Assembly (NCBI RefSeq): GCF_030253575.1
Contig: NC_080560.1
Location: 11,342,501 to 11,406,500 of the forward strand
Source of the DNA: Rhododendron vialii
Lineage: Eukaryota > Streptophyta > Magnoliopsida > Ericales > Ericaceae
Length of the DNA stretch: 64,000 nucleotides
Direction of reading: 5' to 3'
Shown: positions 1 through 64,000 of the stretch, in pieces
How positions within the stretch are numbered: the stretch's first letter is position 1
How the letters are laid out: every line of letters starts with the position of its first letter
The notes under the pieces: model-generated
What the model was told of the DNA's origin: nothing
The model's input: the letters and a program-made list of their open reading frames with translations, nothing else
Database searches by the model: none
Made by a program: the position numbers and the translations under genes

Positions 1-129
1 TGAAAGAAAGAAGGAAAAGTGAATAGGATGTTAACTAACCCTAACACAGGTGAGCTTTATTTATATTATGCGACGACTAGTTACATAACATAAGCAACCA
101 ATGTGGGACTAAGTCCAACTCTATTCTAA

Positions 130-575
130 CATTGACCATGCTTCTGCCCAATCCTGTTGGAGCGCCTGAACCTGGCATTCATATGCCTCTACAACAAATC
201 AGTCATTTACCAACCTTGAGTACAAAAAGAAAAGGTAATTTAGAGGCTCTTTATTTGTTTTATCCCTTTTTAAGCCTCTGAAGTTTGGACTAAATTTCCT
301 CTGTATTGACAGGTCTGGGAGATACTCCTAAAGACGTTCCTGCGGCCCCTTCAGCCCCTTAAAGATCAAAGAGGTTGAAATCAACTGCCAAAAGGCAATG
401 GCTGAAGGTATGAACGCTTTAGTCCTTTGCTTCATCCTCCAAAATAAAGTAATTATGCCTTCATCTTTTCTGTAGGCCTCTGAAAAGGTAGTTGCTGGTA
501 GGACCAGAAGCAGTGCCAAGACTAGCTCTCCTGAAACCGACCCTTTGGAAAAGGTCTGTACCCTTTATGGTTTTG
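130..575 (+). other. Unidentified exon-like sequence at the window edge
   Basis: Three open segments are separated by plausible plant splice signals. One ends near 227 before gtaattt. One runs from about 313, after tgacag, to about 400, before gtatgaac. One starts at about 476, after ttctgtag. The conceptual pieces are short, rich in Pro, Ala, Ser and Lys, and match no family I recognise. The reading frame does not stay open across all three with the obvious junctions. It may be a truncated host gene fragment beside the LTR element, or chance. No function is claimed. Confidence 0.2.
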
Positions 576-589
576 CCCCCCGAATGCAG

Positions 590-2153
590 GGCTGCTGGAT
601 TATGTAGCGTGATAGAATGTTTGAGGAGGGGGAGGTACCCCTAATAAGCCAGTTTGGTCTTGACCGTTGTCATAAACACCAAACTGTGGAAAGCCCTGCT
701 GCTGAGGAGCGAGCGGTAGCCTCTCTGTAAGCGTAGCAACCATTTTATTGACTGCTATGGTCAAAGGTTCCAAGGACTGAGAGAACGATTGTGAAATTGA
801 GTGTGTCACATCGCGGGAGATTTAACGTCCTACCAAAAACATATAATTTTTGACGCTGTCAGTAGCGTCGCTAAGATCTTGGGCGCTGATCTGAGGACCA
901 GCTTCCTCAAGTAATGGCACGTCGATTGCCACTCCTTCAGAACTCTGTGGTGGATCCGGATTGGGTGGATCCAATTGTTGCTGCTGTTGCTTCCTTGCCA
1001 TGATAAAACCTTTAGACGATTAGGGTCCCACTGGGCGTGCCAAAAACTGTTTCGGCTTCGAAGTTGCTCAAAGGACTGAGTGGGCGTGCTAGGACTTGTC
1101 ACATCCAACGTAAAGGACTGATTGCCCCTTTTCTGACTTCTTAATCGTGGGGGCGATAGTGCTGCAACCTAAGGGCTGAATTGCAGTGAAGGTCTATGGT
1201 TTTACCTCTACGAGCGAGGACTTAATAATTTCCTAACCATGCAGGAAAAGAAATAACAACGTAAGAATAACTTTATTATGTCGTAATAATAAAGTTGGGG
1301 ATACAAGGGAGATATGAATAACTTTGTTATGTCGTAATAACAAAATTGGGGGTACAAGAGAGATAGAAATGAGGGGGAAATGAGATAATTGCTTCGCTGG
1401 GAAGGCTTTGATTTTAAGCGTTGAGCTTGATTAGCGTGTGAACCTTTTTTTCTTCTTTGCTTCTAGTATTTATAAGCCACGGCATTGCATGCAAAAGGGT
1501 TTGCTGGCCTTCTTCTCGTGATGACACGTGTCCCATGCAACTCCTCCATTTCATGGGATCATGAGTAGTTACCAAAGGTAGTGGGCCATTTTGACAAGTC
1601 AAATAGCCTTTTATTTTTTTAAAACAAAAACAAAAACAAATAATTACTTGACACCTCCTGAACATACGAAAATGGAGATTATGGGCCTATTCTCCAACTT
1701 CCCAAGTGTCCACAGCTTGCCATGTGTCCAAAAATCCCATGCAGTCAAATGAGTCTTCAACATTTCTCAATCGTGGGCAGTTAATGAGAAAAATGGGCCA
1801 CGTTGTCCTCCTTTTCCATGGGCATGAGGGAATTAAGGGCCATTTGATGTCAAAATGGCCAGACAACATATTAACTTCATGGGCACACCTTCCATTTGCA
1901 TGGGTTTTCTTTACGACATCTCAAATAAATAATCCCAACCATGGGTCTTTATATTTTGCTTAGACAGTTAAACCCAAAACATTCTTAGCCCGTGATCGGA
2001 TTAAGTTGAAATTAATTGGGCCCACCTAATTTTGTCTTGGCCCATCAATTTTAACCCAATACATCCCTATTTTTTGGCCCAATTTAATCGAAAGGTAATT
2101 AAATGGCCTTCCAATGCTTGCCCATGACTGGGTGCCAAAAACGGGTTTAAACA
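590..2153 (-). mobile_element. Fossil Gypsy-type LTR retrotransposon: 5' LTR plus leader and gag start
   Basis: On the minus strand an LTR of about 1105 bp runs from 2153 (starting tgtttaaac) to 1049 (ending gaaaca). It is followed at about 1030-1048 by a primer-binding-site-like stretch (tggcacgcccagtgggac) and then by a gag-like start rich in Gln and Pro. The LTR holds a TATA-like element near 1470 and shares a block around 1100-1400 with the solo LTR at 3060-4097. The element is broken and its remainder lies outside the window or is lost. The Ty3/Gypsy assignment rests on the primer-site style and gag position; the clade is not decided. Confidence 0.7.
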
Positions 2154-2552
2154 GCTTCATACCATTTGCATGTCGACCATTCCTATTAGATTATCTTTAC
2201 AAAAAGTACATATATAAATAGTACACTCAAAAGGTTAAAAAACTATGAGGGAATGGTGGCAAAAAATGGTGGGAGAAAATTCATCGGTGGATGTTGACAG
2301 CCTTTTGTGATTCTTAGAGATTGCCACCAAGAACTAGGGTGAGAGGGCGGCACACAATGGCAAAAAGAGGTGGGAGTGTCGAAGGTGGTAGGTAGGGATG
2401 ACAATAGACGAAGCGGAGTCAGAGTAAGGAAATCTGAATGTACAAATAATGAACATCAAGCAGGTGAAAGAGTCGAGCCTTTATCGGTCCCCATTCACAA
2501 TTATAATTTGCACTAGCTTTGTTCTTTTGTGTGGGTTTTATTAACAAGAAAA

Positions 2553-2940
<388 letters not shown>

Positions 2941-3059
2941 TGAGCATACAGCACACTCTCATTTTGGCTTACAGGTTCTTACGCCATTGTCTTTCTAATT
3001 ATTGATCCTCCTCCTTTTAGGTCTTGGAACAACTCAGTGGCCAATCTCCTGTGTTCTTC

Positions 3060-4097
3060 TGTTTACATCTGTTTTTGGCACCAAATCTTGGGCTAGCGCT
3101 GGAGGGCCATTTAATTAAATGTTAATTAAATTGGGCCGATATTTATGACTTTCTCAGACTTAAAATTACTGGGCCACATTAATTTTGTAATTTGGAGCAA
3201 GGCCCAATTAATTTTAGTCTAGAAGCTTGGCCCATGTTTTATTTTGTGAGAATTGGCCCATGATTTGTGGATTGACTCCAACCATTGGGAACAAAGAAGA
3301 TTGTGGACTGTGATGCATGGAATAATTGTCCCAAAGCCATGTGATCATATGGCCCCCACGTCCTTTGATTTCTCCACGCATAAAAGAAGTAGTTAAGTCT
3401 TTATTCCAAAAATTGGAGGCAATAAGGGACACATGGCAAGCTGTGGACATTTGGGAAGTTGGAGAATAACCCCATGATCTCCATTTTCGTATGTTTGGGT
3501 AGTGGGCAATCAAGTATCAACATTTTGGCTCCAACACAATGATAAAAACTGCTGATAACCGCTGCATTTGAAGGAAAAAATGGCAAACATGGGACACTTG
3601 GCATCTCCAAGAGAAGGCAAAGAATTCTTCTGCATGCAAAAAACCGTGAAGCCTATTGCCTATAAATAGAAAAACTCAAGAAGAAAAAAAGGTTCACACA
3701 CCAATCAAACTTAACGCTTAAAACCAAAGCCTTCCTAGCGAAGCAATTATCTCATTTCTCCCTTATTTCTATCTCTCTTGTACCCCAATTTTGTTATTAC
3801 GACATAACAAAGTTATTCCTATATCTTTTGTACCCCCAACTTTATTATTACGATATAATAAAGTTATTCTACGTTTGTTCTTCTTTTTCTCACACGGTTG
3901 GAAAATTTTAAGTCCACTTCGTTGTGACAAACCACGAACCTCATTGTGGTCTCACCCTTTGGGTCACACGCAGTCGCACTACATACGAAGTCAGATTCTG
4001 TACGTTGGACGCCGATAAGTCCTGGCACGCCCGCGCTCACACCGCACACGCCATTGGATTTTCCGCTCACGCCTACCCTGCAAAAAAGTGGAAAACA
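3060..4097 (+). mobile_element. Solo LTR (Gypsy-type) inside RPL11 exon 2
   Basis: The LTR begins tgtttacatc and ends gaaaaca, giving TG...CA ends. It is flanked by a 5-bp target duplication with one mismatch (tcttc at 3055-3059, tctcc at 4098-4102). It carries a TATA-like tataaata near 3662. It shares a block around 3700-4040 with the LTR at 1049-2153 and the one at 4582-6281, including the tggcacgcccgc motif. No internal region remains, so it is a recombined solo LTR. The near-perfect duplication suggests moderate age. Confidence 0.85.
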
Positions 4098-4106
4098 TCT
4101 CCAAAT

Positions 4107-4581
4107 GTAAACACCTCTATGTGTGTGTGTGTGTGTTTTGATGGCAAAAGTTTGTACTTTGAGGATTTAGGGTAGTTTTAGTTCTAGGAAACAACGAAAA
4201 CTTTATATCCAATCCTAAACCAATTAGCATTTAGCAATGAGTGCAGAGGTCCTTGAGTGATCTCTCATTTCATATCCAAGCAATGTGGGACCATCTCCAA
4301 CACAACCTCATGTGCAGCTGTATTTAGGTATGTCACGTCTGTTATTGTAGTGTGGGCTATTTTAATTCTAATTTGGGATGGAATGAACCCGCTCATTACC
4401 TCTCAGAACTTCATATCTTTCACAAAACCAATTGAAAATGGGTGGAAAGGTCCTTCGTACTATTAACGATCGATTATTTTGGTTTCTTTGATATGTCAGT
4501 TTTCACATTTTTCTGATGTTACTTAAACGAGGTGAATCATTACTAGCTATCTGTTTGTAATTGAGAATTCTGAGTAACTAA
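4107..4581 (+). other. RPL11 intron 2, first part
   Basis: This AT-rich intronic sequence starts with the donor gtaaac at 4107. It includes a short (GT)n run near 4121-4137 and no coding signal. The rest of the intron continues after the solo LTR, from 6282 to the acceptor tgacag before 7130. Confidence 0.6.
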
Positions 4582-6281
4582 TGTTTACACCCATTTTTGG
4601 CCAAAAATCAAGAAATGGATTTACAGGTTAAAAGGTAGCCTCGAGGGTCGAGGCCCTAGCCTTGAAAGCTCTTACGACCAGTTGCCCACGAATTAGGGCC
4701 GGTTCTTAAGAAATGATGGGCCTTCCATATAGGCCTAAATCAGTCAAAGGCCTAAGGCTTGAATCAGTCCACCAGGCCTGAGTATTTCGTCCAGACCTAA
4801 CCCAAATTCCTAGAAGTAACAAAGGCCTAAGAAATGGGCCCAAATTGGTAGAAGCCTTGGTTTTCTCACCAGGCTTGGGCTCAGAAGGCTTACATTGGGC
4901 AAAGGCCCATGATTTACCAACAAGTTTAAGCCCAATTGATGAAAGGCCCACTGCTTTAAGAGCATCGTTAAAGCCTTTAAGGAGCAATTAAGGGGCCTTA
5001 AGCTGCTCACAAGTAGCTCAAAGGCCTTAAGCTGCTCACAAGCAGCTCACAAGGAGCTCAAAGGCCTTAAGCTGCTCACAAGCAGCTCAAAGGCCTTAAG
5101 CTGCTCACAAGCAGCTCAAAGGCCTTAAGCTGCTCACAAGTAGCTCAAAGGCCTTAAGCTGCTCACAAGCAACTCAAAGGCCTTAAGCTGCTCACAAGCA
5201 GCTCAAAGGCCTAGAATATTCCTGATAGGTAGGTTTGGGTAAGCTGCTCACAAGCAGCTCAAGGTCTGAACTGGTGGGACCCCATTCTTCAGCATGAAGC
5301 AAGGCTAGAGACAGGTGGCGCACATGTAGCCCTTGGAGCTGTTGGTGAATGATTCATGCAGACCTAAGCAAGCTGCTCACAAGCAGCTCATCCAGGTCTG
5401 GTTAATCCTTTGTTTCTGGATCCTTCTTCCGTGAAAGATGACCCTCAGAGGATTTAGAGGGCCCACAAGTATGCAAGGTCCAATAAAATGATAAGAAAGG
5501 CCTGGTGAAGTATTGGTCTGCAGCTGTGGTGGGCCCGGAATGGCCTAGATACTGCAGAAACTGAAATTTTCTTTGTTCTTTTTCAAAGTTATATTCAGAA
5601 AAGAAGGATTTTTCAGGCCTTTGCCCTTTTCTTGGAGTAAAAGGCACGTTTTGTTCAGAGAGTAGCCCCTCATTGGAGCATTTCGAAGATGCTCAAGCTC
5701 AAGCCTCTGATAGAAGGCCATGTGGCAACCATGCATTGGAGCATTTTGAAGCAGCTCAAGGCCTGTAGCTCCTATAAATCACAGTTCTGAAGGCCTTGGC
5801 TATGGTCCACGACCATCAAAGCCCATGGCTTATCCAAATTACATTTCAATTATCTTTTAACTATTTTTATCTTTCGGTCCCCGACCAAACAAGCCCACGG
5901 CTTATCGTTCAATTAACTTTACTTTTCTAGAATAGTTTGTACTCAATCTAGCCAAGCCTAGATTTTATTTCATTTCCTTGTAATCAGACTTTGTTAAACC
6001 GTTAATAAAGTCCATTTATTTCTGTTTTAGGCCTTGCTCTACCTTTCTGTCCATTTTTCACACGATTAGGAAATTTTAAGTCCTTAGCCCGCAAAGGCAA
6101 ACCACGAACCTCCTCACGGTCTCCACCCTTAGGCCGTGCACTTTCGTCCAATTAGAAGTCAGATTAAGGCTTCCAGGCCTTGATACGAATTTGGGCAGCA
6201 ATCCTGCCCTGGCACGCCCGCATCAGGCCTAGAACTGCACTACTCGTTGTTCCTAGGCCAATTTTTACATTTTTCGGAACA
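4582..6281 (+). mobile_element. Solo LTR (Gypsy-type) in RPL11 intron 2
   Basis: A block of about 1700 bp begins tgtttacacc and ends cggaaca. It shares its 3' third (cacacgattaggaaatttta, accacgaacctcc, ctggcacgcccgcatc) with the neighbouring LTRs, but its 5' two thirds differ, so it belongs to a related family. It holds a TATA-like tataaatc near 5773 and an array of 29-bp repeats at 4986-5215. No clean target duplication is seen (actaa against atcaa). It is a fossil without internal region. Confidence 0.65.
4986..5215 (+). repeat. 29-bp hairpin tandem repeat inside the LTR
   Basis: Seven to eight copies of a 29-bp unit lie head to tail. Each contains agctgctcacaagcagct, whose arms agctgct and agcagct can pair over a caca loop. 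Single extra copies of the hairpin occur near 5239 and 5371. One unit is longer by a small insertion (aagcagctcacaaggagctc). Confidence 0.85.
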
Positions 6282-6984
6282 ATCAACTAGCCAAGCTGAT
6301 GAAGTAGCTAAATAAGTAGAGTCCTGTTCCTAATCTCCAGTGGGAACATGGAAATGATCTAGTTGTAATCTTCCAATAGTTGGATATCTTCAAATAGTTG
6401 GATTAAATGGATGTCTGATTGGTAATGGAAAAGAATGCCTCGGTAATAAGTAGTTCTGTTATATGCTTATGTATATTGGGTAAGTTTAATATTTAAGGTG
6501 AAGTTCGGTCTATTCTCTTCTAAGTATTTGGGCAAACACACAGAGGGTTATGTAAATTATTTTATTTTTATGTTTATCCCGGTTTCTATCTGGTAACCTT
6601 CTAGCTTTTGCATAATATGGTTAGCTTTATAAAACGCAATAGACTAAGCTCTTCTCTTTGCGTGCCGATAGAATCAAATCTTTAACGTTGTTTTAGTATG
6701 TCTTGCTACATTAATATTACGAGCTGTTGATCAAATTTTTTTTGTGCGAGCTTAAGCTTATCTTGTGTTTGGTTGCCGATCAAATGTTCCTAAAACAGCT
6801 GAAATACAAAGATGACCTTTTGATTCTTCAAATCTTGAAATTAAATCCTTTGCGAACAGAGCCGAAAACGAATCATTTGACGTTGTTTAGTTGGATTCTA
6901 ATTGTTCAAACTGAAACAACTAGAAACTGAAGTTTCATTTTTTCTAGCTACTAAAATAACTTCTTTTTTAATCATGGGTACTAA

Positions 6985-7326
<342 letters not shown>

Positions 7327-7329
7327 TAA

Positions 7330-7662
<333 letters not shown>

Positions 7663-7665
7663 TAG

Positions 7666-8560
7666 GCCTCGAGCATTTTAGCATCTTCTTTTGATTGTCG
7701 GAAAATTTTGATTTTTTCCCTGTGGTCCATAATTTATCACTTTTCCTAATATACGGAGGTCAATTTTCAGTTGTCCTTTTTTGCAGTAGTTTCCATGTTT
7801 ATTCCAGTTTAGTTTGCTTGGTGTTTGTAGTGTTCTTGTTTAAGGGCCTCCAGGCTTTTTAGTGTTCTTAAAGATCTGCTTGCTCTCAAAATATGAATCA
7901 CTGAAAGCGAGCAGAATGTCCCACATTCCGCTCCAAAATTTCGAGGAAGCTTGCTGAGACGAGGAAGTTCATGCACGGCGAGACCAGCGCACGCAATTTC
8001 ACGTGACTGAACGTGTTATTTTTTCCATCGCATATGTCATTGATGTTTTTGTTCGGAGCAGATTAAGGTCAGGGGAACAGTATCAAGACCTGCAATAGCT
8101 TTATTACGAAGACCACTTTTCTGCAACTGTTTTTGTGGAAACAGTTGCGTGGGCTTATGCAACCCTTAAATCAACTTTTTTTTTTTCCTGGATTTTTACA
8201 CACTTCTGTACGATGTTTTGTTGTGCTATCCCACGGGATGTGCAAGGATTGGATAAGATAACACTGTTGGATAGGTAACTTTGATCACAAGAAGAATATA
8301 TGCCTCTTGTAGTCATATGGAATATTCTTACATTCTTTTTCCTTTTTACTTTTATCTAACTAAGGTGTCGGGGCCAATTCACAGCTCGACTACTTGTGGG
8401 ACCTAATTCAATTGTCCACTTGCGGGGAGCCCAACTAAAGACGAAGCAAAACTCCACATAAATTGGCTCCAAGGGAATTCATAACACTCGAGAAGTTCCA
8501 AACTTGAGATATTAAGAACGAACAAATTCCTAAGTCTCGGCGGCCATCCGAGCTCTTAAT
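7666..8560. other. RPL11 3' flank, no gene seen
   Basis: The first few hundred bases are T-rich and probably hold the RPL11 3' UTR. From about 8341 the sequence (gtcggggccaattcacagct and onward) looks like repeat debris. No open frame or RNA gene can be supported. Confidence 0.4.
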
Positions 8561-8967
8561 CGGGCGTGGGGCCGGCAGTTCGTTGCTGTGGGGTGGTACT
8601 CTTGCTGTTGAAGATTATTGTTGCTGGGGTTTGTTTGGTTTTGCAGATGGAGGTGGTCGGTTTCTTGGCTGCCTCTTGTGGGATCCGGTGGCTCGTGGGT
8701 GTCGCGGCGGTGTTGGCGGTTGGGTCGTGGTCGGGGTGTTTGGTTGTGGCGGTAGCGGCGGGTGTGGCGTCAATTCTGGTGCTGTCTGAGTTTAGGAGCG
8801 TTAGGGTTTGGTTTGGTCCTTCTGGGCCAGACCTTGGTTTTGGGCTGAATTGTAAATCTGGGCTTTTGGCCTTTTGGATTTTGAGCTTTATTGTTTAATC
8901 TGGACATTTTGAGGTCCATAAGGTGTTTTGGACTTTGTCCCAATAGATATTTTCTTCCAACTTTTTA

Positions 8968-9327
8968 GGAAAAATTTCAAAAAAGCCACTGAACTTTCTG
9001 ACAACTTGCAAAAAAACACCTGAACTTTCACTATTAACAAAAAAATACCTAAACTTAGCATTCTGTTAGCAATTAAACCCCTGCCGTCCAATTCCGTCAA
9101 TTTTTAACGGATGAAGCTAACGGAAGGCGTTAACTTTTTATTTATTTTTACTTTTTACATTCAAAAATTACTTTTAACTCTTTCTTTTTTTATTGGTAAA
9201 TAAATATGCAATAAAGTTCTTTTTTTTTCTTACTATTTATCAAAAATTACTTTAACTCTATTTTTTACTATTTACAAAAATAACTTTAACCACCATCTTT
9301 TTTGTTACTTTCAAATTTTACCTCTCC

Positions 9328-9426
<99 letters not shown>

Positions 9427-10220
9427 CCTCCTTTTTTTTTAGAGAACTTTAACCCCACTCCACCAATCAACTGCCAAAGCTCTAGCTCTAATTTTAGAAA
9501 ATCGAAATTATTCTTTTTTTTAGCATTCTTGTTTTTTATATTTTTTACTTCCAAAATTACTTTTAACTCTTTATTTTTAGTAGTAAATAAATATGAAATA
9601 AAGTTTTTTTTCTTACTATTTATCAAAAATTACTTTAACTCTAATCTTTACTATTTATAATAATAACTCTAACCCATTTTTACTATTTATTGCATATTTA
9701 TTTATGACTAAAAAAAAGAATGAGTTAAAAGTAATTTTTGGAAGTAAAAGTAGTAAAAAAAAAGAAAAGGTTACAAAGAGGAGGTTAAAAGAACTTTTGA
9801 ATTTTTGAAATTGTGGCTAAGGCTTTGGCGGTTGGTTGTGGGGTTAATTGGTGGTGTGGAGTCGATTCTAATAAGAAAAAAAGGGAGAGAGGGGGCGGGG
9901 GGGGGGAAGGGTAAAATTTGAAAATAAAAAATAGGGTTAAAGTAATTTTCGATAAATAATAAGAAAAAAAGAACTTAATTGCATATTTATTTACCAATAA
10001 AAAAAGAAAGAGTTAAAAGTAATTTTTGAATGTAAAAAGTAAAAAAATAAAAAGTTAACACCTTCCGTTAGCTCCATCCGTTAAAAATTGACGGAATTGG
10101 ACGGCAGGGGTTTAATTGCTAACGGAATGCTAAGTTTAGGTGTTTTTTTGTTAATAGTGAAAGTCCAGGTGTTTTTTTGCAAGTTGTAAGAAAGTTCAGG
10201 AGCTTTTTTGAAATTTTCCC
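8968..10220. mobile_element. Mutator-like non-autonomous element with long TIRs
   Basis: The element has a perfect 9-bp target duplication, aacttttta, at 8959-8967 and 10221-10229. Its ends (ggaaaaatttcaaaaaagc and the complementary right end) form imperfect terminal inverted repeats of about 300 bp, including ttccgtcaatttttaacgg. A 9-bp duplication with long TIRs is the mark of the Mutator superfamily. No transposase frame is present. The interior has a (TC)n run and a second inverted pair at roughly 9530-9770 derived from the TIR sequence. Confidence 0.88.
9331..9430. repeat. (TC)n microsatellite
   Basis: About 95 bases of nearly pure TC dinucleotide lie inside the Mutator-like element. 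The long Arg-Glu frame it yields on the minus strand is an artefact. Confidence 0.95.
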
Positions 10221-10729
10221 AACTTTTTATTGGATTTTCCTTTCCCTTTCCCAACTTGATGTACCCATTGTCAAGTTTCTTAATAAAACTTTATTGCCTA
10301 TCAAAAAGAAAAAAGGCCAACCCGTGGGGTTCATTCTTTTTCCTTTGGTAATGTGGAGAGAAAAAAAATTATGCACTTGAAACTAGTTGGAATGAGATTT
10401 TTATGCCGAGGAGAATGAGTTTGAAGTGAAATTATACAAATGGTCTAGGAGTACCGTATTGTAGTACTCCGGAACATTTTATAGTCACACATTCCTATGG
10501 AGTCTACCACTAAGTGTATAGATCCTATAAGAACATGTGGTTGTAAAATGGTCCAAAGCACCACGTGGCGGCACTCCCGAACTATTTGAATAATTACTCG
10601 TGTTTGAATTTATATATGTCCATGTCAACTAATTTTGTTCCTGATTCTGGGGAAGGCAAACCATTCATGATTGGACTAAGAAAGTCACAAATACGTAGTA
10701 ACTTTTACTCCTATAAAACTGTATAGTCC

Positions 10730-10917
10730 GGTTCAAATCAAGACGTTCGGATTTTGTTTTAGGTCCGGACCACTATTCAGCTGTTGGATTGTGTTTTTAA
10801 TGGTCCAGATTTGCGAAAGATTTAAATTCCTCGGATCCGGACCATTAAAAACACAATCCAACGGCTAAAAGCAAAAATTTGGCCCTAACATGAAATCGGG
10901 ACGTCTTGACTTGATCC
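10730..10917. mobile_element. Hairpin MITE
   Basis: The two halves are reverse complements over almost the full 188 bp. The left end ggttcaaatcaagacgt pairs with acgtcttgacttgatcc, and ttggattgtgtttttaatgg pairs with ccattaaaaacacaatccaa. No target duplication is clear, so the superfamily is not assigned. Confidence 0.7.
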
Positions 10918-11077
10918 TCCCTTTTACATTTATCTCGGATATTTTTGCCACTTGAGTTCCCTTTGGGTAAGTTGGGATTATATCCGGTGCAGCGTCATTT
11001 GTTCATGGATTCCGAGCTAACCCGGTTTCTCTTTAGTCGACTGTAAAGAATGTTGTGGGTTTAATCTGAATCGTTCA

Positions 11078-11174
11078 TTTTGAAAATCAATAGTTCAAAT
11101 TTGTTGAATCTATTACTGGTAAAAGTCTTTTATTAAAGGTAAAAGATTGAAAACAAATTTGAACTATTAAAAAC
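11078..11174. repeat. Small imperfect inverted repeat
   Basis: The arms aatagttcaaatttgtt and aacaaatttgaactatt flank a short loop. It is probably a MITE relic. Confidence 0.5.
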
Positions 11175-11467
11175 ACTACCCGACAATTGCGATCGTTTGG
11201 ACCGCGCCTCTGCAGTACTGTTTAGGACCACAGACAAGCCAAATTCATTCCCAGCCTACGTTATTAACCAAACAATGAAAGAAGCGTTGACCACCAAATT
11301 CATATCAATTTCTCCCTCATCATTATTCACAGACAAACTTTCAAATGAAAAGCCACTGAATTTTTACCCAAAAAAAATCATCACCGAAAAGTGTGAAATC
11401 TCCATCACAACACTGTACAAAACATAAAAGAAAAAAAAAATTCAAAAACTCTACCGATTGGTGTTCA

Positions 11468-12205
11468 TTATCTGACAGTAGATGCAACAGTTTGAGCCCA
11501 AATCCTAAGCTGATCTTTAATTTCCATTTCATTGCCAAGTGATGGAATTCTCCAATCCACCACTGGATTAATAATCTCCACCTTGCTATTCCTCTGCCCA
11601 ATACTCAAAACATGATCCCATGCTTCAGATAGATAAGGCCTAGGAACATCAACCTCAACAACTTCCTTCCCTTCATCTTCTTCTTCGAAACTGCTCCCGG
11701 CTTTTCTTCCCAGTCTCTGTAACCCCGGAATAATCGAAACCAAGCTCGAATTTACCTTATCCTCTTTGGAGAAAACAAAACCCAAGTCCATAAACCCTTT
11801 TAGCTCCTCGAATTCAAGCTCTGGTAAGCTCTTACTGCTGCTACCAACTCTCCCCTGTTTTCTTCTCCTTTTCTTGATTTCACCCCCTGTTTTCTTGATC
11901 GACGCCTCGATCGCTCCTTGTTTCGATACGGGTTCCGAGAATTCTCTCACATCTTTGCCGGAAAGTATCTTCTGGAGCCTCGGAGTGTTCAGGACTGATT
12001 TTGGAGAGAGAAAGTCTGTAGAGCTCAAGCAATGGTCACTGAGGGATCTACTGTGGAGGGTAGGAACGGAAGAGAGCTTTGAGTTTCCGTTGTTTTCAAG
12101 AACTGGGTTTGGTTTAGGGGTTGGAATGGGAGGTTTTGAAGTGAAGACTTTGAACTCAAACCAGTAGCAATCGAAAACAGAGAGGATTTCTTCCTCGGAT
12201 GCCAT
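11468..12205 (-). CDS. DUF1685 family protein
   Basis: A single-exon frame of 245 residues starts MASEEEILSVFDCYWFE. Residues 128-166 hold the family core: LPELEFEELKGFMDLGFVF followed by SKEDKVNSSLVSIIPGLQRL. This is the conserved patch of the plant-only DUF1685 proteins, whose biochemical role is unknown. A basic cluster KKRRRK at 111-116 could be a nuclear signal, and acidic residues cluster at 175-185. There is no signal peptide or membrane segment. The start is the first ATG, with the N-terminal MASEEE style usual in the family. The gene stands alone, has an ordinary length and shows no damage. Family assignment is from recognised motifs; function is not inferred. Confidence 0.85.
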   Translation of the reverse strand: MASEEEILSVFDCYWFEFKVFTSKPPIPTPKPNPVLENNGNSKLSSVPTLHSRSLSDHCLSSTDFLSPKSVLNTPRLQKILSGKDVREFSEPVSKQGAIEASIKKTGGEIKKRRRKQGRVGSSSKSLPELEFEELKGFMDLGFVFSKEDKVNSSLVSIIPGLQRLGRKAGSSFEEEDEGKEVVEVDVPRPYLSEAWDHVLSIGQRNSKVEIINPVVDWRIPSLGNEMEIKDQLRIWAQTVASTVR

Positions 12206-12302
12206 TAACGAACGGAGAGAGTGAAACAGAGGTTTTGTTTGGGAATTGGGAGTGTTGAAGAGGTGAAGATATATTTTGAGTTAAAGAGAGAAGAAGAAAG
12301 TT

Positions 12303-12314
12303 CGGTATATATTG
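12303..12314 (-). promoter_or_regulatory. TATA box of the DUF1685 gene
   Basis: On the minus strand the sequence reads ccaatatatacc, about 100 bp upstream of the ATG at 12205. That spacing fits a plant core promoter with a short purine/pyrimidine-rich leader. Confidence 0.5.
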
Positions 12315-12485
12315 GCTTCATTACCTTATTGCCCCTCGTTTTATGTCCATATTGCATTGTTGGTGGTGGCAATTTGTGAATGGGAACGCCTTCAGACACG
12401 TTTTTCTCAATGTTATATTACCAACAAATCTTTCACTATCAAAGCCGATCATATGTATCACGTTGTGAGCTTGGATCTAAATTGG

Positions 12486-12660
12486 TTTTTTTTTTTTTTA
12501 TAACCGGGTGTCCGGATTAGCTTGATCGCACCTCATCTAATTCCGAAGCCTTGAACATAATGGCCGGGCAAGCTTTCAGTGATCTTAAGATTTGAAATGT
12601 TTTGCTTTCATAAGATTTGAACTTACGACCGCTTTCTCATACCCACTTTGTTGAACTATT
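12486..12660 (-). mobile_element. Au-like SINE
   Basis: Read on the minus strand, the element has a tRNA-like head with a B-box-like gttcaaatctta. It ends gatgaggtgcgatcaagc, then a ggacacccggttat tail into poly(A). The tail matches the Au SINE style found across flowering plants. Confidence 0.65.
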
Positions 12661-13789
12661 TGAGATTTTTAAATGATGATTTTCACCCAAAAGATTTATA
12701 GTCGGAATTCTACCGTCATTTTTAGTTACTACTTGAGTTACATAACTATAGTTGATGATTGCAAAAAATCATGTCCATTTTTTTAATTCGGAAGCAAAGT
12801 ATTTTGTGAATTACTATTTTTTGCACCAACTTATAACTCAAATTACTTTTCAAATTAAGGCAAAAATTTAACAAATTATAAGCTGCCCCAAATCGTTATT
12901 TATGTTGTCAAGCATTTCAACGATCTCAATTTGGAATTTTTAATTTCGTGGATTAAATTTGAGTCTATATCAAAAGTCTTGTCTTTTATAAGTAAGAATC
13001 AGAGCGAGAAATTTGTAATATCTAAAAAAAATTTGTTACTATTGAACTTTGAAACTTTTTTTTTTAAAAAACATTGAACTTTGAAACTGTCGCGATGCTT
13101 TACCCAGAAAAAAATCTTCTTTTTATTTTTCCTTCTATCTTTATCTGCAAATAAGATCCGAATAAGTTTTTTGTTTTTTTGTCGAGGAAATTGGAAAACT
13201 AAAAGGGTATTAGTGTAAACAAAATAAAAAACTGCACTCTCTTATTTAAAAAAAAAAAAAAATCTGCACTCCGAATCTTCTGATGCTTTAATTTGAATGG
13301 GTCCGGGTTTTTGATCCAACTTGGACGCTTAAAGTCGACGAAATCATTTATTTACAATTATATAGTTTTCTGATGACCCCACGAGTGAGGTAAGAGTCGT
13401 ATTCCTAAAATGCCCCCAGCACTTCCATCATAACTCCAAAACTACCCTAAACCTTAAACCATTGCAGCATGAATCTGGAGGGGCATTTACGGAATAATGG
13501 CATGCACATCAACTTCAAATGTGAACGGCAGGCTTGGTGAAATGATATTAATGGAGCCCCCTCTATGACTCGTTGTTGCTTTTTATATTCCGAGGAACAT
13601 ATCCTCTGGACCTCTAGTAATCATGTCAAACTTCACAAGTTGCATAGTTTTAAGCATTTATTTAACACCTTCCAAATTGAATCAAGTTCAATAATTATTG
13701 AAGTCCTTAAAGAGCATGGAAAATATCTTGCTTAAGTCTTTTTTTTTTTTTTTTGTCAACAATATCTTGCTTGAGTCTGTTCCCATTGT
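12661..13789. other. AT-rich intergenic stretch
   Basis: No coding frame, RNA gene or clear element is visible. Homopolymer A and T runs are frequent. Confidence 0.5.
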
Positions 13790-13790
13790 T

Positions 13791-14890
13791 TTTTTTACCG
13801 AAAAGGATCCGTTACGATCAATGGAGACGAATTGGACCGTCAAGTTGGCCCGTGGGTCTCTTTTAGATTCTTTTTTTTGGTGATCCAAATCATTCACATT
13901 TTAGAGCTCATTGATAACATCGGCAGCGCCAAAAATCAGATTGATTAGATACCGGGTTGATATATGTTTTAAACACATTTGTCTTCAGATAAATGAGTTA
14001 AATAGCTCTGATTCGCTGTTTCTAATCTTGTTATGTACTAAGCCGGATGTATTCTGATATCATACCAAACAATATCAAGTCAGCCTGATTTGCCAGAGTG
14101 ATTGTGTCCTCAACAAAACTCTATAATATGAACGGTTATGATTATCTAAGTGGATTGAGAAAGACCTACAAACGGGCCAACTGAACGGTTTGCAGAGGAG
14201 TCGGGTCTAGTAGTAACTTTTTTTTTGGCAGACGAGGTCTAAGATGATTGGCAGCAATAGTAACAGGGACTGGTAAAGCAGCCCAAGTGTTGACAAAATT
14301 AGACAAATGAAAACAATTAACTTGTGAGATTGGTAGCTACTTATTAGGATAAGTTTGGAGGGAACTCAGTCTTTCATAATTTCGTACGTCATTGACTCGA
14401 TGTGACGTGGAGCTGAGTTGGTGCTGACAGGGCATCGCCAAGGCATAACATAATTTCGTACATTTTTCTTTATAGAAAAATGGATACTATAAAATGAATT
14501 TTGGCTCATTCGGTGCAGTGCTAAAGTATAAACCAAATCAAAATTTTGCGCACATTTTTATATCGAAAGCGAAATAGGATTTTCACAATATATACTTTGT
14601 TCCCTAAATAAGTATTTTTCTCTGTATGACCGTGCATGGCACAGATTTTACGTTAATAGATATTTAACTCAAAGTGGCGAGTTCAAGAAATTGTCGAGGT
14701 AGTCATTCATAAGTTTAAATGATATATGATGTATTCAAGATATATATCATGATATCTTTTTCTTGTCCATTTTTTTTTTGTGTGTATGTTTGTAGCAAAA
14801 AAGATATGAGTGAACTCTAATAAAATTGCAGTTAAAATGCACAAGATATAATAATAATTAACCGCATAAGTATTGTTACTCTATGATAAC
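13791..14890. repeat. Segmental repeat, copy 1
   Basis: It begins accgaaaaggatccgttacg and ends near accgcataagtattgttac. It matches copy 2 at 15161-17205 in the same order and orientation. The first 430 bp have weak terminal inverted similarity (ttggcccgtgggtct against its complement near 14170), so the core may be an old MITE. No gene is present. Confidence 0.75.
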
Positions 14891-14921
14891 GTCATTATCG
14901 ATCCTAATTACTCGTATACTC

Positions 14922-15147
14922 AACCTTGTAATATTCCCTTTAATTGTGGATAATGGCTGGCAGTATGATGTTCAAAATCTAGTGAATGCTTTGCCTGAAA
15001 AATATGAAGGCAAAATGGATGTGCAAATTCAAATGGGTACAGGTTTGTTTGTTTGGAGTACTCAAAATCCCTACGCATGGTCATCAATAAATTTTCTTTC
15101 TCCACTCATTACACTTTAAAATCTCCCTCAAAACCTTGTAATATTCC
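14922..15147. mobile_element. Small insertion with 16-bp direct repeats
   Basis: About 194 bp are flanked by exact copies of aaccttgtaatattcc (14922-14937 and 15132-15147). Target duplications of this length are typical of LINE-mediated insertion. The insert has no recognised head or tail. Confidence 0.45.
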
Positions 15148-15685
15148 ATTTTTTTGTGTTTTTTTACCGAAAAGGATCCCCTACGATCTATGAAAACAGA
15201 TTGGACCGTCAAGTTGGCCTGTGGGTCTTTTTCAGATTCTTTTTGATGATTCAAACTATTCACATTTTAGAGCTCATTGATAGCATCAACAATGTCAAAA
15301 ATTAGGTTGATCGGATACTGATTGATATAATTTTGAAATACATTTGTCTTCAGATATTTGTCTTAGATAAATGGGTTAAATGGTTTTGATTCGGTGTTCT
15401 AATCTTGTTCTGTACTATGACAAATGTATTCCGAAATCATACCAAACAATACCCAGTCAACTTGATTTTCAGAGTGATCGTGTTCTCGACAAAGCTCTAA
15501 AATACGAACGGTTATGATTTTCAAAGTGGATCGAGAAAGACCCACAAATAGACCAACTGAACGGTTTGCGGAGGAGCCGAGTCTGTTTACTAGTAGCTTA
15601 TTTTGGCATACGAGGAGTATAATATGATTGGCAGCAATACTAACAGGGACCGGTAAAGCAGCCAAAATGTTGACAAATGAAAAAC

Positions 15686-15892
15686 ATTAACTTGTGAGAT
15701 TGGTAGTTACTAGCAAGTGGAGTGGAGTGCAGTTGGTGTCTCCCTTATACTTCCATGCATATAGACATGGTTCGATTTCCATAAGCACCACATTAACTTG
15801 TGAGATTGGTAGTTACTAGCAAGTGGAGTGAAGTGCAGTTGGTGCCTCTCTTATACTTTCATGCACATGAACATGGTTCGATTTCCATAAAC
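15686..15892 (+). repeat. Two tandem copies of about 104 bp with tRNA-like B box
   Basis: Each copy starts attaacttgtgagattgg and contains catggttcgatttcc, a B-box-like motif. The unit may be a duplicated SINE head. Confidence 0.6.
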
Positions 15893-16101
15893 ACCCATCC
15901 CTCTCCCCAAGTTCCTTAAGATAAAGTAGATTAGGTTTAATGAATGAAAAAAAAATAAAAATTGGTAGTTACTAGTATTATTTAAGTTCGAGGGAAACTC
16001 GTCTTTCATGATTTCGTACGTCATCGCCTTGATGTGACGTGGAGCTGAGCTGGCACCAAGTAACAAGGCATTGCCGAGGCATAATATAGAGAGAGTACTT
16101 A

Positions 16102-16569
16102 GAGCATGTACACCAATGTTAGCAAAAACACCTAGTGAAAAAGACACAATTTCTATTTTACCTATCAATTTTTTCTCCTACGCTCCACCAGTCTCTCCAT
16201 CATTTTTTCTATATCCATCATATATCATAAAATAATACAAAAGAGTATATTATATATATATATGCACCGACGATATATGCATACACTTGTACCCCCACAC
16301 ACCTGCAAATTTGTATGCTTCCTTCCGCCGCCGGTTAAAACCCACATCGATCGTCAGACCTCGCCGGACCTTGGTGCTGGAGATCAACGTCAATCGTCGC
16401 TCTAATACTCACATCCCCAAAACCAGATCGTCGCTCTAATACTCACATCCCCAAAATCAGATCGTCAATCGATCGGAAAAGTCGAAGAAAGAACGAGAAA
16501 CGGCAACGACGACAGAAGATCCACGATGAAAACCCAAACAACAATAGATCCTTGCCGACTTTCTCATTT

Positions 16570-16605
<36 letters not shown>

Positions 16606-16774
16606 TAATAAATTACTCGTTTGCTCGTGAACAGTTCCTCGGCAAAAGAAGAGAGCTACAGTGGCTTGAGCTTTTCTACCGAAGTGTTTGCAGAATCTGG
16701 TGTAGGACAATTTCTTTCATTTTGGTAGCTATAATAGCTCAAATGCCTTTTTACCTATTCTTGTGTACATGCTC
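16102..16774. mobile_element. Tourist-like (PIF/Harbinger) MITE
   Basis: The ends gagcatgtacac and gtgtacatgctc are inverted repeats flanked by tta and cta, close to the 3-bp TTA target of the superfamily. The interior holds a duplicated stretch of about 34 bp (gatcgtcgctctaatactca...) near 16390-16455 and a (GA)n run at 16573-16602. It may include captured host sequence. Confidence 0.65.
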
Positions 16775-16912
16775 CTAGTAACCTACAGTGGCGATCTCAA
16801 GAAATTGTACGTATATGATGTATTCAAGATATATGGAGTATTATAGATGAGAGATATCTTCTTCTTCCTCTTTTTGTGTGTGTTTGTACCAAAAAATATA
16901 TGGGTGAACTCC

Positions 16913-17115
16913 ATGTCTCCATCCATGGGTTGCTCCAGTGGTAAGGGCGAACATGCTCCTGTAACATGGCAGGGTTTGATTTCTCCTGAAGGCAAACCAT
17001 GATTTAAGTGGGGGTTCATGGCGTTGAGTTGCTGTGCTAGTCTAGTCTCTCCTGAGGATTTAGTTGAGGTGCGCGTAAGCTGGTCTGAATACCCCGGTTA
17101 CCAAAAAAGAAAAAG
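16913..17115 (+). mobile_element. Au-like SINE with 15-bp target duplication
   Basis: The flanks atatgggtgaactcc (16898-16912) and atatgagtgaactct (17116-17130) are target duplications with two mismatches. The head has an A-box-like ttgctccagtggtaag and a B-box-like gggtttgatttct. The tail reads gaggtgcgcgtaagctggtc, then ccccggttacc and A-rich DNA. Confidence 0.8.
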
Positions 17116-17384
17116 ATATGAGTGAACTCTAATAAAATTGCTGTTAAAACACAAGATATAATAATAATTAACCGCATAAGTATTATTACTCTATAAGAAA
17201 AATAGTGATTTTTATTTAGTGTCTTGCTCTTATTACGTTTTAAGTTCAACAAATAAAATTTACATAGATATACAAGTACAAAACTAATTTAGTTCCCACT
17301 TCATTTCATTATCAGATCGGAAAGTACTCGCTTGAATCACGACAAAGAGGTCGGAGGCGAAAACGGACCTGAGTAAATTGTCAT

Positions 17385-17545
17385 CTGTGAAACTACAAAG
17401 GGTTGTGAAACCATATAGATAGATAAACAAATAAAAATGGGGTGTCAAAACAATTTTTCAGAAAATATTTAAGATTTTGGGAAAAAATTAAAAAAGTAAA
17501 ACGAGGGCATTATTGTCATTCAAGCGCACCAGCTAAATCAAAACA
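17385..17545 (+). repeat. Displaced partial copy of the RPL11 upstream region
   Basis: The stretch is collinear with about 2553-2724, upstream of RPL11: gtgtgaaaccatata, aagattttggaaaaaat, tattattgtcattcaagcgc and caaatcaaaac all recur with small differences. The match stops just before the pyrimidine tract and telo box, and no RPL11 coding sequence follows. Confidence 0.75.
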
Positions 17546-17552
17546 GAAAGTC

Positions 17553-17923
17553 CAATGGTACAGCTGAAAAATTTGTACCAGTGGGTACAAACTCTTTTTT
17601 GGGCCCATTTTGGATCTCAAAAAAATGATTGGAGTCGCTCATTTAATTTAAAATACTTTGCTTATGATCCTTGCAAAAAGTATGCTCAATCCGGTATCGG
17701 TAAGAGCATTTACGAAACATCCAAACTTTGCTCTTGAATTTAGGCTTGAATTTTGGGACAAAGTTGGACGTTTTGTAGGTGTCTTAACCGATATCGGATT
17801 GAGCTTTTTTTTTTTTGCAGAAGCCGTAAATAAAGTATTATAAACAAAATGAGCGGTTCCGATTATTTTTTGAGACCCAAAATGGGACAAAATGAGTTTT
17901 GTATTGGGGCATCCCTGCCATTG
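17553..17923. mobile_element. Hairpin MITE of 371 bp
   Basis: The ends caatggtacag and ccctgccattg are inverted, and the whole element folds back on itself: tttgggcccattttggatct against its complement near 17875, and gctcaatccggtatcgg against ccgatatcggattgagc. It lies next to the displaced RPL11 promoter copy. Confidence 0.75.
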
Positions 17924-19239
17924 AGTGCCTCATGTATTGGGGAGGACTACTACCAAGTATTCTGGAAATTCAAAGGCAGGGATGCGGAGGACAACAAAGT
18001 TTTCCCGGAAATGATGAATGCGACGAATAATGGGGAGGAGTAGTTCACTTGAATTGTATTGTTCAAGGGGATGCCGCCTAGATTTGTAGCGGTTGTGCTT
18101 GTTCGGTGAAATGGAATTTTTCTTACCAAAAATCATCTTTATCTTTTTCATTTTGTGTCCATATCGTGTCATGTGTCCCTATCATGTCCACATTTGTGGT
18201 TGAAGCTATATGGATTTGCGTGGATTGTATCAACTACGACTAAATTAAATTTATGACTTGATTATTTGTTGGTCTTGTAATGACCTTTCATGAGATTGAT
18301 GGTTTGGAAATTTATATTTTCAAGTTTACTTTTTTGATGGGACGCATTCTACTTTTTGTTGATAAAATTAAGCCACTTTAGTTGTTGATGATATGTTATT
18401 CTTTTTGACTAATGGAAATGGACATAGACTTGATAGAATGTCAAATCGAATCACAAAGGTAGGTTCTGGAAAAATGTTGACAGAATCTCCCATGTTTTTG
18501 GTCCTAGTCCGATGTCTCGCGTCTGAGTTAGTAGAACAATAACAACAAGAACAACATCAGATTACGCACAAGCCCATGCCGGACATTTCTCATTTTAAAT
18601 CACCATTTAGAAGCCACATTCATATCCAAAATCCATTGCCAAATTATCCATTCACAACAAAAAACCATAAAACGATATAGTCCTACGCGGTACACCGGGT
18701 CATTCTCATGCAAATTATCAGTCACATCAAAATAAAGTTCTCAAAAATACCGAAGGAAAACCCCTGCCAAAAAATAAAAAAGGATAAACACAAATAGGCT
18801 ACATTCCAGTATTCAGCTTTTCAATTGTAGGCCAAATTGGCTCAGGAATTACATCTCCATTTTATTTGCTATCACAAAAACTCTTCGCTGCTACAGGTGA
18901 CCAAATGCTGCTTCAGTTAGTTGAGTGTTTTGTGAAAATCTCAGTTGCTATTGAGATCTCTTCACGGCTTCAGACCATACTGCAACTCGAGATCCCTCCA
19001 CCCCCGACCTTCAAATCATAATACCTGAATGGTAGGCCATCAGAAATTTGCTTCTGGGTATAACAAATGAAGAATGCACAAACATCAAGAGATGGCTTTA
19101 GAATTGAAAGTCAATAGATGGATATGCATAATAATTTTCCATGGGATTGAGTTGAAACTTCAAACGATTACGCATATAACTTTGAGAAACCAACATTTTA
19201 TGGTTCTGAGAATCGCTTATTGCACAATATACTCTGATA
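17924..19239. other. Intergenic stretch, no gene seen
   Basis: The sequence is AT-rich with no open frame of note, no recognised repeat ends and no RNA gene signal. Confidence 0.45.
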
Positions 19240-19634
19240 GCCTGTTTGGATGCAGTGATGTGAAGGGGAATTATGATATCTCCCCTCCTAATACGTGGAC
19301 CCGTGCACATGGCGTGGTTTGGGAAGTCCAAAACTAGGGTGGATATCTTAATACCCCCGCTCCATAATCCCCCTTAATACCCCCTGAGGGGGGGCTTACA
19401 CATGGCTAGGGTGGGAGCCGGCTATGTGGAATCCCCCCTTATAATACATCCTCTCTCTTCCATTCAACTACAAAACAACTTTATCTTCCCATTTTATACC
19501 TCATCCAAACCATGTATTATTTAATCCTCCCGTCACAACAATGTGGACCCACCCTTCTTACATAATGCCCCCTACTATCCAATCTCCCATTCTTACATAA
19601 TACCTCTAAACCTAATACATCATCCAAACGAGCC
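19240..19634. mobile_element. MITE with gcctgtttggatg ends
   Basis: The left end gcctgtttggatgc and right end catccaaacgagcc are inverted repeats of a kind common in plant hAT- and Tourist-type MITEs. The interior is rich in ccccctta-type motifs. The target duplication is unclear. Confidence 0.6.
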
Positions 19635-19864
19635 CTAAGTACTATGAGTATGAGATAATAGAAGTTACATTCAGAAGTGAGATATGGCCAGTTTAAGCAA
19701 CATGAGAAGGGAAATCCTGGAAAATTTAGTGCACTGTGTAATTGCTAGGTTCTACATTGTGTTGTTTCTCAGAGTTTCATTAGTCTCACATTGCCTTTGG
19801 ACAAAGGAGTTTGCTATAGTAGATCACCAATGAAAGCACATCCTATTTCGGATATTACAATTTT

Positions 19865-20139
19865 GGGATAGACTATAATACACACCCCTTATTTGGGTGT
19901 GTATCATATACATCTCACAAAATGTTATGAATTATAGAGAAAATGTTACGAATGGTACTGCTAAAAAGTTACGAATCGTATAAAGGTTATGAGATATACC
20001 AAAATGTTATGAATCGTACTGCTAAAAGGTTATGAATTCTAAAACAAAAATTACGAAATGCACTAAAATGTTATGAATGAACCATAAAATAGGTGCATAT
20101 GGTATACCATGTTAAGGGATGTGTATTGTAGATTTTCCC
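19865..20139. mobile_element. Small Mutator-like MITE
   Basis: The flanks ttacaatttt (19855-19864) and ttacattttt (20140-20149) are target duplications with one mismatch. The inverted ends pair gggatagactataatacaca with the complement of the right end. The interior repeats gttatgaatcgtactgctaa-like units. Confidence 0.6.
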
Positions 20140-20298
20140 TTACATTTTTGTCTAACATGTTTTAGTTCAAATAGTGCCCTTTTTCTTTGTCCCATTCACA
20201 ATAATCACTAACAATTTTACCAACTAATTAAAGACTAAAATTTGTTATTTTTGTATCATAATCTACCCCCATTTAGGTGGCCTTGAGGATACTACCTA

Positions 20299-21561
20299 AC
20301 TCGCGGATCCGGGGATCCAGCAGCTCTGCCGAACTGCTGGAAGTATAGGGCACCAAAACTACGTTGTTTTGGTGCCAAATGGAAATGCCTCTAAAGTCAT
20401 CAAAACTACGTCGTTTTGAGCCAAGGAAACAAACCAGCTGAATACCTCAATGCTGAGCAAAAAAAATTAAGTGTTCTAAATTTCAATCTGTTTGAATCGG
20501 TGGAAAGATTTTATTTTTCTAATCATTTTATTCTAAAGGGTCATAATTAAATTTTGACTATAAGGCTTTCATTAATTAGCCCTAAGAAATTCATAGAACC
20601 AAATATCTCTTAAGGCTAATTAACGAGAGTCCTAGAGCCAAAAATTAATTATGACCTTTTAGAATGAAATGATTAGAGAAATAACATCTTCATACCGGTT
20701 CAAACGGATTGAAAATTAGAGCACTTGATTTTTTATATTTTAATTTTTCAACGTCTAAAGAGTTTATATATTAAAAAATATGGTTAAAAAATTAAGTGTT
20801 CCAAATTTCAATCCGTTTAAATAGGTGGGAAGATTTTATTTTTTGATCATTTTATCTTAAAGGATTATAATTAGTTTTTGACTCTAGAGCTCTCGTTAGT
20901 TAGCCCTAAGAGATATTTGGTTCTACGATTTTCTTAGGGCTAATTAACGAGAGCTCTATAGTCAAAATTTAATTATGACTCTTTAGAATAAAATGATCAG
21001 AAAAATAAAACATTCTCACCAATTCAAACGAATTGAAATTTGGAATACTTAATTTTTTAACCATATTTTTTAATATATAAACTCTTTAGACGTTGAAAAA
21101 TTAATATATAAAAAATTAAGTGCTCTAATTTTCAATCCGTTTGAACCGGTACGAAGATCTTATTTCTCTGATTATTTTATTCTAAAGGGTCATAATTAAT
21201 TTTTGGCTCTAAGACTTTCGTTAGTTAGCCTTAAGAGATATTTAGTTCTACAAATTTCTTAGGGCTAATTAACGAGAGCTCTATAGTCAAAATTTAATTA
21301 TGACCTTTTAGAATAAAATGATTAGAAAAATAAAATCTTCCTACCGATTAAAACGGATTGAAATTTGGAATACTTGATTTTTTTTTTCTCAATTTTTTTT
21401 TCTCAACACTGAGGTATTTTGCTAGTTTGTTTCCTTAGCTCAAAACGCCGTAGTTTTGATGGCTTTGGAGGCATTCCCATTTGGCACCAAAATGACATAG
21501 TTTTGGTGCCTTATACTTCCAGCAGTTCGGCAGAGCTGCTGGATCCCCGGATCCATCGAGT
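20299..21561. mobile_element. Giant palindromic TIR element carrying palindromic modules
   Basis: The outer arms of about 165 bp (ggatccggggatccagcagc, then ttttggtgccaaatgg) are inverted at both ends. Inside, three palindromic units based on an aagtgttcc...tcataattaa module follow, and the spacers between them are themselves reverse complements across a centre near 20930. The whole element is therefore one nested palindrome. No protein is encoded and no target duplication is evident. Confidence 0.75.
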
Positions 21562-23369
21562 GAACAAGTTTTCACAAAATCTCAATTTTAGTTCAACCCT
21601 AATCAGAGTGAAAATGGAAAAAAATTCTAGGGGTATGAGAGAGAAAGCATGCTTTGTTGTGGGGTAACAGAGTCGGAGTTCCCAAAAGCCGGTGGTGTTG
21701 GTGGTCGTCAGAGGTGGAGGAGCCCTGGGGTTGGGTTGTGGTGGGAGGCCCCCCCTCTTTTCTCTCACCTACATTTTGATCGTGAAAGTGGGGAGGGAAG
21801 AGGAAAGCGTGACCTGTATCTCGCACTGAGTTTTTTTCTTTTTAGCAAAACGATGTCGTTTCACGTTGACATCATGATGACGTTAGTACTTCTGAAGTTA
21901 TTAGTAACTTTATCAACAAAGTGGAACGCCTTCATCAAAAAAAGAAGCGCGAATATCAATTTTCTGTTTTTTTATTGTCCTTTTTCCTTTGGGCCCACCA
22001 ACCCACGCTTTAACCCATGGGAATTCGAAAGGGTCCGCTTTAATGTCCGTACTCCCCGATTATCAATGAATCCACCGCTTGAAACTCGACATTGGTCACG
22101 GGTTTTGTTTTGACAAAATAAACTCAGACTTTGCATGTATTATCAAAGACTTCAAATATCTACAATACAAAAATAAAAGCATAAAATTTCAAATAACAAT
22201 AAAAAATAAACTTCGTAAAGATAAATTAGGAGGTACTTATGTGAACATTTAGACGCTTATCAGAAAAAATTTTGCTTCCAAATTTTTTTGGTGCCAAAGT
22301 TGCTCTATTATAAGGAGAAAAAAAATTACTCCCAACACATTTATCCATAGCATATTTCTGCAGGACCTCCATCCATCGCACATGTCGGTAGGACCCCCTA
22401 CTTAAAGAGTTGTGGTGGGAAGATGGAATTTATTGCGTGTGGACGTGGTGGATTGATGGTCATGCAAAAAGTATTGTGAGACGTATATTTATTTGTTTGG
22501 TGGAGGTATGGACCCATGGAAAGAAAATGACAGATCTTTGGATAGAAAATAAAAAGAAATTGATTTTAGCACTCCAGTTTTATATTGCACAATTTTACGG
22601 AATTTCAGATGAATGAAATCAGGGTTATCGGAGGGTCTCTCGAGGCAACCGAGCATGCACTGGGTTCGTTGTATCTCGACGCTGCACAATCAATAGATGT
22701 ATTGATATGTGGATTCTGTAGCCTCTGAAACCCTTTCATGATTATGAATTCATTTTTGTAACCTCCCTCGTTCAAATGGCAGATTTGATGGCTGCAATTC
22801 ATCTTCTGGAGTTACAATTGTCACCATCCCCTCACGTTTTTTGAGAAGGCATCAGAAAATTCAAGCTCTTACATCCTTCCAGCATATTGTTCTTTGAGAG
22901 AGAGTGACAGAAGGTAGTCAGTTCGCCAAGGCAATCGACGGTGGTGTTCCGACGGCTTGCGGTTTAGCCGAGCCAACCCTGGGAGGAAGACGCCGAGCAA
23001 GATCCTACAACACCCACGATAGGCGGCGATGCAAGATCCTACAACACCCACGATGTGAAATGCCAAAATCACATCCCAAAATCAAATGGTCAGATTTGGC
23101 TGTTGATCGAACTGGCTTGTTCATATATTGACTGAAGAGATAAAATTCATCTGTTAACGATTCCGATCGCCATTTGAGGTACTGAAATGCTGTCGTAATC
23201 TCTCGAGTATATTTTTATTCATTATTTTCGTCTTGTACCCTTTTTGATACTGTGCTTTTATTGAATTTGTGTTCGATTGTTCGATTTTGTGAAAGCTGGA
23301 ACCCACACACCCAAGCTGTGTGGACAATGGCATGTTAGAAGTCCCCAGCGGAGAGCATGGGTGGTAAAC
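21562..23369. other. Intergenic stretch, no gene recognised
   Basis: It includes a short tandem pair of a unit containing caagatcctacaacacccac near 22998-23055 and purine-rich patches. Open frames here are short and match nothing known to me. Confidence 0.4.
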
Positions 23370-23372
23370 TAA

Positions 23373-23741
23373 GGGCTTGTTTGATAACTTAAATTCAGCA
23401 CTTAATACTGAATCAATTAAGTAATAAGTGATTCAGCAGGTTTGATAATCACATTTCATATTACTTAACAAATTAAGTACCACTTAAAATATAGGCTAAA
23501 AAGTTGAAAAAAATTAAGTAGCTTTGAGCTACTTAATTCTGGCTGAATTTTTATGTACTTACATTCAACCGTCATACCACCACCACAACCACTTCCACCA
23601 ACACCTCCACCACTCCACCACCACCACCACTACCACCACCTCCACCACTCCACCACCACCACCTCCACTGCCACCACTCCTCCTCCACCACATCACCACC
23701 ACCACCACCACTCCCTCCACTATCACCACCACCACCACTTC

Positions 23742-23772
<31 letters not shown>

Positions 23773-24354
23773 ACCATCCACTCCACCACTACCACAACTC
23801 CACCACAACCACCACCATCACTACACCACCACCACCGCTCCTACCACCACCACCATCGCTCCACCACTCCACCACCATCACCACCGCCGCCACTCCCCCA
23901 TCACTACCATCACTACACCATCACCACCACTCCACCACCACCACCACCAGCTCCACCACTCCACCACCACCACCAGCTCCACCACTCCACCACCACCACC
24001 ACCACCACCACCACCACCACCACTACCATCATTACACCACCGCTCCTACCACCACCTCCACCACCGCCACTCCACCACCAGTACCATCACTACACCACCA
24101 CCACCACTCCACCACCACCATTACCAGCACTCCTACTACCTCCACCACTCCCCCACCACCACTCCACCACCATTACCAAAAGTATATTGTGACTGTTAGT
24201 AAATTAAGATAGAATTGGAACAAAATTAATTCATCATTTTTTTAATTCAGTACTTAATATATTTATCAAACAGCTTTTCAGCTTAAAAATTTCAGCATTC
24301 AGTTTCCAGTACTTAATTTTTCAGCTTTCAATTTCAGTTTTATCAAACAGCCCC
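23373..24354. mobile_element. Tourist-like MITE swollen by a CCA-type satellite
   Basis: The ends gggcttgtttgataac and tatcaaacagcccc are inverted repeats flanked by an exact 3-bp TAA duplication (23370-23372 and 24355-24357), as in PIF/Harbinger MITEs. The subterminal sequence (ttaagtaataagtgattcag and complements) also folds back. About 600 bp of CCA/ACC repeats occupy the middle. Confidence 0.75.
23577..24178 (+). repeat. (CCA)n-type simple satellite
   Basis: Degenerate CCA/ACC/TCC trinucleotides run for about 600 bp. The His-, Thr- and Pro-only frames on one strand and Gly/Val frames on the other are consequences of the repeat, not genes. Confidence 0.95.
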
Positions 24355-24357
24355 TAA

Positions 24358-25518
24358 GAATCAAACCTATTCTTATTGGTTGTACGTAGACTACCTCTCG
24401 GTTCCAATTCGAACGACGGTTTAACAAAATTGAGATAGTAGTAACATTTTACAAAGCCTTTGAAGCAAGAAAGATATATTCGGATAAAAACACAAATAAA
24501 ACTTGATTTTGAATCAATTTTATTTAAACCACCAAAAGCCGCTAAACTGAATTCAAACTCACAGACAGTTACTAACAAAATACTGCGATTAGTTATATAC
24601 TAGCATGAAAGTATATCACGATTGAGTCTCTTCATATGTAGTATTATTCAAATAAATTACAAATTAAATGTACCTCTATAACGTTGCGGTACGGATCGAG
24701 TTGGAGCAAAAAAAGTGACCATAAATTCACGAGCAAAACTATTTGATTCGGTTTATCATTCTATAAATTGGAAGTAAACCACAATACCATTTTGAATCAA
24801 ATTGGCCGGTTTGGATTGGTCTAGCCGGAATTCGCAATTCGACAGTTATTTTGCTCATTGTTAAGTCCTCCATTTCTTTTTCACCGCTTCCATGCTCCGA
24901 CTTCCGGAAGTTAATTTATGCTGAATTGAAGAAAGTGTGAGAAAAGAAGAGAAAAGAAAATGGGAGAAAAATGAGAAGGAAATTGTCCTGTGCACAAATT
25001 TAGATTATTATTTTTTATTTTCTCTCATCTTTCTTTCCAAACCAAGCAATGGGAGAGTATTTTTTAAAATTTTCTCCCTTAATTTCTCTTCTTTCGACAA
25101 GTTCCAAACAAACCATTAGGCTTTCTCTTAAACACGTGGAAAAGAAAATTACTCCGTAACACCCATTTCCCTCTCACTTTGTTGTTTCTCTTCTTTCTTT
25201 CCATAGTTCCAAACACATACTACCCCGTCATTCTGCGCGGAAACGATTTTGCCCTTTTATGAACAGCTATTTCTTTTTCCTTTTGAAGGCAATGGCACAT
25301 GTTGGCGAAGATACGGCAACGGGAAGAATACCCATCTGCAAACAAGGATTCCTAGGTTCTTTCTTGGGGTCCATTTCTCTCCTGCCAAAAATCCTGTTCA
25401 TGGGGTAAGCACCACTCAACACAATTCCGATTATGCATTCCACATAGAGAAATTAGGGTAATAATTGGTGATAGAGTTAATGAGTGGAGAGAGATAGAGA
25501 GAGGAATGAGAGTAATTT
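24358..25518. other. Intergenic stretch, no gene seen
   Basis: The sequence is AT-rich with a purine-rich patch around 24925-24985. Nothing coding can be supported. Confidence 0.4.
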
Positions 25519-25527
25519 TTTCTTTTT

Positions 25528-26649
25528 GGGCAAATTTCACTCAGACCCCTGAGGTTTATGACAATGACAGATGGTACCCTTCAGTTTTTAAAAATGACAG
25601 AAACCTCCCCTATTTCACAGTTTGGGTTTCATTCCGTTAGTTCCGTTAGTGAAATGGATGGAAAATGTACGTAAATGTACGGAAAATGAAATCTTCAATT
25701 TTATTTAGTTCTATAGCTATCTTAGGACTCTCATTGAAAGTCCTAGAGTCAAAAATTAATTATGATCATTTAGGATAAAATGATTTAAAAAATAAAATTT
25801 TTGCACCAATTCAAACATATTAGAATTTAGAGCATTTAAAATTTTGCTCTTCATTTGGTTTAGGGCTTTCAATGAAGAGAAAATACTTAAGTGCTCCAAT
25901 TTTCAATCCATTTGAATCGGTGCGAAGATCGTATTTTTCTGATTATTTTATCCTAAAGTGCAATAATTAATTTTTGGTTCTAAGATTTTCAATGAGAGCC
26001 CGAAGATAGCCGTAAAACTAAACGAAGAGGAGATACTTAAGTGCTCAAATTTTCAATCCATTTGAATTGGTGCGATAATCTTATTTTTTTGATTATTTTA
26101 TCCTAAAGGGTCATAATTAATTTTTCGCTTTAGGACTTTCAATAAGAGCCCTAAGAAAACCATAGAACCAAATGAAGAACAAATACTTAAGTGCTCCAAT
26201 TTTTAATTCGTTTGAATCGGTGTGAAGATTTTTATTTTTTTATCATTTTATCCTAAATGGTCATAATTAATTTTTGGCCCCAAGGCTTTCAATGAGAGCC
26301 CTGAGAGAGCCATAAAACCAAATGAAGAGAAAATACTTAAGTGCTCCAATTTTTATTTCGTTTGAATCGATGCGAAGATCTTATTTTTCTGATCATTTTA
26401 TTCTAAAGGGTCATAATTAATTTTTTGCTCTAGAACTTTCAATAAGAGCCCTAAGATAGCTGTAGAACTAAATAAAATTGAAGATTTCATTTTCCGTACA
26501 TTTTCCGTCTATTTCATTAACGGAACTAACGGAATGAAACCCAATGAAACCCAAACTGCGAAATAGGGGAGGTTTCTGTCATTTTTGAAAACTGAAGGGT
26601 ACCTTCTGTCATTGTCAGATACCTCAGGGGGTCTGAGTGAAATTTTCCC
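25528..26649. mobile_element. Mutator-like element carrying the palindromic module array
   Basis: A perfect 9-bp target duplication, tttcttttt, lies at 25519-25527 and 26650-26658. The inverted ends of about 150 bp start gggcaaatttcactcagacc. The interior has one reverse copy (about 25689-25835) and four forward copies (starts near 25884, 26033, 26184 and 26334; period about 150 bp) of the module also seen at 20.5 and 49.3 kb. No transposase frame exists. Confidence 0.88.
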
Positions 26650-26658
26650 TTTCTTTTT

Positions 26659-29600
26659 TGAGTTAGAAATTTTCTTTTCAAAATTGCATCCAAACAAGGC
26701 ATAAATCTCTCCTACCCTTTTGGCATTTCTTCAGCAAATTCAAATTTCTTGCGTTTTTTTTCCTGTTAATTAAGCAAATATTGCCCTCTTGCATTGTTTC
26801 ATCCTTAATTCCTTATGGAAACTAGGTACGGGGCGACGTGCAAGGCACGTATGTCATGCCCGTTGAAGAGAAGGAGTTTGAATTTTGTAGAATCAAAATA
26901 TAGGTTATGGTCATAATGGTAAAAGCAAATGAGTTTAACAAAAGCACCGCCATATTTATGAATGGTCAGTATGAATTTGATTACAAGCATTTTATCAAAC
27001 GCACCTGACTAAGTAATTTCCTGCACCTAGACCGAGCCTACTACAACTCCAGTGCCACACCTAAGACAAGCTTTCATAACAACAAAAATTACTCCCTCGG
27101 TCCCTATACTGTGAGGTTCAGTTCAAGGACTTGCGCTGGAGTTCTTCACAATGGATAGGACATGTCAAAATACAAATCATAAAGTGACAAAGAACAATTA
27201 TGCTAACGCCCTGTCTAACTTAGGGAATACCAGTTCACTAGCAAATATAGTTGTGAATCCATCAGCTATCTGACCAGAAAGCATGACCGCAGCAGTATCC
27301 CTGATAACTTTACAAGTTATGATTAACCTTCAAATTGCTCTGAACCTGTAGTGGTACATACCTTCTTTATTTTGGGCAACTGGAGTCAAAGATGTCACAT
27401 GGAAGTTATATGAAACTTACCGAGAAATGGACAACTATCCCATCCGAAGCAAAGAACAGTTTGTTTCTAATACAACAAAGTTCATGGTTAAGTAATCGAA
27501 GACCAACGCACAATAAAGGAACAATATATGAATTATAAAGAGAAATACTTTGGATTACAAGGGTCCACAACTACATACTATCCTAATCTCTTTGAGTCAA
27601 TGTTCACACTTCCACGATTACAATAAGCTCAGCCGAGGACTCGAATAATTTATTGAACACTCCAGCCTTAGAGGTACACATATGCATGTGCAGAAAGTGT
27701 GTCCTAGGTACAACTGGATGTAGTGAAGTGAAGTGAATCCATCAAGGTTTTGAGTATTTGAAATGAGTCATGAGCAATATTAGTCAGCTAACCATCTAAT
27801 GCCTCAAAATATTGCATAAAAAAGGCCACCAGGTAATCATAATCTCAGCTCCATCAAGAAATTCAAGTGATGAACTGCACAAACTACCAAGGAGTGATCA
27901 AGTGAGAAATACTGCACATCTGCAATGAATTGCAAGCTAGGCTCGTGCCAGAGAATTCATTAAATGAAAATTATATTTTTCTACTGCAAAAGTTCTTGAA
28001 AATTTCATACTAAACATTATGAAGGACAAATATGTAGCCACAGAGATAGACCACCCGATTCCGGAACTATTGAATAATTGCTTAAAACTGTTGTATTCAC
28101 ACCGTGAACCATTTTCTTCACTCAACAAGCCCCTAAAATCTTCAATGTTGGAGTTCGAATGACTCATAACTCACACAAGTAGCACCTCTCTCTTTGCTCT
28201 ATCCTTTTTTCTTTTTCTCAATTTGGGGTTGTCGAGAGTGTGTCAAGGGAGGATAAAGTGAAGCATACAGTTCTTTTGCAATTAATAGTCTATTGCTTGA
28301 ACCAATGGTAAAAGATTTGTTCTCAAATGTGAGAAAGTTTATAGTCTAAGGCCAACAACTTCATCTGAATAGAATCGAAAGCCTAACTTTCACCCAAACA
28401 CCTTCTAATAACTTCTCAAAGTCTTGGTAGGTTTGGTTCATTCTTGTATCTTTTGATGGAATCTGTATTGCCTTTGGGCTTTGTTTTGAAATGAATTGAA
28501 TGTGTTAAAAAAAAAAGCCAACACCTGATTCAAGTTTAAACTTAGAAGTGCTAGAAGGACAGGGCAAATGCCAATAAAAAATAAAGGAGACAATAGAAAA
28601 TAATCAAGCATGGGTGAGCCGGTGAGGTTCATGATATGGCATAGAAACCTTGAACTTTAGAGCCAGCTAGTTGGACTGGACTCATATTGAAGGTACTTAG
28701 ACCCATATGATATTTTGTCCATGGAACTGATAGCTATAGGTTTAATAATCCTGCATTACCATGGTAGTATACATCCCATGCTTTGTAAAATTAGATATCA
28801 TAAGTAGATTTAATCCAGTTTGTAAGAGTTGTAGCGAAACACCAGACATGTGGTCCCATTGGCTAAACAATTGAGTCCTATCCAATGCTCGTATCAGGTA
28901 AAACAAATGGACCCTTAGTATTGATATGGCTTTTGCCTAATGCTTTACCAATATCCATGTCACCAAACGCAAGTTTCTCAATGCTTCCTTATTAGCACTG
29001 AAAATAGCATCGAAACTGAGGCTGGAAAACTGGGTGTAATTGGTTCAAGGCAGAAAATGGAAAACTGATTATCAATAATCAAATTGCTATGATTATTGAT
29101 TAATCAGAAAAAACTAATTACTACTTATCAATAATCAGATTACTATGATTATTAATTCATCAGGAAAAAAAAAACTAATTACTACTTAAGTCGTTCACAA
29201 GTTACATTAGTGGAAGCTTAGCAAAAAAAAAAAGTTGCATTAGTGTAATCGAAACCCTAGCATGCATATAAGTATACAGATATATAGGCTTACAGCTTAC
29301 CAATTATTTTGGTAAATCAGACTTCCTTTCCGTTGTGTACATCGATCGATCGAGTTTCAAGACCGTCTTTGAAGATGCTCGCCTGGAACACGCTCGATTT
29401 TGTACAGATTGAGACCCAAACAAGGATACAAATCTCTGGTATTAATTTGTACCAATAGCGTCCGCAAGGGCTAGTGCTAGATCCTCAAATTTACTCTGCA
29501 AAAAAAAGTTACAAGAGGAGAGGAAGGGAGATGATTTGAGATCAGTGAGACATGCAGAACCTGTGCAACTTTTATAGTGCGACTGTGTGAGTGACTCATC

Positions 29601-30070
29601 GGCATGGCGATAGGTATGTTGGCGGCCGGAAATTTGGACTGCTCTGGAATAGAGTTGCATGTCCTGATCTGGAGAGAGAGAGAGAGAGGCCATGGAAGAA
29701 AAATTGCTGGTGAGAGAGAGACGACGCGAGGGAGTAGAACTATAGAAGGCGATTGTGGCTTCAACGCCTACGTGGCTGTGCGTGACGCACCCATCTGGGC
29801 CATTAAGGCAAGAAGGGGAAATTACCATTATGGACACCAGACTAAACTGCATACCCCCAATTTAGGGGGTAAAATTGGAAAAATTGGCCAATTTGTGGCA
29901 AGCGGAAATTGAATCAAAGTGTTTCTTCTTAAGAAGGAGTAGGATAAATTAATTGAAGTTATCTGTTGTTTTGACCTAGAGTTGGGAAAATGGATGTGGT
30001 GTGTGCTAGATCAAAACAACTTAAAATCAAATTTTGTTAGGAATTTTTGATTCAGAAGTGGAAAATTACT
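26659..30070. other. Low-repeat intergenic region, no gene recognised
   Basis: It looks less repetitive than its surroundings. Open frames such as 29442-29852 (minus, 136 residues, Ser-rich) and 27937-28167 (minus) have no recognised motif. An untranslated or noncoding transcript is possible but not shown. Confidence 0.35.
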
Positions 30071-30074
30071 ATTG

Positions 30075-30332
30075 TGCAAACCGATGCTCTGGACTATCAA
30101 TGAAGGAAGCATGGTAACGTGCACATAAATTGATTTGGGTCTCTAGGCCTGCCCTCTCTGATGCCATTTAGCTTTGATTTGGGGGCATGGTTCAACAACA
30201 AAACGTCTTTGTAGCTCTTCGGTTCTTGGATGTTTCTCTTCGGTTCTTGGAGGTTTAGGGGAGCCACTGTTTCTGAGAGCAGTCACTTTGTGCATATATT
30301 GCCAAATGTTAGGCTTGTCTCCAATCATCTCC
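30075..30332 (-). repeat. Dispersed repeat R, copy 1
   Basis: Read on the minus strand (gattggagacaagcctaaca, then atatgcacaaagtgactg), it matches 57575-57838 on the plus strand over about 250 bp. An insert containing two ccaagaaccgaagag copies distinguishes this one. The origin is unknown. Confidence 0.6.
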
Positions 30333-30908
30333 GCCCATATCTCTAACGATTGGGAACTAGATGGGTTCTGTTATGTTGTAGTGGAAAATTACTCTGCACC
30401 GAAGATAGTACCTAATTTGGAGTGCATTCATGACTTCCCACAATTCCCCCCCCCCCCCCCAACTAGTACTAACTAATAATAATTAATGGTTTTCTTTGGG
30501 GTGAATCTTAAGTTCTAGTCAATTAGGGATCAAATGTTTAGGAGTTATTAGCTTCAATAAATTTGGGTACCTCAGATCAATGAAGAAGACCACGAGGGGA
30601 AGTGCACAACTAAAATTTTTCTGCTTAGATATGAACTATAGTGGACTAAAGCTGATGTGGGTCCCAATTCAATTTTTCTGTTTAGAATTTAGATGCATTA
30701 TGTGGGTCCCAATTCAACTTGAATTTTCCAACAAACTAAGACCTCTACCTTGTTCTTTCTGTCACAGTAACGTCCTTTTTCATCCCGGAATCAAGAAGGG
30801 CTACAAATCATGCATGACCTTATTTTTGATTCACACCCTATTTTGTGAAAATTTGACTTTGTGTATGGAAAGCTGGTTTCCACCGTTTCCTTTTATTGTT
30901 GGTTCATG

Positions 30909-31040
30909 ATTTCTCTGGAAACCTTCTTGATTAGACCCGGAAGAAGAAAAAAACACAAGAAAACAAAAATGGGAAAGGGATTTCTCTGGAAACCTTCTTG
31001 ATTAGACCAGGAAGAAGGAAAAAGCACTGGGAAAGGCGAT
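30909..31040 (+). repeat. Tandem duplication of about 71 bp upstream of the first LRR kinase
   Basis: Two copies begin atttctctggaaaccttctt at 30909 and 30980. They lie 170-300 bp before the kinase ATG and could fall in its promoter or leader. Confidence 0.75.
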
Positions 31041-31207
31041 ATGGTGAATACCCTAAGAAAAGAGAGGGAGGCAAAAACTGTGGCTGATACATGGCCTGTT
31101 AAGTTTGGGTTGATACCCATATTGATAAATAACTCAAGTGCATGACCTTCACTTGAGGAACACTCAAGACTATATACCTCCATATTCATAGAGTTTCCAA
31201 TACCCAG

Positions 31208-34200
31208 ATGGGTTTCGCAATGGCATCTTTGCCATTTCATCTCTCGCTGTGTTTTCTTGTTCTCTTGTGCTTAGGTTCTGGCTTTCCTCGAACAGCTGGA
31301 GCGGTGCTCAGTGGGAATGAGACTGACCGATTAGCCTTGCTTGCATTCAAGGATGAAATAACCAGTATTAATCCCTTTGGGGCTTTGAGTTCGTGGAATC
31401 AATCTTTCCATTTCTGCCAGTGGAGTGGTGTAACATGTGGACGTCTGCACCAAAGGGTCATTGTGCTAGACCTTGATGATCAACACCTATCAGGGTCCAT
31501 TTCGCCTCACATTGGAAATTTAAGCTTCCTTAGGGAGATATGGTTGGATAACAATAGCTTAAGTCATCAAATCCCCCTGGAACTTGGTCGTTTGCAGAGA
31601 CTGCAAATATTGTCTTTGAGCAATAATTCAATTGGTGGCAAAATTCCCGCCAATATATCTGCTTCTTCTTGCCTTACTAGGGTGCACTTATCTTTAAATA
31701 GGCTGGAAGGGCAAATCCCAGAGGAGCTTGGTTCCTTGTCAAACCTCAAGGTACTGAATGTTGAAAAAAACAATCTAACAGGAGTTGTCCCGCGTACTTT
31801 GGGAAATCTATCATCTCTCCAAACTTTTAAAGCCCTCCAAAATAGTATTAGTGGGAATTTACCTGACGTGCTGGGCAGACTGACAAACCTTAGAGGTTTT
31901 GGAATTGCAAATAACAGGTTAGTTGGTACAATTCCTTCCTCAATCTTTAATCTTTCCTCTATCCGAGCTTTTGATGTAGGAAGGAATCGAATTCAAGGGA
32001 GCTTTCCATCAGAGCTAGGCATAAATCTTCCTAATCTCGAATTTCTTGGAGCTAGTAGTAACTTGTTTACTGGATCAGTTCCTTTTTCACTTTCCAATGC
32101 CTCCAAGCTACAAATTGTTTCAATGGGAAACAATAAATTCACTGGTAAGCTTCCTTCACTTGGAAAGTTGCATAATCTTCGGTCATTAAGCTTTTCTCGT
32201 AATTATCTTGAAACTGGAGAAACTAATGATCTAAACTTTCTCCCCTCTTTAACGAATGCCACCAATTTGTTTCTTTTTGCCATCAATGTTAATAACTTTG
32301 GAGGGGTGTTGCCAGATTCCATCCGCAATTTCTCCACTAATCTGCGTATACTTGCCTTGGACAACAACAAAATAACTGGAAACATCCCAAGTGGGATAGG
32401 TAGTCTGATCAATTTGGTAGGAATTTATTTGTGGAACAACGAATTTACTGGTGAAATCCCACCTGATCTTGGGACGTTTTGCCAGCTACAAGAGTTGAGT
32501 CTTTCCGGTAACAAGTTCTCTGGGAAAATCCCAATGTTTTTGGGAAACTTAAGTTTGTTAGCCAAACTTTATTTGGAAGAAAATTACTTCGATGGAAACA
32601 TCCCTTCAAATCTAAGGAATTGCAAACTGTTGGAAGTTTTAAGTGTTGATCGTAACAATCTTACTGGTACCACACCTAGAGAAGTTGTAAGTCTCTCATC
32701 AATGTTGAATCTCACTGCATCTGAGAACCATTTGACTGGTTCACTTCCTATAGAAGTTGGAAGTATGAAAAATCTGGAAGTATTGGATGTTTCTAATAAC
32801 ATGTTGTCTGGTGAAATTCCATCCACCCTCAGCAGCTGCGTAAAATTGAGATTGTTGCTTGTGGAGGCCAATAACTTCCAAGGGACCGTTCCCTCATCTT
32901 TTAGTAATTTGAGAGGTTTGGAGGAACTAGATCTTTCTCGCAATAGTCTCTGGAAAACTCCCAGATTTTTTGGCCGACGTCAATTTTTTGCAGAAATTAA
33001 ATCTATCAATGAATGATTTCGAGGGTATGGTACCGGAAAGAGGCATCTTCAAGAATGCAACAGTTGTTTTTCTTCAGGGAAACTACAGGCTTTGTGGCGG
33101 CATACCTGAATTATGCCTACACAGTTGCAAGTCCAAAGGGTCTACGAGGAAAAGATCTCTTATCCTGAAAATAGTAATTCCCCCAACAGTTGGCCTGGTT
33201 GGAGTACTTTTGATGATCTACTTTCTCTATTGTTCACGGTTTAGAACGAGAACAAAAGTACCCTCTCTCGGAATTGCAGGGAATACATTTCAGAAAGTAT
33301 CCTATCAAAGTCTACGTCAAGCTACTGGTGGGTTCTCTGAAGCCAATTTGATTGGAGTGGGTGGTTTTGGTTTGGTGTATAAAGGAATTCTTGATCAAGG
33401 GGGACAAGTTGTTGCAGTGAAGGTTCTAAACCTTGAATTCCGTGGGGCATCAAAGAGTTTCCTAGCTGACTGCAAGGCCTTGAAGAGCATGAAACACCGG
33501 AACCTTGTAAAGGTGCTCACTGCCTGTTCAAGCATTGACTATCATGGAAATGATTTCAAAGCCCTGGTTTATGAATTCTTGGTCAACGGGAGTCTAGATA
33601 AGTGGCTGCATCTGAAAGAGAATGAAGATGCAGCGAATGCGGATTCAAGGCACTTAAGCCTTCGACAGAGGTTAGATATTGCCATTGATGTTGCTTCTGC
33701 GCTTGATTATATTCACAATCATTGCCCTGAACCAATAGTGCACTGTGATCTGAAACCAAGCAACATTCTTTTGGACAACGAAATGACTGCACATGTAGGT
33801 GACTTCGGCTTGGCAAAAATCTTTCCAAAAGCCATCGTTAACTCCTCTCAATTTCATGATATGTCAAGTTCTCTTGGCATAAGAGGCTCCGCTGGCTATG
33901 CTGCTCCAGGTAGATACACTTCTCTGGTTCTTTTGACCTCAGGCTCCTTTATGTTTTCCTTTTGAACTTCACTTTCCACGTAGAATCTCTTTCTGACACA
34001 CATAGCTATTGATTCTGCTCTTTATTCCTAGTTCCATTGTATAAGTCTTTCATGGAGCAGCATAACCTTACTTCAAATACAGTATGTGCCCAACGTCTTT
34101 TCTACAAGTCTGCTACTGGAATGTAGATTCGCTTCATTTTCTTATGAGTAAGTTATTTACAGTTTTATTTTTTTTAACGAATGAATTGCAGAGTATGGTA

Positions 34201-34583
34201 TGGGAAATGAGGTGTCAACATCTGGCGATGTGTACAGTTATGGCATCCTCTTACTGGAATTGTTCACGGGGAAGAGACCTACGGATGACTTGTTTTCTGA
34301 TCAATTGAGTCTCCATAATTTTGTTAAGATGGCTTTGCCTGAACAAATAGAGGGAATTGCCGATCCAGCACTGTTCAAACAAAGGGAAAGGGCAGTGGCA
34401 AGCTCAAGCGGCCCCATCATTCTGTATCATAGCTCTTCTAGTGGTCAAAGAACTCTGGAGTGCTTGATTTCAGTTCTTAAAGTTGGAATTGCATGTTCAG
34501 AGGAACTTCCAAGAGATCGGATGGCCATTAACGATGTTGTTGCTCAGTTGCATGTGATCAGGAACCTTCATTTTGGAGGCTAG
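31208..34583 (+). pseudogene. LRR receptor-like kinase, subfamily XII (EFR/Xa21 type), frameshifted
   Basis: The product would be a plasma-membrane pattern-recognition receptor kinase. A signal peptide (FHLSLCFLVLLCLGSG) is followed by an LRR N-cap (SSWNQSFHFCQWSGVTCG), some twenty LRRs of the xxLxGxIPxxLGxL type, a membrane span around 33172-33234 and a kinase. The kinase has GVGGFGLVYKG, VAVKVLN, HCDLKPSNILL (non-RD) and DFGLAK. Exon 1 runs to 33909, and exon 2 is 34192-34583 after a 282-bp GT-AG intron at the family's usual place (between AP and EYGMG). Near 32950-32952, around codon 581, the frame shifts: compared with its neighbour, agtctctgga lacks two bases. Downstream everything is open again. 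If the shift is real this is a young pseudogene; if it is a sequence error, the protein would be about 1031 residues. Confidence 0.8.
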
Positions 34584-36493
34584 TGGAAAAGATGGAATGG
34601 CAACATGGTCATGAATAGGTATGACCCTGTCAGAGTCTTATAAAAGGGTAAAAATGCATGCAGTCGATACCATTGTTCTGCACAAAAGCCAGCAAATTTT
34701 ACTTCTCCCTGACTTCAGTTTTCCCTGTTGTTCTGTTATAAATACTCTACTTCTCTGACATAATATTTGGGAGGAAATAAACTACGAGCTACTATCCAAG
34801 TCATGCAGAGGGTTTGTGATCATATGGGAAAGATTTTGTTTGCTTTATGTTCTTTTCATTGAACTTGGATTCTTGACCAAATACATTTTGGTATTTTAAG
34901 GTATGGAGCAACTGAGCAGGAAGTGAATTCAGATAGCTCTCGACCTGGTCTGCTGTTAATAGTAATGCTTCAAATCGTGACATCATTTTTCTTCTTATTT
35001 AAGGAGAAAATAATTCAACTCGTTTTTTTTTTTGAGGGAGGATTCAACTCGTTTCACAGTACATGCTTTACACTAAACAATTGTGTACGAGATGATCAAG
35101 TAAAGTTTTACGCTAATTGGTGCCAAACCAAAGTTATATTCCCTTCAGATTGACACGTTCTGTTAGTGCCTAGTGGTTACAACAACACCGTGGTAAAATT
35201 CTGTTAGTATAACAATCATGGGATTTAAGCCTAGCTGTGCTCGGCTTTGACTTGCACTGGTAGCGCTGCTACACTAACTACACTAAATTTAAGTGGTGGA
35301 GAATGTACAATTGTTGATACATGTAAACAATAATAGGTAACGGAAGAAGGATAGAGAGAGGAAGCACATCATTTTGCATGGTTTGGCCATAATAAGTTAA
35401 TAATCCATGTCCATGGGAAAATGTCCATGGGAAAAGATCAACAGCAGAGGAATGCATTTTGAGGCACACACATCCACATGATGAATTCTGCATGAATACA
35501 GCTCAAAGCATCAAGTTGGACTGGGCATGGTTTAAATTTCGGCCTCTTTCATTTCACCCTCTTGTCATATGGTTTGCAACTTTTTTCACATAATCGTTCA
35601 CTAATATAGGGAAAAAAACCTGGTTTTTAAGCAACTGATATTTCATTTGTTCTTCAATATCATATCAACCCTACTTGTTGGGTATCTATTTTTTCCTCTT
35701 TTCCCAGGTACCTGATGTCTAATTAGTATTGAAGGTATCATGTTTTCCCTTCAGGGAAGGAAGGTATCACTTAATAACTAGTACAAAACCTTTAACTCCA
35801 AGTACGCTATTTGCTACAATCCCAGGTCAGAAGATTAAAGGAGCAGAAGCTGCTTTGTTTTCATATATTTTACGGGTTCCCAATGCCTTATGTACTTTTC
35901 TATGCCCTAAAGCTTATGCGTGGACAAGTTTGGGGCATTTCTTCTTGAAGGGGCCATATTTCGCGAATTGAACTTGAAAGCTAACATCTTGAGTTAACTA
36001 GTGGATTAATTACGTGTAGGTCTAAGTTCCATGAACTTACTTTCTCCCAAGTTGGTAGATTTGAACTTAATTACCTCTAGGTTTGAAGTCATGACATGAC
36101 TTATGGGGAATTGTCTGAGTTCAAAAGGTGCAGAGAATTCTACGTTCTTCAAAACCACAATTGGGGGGCAATAGATAATTGTGATTTTTCTGGACCGGTA
36201 CAATGCTCCTTCAATTTTAATTCGTGAATTTTTGTCTTCATGTTTTAGTCAAGATCGGGAGCAGACTTGTCTCCAGTGCCTGTCCTGCTAGGGAGAAGTT
36301 TGGCATAGAATAGTCTTGGTTAGATGTAGTAAAAGCTTGGAAAGGTTGTTTAAAGACTTGGAAAGGTAGTTTGAGACTTGGGCAAAGGAAAGAAATGAGA
36401 AATTGAAAACAAGTGCATGACCTTATACTTAAAGAAACACTGAATACAATATGGAAAAAGAATTCCAGATTCATAGAGAAATCCTACTCTCCC
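34584..36493. other. Spacer between the two LRR kinases
   Basis: It holds the 3' flank of the first kinase and the upstream region of the second. No further gene or clear element ends are visible. Confidence 0.45.
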
Positions 36494-39400
36494 ATGGGTT
36501 TAGCAATGTTGTACTCATGGCCATCCTCTTTTGCCGTGTATTTTGTTGTTCTCTTGATCTTTGGTTCTGGCCGTGCGATTGGCAGGAATGAGACTGACAA
36601 ACTGGCTTTGCTAGAATTCAAGGCTGAAATAACTAGTGATCCCTTCAGGACTCTGAGCTCATGGAACGAATCCATCCACTTTTGCAAGTGGAGTGGTGTA
36701 ATATGTGGACGTCGGCACCAGAGGGCCGTTGCGTTAGATCTTAATGGTCAAGAATTGGCTGGGTCCATTTCCCCTCACATTGGAAACTTGAGTTTCCTTA
36801 GGGAAATCTGGTTGCGCGGCAATGCATTGAGTGGGAAAATACCTCCACAACTCGGCCGTTTGCACCGACCGCAAATCTTGAGTTTGCGCAACAATTCGAT
36901 TGCCGGAGAAATTCCTGCCAATTTATCGAGTTCCTCTAGACTTACTGTGATTGAGTTTCACACAAATAGGTTGGAAGGGAAAATTCCAGAAGAGCTCGGT
37001 TCGTTGTCAAACCTCAAGGTACTCAGTCTTGTGAAAAACAACTTGACTGGAGTTATTCCATCTACTTTCGGGAATCTGTCATCTCTCCAATTATTTTCTG
37101 CCCTTCAAAATAATATTAATGGCAATTTGCCGGACGTGCTAGGTCAATTGACAAACTTGGGAGCTTTAGCATTGGGAGTTAACAGGTTTGTTGGAACGAT
37201 TCCTTCCTCAATCTTTAATCTGTCTTCTCTGCATGTACTTGATGTGGGAATGAACCAACTTCATGGGAAGCTTCCTTCAGACCTAGGACTAACTCTTCCT
37301 AATCTCCAATTCCTTGGAGCTAGTGCTAACTTTTTTACAGGTTCAATTCCTTTTTCACTTTCCAATGCCTCCAAACTACAGATTGTTGGCATCGCAGACA
37401 ATCGATTAACTGGAAATGTTCCTCATCTAGAGAAGTTGAATGATCTTCAGAAATTAAGCTTTTCCGGTAATTATCTCGGAACTGGGGAAGCTGATGACTT
37501 GAGTTTTCTCTCATCTTTAACCAATGCCACTAGTTTGTATGTTTTGGCTCTACACATCAATAGGTTTGGAGGAGTTTTGCCTAAATCAATCACCAATTTC
37601 TCTGCTGTTTTTGCTCAACTAATCTTGAGTAGAAATGAAATATCCGGGAACATCCCAACTGGGATAGTGCATCTGACTAATTTGGTGCAGATTGAATTGT
37701 CATATAACCTATTCACCGGCGAGATTCCGGATGATATTGGGAAGCTTCAACAGCTGCAACTTTTGAGTCTCTCAAACAATAATTTCTCTGGGAGAATCCC
37801 ATTGTCTTTGGGAAATTTATCTATGTTAAGTCAACTCAACTTGGCCTCAAATAAGTTGTATGGAAACATCCCTTCAGATCTCGGGAAATGCGATCATCTG
37901 AGGGCTTTAGGTCTTTATCAAAACAATCTTCATGGTACCATTCCTAGAGAAGTTACAAGTCTCACATCATTGTTGTATTTCAGTGTATCTGAAAATGATT
38001 TGACTGGTTCCCTTCCAGTTGAACTTGGAAATTTGGAAAATCTAGAAGTACTGCTTGTTTCTGAAAATAGGTTGTATGGTGGAATTCCAAGCTCCCTTGG
38101 TAGTTGCGTAAAATTGAAATTTCTATCTATGAAAGGGAACAACTTCCAAGGGATTCTTCCTTCCTCTTTGAGTTATTTGAGAGGTATCGAGGAATTAGAT
38201 CTTTCTCGGAATAATTTTTCAGGTGAAATCCCAGAGTTTTTGGGGGACTTCAAATTCCTTCAAATATTAAATCTATCCTCAAATGATTTCTCTGGTGAGG
38301 TACCTGAAAGGGGCATCTTTAAGAATGTCACTGCCCTTTTCGTTGAAGGAAACAATAAACTTTGTGGGGGCATACCTGAATTACAGCTACGCGCTTGCAA
38401 CTCCGAAGGGTCTAAAAGGAAAAGATCTACTCTTGCCTTGAAATTAGTAATCCCAATAGTTTTTAGCCTTGTTGGACTACTTTTGATGGTCTTTTACCTT
38501 TGTCATTCGTATAATAGAAAAAGAACAAATTTACCCTCTTTCCAAGTTTTTGGGAGCACATTTCAGACCATATCATATAAAAGTCTAGTTAAAGCTACTA
38601 ATGGTTTCTCCCCGGTGAATTTGATTGGGGTGGGTAGTTTTGGATCGGTGTATAAAGGGATTCTTGATGAGGGTGAAAAAGTTATTGCAGTGAAGGTACT
38701 AAACCTAGAAGCCCGAGGAGCATCCAAGAGTTTCATAGCTGAGTGCAAGGCCTTAAAGAGCATCAAACATCGAAATCTTGTAAAAGTGCTCACAGCATGT
38801 TCAAGTATTGACTATCATGGTAATGATTTCAAAGCTCTGGTTTATGAATTCATGGCTAATGGAAGCCTCGAGGAGTGGTTGCATCCAAATGAGAACGAAG
38901 ATGAGACGAATGAGGATTCGAGGCATTTGAGCATTCTACAAATGTTAGATATTGCCCTTGATGTTGCTTTTGCACTTGATTATCTACACAATCATTGTCT
39001 GGAATCTATTGTCCATTGTGATCTAAAGCCAAGCAATGTTCTTCTAGACAATGAAATGACCGGACATGTTGGCGACTTTGGGTTGGCAAGATTCCTTTTA
39101 GAAGCGTCAGACACTTCTTCAAATCAGTCAACCTCTATCAGCGTAAGAGGCTCTATTGGTTATATTGCTCCAGGTAATTCAACATCTTCTCTATTTTCCT
39201 TTCATATTCACTTTCCAATATGTTCTAAATCTGATTCACATAGACATTGAGTCTACTCTTATCACTAAAATAGTGCTGAAGAATTTTTGCGAAACTCGCA
39301 ATGTTATTTTGCCTTAGAAACGCAGAAATTGGGTTGTGCAGGGTCGAGGCAATTCCTTGGCTCATGAAATGGCTTCCTGGGCTCTCAGAAACAAGTCCTC

Positions 39401-40563
39401 TGGTTCTTTGTTGACAAATGATCTACCTTCGCTTTTTTCAAAAAAATTCAGATTTGGATATGCTTGAGTCATAAGAGTTTTGTTTTGTTTGTTTTGTGTT
39501 GTCTTTAGATCATATTCTCTCTTTGTTTTTCTCGTGCATTGGCCAAAAAAAGGGGTTACAATTATACTTAAGTCAGGTAGTATTCCTATAACTGAGTATC
39601 AAACTATTTCTGGCATCAATGGAAGTATGCCATATATAAATATCAACCCAATCTTAAGTCCATTATGTCCACTAATCTGATCTTATTTTTACTTCATTTT
39701 TTTAGTATTATGTTGTTCCTTCTTTGCAAAGTATTTCAATGAGACAAACGAACGGTTACCAAAATTCTTCTGTAAGTCAATATTCAAGCTGATGGGAACA
39801 AAATACCAGCACAAAGATCGATCATGCGGTTTTGGTTGATTACTTGATTTTGTTTTTGAATGACCAAGTGGTTGCAGTAGTTGATATCATGGGGGATTGA
39901 ACTCCTTAACAATGTATTGCGCTTGAAGTAATTGGTTGTGACTCGTGATAAAGCACAAGGAATCATGTTTTCTCGTAAGTTGAAAAAAGGGCCAGAACTG
40001 TACACACTTGTTTCTGTGCAAAGGGTTGTCTGTGAAAGCAAAATAAGTGTTTTCGATAAAGCTTTCAACTAAGTTCTTTAAAATTATAGGTTAGGGCATG
40101 AATTGCAAGTTTGTCCCCAGTGTCGTCTCTCTATTTGTGACAATTATTATTATTATTATTATTATTTTTAAACTGAGTTCCTTTTGTTTCTGGTTGCAAA
40201 CAAAATACAGAGTACGGCCTCGGAAATGAAGTGTCAGCATCTGGCGACGCGTACAGCTACGGAATTCTCTTATTAGAGATGTTTACGGGGAAGAGACCGA
40301 CGGATAACATGTTTTCCGATAATTCGAGTCTTCATAACTTTGTCAAGATGGCTTTGCCAGAACATGTAGCACGCATCCTTGATCCAAGGCTGCTTCAGGA
40401 TCAGAAGTTTGCTAGCAGTAGTGACAATATCGTGGAATGCCTGATTTCCATATTGGAAGTAGGAGTCGTCTGTTCAGAAGAATCGCCAAGAGATCGGATG
40501 GCCATTAGTGATGTTGTTGCTCAGTTGGGTGTGATCAGAAAGACCCATTTCGGAAAAAAGTGA
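36494..40563 (+). CDS. LRR receptor-like kinase, subfamily XII (At3g47570/EFR type)
   Basis: Exon 1 is 36494-39173 and exon 2 is 40211-40563, with a 1037-bp GT-AG intron splitting the Glu codon of APEYG. The protein has 1010 residues. It shows a signal peptide (SSFAVYFVVLLIFGSG), an LRR N-cap (SSWNESIHFCKWSGVICG), about twenty LRRs between residues 80 and 620, a membrane span near 647-671 (LVIPIVFSLVGLLLMVFYLC) and a kinase. The kinase has GVGSFGSVYKG near 711, VIAVKVLN, HCDLKPSNVLL near 841 (Cys before Asp, so non-RD) and DFGLAR. I chose the ATG at 36494 (ccatgggt) rather than the in-frame one at 36413 because it aligns with the neighbour's start and leads straight into the signal peptide. 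The family senses microbial or endogenous ligands at the plasma membrane; the ligand here is unknown. It looks intact. Confidence 0.92.
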
Positions 40564-42160
40564 AGCTCTACATTGAGGCAGACACCTAGAATTGCATTGC
40601 ATCCCTGAAACCGGTACAACCCTCGGTCTGGTGCGAAATTGGTTTACGGCAACATTTCTCAACGCATATATTTTCCTGGAACAGAAACTGATTGCATGTT
40701 CTAAGTGGCCTTTAGCCAAAAGAAATAATAAGGAAAAACTAGGTGCAGAACCTGCATTTATGTAACTCTAAAAGTTTGCCTATTTTATATGTTGTGTAGC
40801 TTTATGTTAAAATAGATCTTGTTTGATAGATGTTAATGGGACGCTTCGGAGCTGTGTGGCTTAATTTCGTGTGGAGAGATCATTAATAAATGTGTGCTTG
40901 CCATAAAAGACAATTATGTCTTTTCTTGTTAAATGTATGTGGGACTCACGTGTATGTGAGCGGTTTTTTTGGTATTGTGTTCGGATGATTGTGTACCTAA
41001 CATCTCTGAAAAGTCAAAACTATATAAGCAAATCAATTATCTCCTAAAACAACAAATTAGGCAAATCAACGGACCGATCGATCAGATTATCAATCGGCAG
41101 TCAATCGAAACCTTCTGGCATCTTTGAACGTAACGTGGGACTAGAAATTAAAAATGATTTTTTTTTTTTACGGTTTATGAGTGAATCTAGAAGGGACCTA
41201 TTGTACTTTTTAGAAATTGTTTCCAAAATAGGGGTAGGGTCTCCATAGTTGGAGAACCAAAGACAATTTGGAAATCTAAATATCTAAAAAGATGATAGGT
41301 TCCTCAGAAATTCTCTCATAAAGTGCAAAAAATAGAAATAAATTACAAAATCTCCTTCCAATATGTCACATTTATTCTCTATTTTGGAGGTTTAGAGATG
41401 GGTTGGAGATGCTCTAATAGGTTGCTTATCGGTTCTGGACAAATGTGTATTCTTGTTAAACAGAGAGGGACAAAATCGGCAACTCAAATAATCAACATTG
41501 CCCACCTTTCCTCCCTCACGGAATTGCACCAAAACTGGCAAGAAAGGATACGAGAGGGAGCACCGAGGATCTCCTGTCCGAGCCCAATTGGGACAGGGGC
41601 ATGTCTCATTTCTCGGAAGTCGTCGATCTCGCAAATCAACAGTAAAGATATATTGAGTTAGAATAATATTGTTCTCGAGCAAAAAATATTCGGCACATTT
41701 CAACCGTCGATTTGCGAGACCGACAGCTCCGAGGGGTGGGACAGACCCTGTCCGGATTGGGTCGGACAAGGGATCTGGACTCGAGAGGGAGGGGGTTTCT
41801 TCTCTTCATTTCTCATCCTCCCCCACCATTTCTCACCCCTTTGATGATCCAAACATGGGATGGAATCACTTTTTCTCTCATTTTCTTTTCTTTTCTCTCG
41901 AAATCTCTCAATCCAAAGGAGCCCTTAGCCACTCCCTCTTCCTTTTCTTCCACATCTTAATCACACGTGTTTGTAGCTTCTTCCACAGAGTATGCCAAGT
42001 GTTCACCGCCATTCGTTTCAGAATTCGCTCTGCAACAGGAGCATAAAATTTGTCAAATATGCGGATACATAAGAGAATTTTAATAAATTGCTAAAAGAAC
42101 GATCATTTCTCTTCTCTCACCCCAGCAAGGGATCATTTTTCTCTCATATCACTGTTGCTT
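40564..42160. other. Intergenic stretch after the LRR kinases
   Basis: It contains a hairpin MITE at 41568-41774 and, near 41395-41420, a ggttggagatgctctaa end of the kind found on Harbinger-type MITEs. No gene is seen. Confidence 0.45.
41568..41774. mobile_element. Hairpin MITE of about 207 bp
   Basis: The ends gatctcctgtccgagcccaa and ttgggtcggacaagggatc are inverted, as are tctcgcaaatcaac and gtcgatttgcgaga inside. Overlapping open frames on both strands are by-products of the palindrome. Confidence 0.7.
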
Positions 42161-43118
42161 TGAAAGCAAAATCCTTTTTGTTTTTTCCCCTTCCCTTTAC
42201 CGATTGCTTCTTGTTATTATGACCTTGTTTTACCGTTGCAGGTGATGGATCATGGCGGCTATATGTTTTCTTGCGCTTGCAATGTCCCCCCTATTCAACG
42301 TTTTCAGATGCAAGACTCGATTAGGTCAAGGTGCTCCGTTTCGATGATCTTACTTTGAACTTTTGCTGGTTATCTATTGGGGTGCTAATCAAGCCACTTG
42401 ATAATTTTTGAGGACTAATTGTTCAAGCTCTGCTCACATTAATTTTTTTTTGATCGTGATAAGCTTGACTTGTGAAATATATAAGTCCATCTCAAGCTTT
42501 CAAGCCTGAGCTTAAGCTCGTGAAATTTCCGGCCACCAAGCCTGAACTTAAGTTCGTGACTTTCCATGGAATATTTTTATAGGATTTGATGAAGCCTGAA
42601 TTTCTACATGTCTCACTTAACGTTTTCAATCTGGATGCAAAAGTATTGGAAATGTAGTGGTGAAAATATGCAAATGGAAAGAATGATTTCAAATATTTAC
42701 GATATTTATTGATTTATCCTTATCTTTGAAATATTTATGGAATGACCTCTGTTTATAAAAGCCTATCAAACCAAACACTCATATGCTCAGGCTGAATTTA
42801 TAAACAAATGATATTAAAAAGTGATTGAGCTTGGCTTATAATTTGTTTGAATGAGTGCAAACGAGCCGAAAGTCGAGCCAATCTCGAGCTAAGCTCAAGT
42901 TGTTTGGTTTGTTTAGGATCCCTAGTTGTCTAGATTATGCCTGTTAGAAAAATTGGCCAAACCGACACACGCATGTGAAGAACAATCAAGAACGAAGAAT
43001 AAGAACACAACAGATAGTGATTTTTACATGATTCCTCAACTGTATAGTTGAGTATATTGGCTCACTCCAGTTTTGACAAACGAAGAGAGTACAAGTTACA
43101 TTGACTGCTGGGTATAAT

Positions 43119-44535
43119 TGTCACGACCCTAATCCGTCCCTATAGGTCTTATTCATAACCAAGCACCCCTATAGGTCTTATTCATAACCAAGCACCGGTG
43201 AAACCATCACCAAGGCCATTCCATACAAAAACTTTATTATTGTATAATTTAAAGGGACTAGAGTACGTAACCAACACATTTCTTATGTGGTCCAATATAA
43301 TGACAATGGACACACACATAGGGACTACAACATCCAATGACTCCTCATAGCCATGCATAGTTCAACACTTTAGGAGTGTCCTTAACTATTACAAGAATGT
43401 CAAACAAATAGTTAAAATATACCACTTTCATACGAACAAGAAAAGATAGAGATCCTCACATATGCTTCAAGTCCACACAAATGGAAACCACATCATCCAA
43501 TTCTTCAATTCCTGAAAGGTGGAATATTTTCATAAGCCGCAACTCGTATGAATGACTAATACATAAATCGCATGCTTTCCATGGACAATGATAATTCAAG
43601 AGAAAAGCTTATTTCAAGAGAAAGCTCATTTCATAGAACATAGCTTTATAATGCACATCCTCGTATCCTCGTCATTTCATGTTATCAGGCGTCCCTGGCA
43701 ATAGATAAGCTTAGACGTCTCTGTGTTATACCATATCATATCATATTCATATCTTGCTAGCCTTTTAGCATTGTCCACCTTTCATTGATATTCCATGAAG
43801 TTCATGTAAGAGTAAAAAACATGTTCGATAAAGCATTAACGTGGAAAACTTGTATAAAATCATGTAATTTGGATATTAAGTCACTCACCTCGGTTCACGT
43901 AACCACACGGACTTCCTATAATAATTAAGCAACAAAAATATGATTAGTCAATGCCAAATGTGTCTATTCATGCTTAGAATGAGGTCCTAGGAATGTGGGA
44001 GATCAAACGTAAATCATAAACGATGCAGAATTTCTCCAAAGTATGCAGGTGCTACCAGGAGGAAAAAAACCCTCCTACCGGTAGGATAACCAAGAATTCC
44101 AGTTCTAGAGTGTTGCTACTGCTAGGGCCAAAAACCTGCTACTGTTAGAGACTGGGTTTTCCTAAAAAGTGCAGTTCGACTTTCCTTCGATTTCCAACCC
44201 CCCAAACCACTTCGAACACCTCAACCCGCTCTAAAACCTTACAAATTGATAATCAGATGGACTACAAGATCTACCCACAACAGCAGGAAAATCAAGTTCC
44301 AAAACAAACCTTAACACACCAATCAAGGATTCAAGGTCTAGTTCTTGAGCTCCATATAAATTCAATCCCAAAACATATTCTCTTGAATTAAACCCAACTC
44401 AAGCCTACCTCCATGGCTTCAATCAAGTGCGATCTACAAGTAGAGTATGAAATTCACTACTTAAAGCATAAGAATTACCAAATCAGGTCTTCAATTACCA
44501 AGCTGGAACCCCTCTTTCTTCTTCTTCTTCTTGCC

Positions 44536-44587
<52 letters not shown>

Positions 44588-44800
44588 CGGTGCAGATAAG
44601 AACACAGACGTAGAACCCCCTTGTTTTATTAGGCTCCTAGAAAAATTTGTGTGTAAGCCCATGTACTATCATGTGCTCCTACCTACAACAAATAGGGTCA
44701 AGTGAACCCCCTTGTTTTATTAGGCTCCTAGAAAAATTTGTGTGTAAGCCCATGTATTATCATGTGCTCCTACCTACAACAAATAGGGTTAAGTGATTAA
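43119..44800 (+). mobile_element. Probable LTR retrotransposon fragment
   Basis: The block starts tgtcacgaccctaatccg, a start style of some plant Gypsy LTRs, and is absent from the duplicated unit at 51-58 kb. It includes a 29-31-bp tandem pair near 43138-43196, a (CT)n run at 44537-44584 and a 91-bp tandem pair at 44614-44795. The far end and target duplication are not clear. It is a broken fossil. Confidence 0.4.
44614..44795 (+). repeat. 91-bp tandem pair
   Basis: Two nearly identical copies begin aacccccttgttttattagg at 44614 and 44705. Confidence 0.85.
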
Positions 44801-45591
44801 GTCAATAGCTCACGTAATTCGTCAAGACACAACACTATGATCGAGTCACGTAATGTTATGAACGTAAGGTCCATGTTATTGTTAACAGGTTCCTTTAATG
44901 TCTAATAGGTGAGTTAACAGATGTAATTAGTTAACTTCATTCATTTCTTGATCTGATGCTCTAAATAGTGTAAGAAGTTGTTTTGTTATCTGCATTAATT
45001 GGATTGACGCCAGGCATATGTGCATGGATGATGCTGACGATGAAAGCTTCCATTGCTCAAGCAAACTAAGTTTTTTCATCGACTCTGATGCATTGTAGAT
45101 TGAACGTAGAATACATAAGCGGGTATATACTTTGTTCTATCTGAGTGAGTAGCTATTGAACGTGGCATTGAACAGGACAGCGAAGTAATTAGCTAAAAAG
45201 TTCATACACTATCGGCCGTGTAATTTTTGTGTACTTGTACTTCCCATCATAATCCTGTTTTCTATTGTTCCCGTTTCCATCAATTTCCTTGGTTCGTACT
45301 TTTGTTTTTCGTTATGAACTCGTTTTTTCACATTGTGTTCGTTTTTGCGCAGAGATAAATTTCAGGATTCAGAAAAGAACTCTCTGGTGTACCATTAGAA
45401 TTGTTTATTCAAAAAGAACTTCCCGAAATAGCAGTTGGAAAAAGTTAGGCAGACAAGAACGGACGTTTCTTCCGAAAAAACAACCAATAATCCGAAGACC
45501 TGATCCCAAAAGAGAATCTTGAATTTTGTTTGCAAGTTATTCAGTGCTAAGTACATGAAGTATACTTGTATTTTACCTGAATTGCTGCTTT

Positions 45592-48045
45592 TCATCTAGG
45601 ATTAGAAAGAACTGATGCTTGCATAGGAGTTGAAAGAACTGATGATTGTAGTGTTGCAGAAACATGGCCACTGGCAACGGAAGAAGATCCCATTGCATGG
45701 GTGAAGTCGTAGCTGATACTTGGATCCACTTCCATCACTCCTTCCAAAACCTTCACCACGGTCGACATGAGAGGCCTTTTAGTGGGATCATTTTGTAAAC
45801 ACCAAGCTGCAATTCTTATCATTCTCAACATTTCTTCTCGATTTTCAGGCATCTCCTCGTTCAAATCCTCCACAATGTCAAGTAATTGATCGTCCCTTGC
45901 CTTCTTCTGCATCAAACTGAGTAGATGTTTGCTGGATTCTGATCGGGTTCCATCTAAATTTTTCCTGCCGGTAACTATTTCGAGGAGAACAATCCCAAAA
46001 CTGTAGATGTCAACTTTTGTTGTGCTATTTGAATGGCCACATTCTGGAGCAATATACCCAGGAGTTCCTCTCAAAGTGATCAGGACCTGGCTGTTGTCCC
46101 TGTCTACTAGCTTAGATAACCCGAAATCCGAGATTTTGGCATTGAAATTTGCATCCAAGAGAATGTTTTGTGGCTTTATGTCAAGGTGAATGATTCTCTG
46201 TCTGCATTCTTCATGCAAATAGGCCAACCCTTTGGCTATCTGGTGAGTAATCTTCTTACGGGTTTCCCAATCGAGACAAGGTTTTTGGTCCCTATGAAAG
46301 ATCCATTGGTCTAAAGACCCATTACTCATGTACTCATATACTAGAAGGCAAGATTTATCTGCAGAAAAGCCAACCAATCTCACCAGATTAAAATGGTGGA
46401 TGCTGCCAATTGTTTCAACTTCTGCTATGAATTCCCTAACTGCGTGGCCCACTTTATGTAACCGCTTCACTGCGATCTCAGTGCCATCCGGTAACACTCC
46501 TTTGAACACCGAGCCAAACCCACCACTACCAAGCCTCTCCTTGAAATCCCTTGTTGCCACACGAAGTTGCTCATGCGTAAACATAACGGGCATCCCCGGA
46601 ACTTGTCGCATATACTCCTCGACATCCTCTGTGATCGTCTTGCTAAATTTCTTCCAGAATATCAGTATTGAGAGACAGAAAATCAATAGGACAGCAGAAC
46701 CGGAGCCTGCTATTATCTCTATTAGTCTGTTTCGGTTTTTCGGTGCCAGTTTCTCCACTTTAATATATGCTGTTGATGTGAAATTGTAATTTGGAATTTC
46801 TCCTTCTCTTACGGACAAGACCTCTGATGGAATATAACAGAAACCATTTGAATGATTGTTATTATCATACCCGTAGAATGCAGCTTCACATGAACAATTA
46901 TTGTGACAAGCTTCTTTACAGCTCTCTAAATCTGTGATGTTTGAAGCTGCTGCATTTGGATCAATGAAATTGAAGTAACTGACATTTTTCATTTCGACCA
47001 GGTCTGCTTTATCAGAGCGAGCTTGGCACAATTGGGTAGTCCTGGAGCATCTATCATTCTTCCATTTAAACCCTTTGACTCCTTTGGGACAACCACATAT
47101 CCCTTCATCGCAGAAGCCGAAATCCCCGCATTGGCGAGGAAGTTGACAGACTCCGAAATCTTTGGTAACCATATCGACAATCTCATTTGCCCTGGTTGCT
47201 GGTTCGTGCCTGTATAACTTCAAACTCCCATTGCTATTGAGTCGTACGTACTCAACAGACAAATCCAACGGCAGTTTTGAGCGGTTTGATCCCATGTTCT
47301 CGAGGAATCCTCTGGTTTGGAGCTCTGCGTTATCTGAGGTATTGACTTCGATTTTCGTTAGAAGAGGACACCGGCCTCTAAGTGAACTTTGATCCGTGGT
47401 ATCCGGCTCTGGTTCCAGCTGGTAGTACATCTGTGATCCACCGTTACCCACCCTGGTAAATGCAGCTAGTCCAGAGATTGTTACAGTGGCATAGTACAAA
47501 CCCGACACAAGCCTCTGATCCTCGTACAACCGTTGTCCGGCCAACAATGTATCGGTTGGGTGATCAAAAGACTGCCAAACAGCTCCCGTCTCATTAAACA
47601 AAACCAAGTTTCCCAATTCGGTTAAGTTCATTCCCGCCACAGAGATCCCTGCCGTTCCGGTCGACCACACAGTCGATCCATCCGGATTCCGGAGCACTAA
47701 ATCCCCCTCTCGAGTCAGTGTCAGGTTCGCGTTCTCGCTCACCGGGTGTTCCGGGTTTGCTGACCAAACCAAGGCGGGATTGCCTCCTCCAACGACAGTA
47801 ATGCCGAAGTAGTAAGAGGTGCAGTTGCCAGTGCAGTAGAATCCAGAGACAAAGCCGAGGCTCCTTGTTCTTGATAGAATTGCTCTTACTTTTGATCCGT
47901 CGGTGCTGTTTACGTTCATGTCGATCGAGTTGTCGTTTAGCCATGACGTCGGTTCGCTTGAGTTGAGGAGGATTGTGGGGCTGGTTGCGGCTAGAGTGCA
48001 GGCAAAGAAGTAAGGTATAATGAACAGGAAAATGGAGGAGTCCAT
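45592..48045 (-). CDS. G-type lectin S-receptor-like Ser/Thr kinase (SD2-5-like), copy A
   Basis: A single-exon frame of 817 residues encodes a plasma-membrane receptor kinase. In order there is a signal peptide (1-20, IFLFIIPYFFACTLAA), a bulb-type lectin domain (about 60-165, with VWSANPEHPVSENANLTL), an EGF-like Cys cluster near 300-325 (CGDFGFCDEGICGCP), a PAN-like Cys cluster near 375 (CKEACHNNCSCEAAF), a membrane span near 440-465 and a kinase. The kinase has LGSGGFGSVFKG near 504, AVKRL, HLDIKPQN near 620 (Leu before Asp, so not RD), DFGLSK and GTPGYIAPE. The lack of introns is usual for the group. Compared with copy B it lacks one Val in GAVVWQSF and about 25 residues next to the membrane. 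It looks intact. Ligand and role are unknown; relatives act in defence and stress signalling. Confidence 0.92.
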   Translation of the reverse strand: MDSSIFLFIIPYFFACTLAATSPTILLNSSEPTSWLNDNSIDMNVNSTDGSKVRAILSRTRSLGFVSGFYCTGNCTSYYFGITVVGGGNPALVWSANPEHPVSENANLTLTREGDLVLRNPDGSTVWSTGTAGISVAGMNLTELGNLVLFNETGAVWQSFDHPTDTLLAGQRLYEDQRLVSGLYYATVTISGLAAFTRVGNGGSQMYYQLEPEPDTTDQSSLRGRCPLLTKIEVNTSDNAELQTRGFLENMGSNRSKLPLDLSVEYVRLNSNGSLKLYRHEPATRANEIVDMVTKDFGVCQLPRQCGDFGFCDEGICGCPKGVKGFKWKNDRCSRTTQLCQARSDKADLVEMKNVSYFNFIDPNAAASNITDLESCKEACHNNCSCEAAFYGYDNNNHSNGFCYIPSEVLSVREGEIPNYNFTSTAYIKVEKLAPKNRNRLIEIIAGSGSAVLLIFCLSILIFWKKFSKTITEDVEEYMRQVPGMPVMFTHEQLRVATRDFKERLGSGGFGSVFKGVLPDGTEIAVKRLHKVGHAVREFIAEVETIGSIHHFNLVRLVGFSADKSCLLVYEYMSNGSLDQWIFHRDQKPCLDWETRKKITHQIAKGLAYLHEECRQRIIHLDIKPQNILLDANFNAKISDFGLSKLVDRDNSQVLITLRGTPGYIAPECGHSNSTTKVDIYSFGIVLLEIVTGRKNLDGTRSESSKHLLSLMQKKARDDQLLDIVEDLNEEMPENREEMLRMIRIAAWCLQNDPTKRPLMSTVVKVLEGVMEVDPSISYDFTHAMGSSSVASGHVSATLQSSVLSTPMQASVLSNPR

Positions 48046-48100
48046 GGTTACTGTGAAACAAATTTATTGAGGATCTGTTTACGGTGGTGCTTGATCAAGC

Positions 48101-48102
48101 TG

Positions 48103-48140
<38 letters not shown>
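48101..48140. repeat. (GA)n microsatellite upstream of copy A
   Basis: A GA run lies about 60 bp before the ATG. Copy B has the equivalent run at 56714-56748, so it may be a conserved leader element or simple repeat. Confidence 0.9.
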
Positions 48141-48142
<2 letters not shown>

Positions 48143-48885
48143 TACAAGTCCAAGTCAAGATGGGAGACTAGTCAGGCAAAGCTTGGGAGCCGTACAATAG
48201 GCATCTTTGATTAGAAGAAAGATAGAAACTTCCACCCCCCTACGAAACGCATGCCAGGGCCAGTGAAACTCTAAAATTCTTGTCGTTTCTCATTTCCATT
48301 TAATGTGGTTTTTGGAAACAAAAACAAGAGTTCAATGAACCAACTGTAGTTACTCGGGTTGTTTTCACAAAGATAGTTCTCGGAAATTCGATATAATACG
48401 ACTCGGAAGTATTTGGCAAAAAATGAGTGTTTGATCCTTTTCAAGAAAACTACACTGGATATAATTTCTGGAAACAATTTGTCGTATTGTGTATCGTGTT
48501 AGTTTCCATTCTGCTTCCGGGTTTTAGAGAATGATAGTAACCTCTCAGGAAAATGATAAGAACGCGTTAGTGACACAGTCTTGTATTTTCTTGGTTTTTT
48601 TTTTTTAATAAGAACTGCTCTGAAAATGAAGTTCCTGATTTGCATACCCTCAATTGTTATTGAGGAAATAATTTGCAGTGCAACTGATGGATGAGGAAGA
48701 AAAACAATACGTATCGATTTCTCTTTACAATTTGAAAGTATGTTTCCATTGATTTCTCTTTACAATTTGAAAGTATGTTTCCATTGCCTTTTCGTTCGCC
48801 AAAATTTTCATCCAAATTCAGTCTCGTTACATGTCATTTACTCTCCGGGATATGTTTAGACCAAATGCATTGAATGATAACCTGA

Positions 48886-49071
48886 GGAGTTTGGCCAAGT
48901 GGGCCAAGTGGTATGAGAAAGTAAATGAATGTTTACTTTCCATGAGATCACATATTCAAATTTCAAGAAGGTCAAACATTCGAAATCTTGGGGCCATTAG
49001 AGGATTTGTGTCCAAGAATTAATCAAGATGCGCGTATGCTGGCTCGGACATGCGATTCTTAAAAAAAAAAA
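48886..49071 (+). mobile_element. Au-like SINE in duplication unit 1
   Basis: The head gtttggccaagtgggccaag leads to a B-box-like stretch, and the tail reads caagatgcgcgtatgctggc followed by an A run. The copy in unit 2 is split by repeat R, so insertion predates the duplication. Confidence 0.6.
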
Positions 49072-49189
49072 GATGCACAAAATGATCACCTTATCGTACA
49101 GTGAAAGGTGTTGGAAGGGTATACTTTTGCAAATCTCTTTGCGCGCCCCCCGACACACCCCCCGCCCGACCCCACCCCCGGACCAAACT

Positions 49190-50402
49190 ACCCCCGGCAA
49201 TATTCAACCCACGCCGTTTTCTTATTTTTTATTTATTTACTTAATAACTTTTATATCTTTTTTCATTTTTATTTATTTAATATTATTTAAGTGTTCCAAA
49301 TTTCAATCCGGTTGAATCGATGCAAAGATCTTATTTTTTTTTATCATTTTGTCTTCAATGATCATAATGAATTTTTGGCTCGAAAGCCTTTCAACAAGTA
49401 CCCTAAGACTTATTATTTAGTTTCAGGTCTCTCTTAGGGTGCTCATTGAAAGGTCTTAGAGCCAAAAATTCATTACGATCATTTAGGATGAAATGATAAG
49501 AAAAATAAGATCTTCGCACCGGTTCAAACGAATTAAAAATCGGAACACTTATTTTTTTACTCTTTATATGTATTTTTAAATTATTTAATATTATACCCGG
49601 CAATAATTCAACCCAAGGCATTTTTTTATTTCTTATTTATTTACTTAATAACTTTTATATATTTTTTCATTTTTATTTATTTAATATTATTTAAGTGTTC
49701 CAATTTTCAATCCGGTTGAATCGATGCAAAGATCTTGTTTTTTTTTATCATTTTGTCTTCAATGATCATAATGAATTTTTGGCTCGAAGGCCTTTCAACA
49801 AGTACCCTAAGACTTATTATTTAGTTTCAGGTCTCTCTTAGGGTGCTCATTAAAAGGCCTTAGAGCCAAAAATTCATTACGACCATTTAGGATGAAATGA
49901 TAAGAAAAATAAGATCTTCGCACCGGTTCAAACGAATTAAAAATCGGAACATTTATTTTTTTACTCTTTATATGTATTTTTAAATTATTTAATATTATAC
50001 CCGGCAATAATTCAACCCATGGCATTTTTTTATTTCTTATTTATTTACTTAATAACTTTTATATCTTTTTTCATTTTTATTTATTTAATATTATTTAAGT
50101 GTTCCAATTTTCAATCCGGTTGAATCGATGCAAAGATCTTATTTTTTTTTATCATTTTGTCTTCAATGATCATAATGAATTTTTGGCTCGAAAGCCTTTC
50201 AACAAGTACCCTAAGACTTATTATTTAGTTTCAGGTCTCTCTTAGAATGCTCATTGAAAGGCCTTAGAGCCAAAAATTCATTACGACCATTTAGGATGAA
50301 ATGATAAGAAAAATAAGATATTCGCACCGGTTCAAACGAATTAAAAATTAGAACACTTATTTTTTTACTCTTTATATGTATTTTTAAATTATTTAATATT
50401 AT
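49190..50402. repeat. Three-unit 404-bp tandem array with internal palindromes
   Basis: Units start at about 49190, 49595 and 49999 with cccggcaat[a]attcaaccca and are nearly identical. Each contains a forward and a reverse arm of the aagtgttcc...tcataatgaa module, forming a palindrome of about 270 bp. The 72-residue minus-strand frames at 49403 and 49807 come from the repeat and are not genes. Confidence 0.9.
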
Positions 50403-50947
50403 ATATGTGAGTAAATTTCTTTATGTTATTGAAATTTCTTTAGAGTAAGAAGGCTTTTAAAAGTAAAACAAAAAATAACTAAAAGTAAAACAAAAAAAAG
50501 TTAGTAAAAGTTTAAAAAAAAAAAAAACAGTAACAGTAATTAAAGTTTTTTATAAGTAAACAAAAAAATTCGGAAAAATTAAAAAAAATTAAAACAGTAA
50601 TTAAAGTCTTTTAAAAGTATAAAAAAATTAGTAAAAGTAAAAAAAAAATAAAACAGTAATTATTTACTTTTAAAAGTAAAACCAAAAAAAATTAGTCAAA
50701 ATGAAAAAAAAAAAAAAACCGAAAAAGAAGGGGCAAGGGGGGAAAGGCAGTGGGGCCGGGGAAGGGGGGTGGTGTCAGGGGGGGTGCGAGAAGAGGCCCT
50801 CTTTTGAACTTGGGAAAATTACCAATGGCGCTGCTATTTGCAGCCCTTTATTTTCTCTCATAATTTATTAAAATTTTTTAATTATACTCGACAGATAGTT
50901 ACCGAAATTGAGATATATTTCCAGCATCCAATTACCGAAATATAATA
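50403..50947. repeat. A-rich degenerate repeats and G-rich patch
   Basis: Roughly three degenerate copies of a 50-60-bp unit (aaaacagtaattaaagtctt) end in a G-rich stretch at 50730-50800. That stretch resembles the complement of the C-rich stretch at 49140-49195. The two may be the ends of one element enclosing the 404-bp array. Confidence 0.45.
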
Positions 50948-51228
50948 CTCCCTCCGTCCCCTTTTTAATATCCAGATACCATTTTGGGCTGTCCCTTAAT
51001 AAGTGTCCATTTTGTAAAGTTAGTGGGAAAAAGTAGATATATTTTCTATTTTGCCTCTAAAAGTAAATTCCTTTTTGAAAAGTTAGTGAGTAAAAATATA
51101 ATGATGATGTCTCCATAAAGGGTAAATAGGAAAAGTAGAGGTAAAAGTTGATGTGAAAGAGGTAATGATGATGTTTTCTTAATAAGTTGGAATTACGAAG
51201 CCGGTCACTTAAAAAGGGACGGAGGGAG
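50948..51228. mobile_element. Stowaway-like (mariner) MITE
   Basis: The inverted ends ctccctccgtcccctttt and aaaaagggacggagggag are flanked by TA dinucleotides (50946-50947 and 51229-51230). This is the classic end sequence and target of plant Stowaway MITEs. Confidence 0.85.
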
Positions 51229-51230
51229 TA

Positions 51231-51454
51231 TTTTTTTCAATAGCTATTTACCGAAAATGTATGTTCGGCAGTTGTTTACTGAAAGTTGAACATATTTTCG
51301 ACATGTAGTTACCGAAATATAATATTGTTTTTAACGGCTATTTACCGAAATATTATGTATGATTTTCAACAACCATTTACCGAAATGTCGTAGGCTATGG
51401 GAGAAAATAAAGGACTGTAGGGGTGGACAGTGAAGTGGTAAAATCATGAAAAAA
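51231..51454. repeat. Degenerate taccgaaat repeats
   Basis: Several units of about 45 bp containing ttaccgaaat occur here and at 50890-50945, so the Stowaway-like MITE landed inside this small array. Confidence 0.55.
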
Positions 51455-51771
51455 CAAAACCCTCATCCTTTTTTTTTTTTCCTTTCTTCTTTCTCTCTCC
51501 CTTCTCTTTACCGTTTGGTTCTTGTCATAGTTGTGTTTTATCATTGCAGGTGGTGGAGGCTATAGGTTTCCGCGTGCTAGAAATGTCGCCCCTGTTCAAC
51601 GTTTTCAGATGCAAGACTCAGGTGCTCCGATGATCTTACTTCGAACTTTTGCTGGTTATCTTTAGGGGTGCTCAAGTCAAACACATTCGTGACATTTTGC
51701 TGGTTCTATGATATCATGACATTTTCAAAAAAAAAAAAAAAAAAAAGTCAAACACAGTATTGCTTAGGCTT

Positions 51772-52324
51772 GGGTTGTAAATGAACTGACCCATTCGTGA
51801 ACTGTTTGAGGCTCAACTCGGTAAAAGCTCGTTTGAGTTCGATTCAACTAAATGAACCGAACCTTAGCCTCAATTTCAGGCTCGTTTCATAAATGAGCCG
51901 AATATGAGCCTAACAGTATTCAGCTCAATTAGGCTTGTGAATCTGTAACATATGTATATCACGGGATTTTTATAAGAATTTTGAATACGTATATAATAAA
52001 AATTTTAGAACTTGTACAAGTATAAACTTTTAGAATTACTAAAAACATATTTATGTATATGTTTTTATCGTTTTATATATGTATGACTGTATTTATGTAC
52101 TTCGTAAAATTTTATTTACATTTTTAGAGCTATATGAGAGTATAAATATATGATATTATTGGCTCGTGAACAAACTCGAGTTTGACTCAAACCTAGGCAA
52201 GCTCAGCTCAAGCTTGGCTCGCCAAATCTTAATTGAGTTCAACTCGAGTTCGAGTTCCCTTAAAAACTTAACGAACAAATCTGAACATTCTAATATCTGG
52301 CTCAATTTGGCTTGTTTACAGCCC
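51772..52324. mobile_element. hAT-type MITE with gggctgtaaac ends
   Basis: The ends gggttgtaaatgaac and cttgtttacagccc are inverted, and the interior repeats gctcgtttgagttcgattc-like motifs common in plant hAT MITEs. Related sequence occurs in unit 1 near 42410-42910. Confidence 0.55.
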
Positions 52325-54093
52325 TCAACTCCTCATTACATGTGTTGCCGAGCTTGATATTTTTTGAGGACTAATTGTTCATGCTCGGCTCACATTTAAA
52401 GTTTTGTGATCGTGATAAGCTTGGCTTGGCTTATGAGTCAATCTCTAGCTATACTACGTACCCCACTACAATAGCCCCTCAACTCTTGCTGGTATGTAGT
52501 TTTGTGATCGTGATAATTTTTGAGGACTAATTGTTCAAGTTGTTTGGTTCGTTTAGTAGCCCCAATTTTCTAGATTATGCCTGTCAGAAAATTTGGCCAA
52601 ACCGACAAAACACACGCGAAGAACAATCAAGAACAAAAAATAAGAACGCAAGAGAGAGTTATTTTTCCATGATTCCTCAACTGTATAGCTGAGTATATTG
52701 GCTCATAAAAGTTTTGACAAAGGAAGAGAGTACAAGTTACATCGGCTGCTGGGTATATCAAGTATGTAGATGCCATCAATTGCCTTAATATATCTGTCTA
52801 GGTCGAATCCAACTAGTCAGCGAAGTGCAACCCAAATTGAATCAGTCTTCACAATCCCAACACTACGTATGTTAGTGTTGGATATATCTGTCCTTATCCC
52901 TCTATTCTTACTGATTACAATGCACTTTATACACATGAGCTCATCTTCTAGAACCGTCCACGGATGTCACCACATATTGATAACAACCTAACCAACTGAC
53001 TCTGTAACTAACTGAAAGTGGAAGTGATCCAGTGTACCAGACATACACTTAACTAATCTGGAGCTGCAGCTGTTGTACTAGTATATCACAAACGGAAAAC
53101 TCTTAGCCTACTTCTTTGACACAAGGAATATCTGGGCGCGCTCGTTTTCATTGCTTGCCTTTTAGCTGGTTAATTGGTGCTCTTCTAACGAAGCATGATC
53201 AACTTAGCTTGCGGAACATGTAAACACAATTGGTTTTGATGAAAATTTTGGTAAAGGAAAATGTTGGTTATAGTTTTACAGCAATTTCTTCCCGTAGTTT
53301 CATCTTCATCAATTTATTATGTTTGGTACACGTAATGTTATGAACGTAAGGTCCACGTTGTTGTTAACAGGTTCCTTTAATGTCAAAGAGGTGAGTAAAC
53401 AGATGCGATTAGTTCACTTTATTGATTTCTTTGATCTGATGCTCAAAATAGTGTAAGAAGTTTATTTTGTTATCTGCATTAATTGGATTGACGCCAGGGA
53501 TAGGTGCATCGATGATGCTGAGAATGAAATGTCTTTCAAGTACTTATATTGTTCAAGCAAACTAAGTTTTTTCATTGACTCTGATGCACTGTAGATTAAA
53601 CGCAGAATATATATGCGCATATATACTTTGTACTATCTGAGTGAGTAGCTATTGAATATGGCATTGAACAGGACGGCGAAGTAAATTAGCTAACACGTTC
53701 ATACACTACCAGCTGTGTAATTTCTGTGTACTAATACTTCCCATCATAAGCCTGTTTTCTATTGTTTCCGTTTCTGTCAATTTCCTTGGTTTTTCCTTTT
53801 GTTTTTCGTAATGAACTCGTATTTTCACATCATGTTCATTTTTGCATGGAGATAAATTTCAAGATTCAGAAAAAACACTCTTTGGCGTACCATGACAATT
53901 GTTTATTCAAATAGAACTTCCCGAAACAGTAGTCGGAAAAAGTTAGCGAAACAAAAACGGCCGTTTCTTCCGAACAAACAACAAACCAACAATACAAAGA
54001 CCTAATCACAAAAACGAATCATGAATTCTGTTTACAAGTTATTCAGCACTAAGTACATGAACTATACTTGTCTTTTACCTGAATTGCTGCTTT

Positions 54094-56652
54094 TCATCTA
54101 GGATTAGACAGAACTGATGCTTGTTGGGTTGCAGAAGCATGGCCATTGGCAAAAAAAGCAGATCCCATTGCATGCGTGAAGTTGTCAGAAACATGGCCAT
54201 TGGCAACAGAAGCAGATCCCATTGCATGGGTGAAGTTGTAGCTGATACTTGGATCAACTTCCATCACTCCTTCCAAAACCTTCACCACGGTCGACATGAG
54301 AGGCCTTTTTGTGGGATCATTTTGTAAACACCAAGCTGCAATTCTTATCATTCTCAACATTTCTTCTCGATTTTCAGGCATCTCCTCGTTCAAATTCTCC
54401 ACAATGTCAAGTAATTGATCTTCCCTTGCCTTCTTCTGCATCAAACTGAGTAGGTGTTTGCTCGATTCGGATCGGGGTCCATCTAAATTTCTTCTCCCAG
54501 TAACTATTTCAAGGAGAACAATCCCAAAACTGTAGATGTCGACTTTTATTGTGATATTTGAATGGCCGCATTCTGGAGCAATATACCCAGGTGTTCCTCT
54601 CAATGTGATCAGGACCTGGCTGTCATCCCTGTCTACTAGCTTAGATAACCCGAAATCCGAGATTTTGGCGTTGAAATTTGCATCCAAGAGAATATTTTGT
54701 GGCTTTATGTCAAGGTGAATGATTCTCTGTCTGCATTCTTCATGCAAATAGGCCAACCCTTTGGCTATCTGGAGAGTAATCTTCTTACGGGTTTCCCAAT
54801 CGAGACAAGGGTTTTGCCCCCTATGGAAGATCCATTGGTCTAAAGACCCATTACTCAAGTACTCATATACGAGAAGACAAGATTTATCTGCAGAAAACCC
54901 AACCAATCTCACCAGATTAAAATGGTGGATGCTGCCAATTGTTTCAACTTCTGCTATGAATTCTCTAACTGCGTGGCCCATTTTGTATAACCGCTTCACT
55001 GCGATCTCGGTGCCATCCGGTAACACTCCTTTGAACACCGAGCCAAACCCACCACCACCAAGCCTCTCCTTGAAATCCCTTGTTGCCACACGAAGTTCCT
55101 CCTGCGTAAACATAACGGGCATTCCCGGAACTTGTCGTATATACTCCTCCACATCCTCTGTGATCGTCTTGCTAAATTTCTTCCAGAATATCAGAATCAA
55201 AAGACAGAAAATCCCTAGGACAGCAGAACCGGAGCCTGCTATTATTGCTATTAGTCTGTTTCGGTTTGAGTTTGGCTTTCGGTTTCTCGGTTCCAGTGGT
55301 CTACCCCCATCTGGTGCACCAGCTGGTATCTCCACTTTAATATATGCTGTTGATGTGAAATTGGAGTTTGGAATTTCTCCTTGTCTTATGGACAAGACCT
55401 CTGATGGCATATAACATAACCCATTTGAATCAATGTTAGTATCATCAGACCTGTAGAATGCAGCTCCACATGTACAATCATTGCGACAAGCTTCTTTACA
55501 GCTCTCTCTATCTGTGATGTTTGAAGCTGCTGCAGTTGGATCAATGAAATTGAAGTAACTGACATTTTTCATTTCGACCAGGTCTGCTTTATCAGAGGGA
55601 GCTTGGCACAATTGGGTAGTCCTGGAGCATCTTTCATTAATCCATTGAAACCCGTCAACTCCTTCCGGACAACCACATTTCCCTTCATTGCAGACGCCGA
55701 AATCCCCACATTGGCGAGGATGTTGACAGACTCCGAGGTCTTTGGTAACGATATCGACGATCTCATTTGGCCCGGTTGCTGGTTCGTGCCTGTATAACTT
55801 CAATCTCCCATCGTTATGGAGTCGTACGTACTCAACAAACGAATCCAACGGCAGTTTTGAGCGGTTTGATCCGAGCGGTTCTTGGGATGTCCCCATGTTC
55901 ACGAGGAATCCTCCGGTTCGGAGCTCTGTGTAATCCGAGGTATTGACTTCGGTTTTTGTGATAAGCCGACATCGGCCTCGCTGTGAACTTTGATCCGTGG
56001 TATCCGGCTGTGGTTCCAATTGGTAGTACATCTGTGATCCATTTCCCACCAGGGTATAAGCAGCTAGTCCAGAGGTTGTTAAAGTGGCATAGTACAAACT
56101 CAAGCCCGACACAAGCCTTTGATCCTCGTACAACCGTTGTCCGGCCAACAATGTATCGGTTGGGAGATCAAAAGACTGCCAAACAACAGCTCCCGTCTCA
56201 TTAAACAAAACCAAGTTTCCCAATTCGGTTAAGTTCATTCCCGCCACAGAGATCCCTGCCGTTCCGGTCGACCACACAGTCGATCCATCCGGATTCCGGA
56301 GCACTAAATCCCCCTCTCGAGTCAGTGTCAGGTTTGCGTTCTCGCTCACCGGGTTGTTCGGGTTTGCTGACCAAACCATGGCGGGATTGCCTCCGCCAAC
56401 TACGGTAATGCCGAAGTAGTAAGAGGTGCAGTTGCCAGTGCAGTAGAATCCAGAGACAAAGCCGAGGCTCCTTGTTCTTGATAGAATTGCTCTTACTTTT
56501 GATCCGTCGGTGCTGTTTACGTTCATGTCGATCGAGTTGTCGTTTAGCCATGACGTCGGTTCGCTTGAGTTGAGGCGGATTGTGGGGCTGGTTGCGGCTA
56601 GAGTGCAGGCAAAGAAGTAAGGTAGAATGAACAGGAAAATGGAGGAGTCCAT
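54094..56652 (-). CDS. G-type lectin S-receptor-like Ser/Thr kinase (SD2-5-like), copy B
   Basis: A single-exon frame of 852 residues is a close paralogue of copy A, with the same order: signal peptide, bulb-type lectin, EGF-like (CGDFGVCNEGKCGCPEG), PAN-like (CKEACRNDCTCGAAF), membrane span near 472, and kinase with LGGGGFGSVFKG near 530, HLDIKPQN near 645 and DFGLSK. It has an extra juxtamembrane stretch (PAGAPDGGRPLEPRNRKPN) missing in copy A, and a C-terminal in-frame duplication of about 18 residues (NFTHAMGSASVANGHVSD, then NFTHAMGSAFFANGHASA). The start shares MDSSIFLFI with copy A. It looks intact and likely shares promoter features with copy A. Confidence 0.92.
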   Translation of the reverse strand: MDSSIFLFILPYFFACTLAATSPTIRLNSSEPTSWLNDNSIDMNVNSTDGSKVRAILSRTRSLGFVSGFYCTGNCTSYYFGITVVGGGNPAMVWSANPNNPVSENANLTLTREGDLVLRNPDGSTVWSTGTAGISVAGMNLTELGNLVLFNETGAVVWQSFDLPTDTLLAGQRLYEDQRLVSGLSLYYATLTTSGLAAYTLVGNGSQMYYQLEPQPDTTDQSSQRGRCRLITKTEVNTSDYTELRTGGFLVNMGTSQEPLGSNRSKLPLDSFVEYVRLHNDGRLKLYRHEPATGPNEIVDIVTKDLGVCQHPRQCGDFGVCNEGKCGCPEGVDGFQWINERCSRTTQLCQAPSDKADLVEMKNVSYFNFIDPTAAASNITDRESCKEACRNDCTCGAAFYRSDDTNIDSNGLCYMPSEVLSIRQGEIPNSNFTSTAYIKVEIPAGAPDGGRPLEPRNRKPNSNRNRLIAIIAGSGSAVLGIFCLLILIFWKKFSKTITEDVEEYIRQVPGMPVMFTQEELRVATRDFKERLGGGGFGSVFKGVLPDGTEIAVKRLYKMGHAVREFIAEVETIGSIHHFNLVRLVGFSADKSCLLVYEYLSNGSLDQWIFHRGQNPCLDWETRKKITLQIAKGLAYLHEECRQRIIHLDIKPQNILLDANFNAKISDFGLSKLVDRDDSQVLITLRGTPGYIAPECGHSNITIKVDIYSFGIVLLEIVTGRRNLDGPRSESSKHLLSLMQKKAREDQLLDIVENLNEEMPENREEMLRMIRIAAWCLQNDPTKRPLMSTVVKVLEGVMEVDPSISYNFTHAMGSASVANGHVSDNFTHAMGSAFFANGHASATQQASVLSNPR
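54135..54245 (-). repeat. 54-bp in-frame tandem duplication in copy B
   Basis: Two copies of a 54-bp unit (each with gcagatcccattgcatg and gtgaagttg on the plus strand) encode the repeated NFTHAMGSA segment. Copy A has one. Confidence 0.85.
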
Positions 56653-56710
56653 GGTTACTGTGAAACAAATGTATTGAGGATCTGTTTACGGTGGTGCTTT
56701 ATCAAGCTGA

Positions 56711-56713
<3 letters not shown>

Positions 56714-56748
<35 letters not shown>
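56714..56748. repeat. (GA)n microsatellite upstream of copy B
   Basis: This GA run is the counterpart of the one at 48101-48140, at about the same distance from the ATG. Confidence 0.9.
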
Positions 56749-56752
<4 letters not shown>

Positions 56753-57574
56753 ACAAGTCGAAGTCAAGATGGGAGACTAGTCTGGCAAAGATTGGGAACC
56801 ATACAATAGGCATCTTTTATTAGAACAAAGATTAGAAATTTCCATCCCCCTACCAAACGCGGGAAATTCGATATAATACGCGCGTCTCGGAAGTATTTGG
56901 CGAAAAATGGGTGTTTAATCCTTTTCAAGAAAGAGTCATTTTATAACCACACTCAACTACACAATCAAATACACACCCATACTCACAATATAGGTGGGGT
57001 TCACACACTACTTCCACCCCTATTGTGAATATGAGTGTATATTTGGATGTGTAATTGGGTGTGGTGTTAAAAAAATTGTTCAAGAAACCATACCGGATGT
57101 AATTTCCGGAAACAATTTGTCATATTTTGTTTCGTGTTAGTTTCCGGGATTAGAGAATGATAGTAACCTCTCTGGAAAACGATACGAACGCGTTAGCGAC
57201 ACCGTCTTGTATCTTCTTGTATTTTCCTTTTTTATAAACAAGAAGTGCTCTGAAAATGAAGTTCCTGATTTGCATACCCTCAATTGTTGTTGAGGAAATA
57301 ATTTGCAGTACTGCAACAGATGGATTAGGGAGAAAAACAATATATGTATCGATTTCTCTTTACAATATGAAAGTGTGTTAATTTCCATTGCTTTTTTGTT
57401 TGCCAAAATTTTCATCCAAATTCAGTATGGTCACATGTCTTTTACTCTCCGGAAATAATATGTTTAGACCAAGTACATTGAATGATGTCTCTTACTCTCC
57501 GGGTATAATATGTTCTGACCGAGTGCATTGAATGATAACAGAGAAATTTGGCCAAGAAAAGCAAATACAATAAC

Positions 57575-57838
57575 ATATAACAACAGAACCTATGCAGTTC
57601 CTAATTATTGGGGTATAAGCGGAAGAAGATTGGAGACAGACTTAACCTTTGGTAATATGCACAAAGTGACTGATCTCAGAATATCACTGAAACAGTGGCC
57701 CCTCTATACCTGTATTGCTGCTGAACCATGCTCCCAAATCAAATCCAAATGACATCAGAGAGGTTAGGCTTAGAGATCCAATTCAACTTCCGTGCACATT
57801 ACCATACTTCCTTTATTGATAATTCAGAATATCGGTAT
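57575..57838 (+). repeat. Dispersed repeat R, copy 2
   Basis: It matches the reverse complement of 30075-30332 (gattggagacagacttaacc, atgcacaaagtgactgatct, ttccgtgcacattaccata). It interrupts the SINE that unit 1 keeps whole. Confidence 0.6.
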
Positions 57839-57845
57839 GCACAAT

Positions 57846-58012
57846 GAGTGTTTGTTTTCCACGAGTTTTCGAATATACATCGGTATGAATATTCGAATCC
57901 CACGGAGGCTAAACATTCGAAACCTTGGGACCACTAGATGATTTGTCTTTAAGATTTCAGAATTAGTCAAGGCGTGCGCATGCTGACCTGGACATACGGT
58001 TATTGGAAAAAA
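57846..58012 (+). mobile_element. Au-like SINE, main part, in duplication unit 2
   Basis: It is the counterpart of 48886-49071, ending caaggcgtgcgcatgctgac, ggacatacggttatt and an A run. The first bases of its head lie near 57541, before repeat R. Confidence 0.55.
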
Positions 58013-58072
58013 AAGTGCACCGAATGATCACCTTGACCTACAGGGAAAGGTTTTTATAGGGTATACTTTTGA

Positions 58073-60637
58073 CTTTTCTCCACAATTGCTTTTGAACTTT
58101 GTGAAGACCCCACCCGGCATTGACTCATTGACTATAGACTTATCTTTAGAAGATTTATCAACCACACCCAACCCACCATTCACGCCCTGCCAATTTCAGT
58201 CATTGATTTTTTATGTGGGTGCAAGTCTGCCACTGCAATCTGAGATCAAAGTTTGCTTCAAGATGGAAAAACAAAAAAAAAAAGGGTTCGAGACTTCGAG
58301 TATTTCACCTAAAGGCAAATATTGAACACGGGAGTATGGTGGAATTCAATTTTGTATTTTCCGTTTCGCATCGGAATTATTGGTGTCGAATAGGCCGGGC
58401 TGTGTCGGTGCAGTCTACTTATTTCTGTGCCAAACCTACCTCGTCTTGTGTTTTTAGGTTCTGTTCTGCTAAAGTTTTTATTTTTTAATTATTTATTTCT
58501 CGCTTTACGAGTTAGGTTATTCTCTCATAATTCATCATCCTTAATTCAAAATATAAAGTAATTTAGTCAGTGGAACAAACCGTTAGTCTGTTTCATTTAT
58601 TAATTACGTTGTGCCTTGATTGTCCTATTTGTTAATGGTCATAGCGTGCCATGCTAGAATATTCCAAGCCGGGTCTGGATCCATGGGCACGCCAGAGTAG
58701 GTGCCTGTGCTGTGCCGGTGTTGTATTGAGCTAAGGTCCAAACCAATAGTTACAACTTACTCAAACTGTACCGAGCCGAATGATGTGAGTTTTCGGTTTT
58801 TAAACCACGTTTCTGATTTAGAAAAATTGGCCGTTTCGGTTCTGGTTCCATTTGATGACCGCACCGCAAATCAAACCGTAATCACAACCAAACCGGAAGA
58901 TAATTACGTATATACCCACCCCACCTATATACTGGTATACACCCACGTGTATTATTTTGTGTTGGATAATGGATATTTAGTGTATGTGATCCTATGGTGT
59001 ACTATTTTTTTGTTAGATATTCAGTGTCTTTCTCTATTAAAAATGCCGACCGTGAAAACCCGAACTGAACTGGTATCGGCGGTTCGGATTATGGTTTAGA
59101 TAAATGAAAACCGCCGAATTTTAGATATTTGTTTGGTTTTGGTTTTACCAATAACCGAACAGCACCGGTTTATCCCTAAATCCAACTAATTTCATTCCCA
59201 AGACCTCGAACCCTCTTATACCAATGACCCATTATTGGCTTCTAGACAAGTGATTGCTCGACACTTCTCTATGAAGTTACTTGAGGCTTGTTTCAGGCCA
59301 AGAAGGCTTGGGTGGTTATTTCGGCAATTTGACCGAAGATAGGAGCATTTAGGCATATAAGTTGTTTGAAAAAATGCTCGAACCAAGCAACCGAGTTGAA
59401 CAAGAGAACATAAAACAAGTTTGACACATGAAACGAGAAGGAATTATAGTAGTGGTGGCCTTTGATGAATGGTATGGGAAGTTGGGTCTTATTTATCATT
59501 CCGTCAGTAATTTAAAAATGGAGAATTTGTGGGATTGCGCTTTTGTCTGTTTATGTATTGTTCTTTTCTTTCTTCTTCTTGGACAGCAATGTCCAAAGGA
59601 TTGTTTCTGGTAATTACCCGCTTTGTGTCGGACAGGGGACTCATATAATGTCGGGTATGGATGGAGTCGGAGGTACTCCTTCCGTACCCAATCTCCGAAC
59701 CCCATGCTTGCATCTATACCCATACTCATATTGGTTAAACCCGAAATATTTGTCAATTTTCTTGCTGATGGACTCCTGCACATTAGTCTTCCAATTACAA
59801 ATGATGATTTAAACCGCTCTAGCTCTCTCGTTTTAGCAACTTGTCCATTGTGCGTTCTTTTGATAGTTCACCTTAGTAATGTTGTTTTAAAGTCTGTTAT
59901 TGTCAAACTACTACTATCCCATGATATGTTCCCTATCACGAAATGTCATAGTTATGAAATCATTCGTGTCAAAAGAATCGGAGTATGCATTATGGTCATT
60001 GATGAGCGGCATGGGCCATTGTTTAGCAAGTTCAAGGTTCTGTTCTTTGGACTATTAAAGCAGGCTTGTCTTCTGGAGGTTTAATTAGCCTTTTCTACTC
60101 AGAAACATGCAGCATTTGGTCTCTTGTTCTCTTGCTTCCATGATAGATGGATTCCCCCCTCCCCTATTAGGAGTTGACACAAGTCGGTCGTTAGCCAACA
60201 CGTTACACACTTGGTGGTAAGTTCTATCTATTTTTTCCCACCTTATAGTCCTATATATCAGATAATTGTTTACAAGTTTGCCTGTGAAGCACCTATATGC
60301 TTTTTGTTTCAACACCATCTGTTTTTACAGTATCTTTTAGCTTAGTTTCATGGGTAAAAACAAACTTCTTTATTCTTTTGGAAATAATCTAGCATAGGTC
60401 TCTTCTTGGCTTTATAGGTTGCAAACATTGATGCAATAAATGAAAACCATTACCATAACTGAAAAGATTTAAATAGATTTCACACCGAAATACAACAACC
60501 TCTATTGCTAGTATGTTGAACTAGAAAACCATTACCCTAAGTGAGTTATTTAATTCATATTTATTTACCTTTCACATATTCAATACTAGATGATGGAACT
60601 ACATACTTGTAACTAACCCATAACTCAATTGATGCTT
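58073..60637. other. Intergenic stretch, no gene recognised
   Basis: Around 58780-59170 the sequence repeats cggtttcggttttgg-like motifs seen in degraded plant repeats. Open frames at 58701 and 59623 have no recognised domain. Confidence 0.4.
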
Positions 60638-63228
60638 TCATCTGGGATTCGAAAGAACTGATGCTTGTGGTGCTGCAGAGACATTGTCAATGACTACTGA
60701 AGAAGATGTCAGAGCATGTGTGAATCTATAGGTGATATTTGGTTCCACCTCTGTTACTCCTTCCAAAGCCTTTATTAATGTTGACATGGAAGGCCGCTCT
60801 ATGATCATCTTGCAGACACCAAGCTCCAATCTTTATCAGTCTTACCATTTCTTCTCTATGATGTTGCATGTCTTCATCCATGTTTTCGACAATGTCAATC
60901 AATCTGTATTCCTTGGCCTTCTCCTGCAGTACTCTAAGCAGATGGGAGCTAGAGCCTGACTGAGTTCTATCAAAATTTTTCCGACCACTGACTATTTCAA
61001 GAAGAACAATTCCAAAACTGTATGTCTACTTTTACTGTGATTCTTAACTGCTGCCACTCTGGCGCAATATACCCTGGAGTTCCTCTCATTGTGGTCAGGA
61101 CTTGGCTTTCATCTCTCTCCATGAGCTTGGATAACCCAAAATCGGAGACTTTGGCATTGAATTTCTCGTTCAGGAGAATGTTTTGTGGTTTTATATCAAG
61201 GTGTACTATTCTCTGCCGGCAATCTTCATGTAGATAAGCCAACCCTTTGGCCATGTCAAGTATTATCTTCTTCCGGGTTTGCCAACCAAGACCTGGTTTT
61301 TCGCTGCCATGGTATATCCAGTTATCCAAAGACCCATTGCTCATGTACTCATATACCAGAAGCCTGCCTGCTTTCTCTGCACAATATCCAATCAACCTCA
61401 CCCGATTGAAATGGTGCAAGCTTCCGATTGATACTTCTGCAAGGAACTCCTTCATCCCTTGGCTCCTTTTATCCAAACGCTTCACTGCAACCTCAGTGCC
61501 ATCTCCAAGCTTTCCCTTGAACACAGTCCCGAATCCACCACTGCCCAATTTTACCCTGAAATCATCTGTTGCAATCCATAGGTGTTCATATGAAAACCTT
61601 GTGGGCATTCCAGGAATTAGGTTCATATCGTCTTCTCCAGTATCTCGGTTATTCCTCCGCATCATCACCAGTAGTGAAACGATCACTGCACAGAGAAATA
61701 CAAAGGCCCCGAAACTACTTCCAGCTATTATTGCTACTAATTTTCTTTGGTTTCTCTGTACCTTAATTAAATTGTAATTTGGAATAGGTCCTTCTCTAAA
61801 GGACAAAACCTCAGCTGGAATATTGCAATAACCATCTGAAACATTGTTGTTGTACCTGAAAATGGCTGCTTCGCACGAACAATTTTGAAGGCAGGCCTGT
61901 TTACATTGCTCTATGAAGCGCAAAAGCCGGTTCATGTGTCCCAAGTCTCGTTCAGAAGAGTGGCTGAGCATTTGTCTGTCAGCTGATGAGAGCCTTCTTC
62001 ATAAGCCTTTGGAACGAGCCCTGATTGCCAAATTAACTTCAATATCTGGAGATGCTGCACCCGGGTCAATGACCTTGAAGCAGGTGATGCTTCTTACTTC
62101 AATAAGATGGTGCTGGTCCAGGGAAGAGGGACCACGAGCAGGTAATTGAAATTCAGTAGGGTTGAAGCACGGAACTCCATCTATGCCTATGGGACAGCTG
62201 CATTCTCCTTGTCTGCATACTCCATACTTTCCGCACCAACGAGGATGTTGACTTTCTCCTAGATCGTAGGTGACCATATTGACAAAAGGACTTGCTGGAA
62301 CACCATCGTTGTATATCTTCAAATGTCTATCACTCTCAAGCTTCAAGTTTCTGGAAGTATCTCCTACTAAAAAGGTTGCAAATCTATCGAACATAGCTTG
62401 CGATGCCCCCAAGTTCACAAGGAATCCATCTTGTTGGAGTTCTGCATAGTTTGATGACATGTCACTTGATCTGAAGCTTTGATCTGGCATCAACTGATAA
62501 TACATTTGTGTTTGACCCTGACTTGTGGTGGTGTATGAAGCAAAACCAGTGGCGCATGTTAAGATGGCATAGTACAGGTCATGGCTCCAGTTTGTTTTTC
62601 CGGAATTTGCAATTAGTCTTTAACCCTCGTGTAGCCGCTGCCCCTCAACTAATGTATCGGTAGGGTCATCGAATGACTGCCAAACTATTCCTCCCGTGTT
62701 GTCAAAAAGGACCAAGTTTCCTACTTCAGTGATATTCATCCCCATAGAATTTCCGATGTACCAAAGAAAAAAGATATTCATGCCCATCACAGACTTACCT
62801 GATGTATCAGTCGACCACACCTTTGTGCCGTCTGAATCTCGTAGCATTAGATCTCCATATTTTGTCATTGCTATTGTGGCATTCTCCTTCGAAGGATGGT
62901 CTCTGTTTGCTGACCAAACCATGCCATACTCTCCAACAGCAAAAAGAAAGACTGAGAAGAAGTTAGTGTTGTTGCAGCTTTCAGTGCAGGTGAATCTACA
63001 ATGTATGTTACGGGAGGACAAGATTACACCATAATAATCAACTGCATTGTCGGTGTACCATGTCGAACCCTGAATTGGATTGCCGGAGTACCATGAACCC
63101 TGCACTGGAAACAACGTTGAAGCCAGATGCCTTGGACTCAGATTTTCGCCAAAGCAAACAGACAAGAAGTAGTGGGGAACGAAAAACAGGATGAAGCAGG
63201 CCGTGATTGCCGTTTCCTCGTTTTTCAT
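60638..63228 (-). pseudogene. G-type lectin receptor-like kinase (SD2-5-like), copy C, broken
   Basis: The parts follow the order of copies A and B. There is a signal peptide (CFILFFVPHYFLSVCFG), a lectin domain (VWSANRDHPSKENATIAM), an EGF-like region (CGKYGVCRQGECSCP), a PAN-like region (CKQACLQNCSCEAAI), a membrane span and a kinase with LGSGGFGTVFKG, HLDIKPQN and DFGLSK. An in-frame stop (taa for a Gln codon of GQRL...RL) interrupts the lectin region near 62620. The frame is lost after KVDI near 61021, and again near 60800 in the kinase C-lobe. A 42-bp in-frame insertion adds IFFLWYIGNSMGMN. A 129-bp block at 61909-62037 separates DIE from QCKQAC; it has GT at one end and AG at the other and could be an intron or an insertion. 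The C-terminal ASVLSNPR is shared with A and B. It is an older, diverged tandem copy, very likely nonfunctional. Confidence 0.85.
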
Positions 63229-63258
63229 TTTGCTTATGTGTTTTCTTTTGCGCTTCAA

Positions 63259-64000
63259 TGTTTTCGATCAAAGATCAAAGAGCTACGAGAAAGAGAGAGT
63301 TTCCCAATGTAAAGGGGAAAAACTAGTCATGCAAGGTGGGTAAGAGTAGACAAGTCAACACACTTTAGCCGTGCAATGCCACATCGTCATATAGTATACA
63401 TGGTTGTGTTTTTTGTTAGTAGACTCTCTCTGTCCAAAAAAAGCTTTGAAGTTTGAAGATATACTCCAAACTTATTAGGATAAAATTGGAACGATATTGA
63501 GAACTTATTAGGAAAATTTTTGTTGTTTGTTTTCAATCGAGACTATTAATTTTTCATATGCTACACTTTTGTTTGCAGAACTACTTTCCTAAAATTTTGG
63601 CTTTTTGCGTTGATATAGATGTCCGATTGAACTGATCTCTTGCATGAGTAATCTATGCAGTAAGACTTATTAAATGAACGGGCTCAAATCATCGAAATAA
63701 GGTAGTGGTGGACTCCATTTCTCCTCACACAATGATTACGCGAATTCACTAGATAGGGCTTGAGAATTAGACCGAGTACAGGAATAAGGGCCGTGTTACA
63801 CATGGTATACTTTTCTTCACTTTACAGTTTTTCTTCTCCTTCGAGAAGGCCCCAGTCCTCTTGCTGGCTGCTTGTTGGCTTTTGGCAAAATGAAAAGGTC
63901 TCATCAATTAAATCAACCCACCATACACGACCAGAAAATTGAGTGTATATATGTCATTGCAATGTCCGGTTAAAGTACGTTAGAAGTGAAGCAATTGAAC
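63259..64000. other. Right flank, no gene seen
   Basis: This AT-rich sequence lies upstream of copy C. No element ends or coding frame can be supported. Confidence 0.4.

Follow-up and report, generated by a model that had tools for sequence, protein, structure and literature searches.

Ribosomal protein L11 gene copy of Rhododendron vialii probably disabled by a solo LTR in its second exon

A copy of the gene for ribosomal protein L11 (RPL11; uL5) in Rhododendron vialii carries an LTR within its second coding exon, raising the question of whether this copy is still in use or has been lost and, if lost, how long ago. The window, the whole 64,000-nucleotide stretch of DNA that was analysed (G000:C4:11342501-11406500), was compared with a genome of 532,647,506 bases in 13 contigs, covering one haplotype. 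The gene copy and the two LTRs within its limits are laid out as follows.

2827..2937, plus strand: RPL11 exon 1, ATG to AAG, 37 codons, 111 nt
3021..3059, plus strand: 5' part of RPL11 exon 2, 39 nt, of which the last five (3055-3059, TCTTC) are the upstream copy of the target duplication
3060..4097, plus strand: solo LTR, 1,038 bp, TG...CA, family repeat, flanks tcttc/tctcc
4098..4106, plus strand: 3' part of RPL11 exon 2, TCTCCAAAT, of which the first five (4098-4102, TCTCC) are the downstream copy of the target duplication
4582..6285, plus strand: LTR of a different family within intron 2, apparently also solo, flanks actaa/actag
7130..7325, plus strand: RPL11 exon 3, 196 nt, open
7467..7665, plus strand: RPL11 exon 4, 199 nt with the stop codon, open

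The start of exon 2 at 3021 is preceded by ...TTTTAG and the exon ends at a GTAAAC donor at 4107; the original prediction, in which exon 2 begins at 3021, gives way to an LTR at 3060 and resumes past the LTR before a gt donor, is exact to the base. With 3060-4097 and one 5-bp copy removed, the joined exons form 549 nt with no premature stop, whichever duplicate is kept, and encode a 182-residue protein that matches uL5/L11 chains which we take to be from plants (8azw_t, 9h3g_BU, 7qiw_M, 8ip8_EA and 4v7e_CJ) over residues 1-180 or 1-178 (E 4e-114 to 5e-105). The start, the stop and the other splice ends are intact, exons 1, 3 and 4 have no stop before the terminal codon, as had been predicted, and the LTR is the sole disruption of the frame. 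Since three introns with GT-AG ends remain, a processed copy was ruled out.

A protein search of the genome returned 11 RPL11 pieces, three each from the gene in the window, a gene on C2 (24.11 Mb) and a gene on C6 (28.61 Mb), the remaining two being an exon-4 piece on C2 (46.25 Mb), which matches exon 4 alone (73% over 166 columns), and a weak match on C1 (E 0.12). Exon 2 of the C2 and C6 genes, without a separate piece among the protein matches listed, was found by blastn. The exons examined in both genes are free of stops and bounded by canonical GT-AG ends, so the count of paralogues proposed with the original prediction comes to two intact genes. Exon sizes of 43, 196 and 199 nt are common to all three copies and, with the phase, identify the window copy as RPL11. 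Exon 1 measures 111 nt in the window copy, where it includes the ATG; the paralogues carry their ATG in a separate upstream exon and have an exon 1 of 108 nt.

The inserted DNA has the anatomy of a solo LTR, as had been proposed: a single LTR with the termini TGTTTACATC...GTGGAAAACA, of the TG...CA type, adjoined on both sides by exon sequence. As it is the exon, and not the internal start of the repeat family, that adjoins the LTR, no internal region is left. The flanks, tcttc on the left and tctcc on the right, agree at four of five positions, in keeping with the predicted 5-bp target duplication with one mismatch; a match of at least 4/5 between a random pair of 5-bp sequences has a chance of 16/1024 by arithmetic. 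Removal of the LTR and one duplicate yields 39 + 9 - 5 = 43 nt, exactly as long as exon 2 of each intact paralogue, and this restoration of length and phase, also anticipated, together with the open frame adds support for a target duplication beyond the flank match itself. Exon 2 of both paralogues ends TTCTCCAAAG and, as both read TCTCC, the upstream duplicate tcttc is probably the changed copy. A second exon 2 was sought in the window and not found: among the matches listed, one was strong for DNA, 3021-3057 (E 1e-16), and one for the exon-2 peptide, 3021-3056 (E 3e-4), with the remaining listed matches at E of at least 1.6 (DNA) and at least 3.0 (peptide). The 9-nt piece at 4098-4106 is itself at chance level in this search (E 6.4).

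DNA of the exon-2 LTR recurs in the genome in at least 76 matching pieces, its own included, a single copy accounting for several of them (40 of 752 candidates were scored). Five full-length pairs of the family were found, and 5-bp duplications (gatcc, cgatc and ggaat) flank all three whose outer flanks were read. The full-length members, such as C11:9077831-9082421 (about 4.6 kb), have the same LTR ends as the exon-2 LTR and pieces 73-88% identical to it but, unlike it, consist of two LTRs around 2.5-2.7 kb, the internal region starting TCTTTTGGCACGCCCGGTGGGAC in three of four and TCCTTTGGCACG... in the fourth. The exon-2 LTR shares with the solo LTRs of plant LTR retrotransposons a single LTR, TG...CA ends, a 5-bp duplication and the lack of internal sequence, and differs by its position in a coding exon of a housekeeping gene. 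Antisense and more diverged relatives of the exon-2 LTR lie just upstream of RPL11, at 1218-1729 and 2076-2153 (74% and 81%).

Judged from sequence, the window copy is very probably a duplicate of RPL11 disabled by a transposon, a fairly young pseudogene backed by two intact genes. One of the three RPL11 (uL5) genes of R. vialii would have received an LTR-retrotransposon insertion in exon 2, and the anatomy suggests that recombination between the two LTRs of the element then left the solo LTR. Translated through the LTR, the frame reaches an in-frame stop after 21 LTR codons, and skipping of exon 2 results in a frameshift. The LTR also carries TATAAA (3661-3666) and AATAAA (3857-3862), both in the sense of the gene, so that early termination or transcripts started in the LTR may occur. 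A read-through transcript would meet the stop or might be cut at AATAAA, and normal L11 would thus be impossible from the window copy without unusual splicing. The intact C2 and C6 paralogues presumably cover the function, and the exons of the window copy would then have drifted without constraint.

The replacements in the exons are those expected if constraint was lost. Over codons 2-180, the set adopted only after the result for codons 2-182 had been seen, the C2 and C6 proteins differ at no residue, whereas the window copy differs from each at six (R34K, S36Y, T46S, A52S, D100E and I108N), with 22 private silent changes in the window copy, 37 in C2 and 20 in C6. For this set, private replacements of five versus zero are significant (Fisher p 0.0026; four versus zero with T46S left out, p 0.0081), and a model with two omega values improves on a single omega (p 0.00014). 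Over codons 2-182, which add the variable codons 181-182 where the C6 replacements lie, replacements to silent changes stand at 5:23 on the window branch versus 4:59 on the other two, one C2 replacement being spurious, from an arginine codon that changed more than once, and the difference is not significant (p 0.13); omega is 0.037 on the window branch versus 0.006 (p 0.017). The comparison of dN/dS with intact paralogues that had been suggested, run on the whole CDS, thus finds a raised value on the window copy, and relaxed constraint is indicated by omega in both codon sets and by the counts only for codons 2-180. Positions 34 (R), 36 (A or S), 52 (A) and 108 (I) are uniform across both paralogues and the five uL5/L11 chains, while the window copy has K34, Y36, S52 and N108; replacements at such agreed positions are as neutral drift predicts. 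S46 and E100 are present in some of the five chains, and T46S and D100E may therefore be old changes.

Drift was not the condition of this copy throughout, as an omega of 1 over the whole window branch is rejected (p about 0.001 in both codon sets, 0.0013 for codons 2-182), so that constraint must have acted on it over most of its past. When a constrained phase and then a neutral one are modelled, the neutral tail fits best at 0.0145 substitutions per site, with a range of about 0.0055-0.03; the loss of log-likelihood is about 2 near 0.0055 and at 0.03, and 4.4 at 0.04. In simulated decay without constraint (4000 trials per distance, at an assumed 0.12 indels per substitution), the ATG was kept with neither stop nor frameshift in 34% of trials at 0.015, 11% at 0.03 and 4% at 0.044, and intact exons with at most four replacements had a probability of 0.12 at 0.015, 0.03 at 0.02 and 0.001 at 0.03. 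At 0.044, about 16 replacements would be expected. Open exons alone are therefore no sign of use, given the third of unconstrained trials that stay intact at 0.015. The original prediction had read the open exons as a sign that the insertion was recent or the copy still mattered: recency is borne out at a few million years by the private changes of the LTR, while continued importance finds no support in the omega and replacement tests or the simulations.

The LTR itself appears moderately young, and an age of a few million years is supported. Its closest copy, C13:18188444, matches LTR positions 1-833 only and differs at 55 of 829 sites. With four outgroup copies for comparison, the exon-2 LTR has private changes at 19 of 827 sites, 10 of these being C>T or G>A; with a single outgroup the figure is 27 of 786. 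Its terminal branch is 0.044 (FastTree). Each of these values sets a maximum for the time that has passed since the element inserted. Substitution rates are of the order of 6e-9 to 1.3e-8 changes per site per year, at which 0.0145-0.044 corresponds to about 1 to 7 million years; on these estimates the insertion would be expected in close relatives and not in distant ones. The terminal branch exceeds the best range of the neutral tail in the exons; were the whole branch to postdate the insertion, the exons would show too little decay, pointing to some continued constraint. That the branch partly predates the insertion, or that LTRs mutate faster than exons, is more likely than that some constraint outlasted the insertion.

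This shortfall of decay relative to the upper-bound LTR date is one of the points in favour of a quite different outcome, in which splicing removes the LTR as a new intron and a slightly altered L11 is still made. Among GT-AG pairs with donor and acceptor within 3021-4106 and the other exons spliced normally, six leave the frame open, including the donor GTTTAC at 3061 with an acceptor just before 4089, which gives an exon 2 of 58 nt and an open protein five residues longer, and the natural intron after exon 1 of the C6 paralogue begins with the same six bases. The bases before the donor, however, are AAG at C6 and TCT at 3061. Donors 3037 and 3061 fit one and none of seven preferred positions, versus four to five for the donors of RPL11 itself; the donor at 3121 fits four but retains 61 nt of the LTR as coding sequence. 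Both candidate acceptors in the LTR have A at -3 and 47-53% pyrimidine upstream, versus 59-88% at the acceptors of the gene. In-frame removal of the LTR was thus rejected, the six combinations having weak sites or adding LTR residues, and with constraint on the exons relaxed a new intron is very unlikely; that a newly born intron yields an L11 variant with a few extra residues that serves as a specialised ribosomal protein would be more far-fetched still. The TATAAA and AATAAA motifs in gene sense would also suit an LTR acting as a new promoter or terminator, with exons 3-4 giving a truncated or regulatory transcript. LTRs in general contain such signals, and the model of the whole CDS, in which exons 3-4 are taken together with the rest, finds a neutral tail, making this role highly improbable.

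It is also conceivable, though unlikely, that the insertion still segregates and that an empty, functional allele exists, as one haplotype is covered and heterozygosity of the plant is given as 0.89% (PMC10338486). Against this, the private LTR changes (2.3%), the flank mismatch and the six residue differences suggest an age beyond ordinary allelic divergence, an argument weakened for the LTR changes in that these may predate the insertion. A single assembly was examined, and an assembly error could have put the LTR into an intact gene; exact LTR ends and a target duplication are not expected from misassembly, and the published assembly, in which haplotype A has 5 gaps, is described as built from HiFi reads (PMC10338486), so that an error of this type is barely credible. 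Loss of a duplicated gene through the insertion is the explanation retained.

The window copy differs from plant RPL11 in its LTR-split exon 2 and from its two paralogues in lacking an intron after the ATG. Both paralogues have an ATG|gt...ag|GC intron (L024 near 2483; L025, reverse complement, near 2171), which is exactly absent from the window copy at 2825-2838 (CCATGGCCTCGG), the other three introns being kept. The 5' UTRs of the window copy and of C6 align, which makes it likely, on an unrooted gene tree, that the first intron was lost precisely.

The loss of gene copies through transposons is already well known and this is an ordinary case, which leaves existing knowledge of the gene and the element unchanged. 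Its value would lie in being a clean and datable loss of a duplicated ribosomal protein gene, with long constraint, insertion and then drift that is measurable against two paralogues that share all of 179 residues; the site of the exon-2 LTR could date the loss of this copy across Rhododendron species. Among the papers listed in searches on solo LTRs in plant ribosomal protein exons, on a wider subject and on intron loss in ribosomal protein genes, none deals with this case, judging by titles and abstract openings, which is no proof of absence in print.

Several other repeats and genes occur in the window. The LTR in intron 2 (4582-6285) contains an internal array of 29-bp units (AAGCTGCTCACAAGCAGCTCAAAGGCCTT), the array itself holding an inverted repeat, and has a FastTree terminal branch of 0.015 with weak support. 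Just downstream of RPL11, at 8968-10220, is an element with terminal inverted repeats, its 180-nt arms 94% complementary and separated by 893 nt. A 404-bp unit occurs in three tandem copies at 49193-50403 (96% matches) and, by eye, the units of arrays at 20461-21397 (325 bp) and 25871-26460 (150 bp) are similar to it in sequence. Long open frames at 31157-39250 and 45592-63267 resemble, also by eye, receptor kinases of the leucine-rich-repeat type (plus strand) and the lectin type (minus strand), and one candidate receptor kinase copy, at 60997-63267, is split into several frames.
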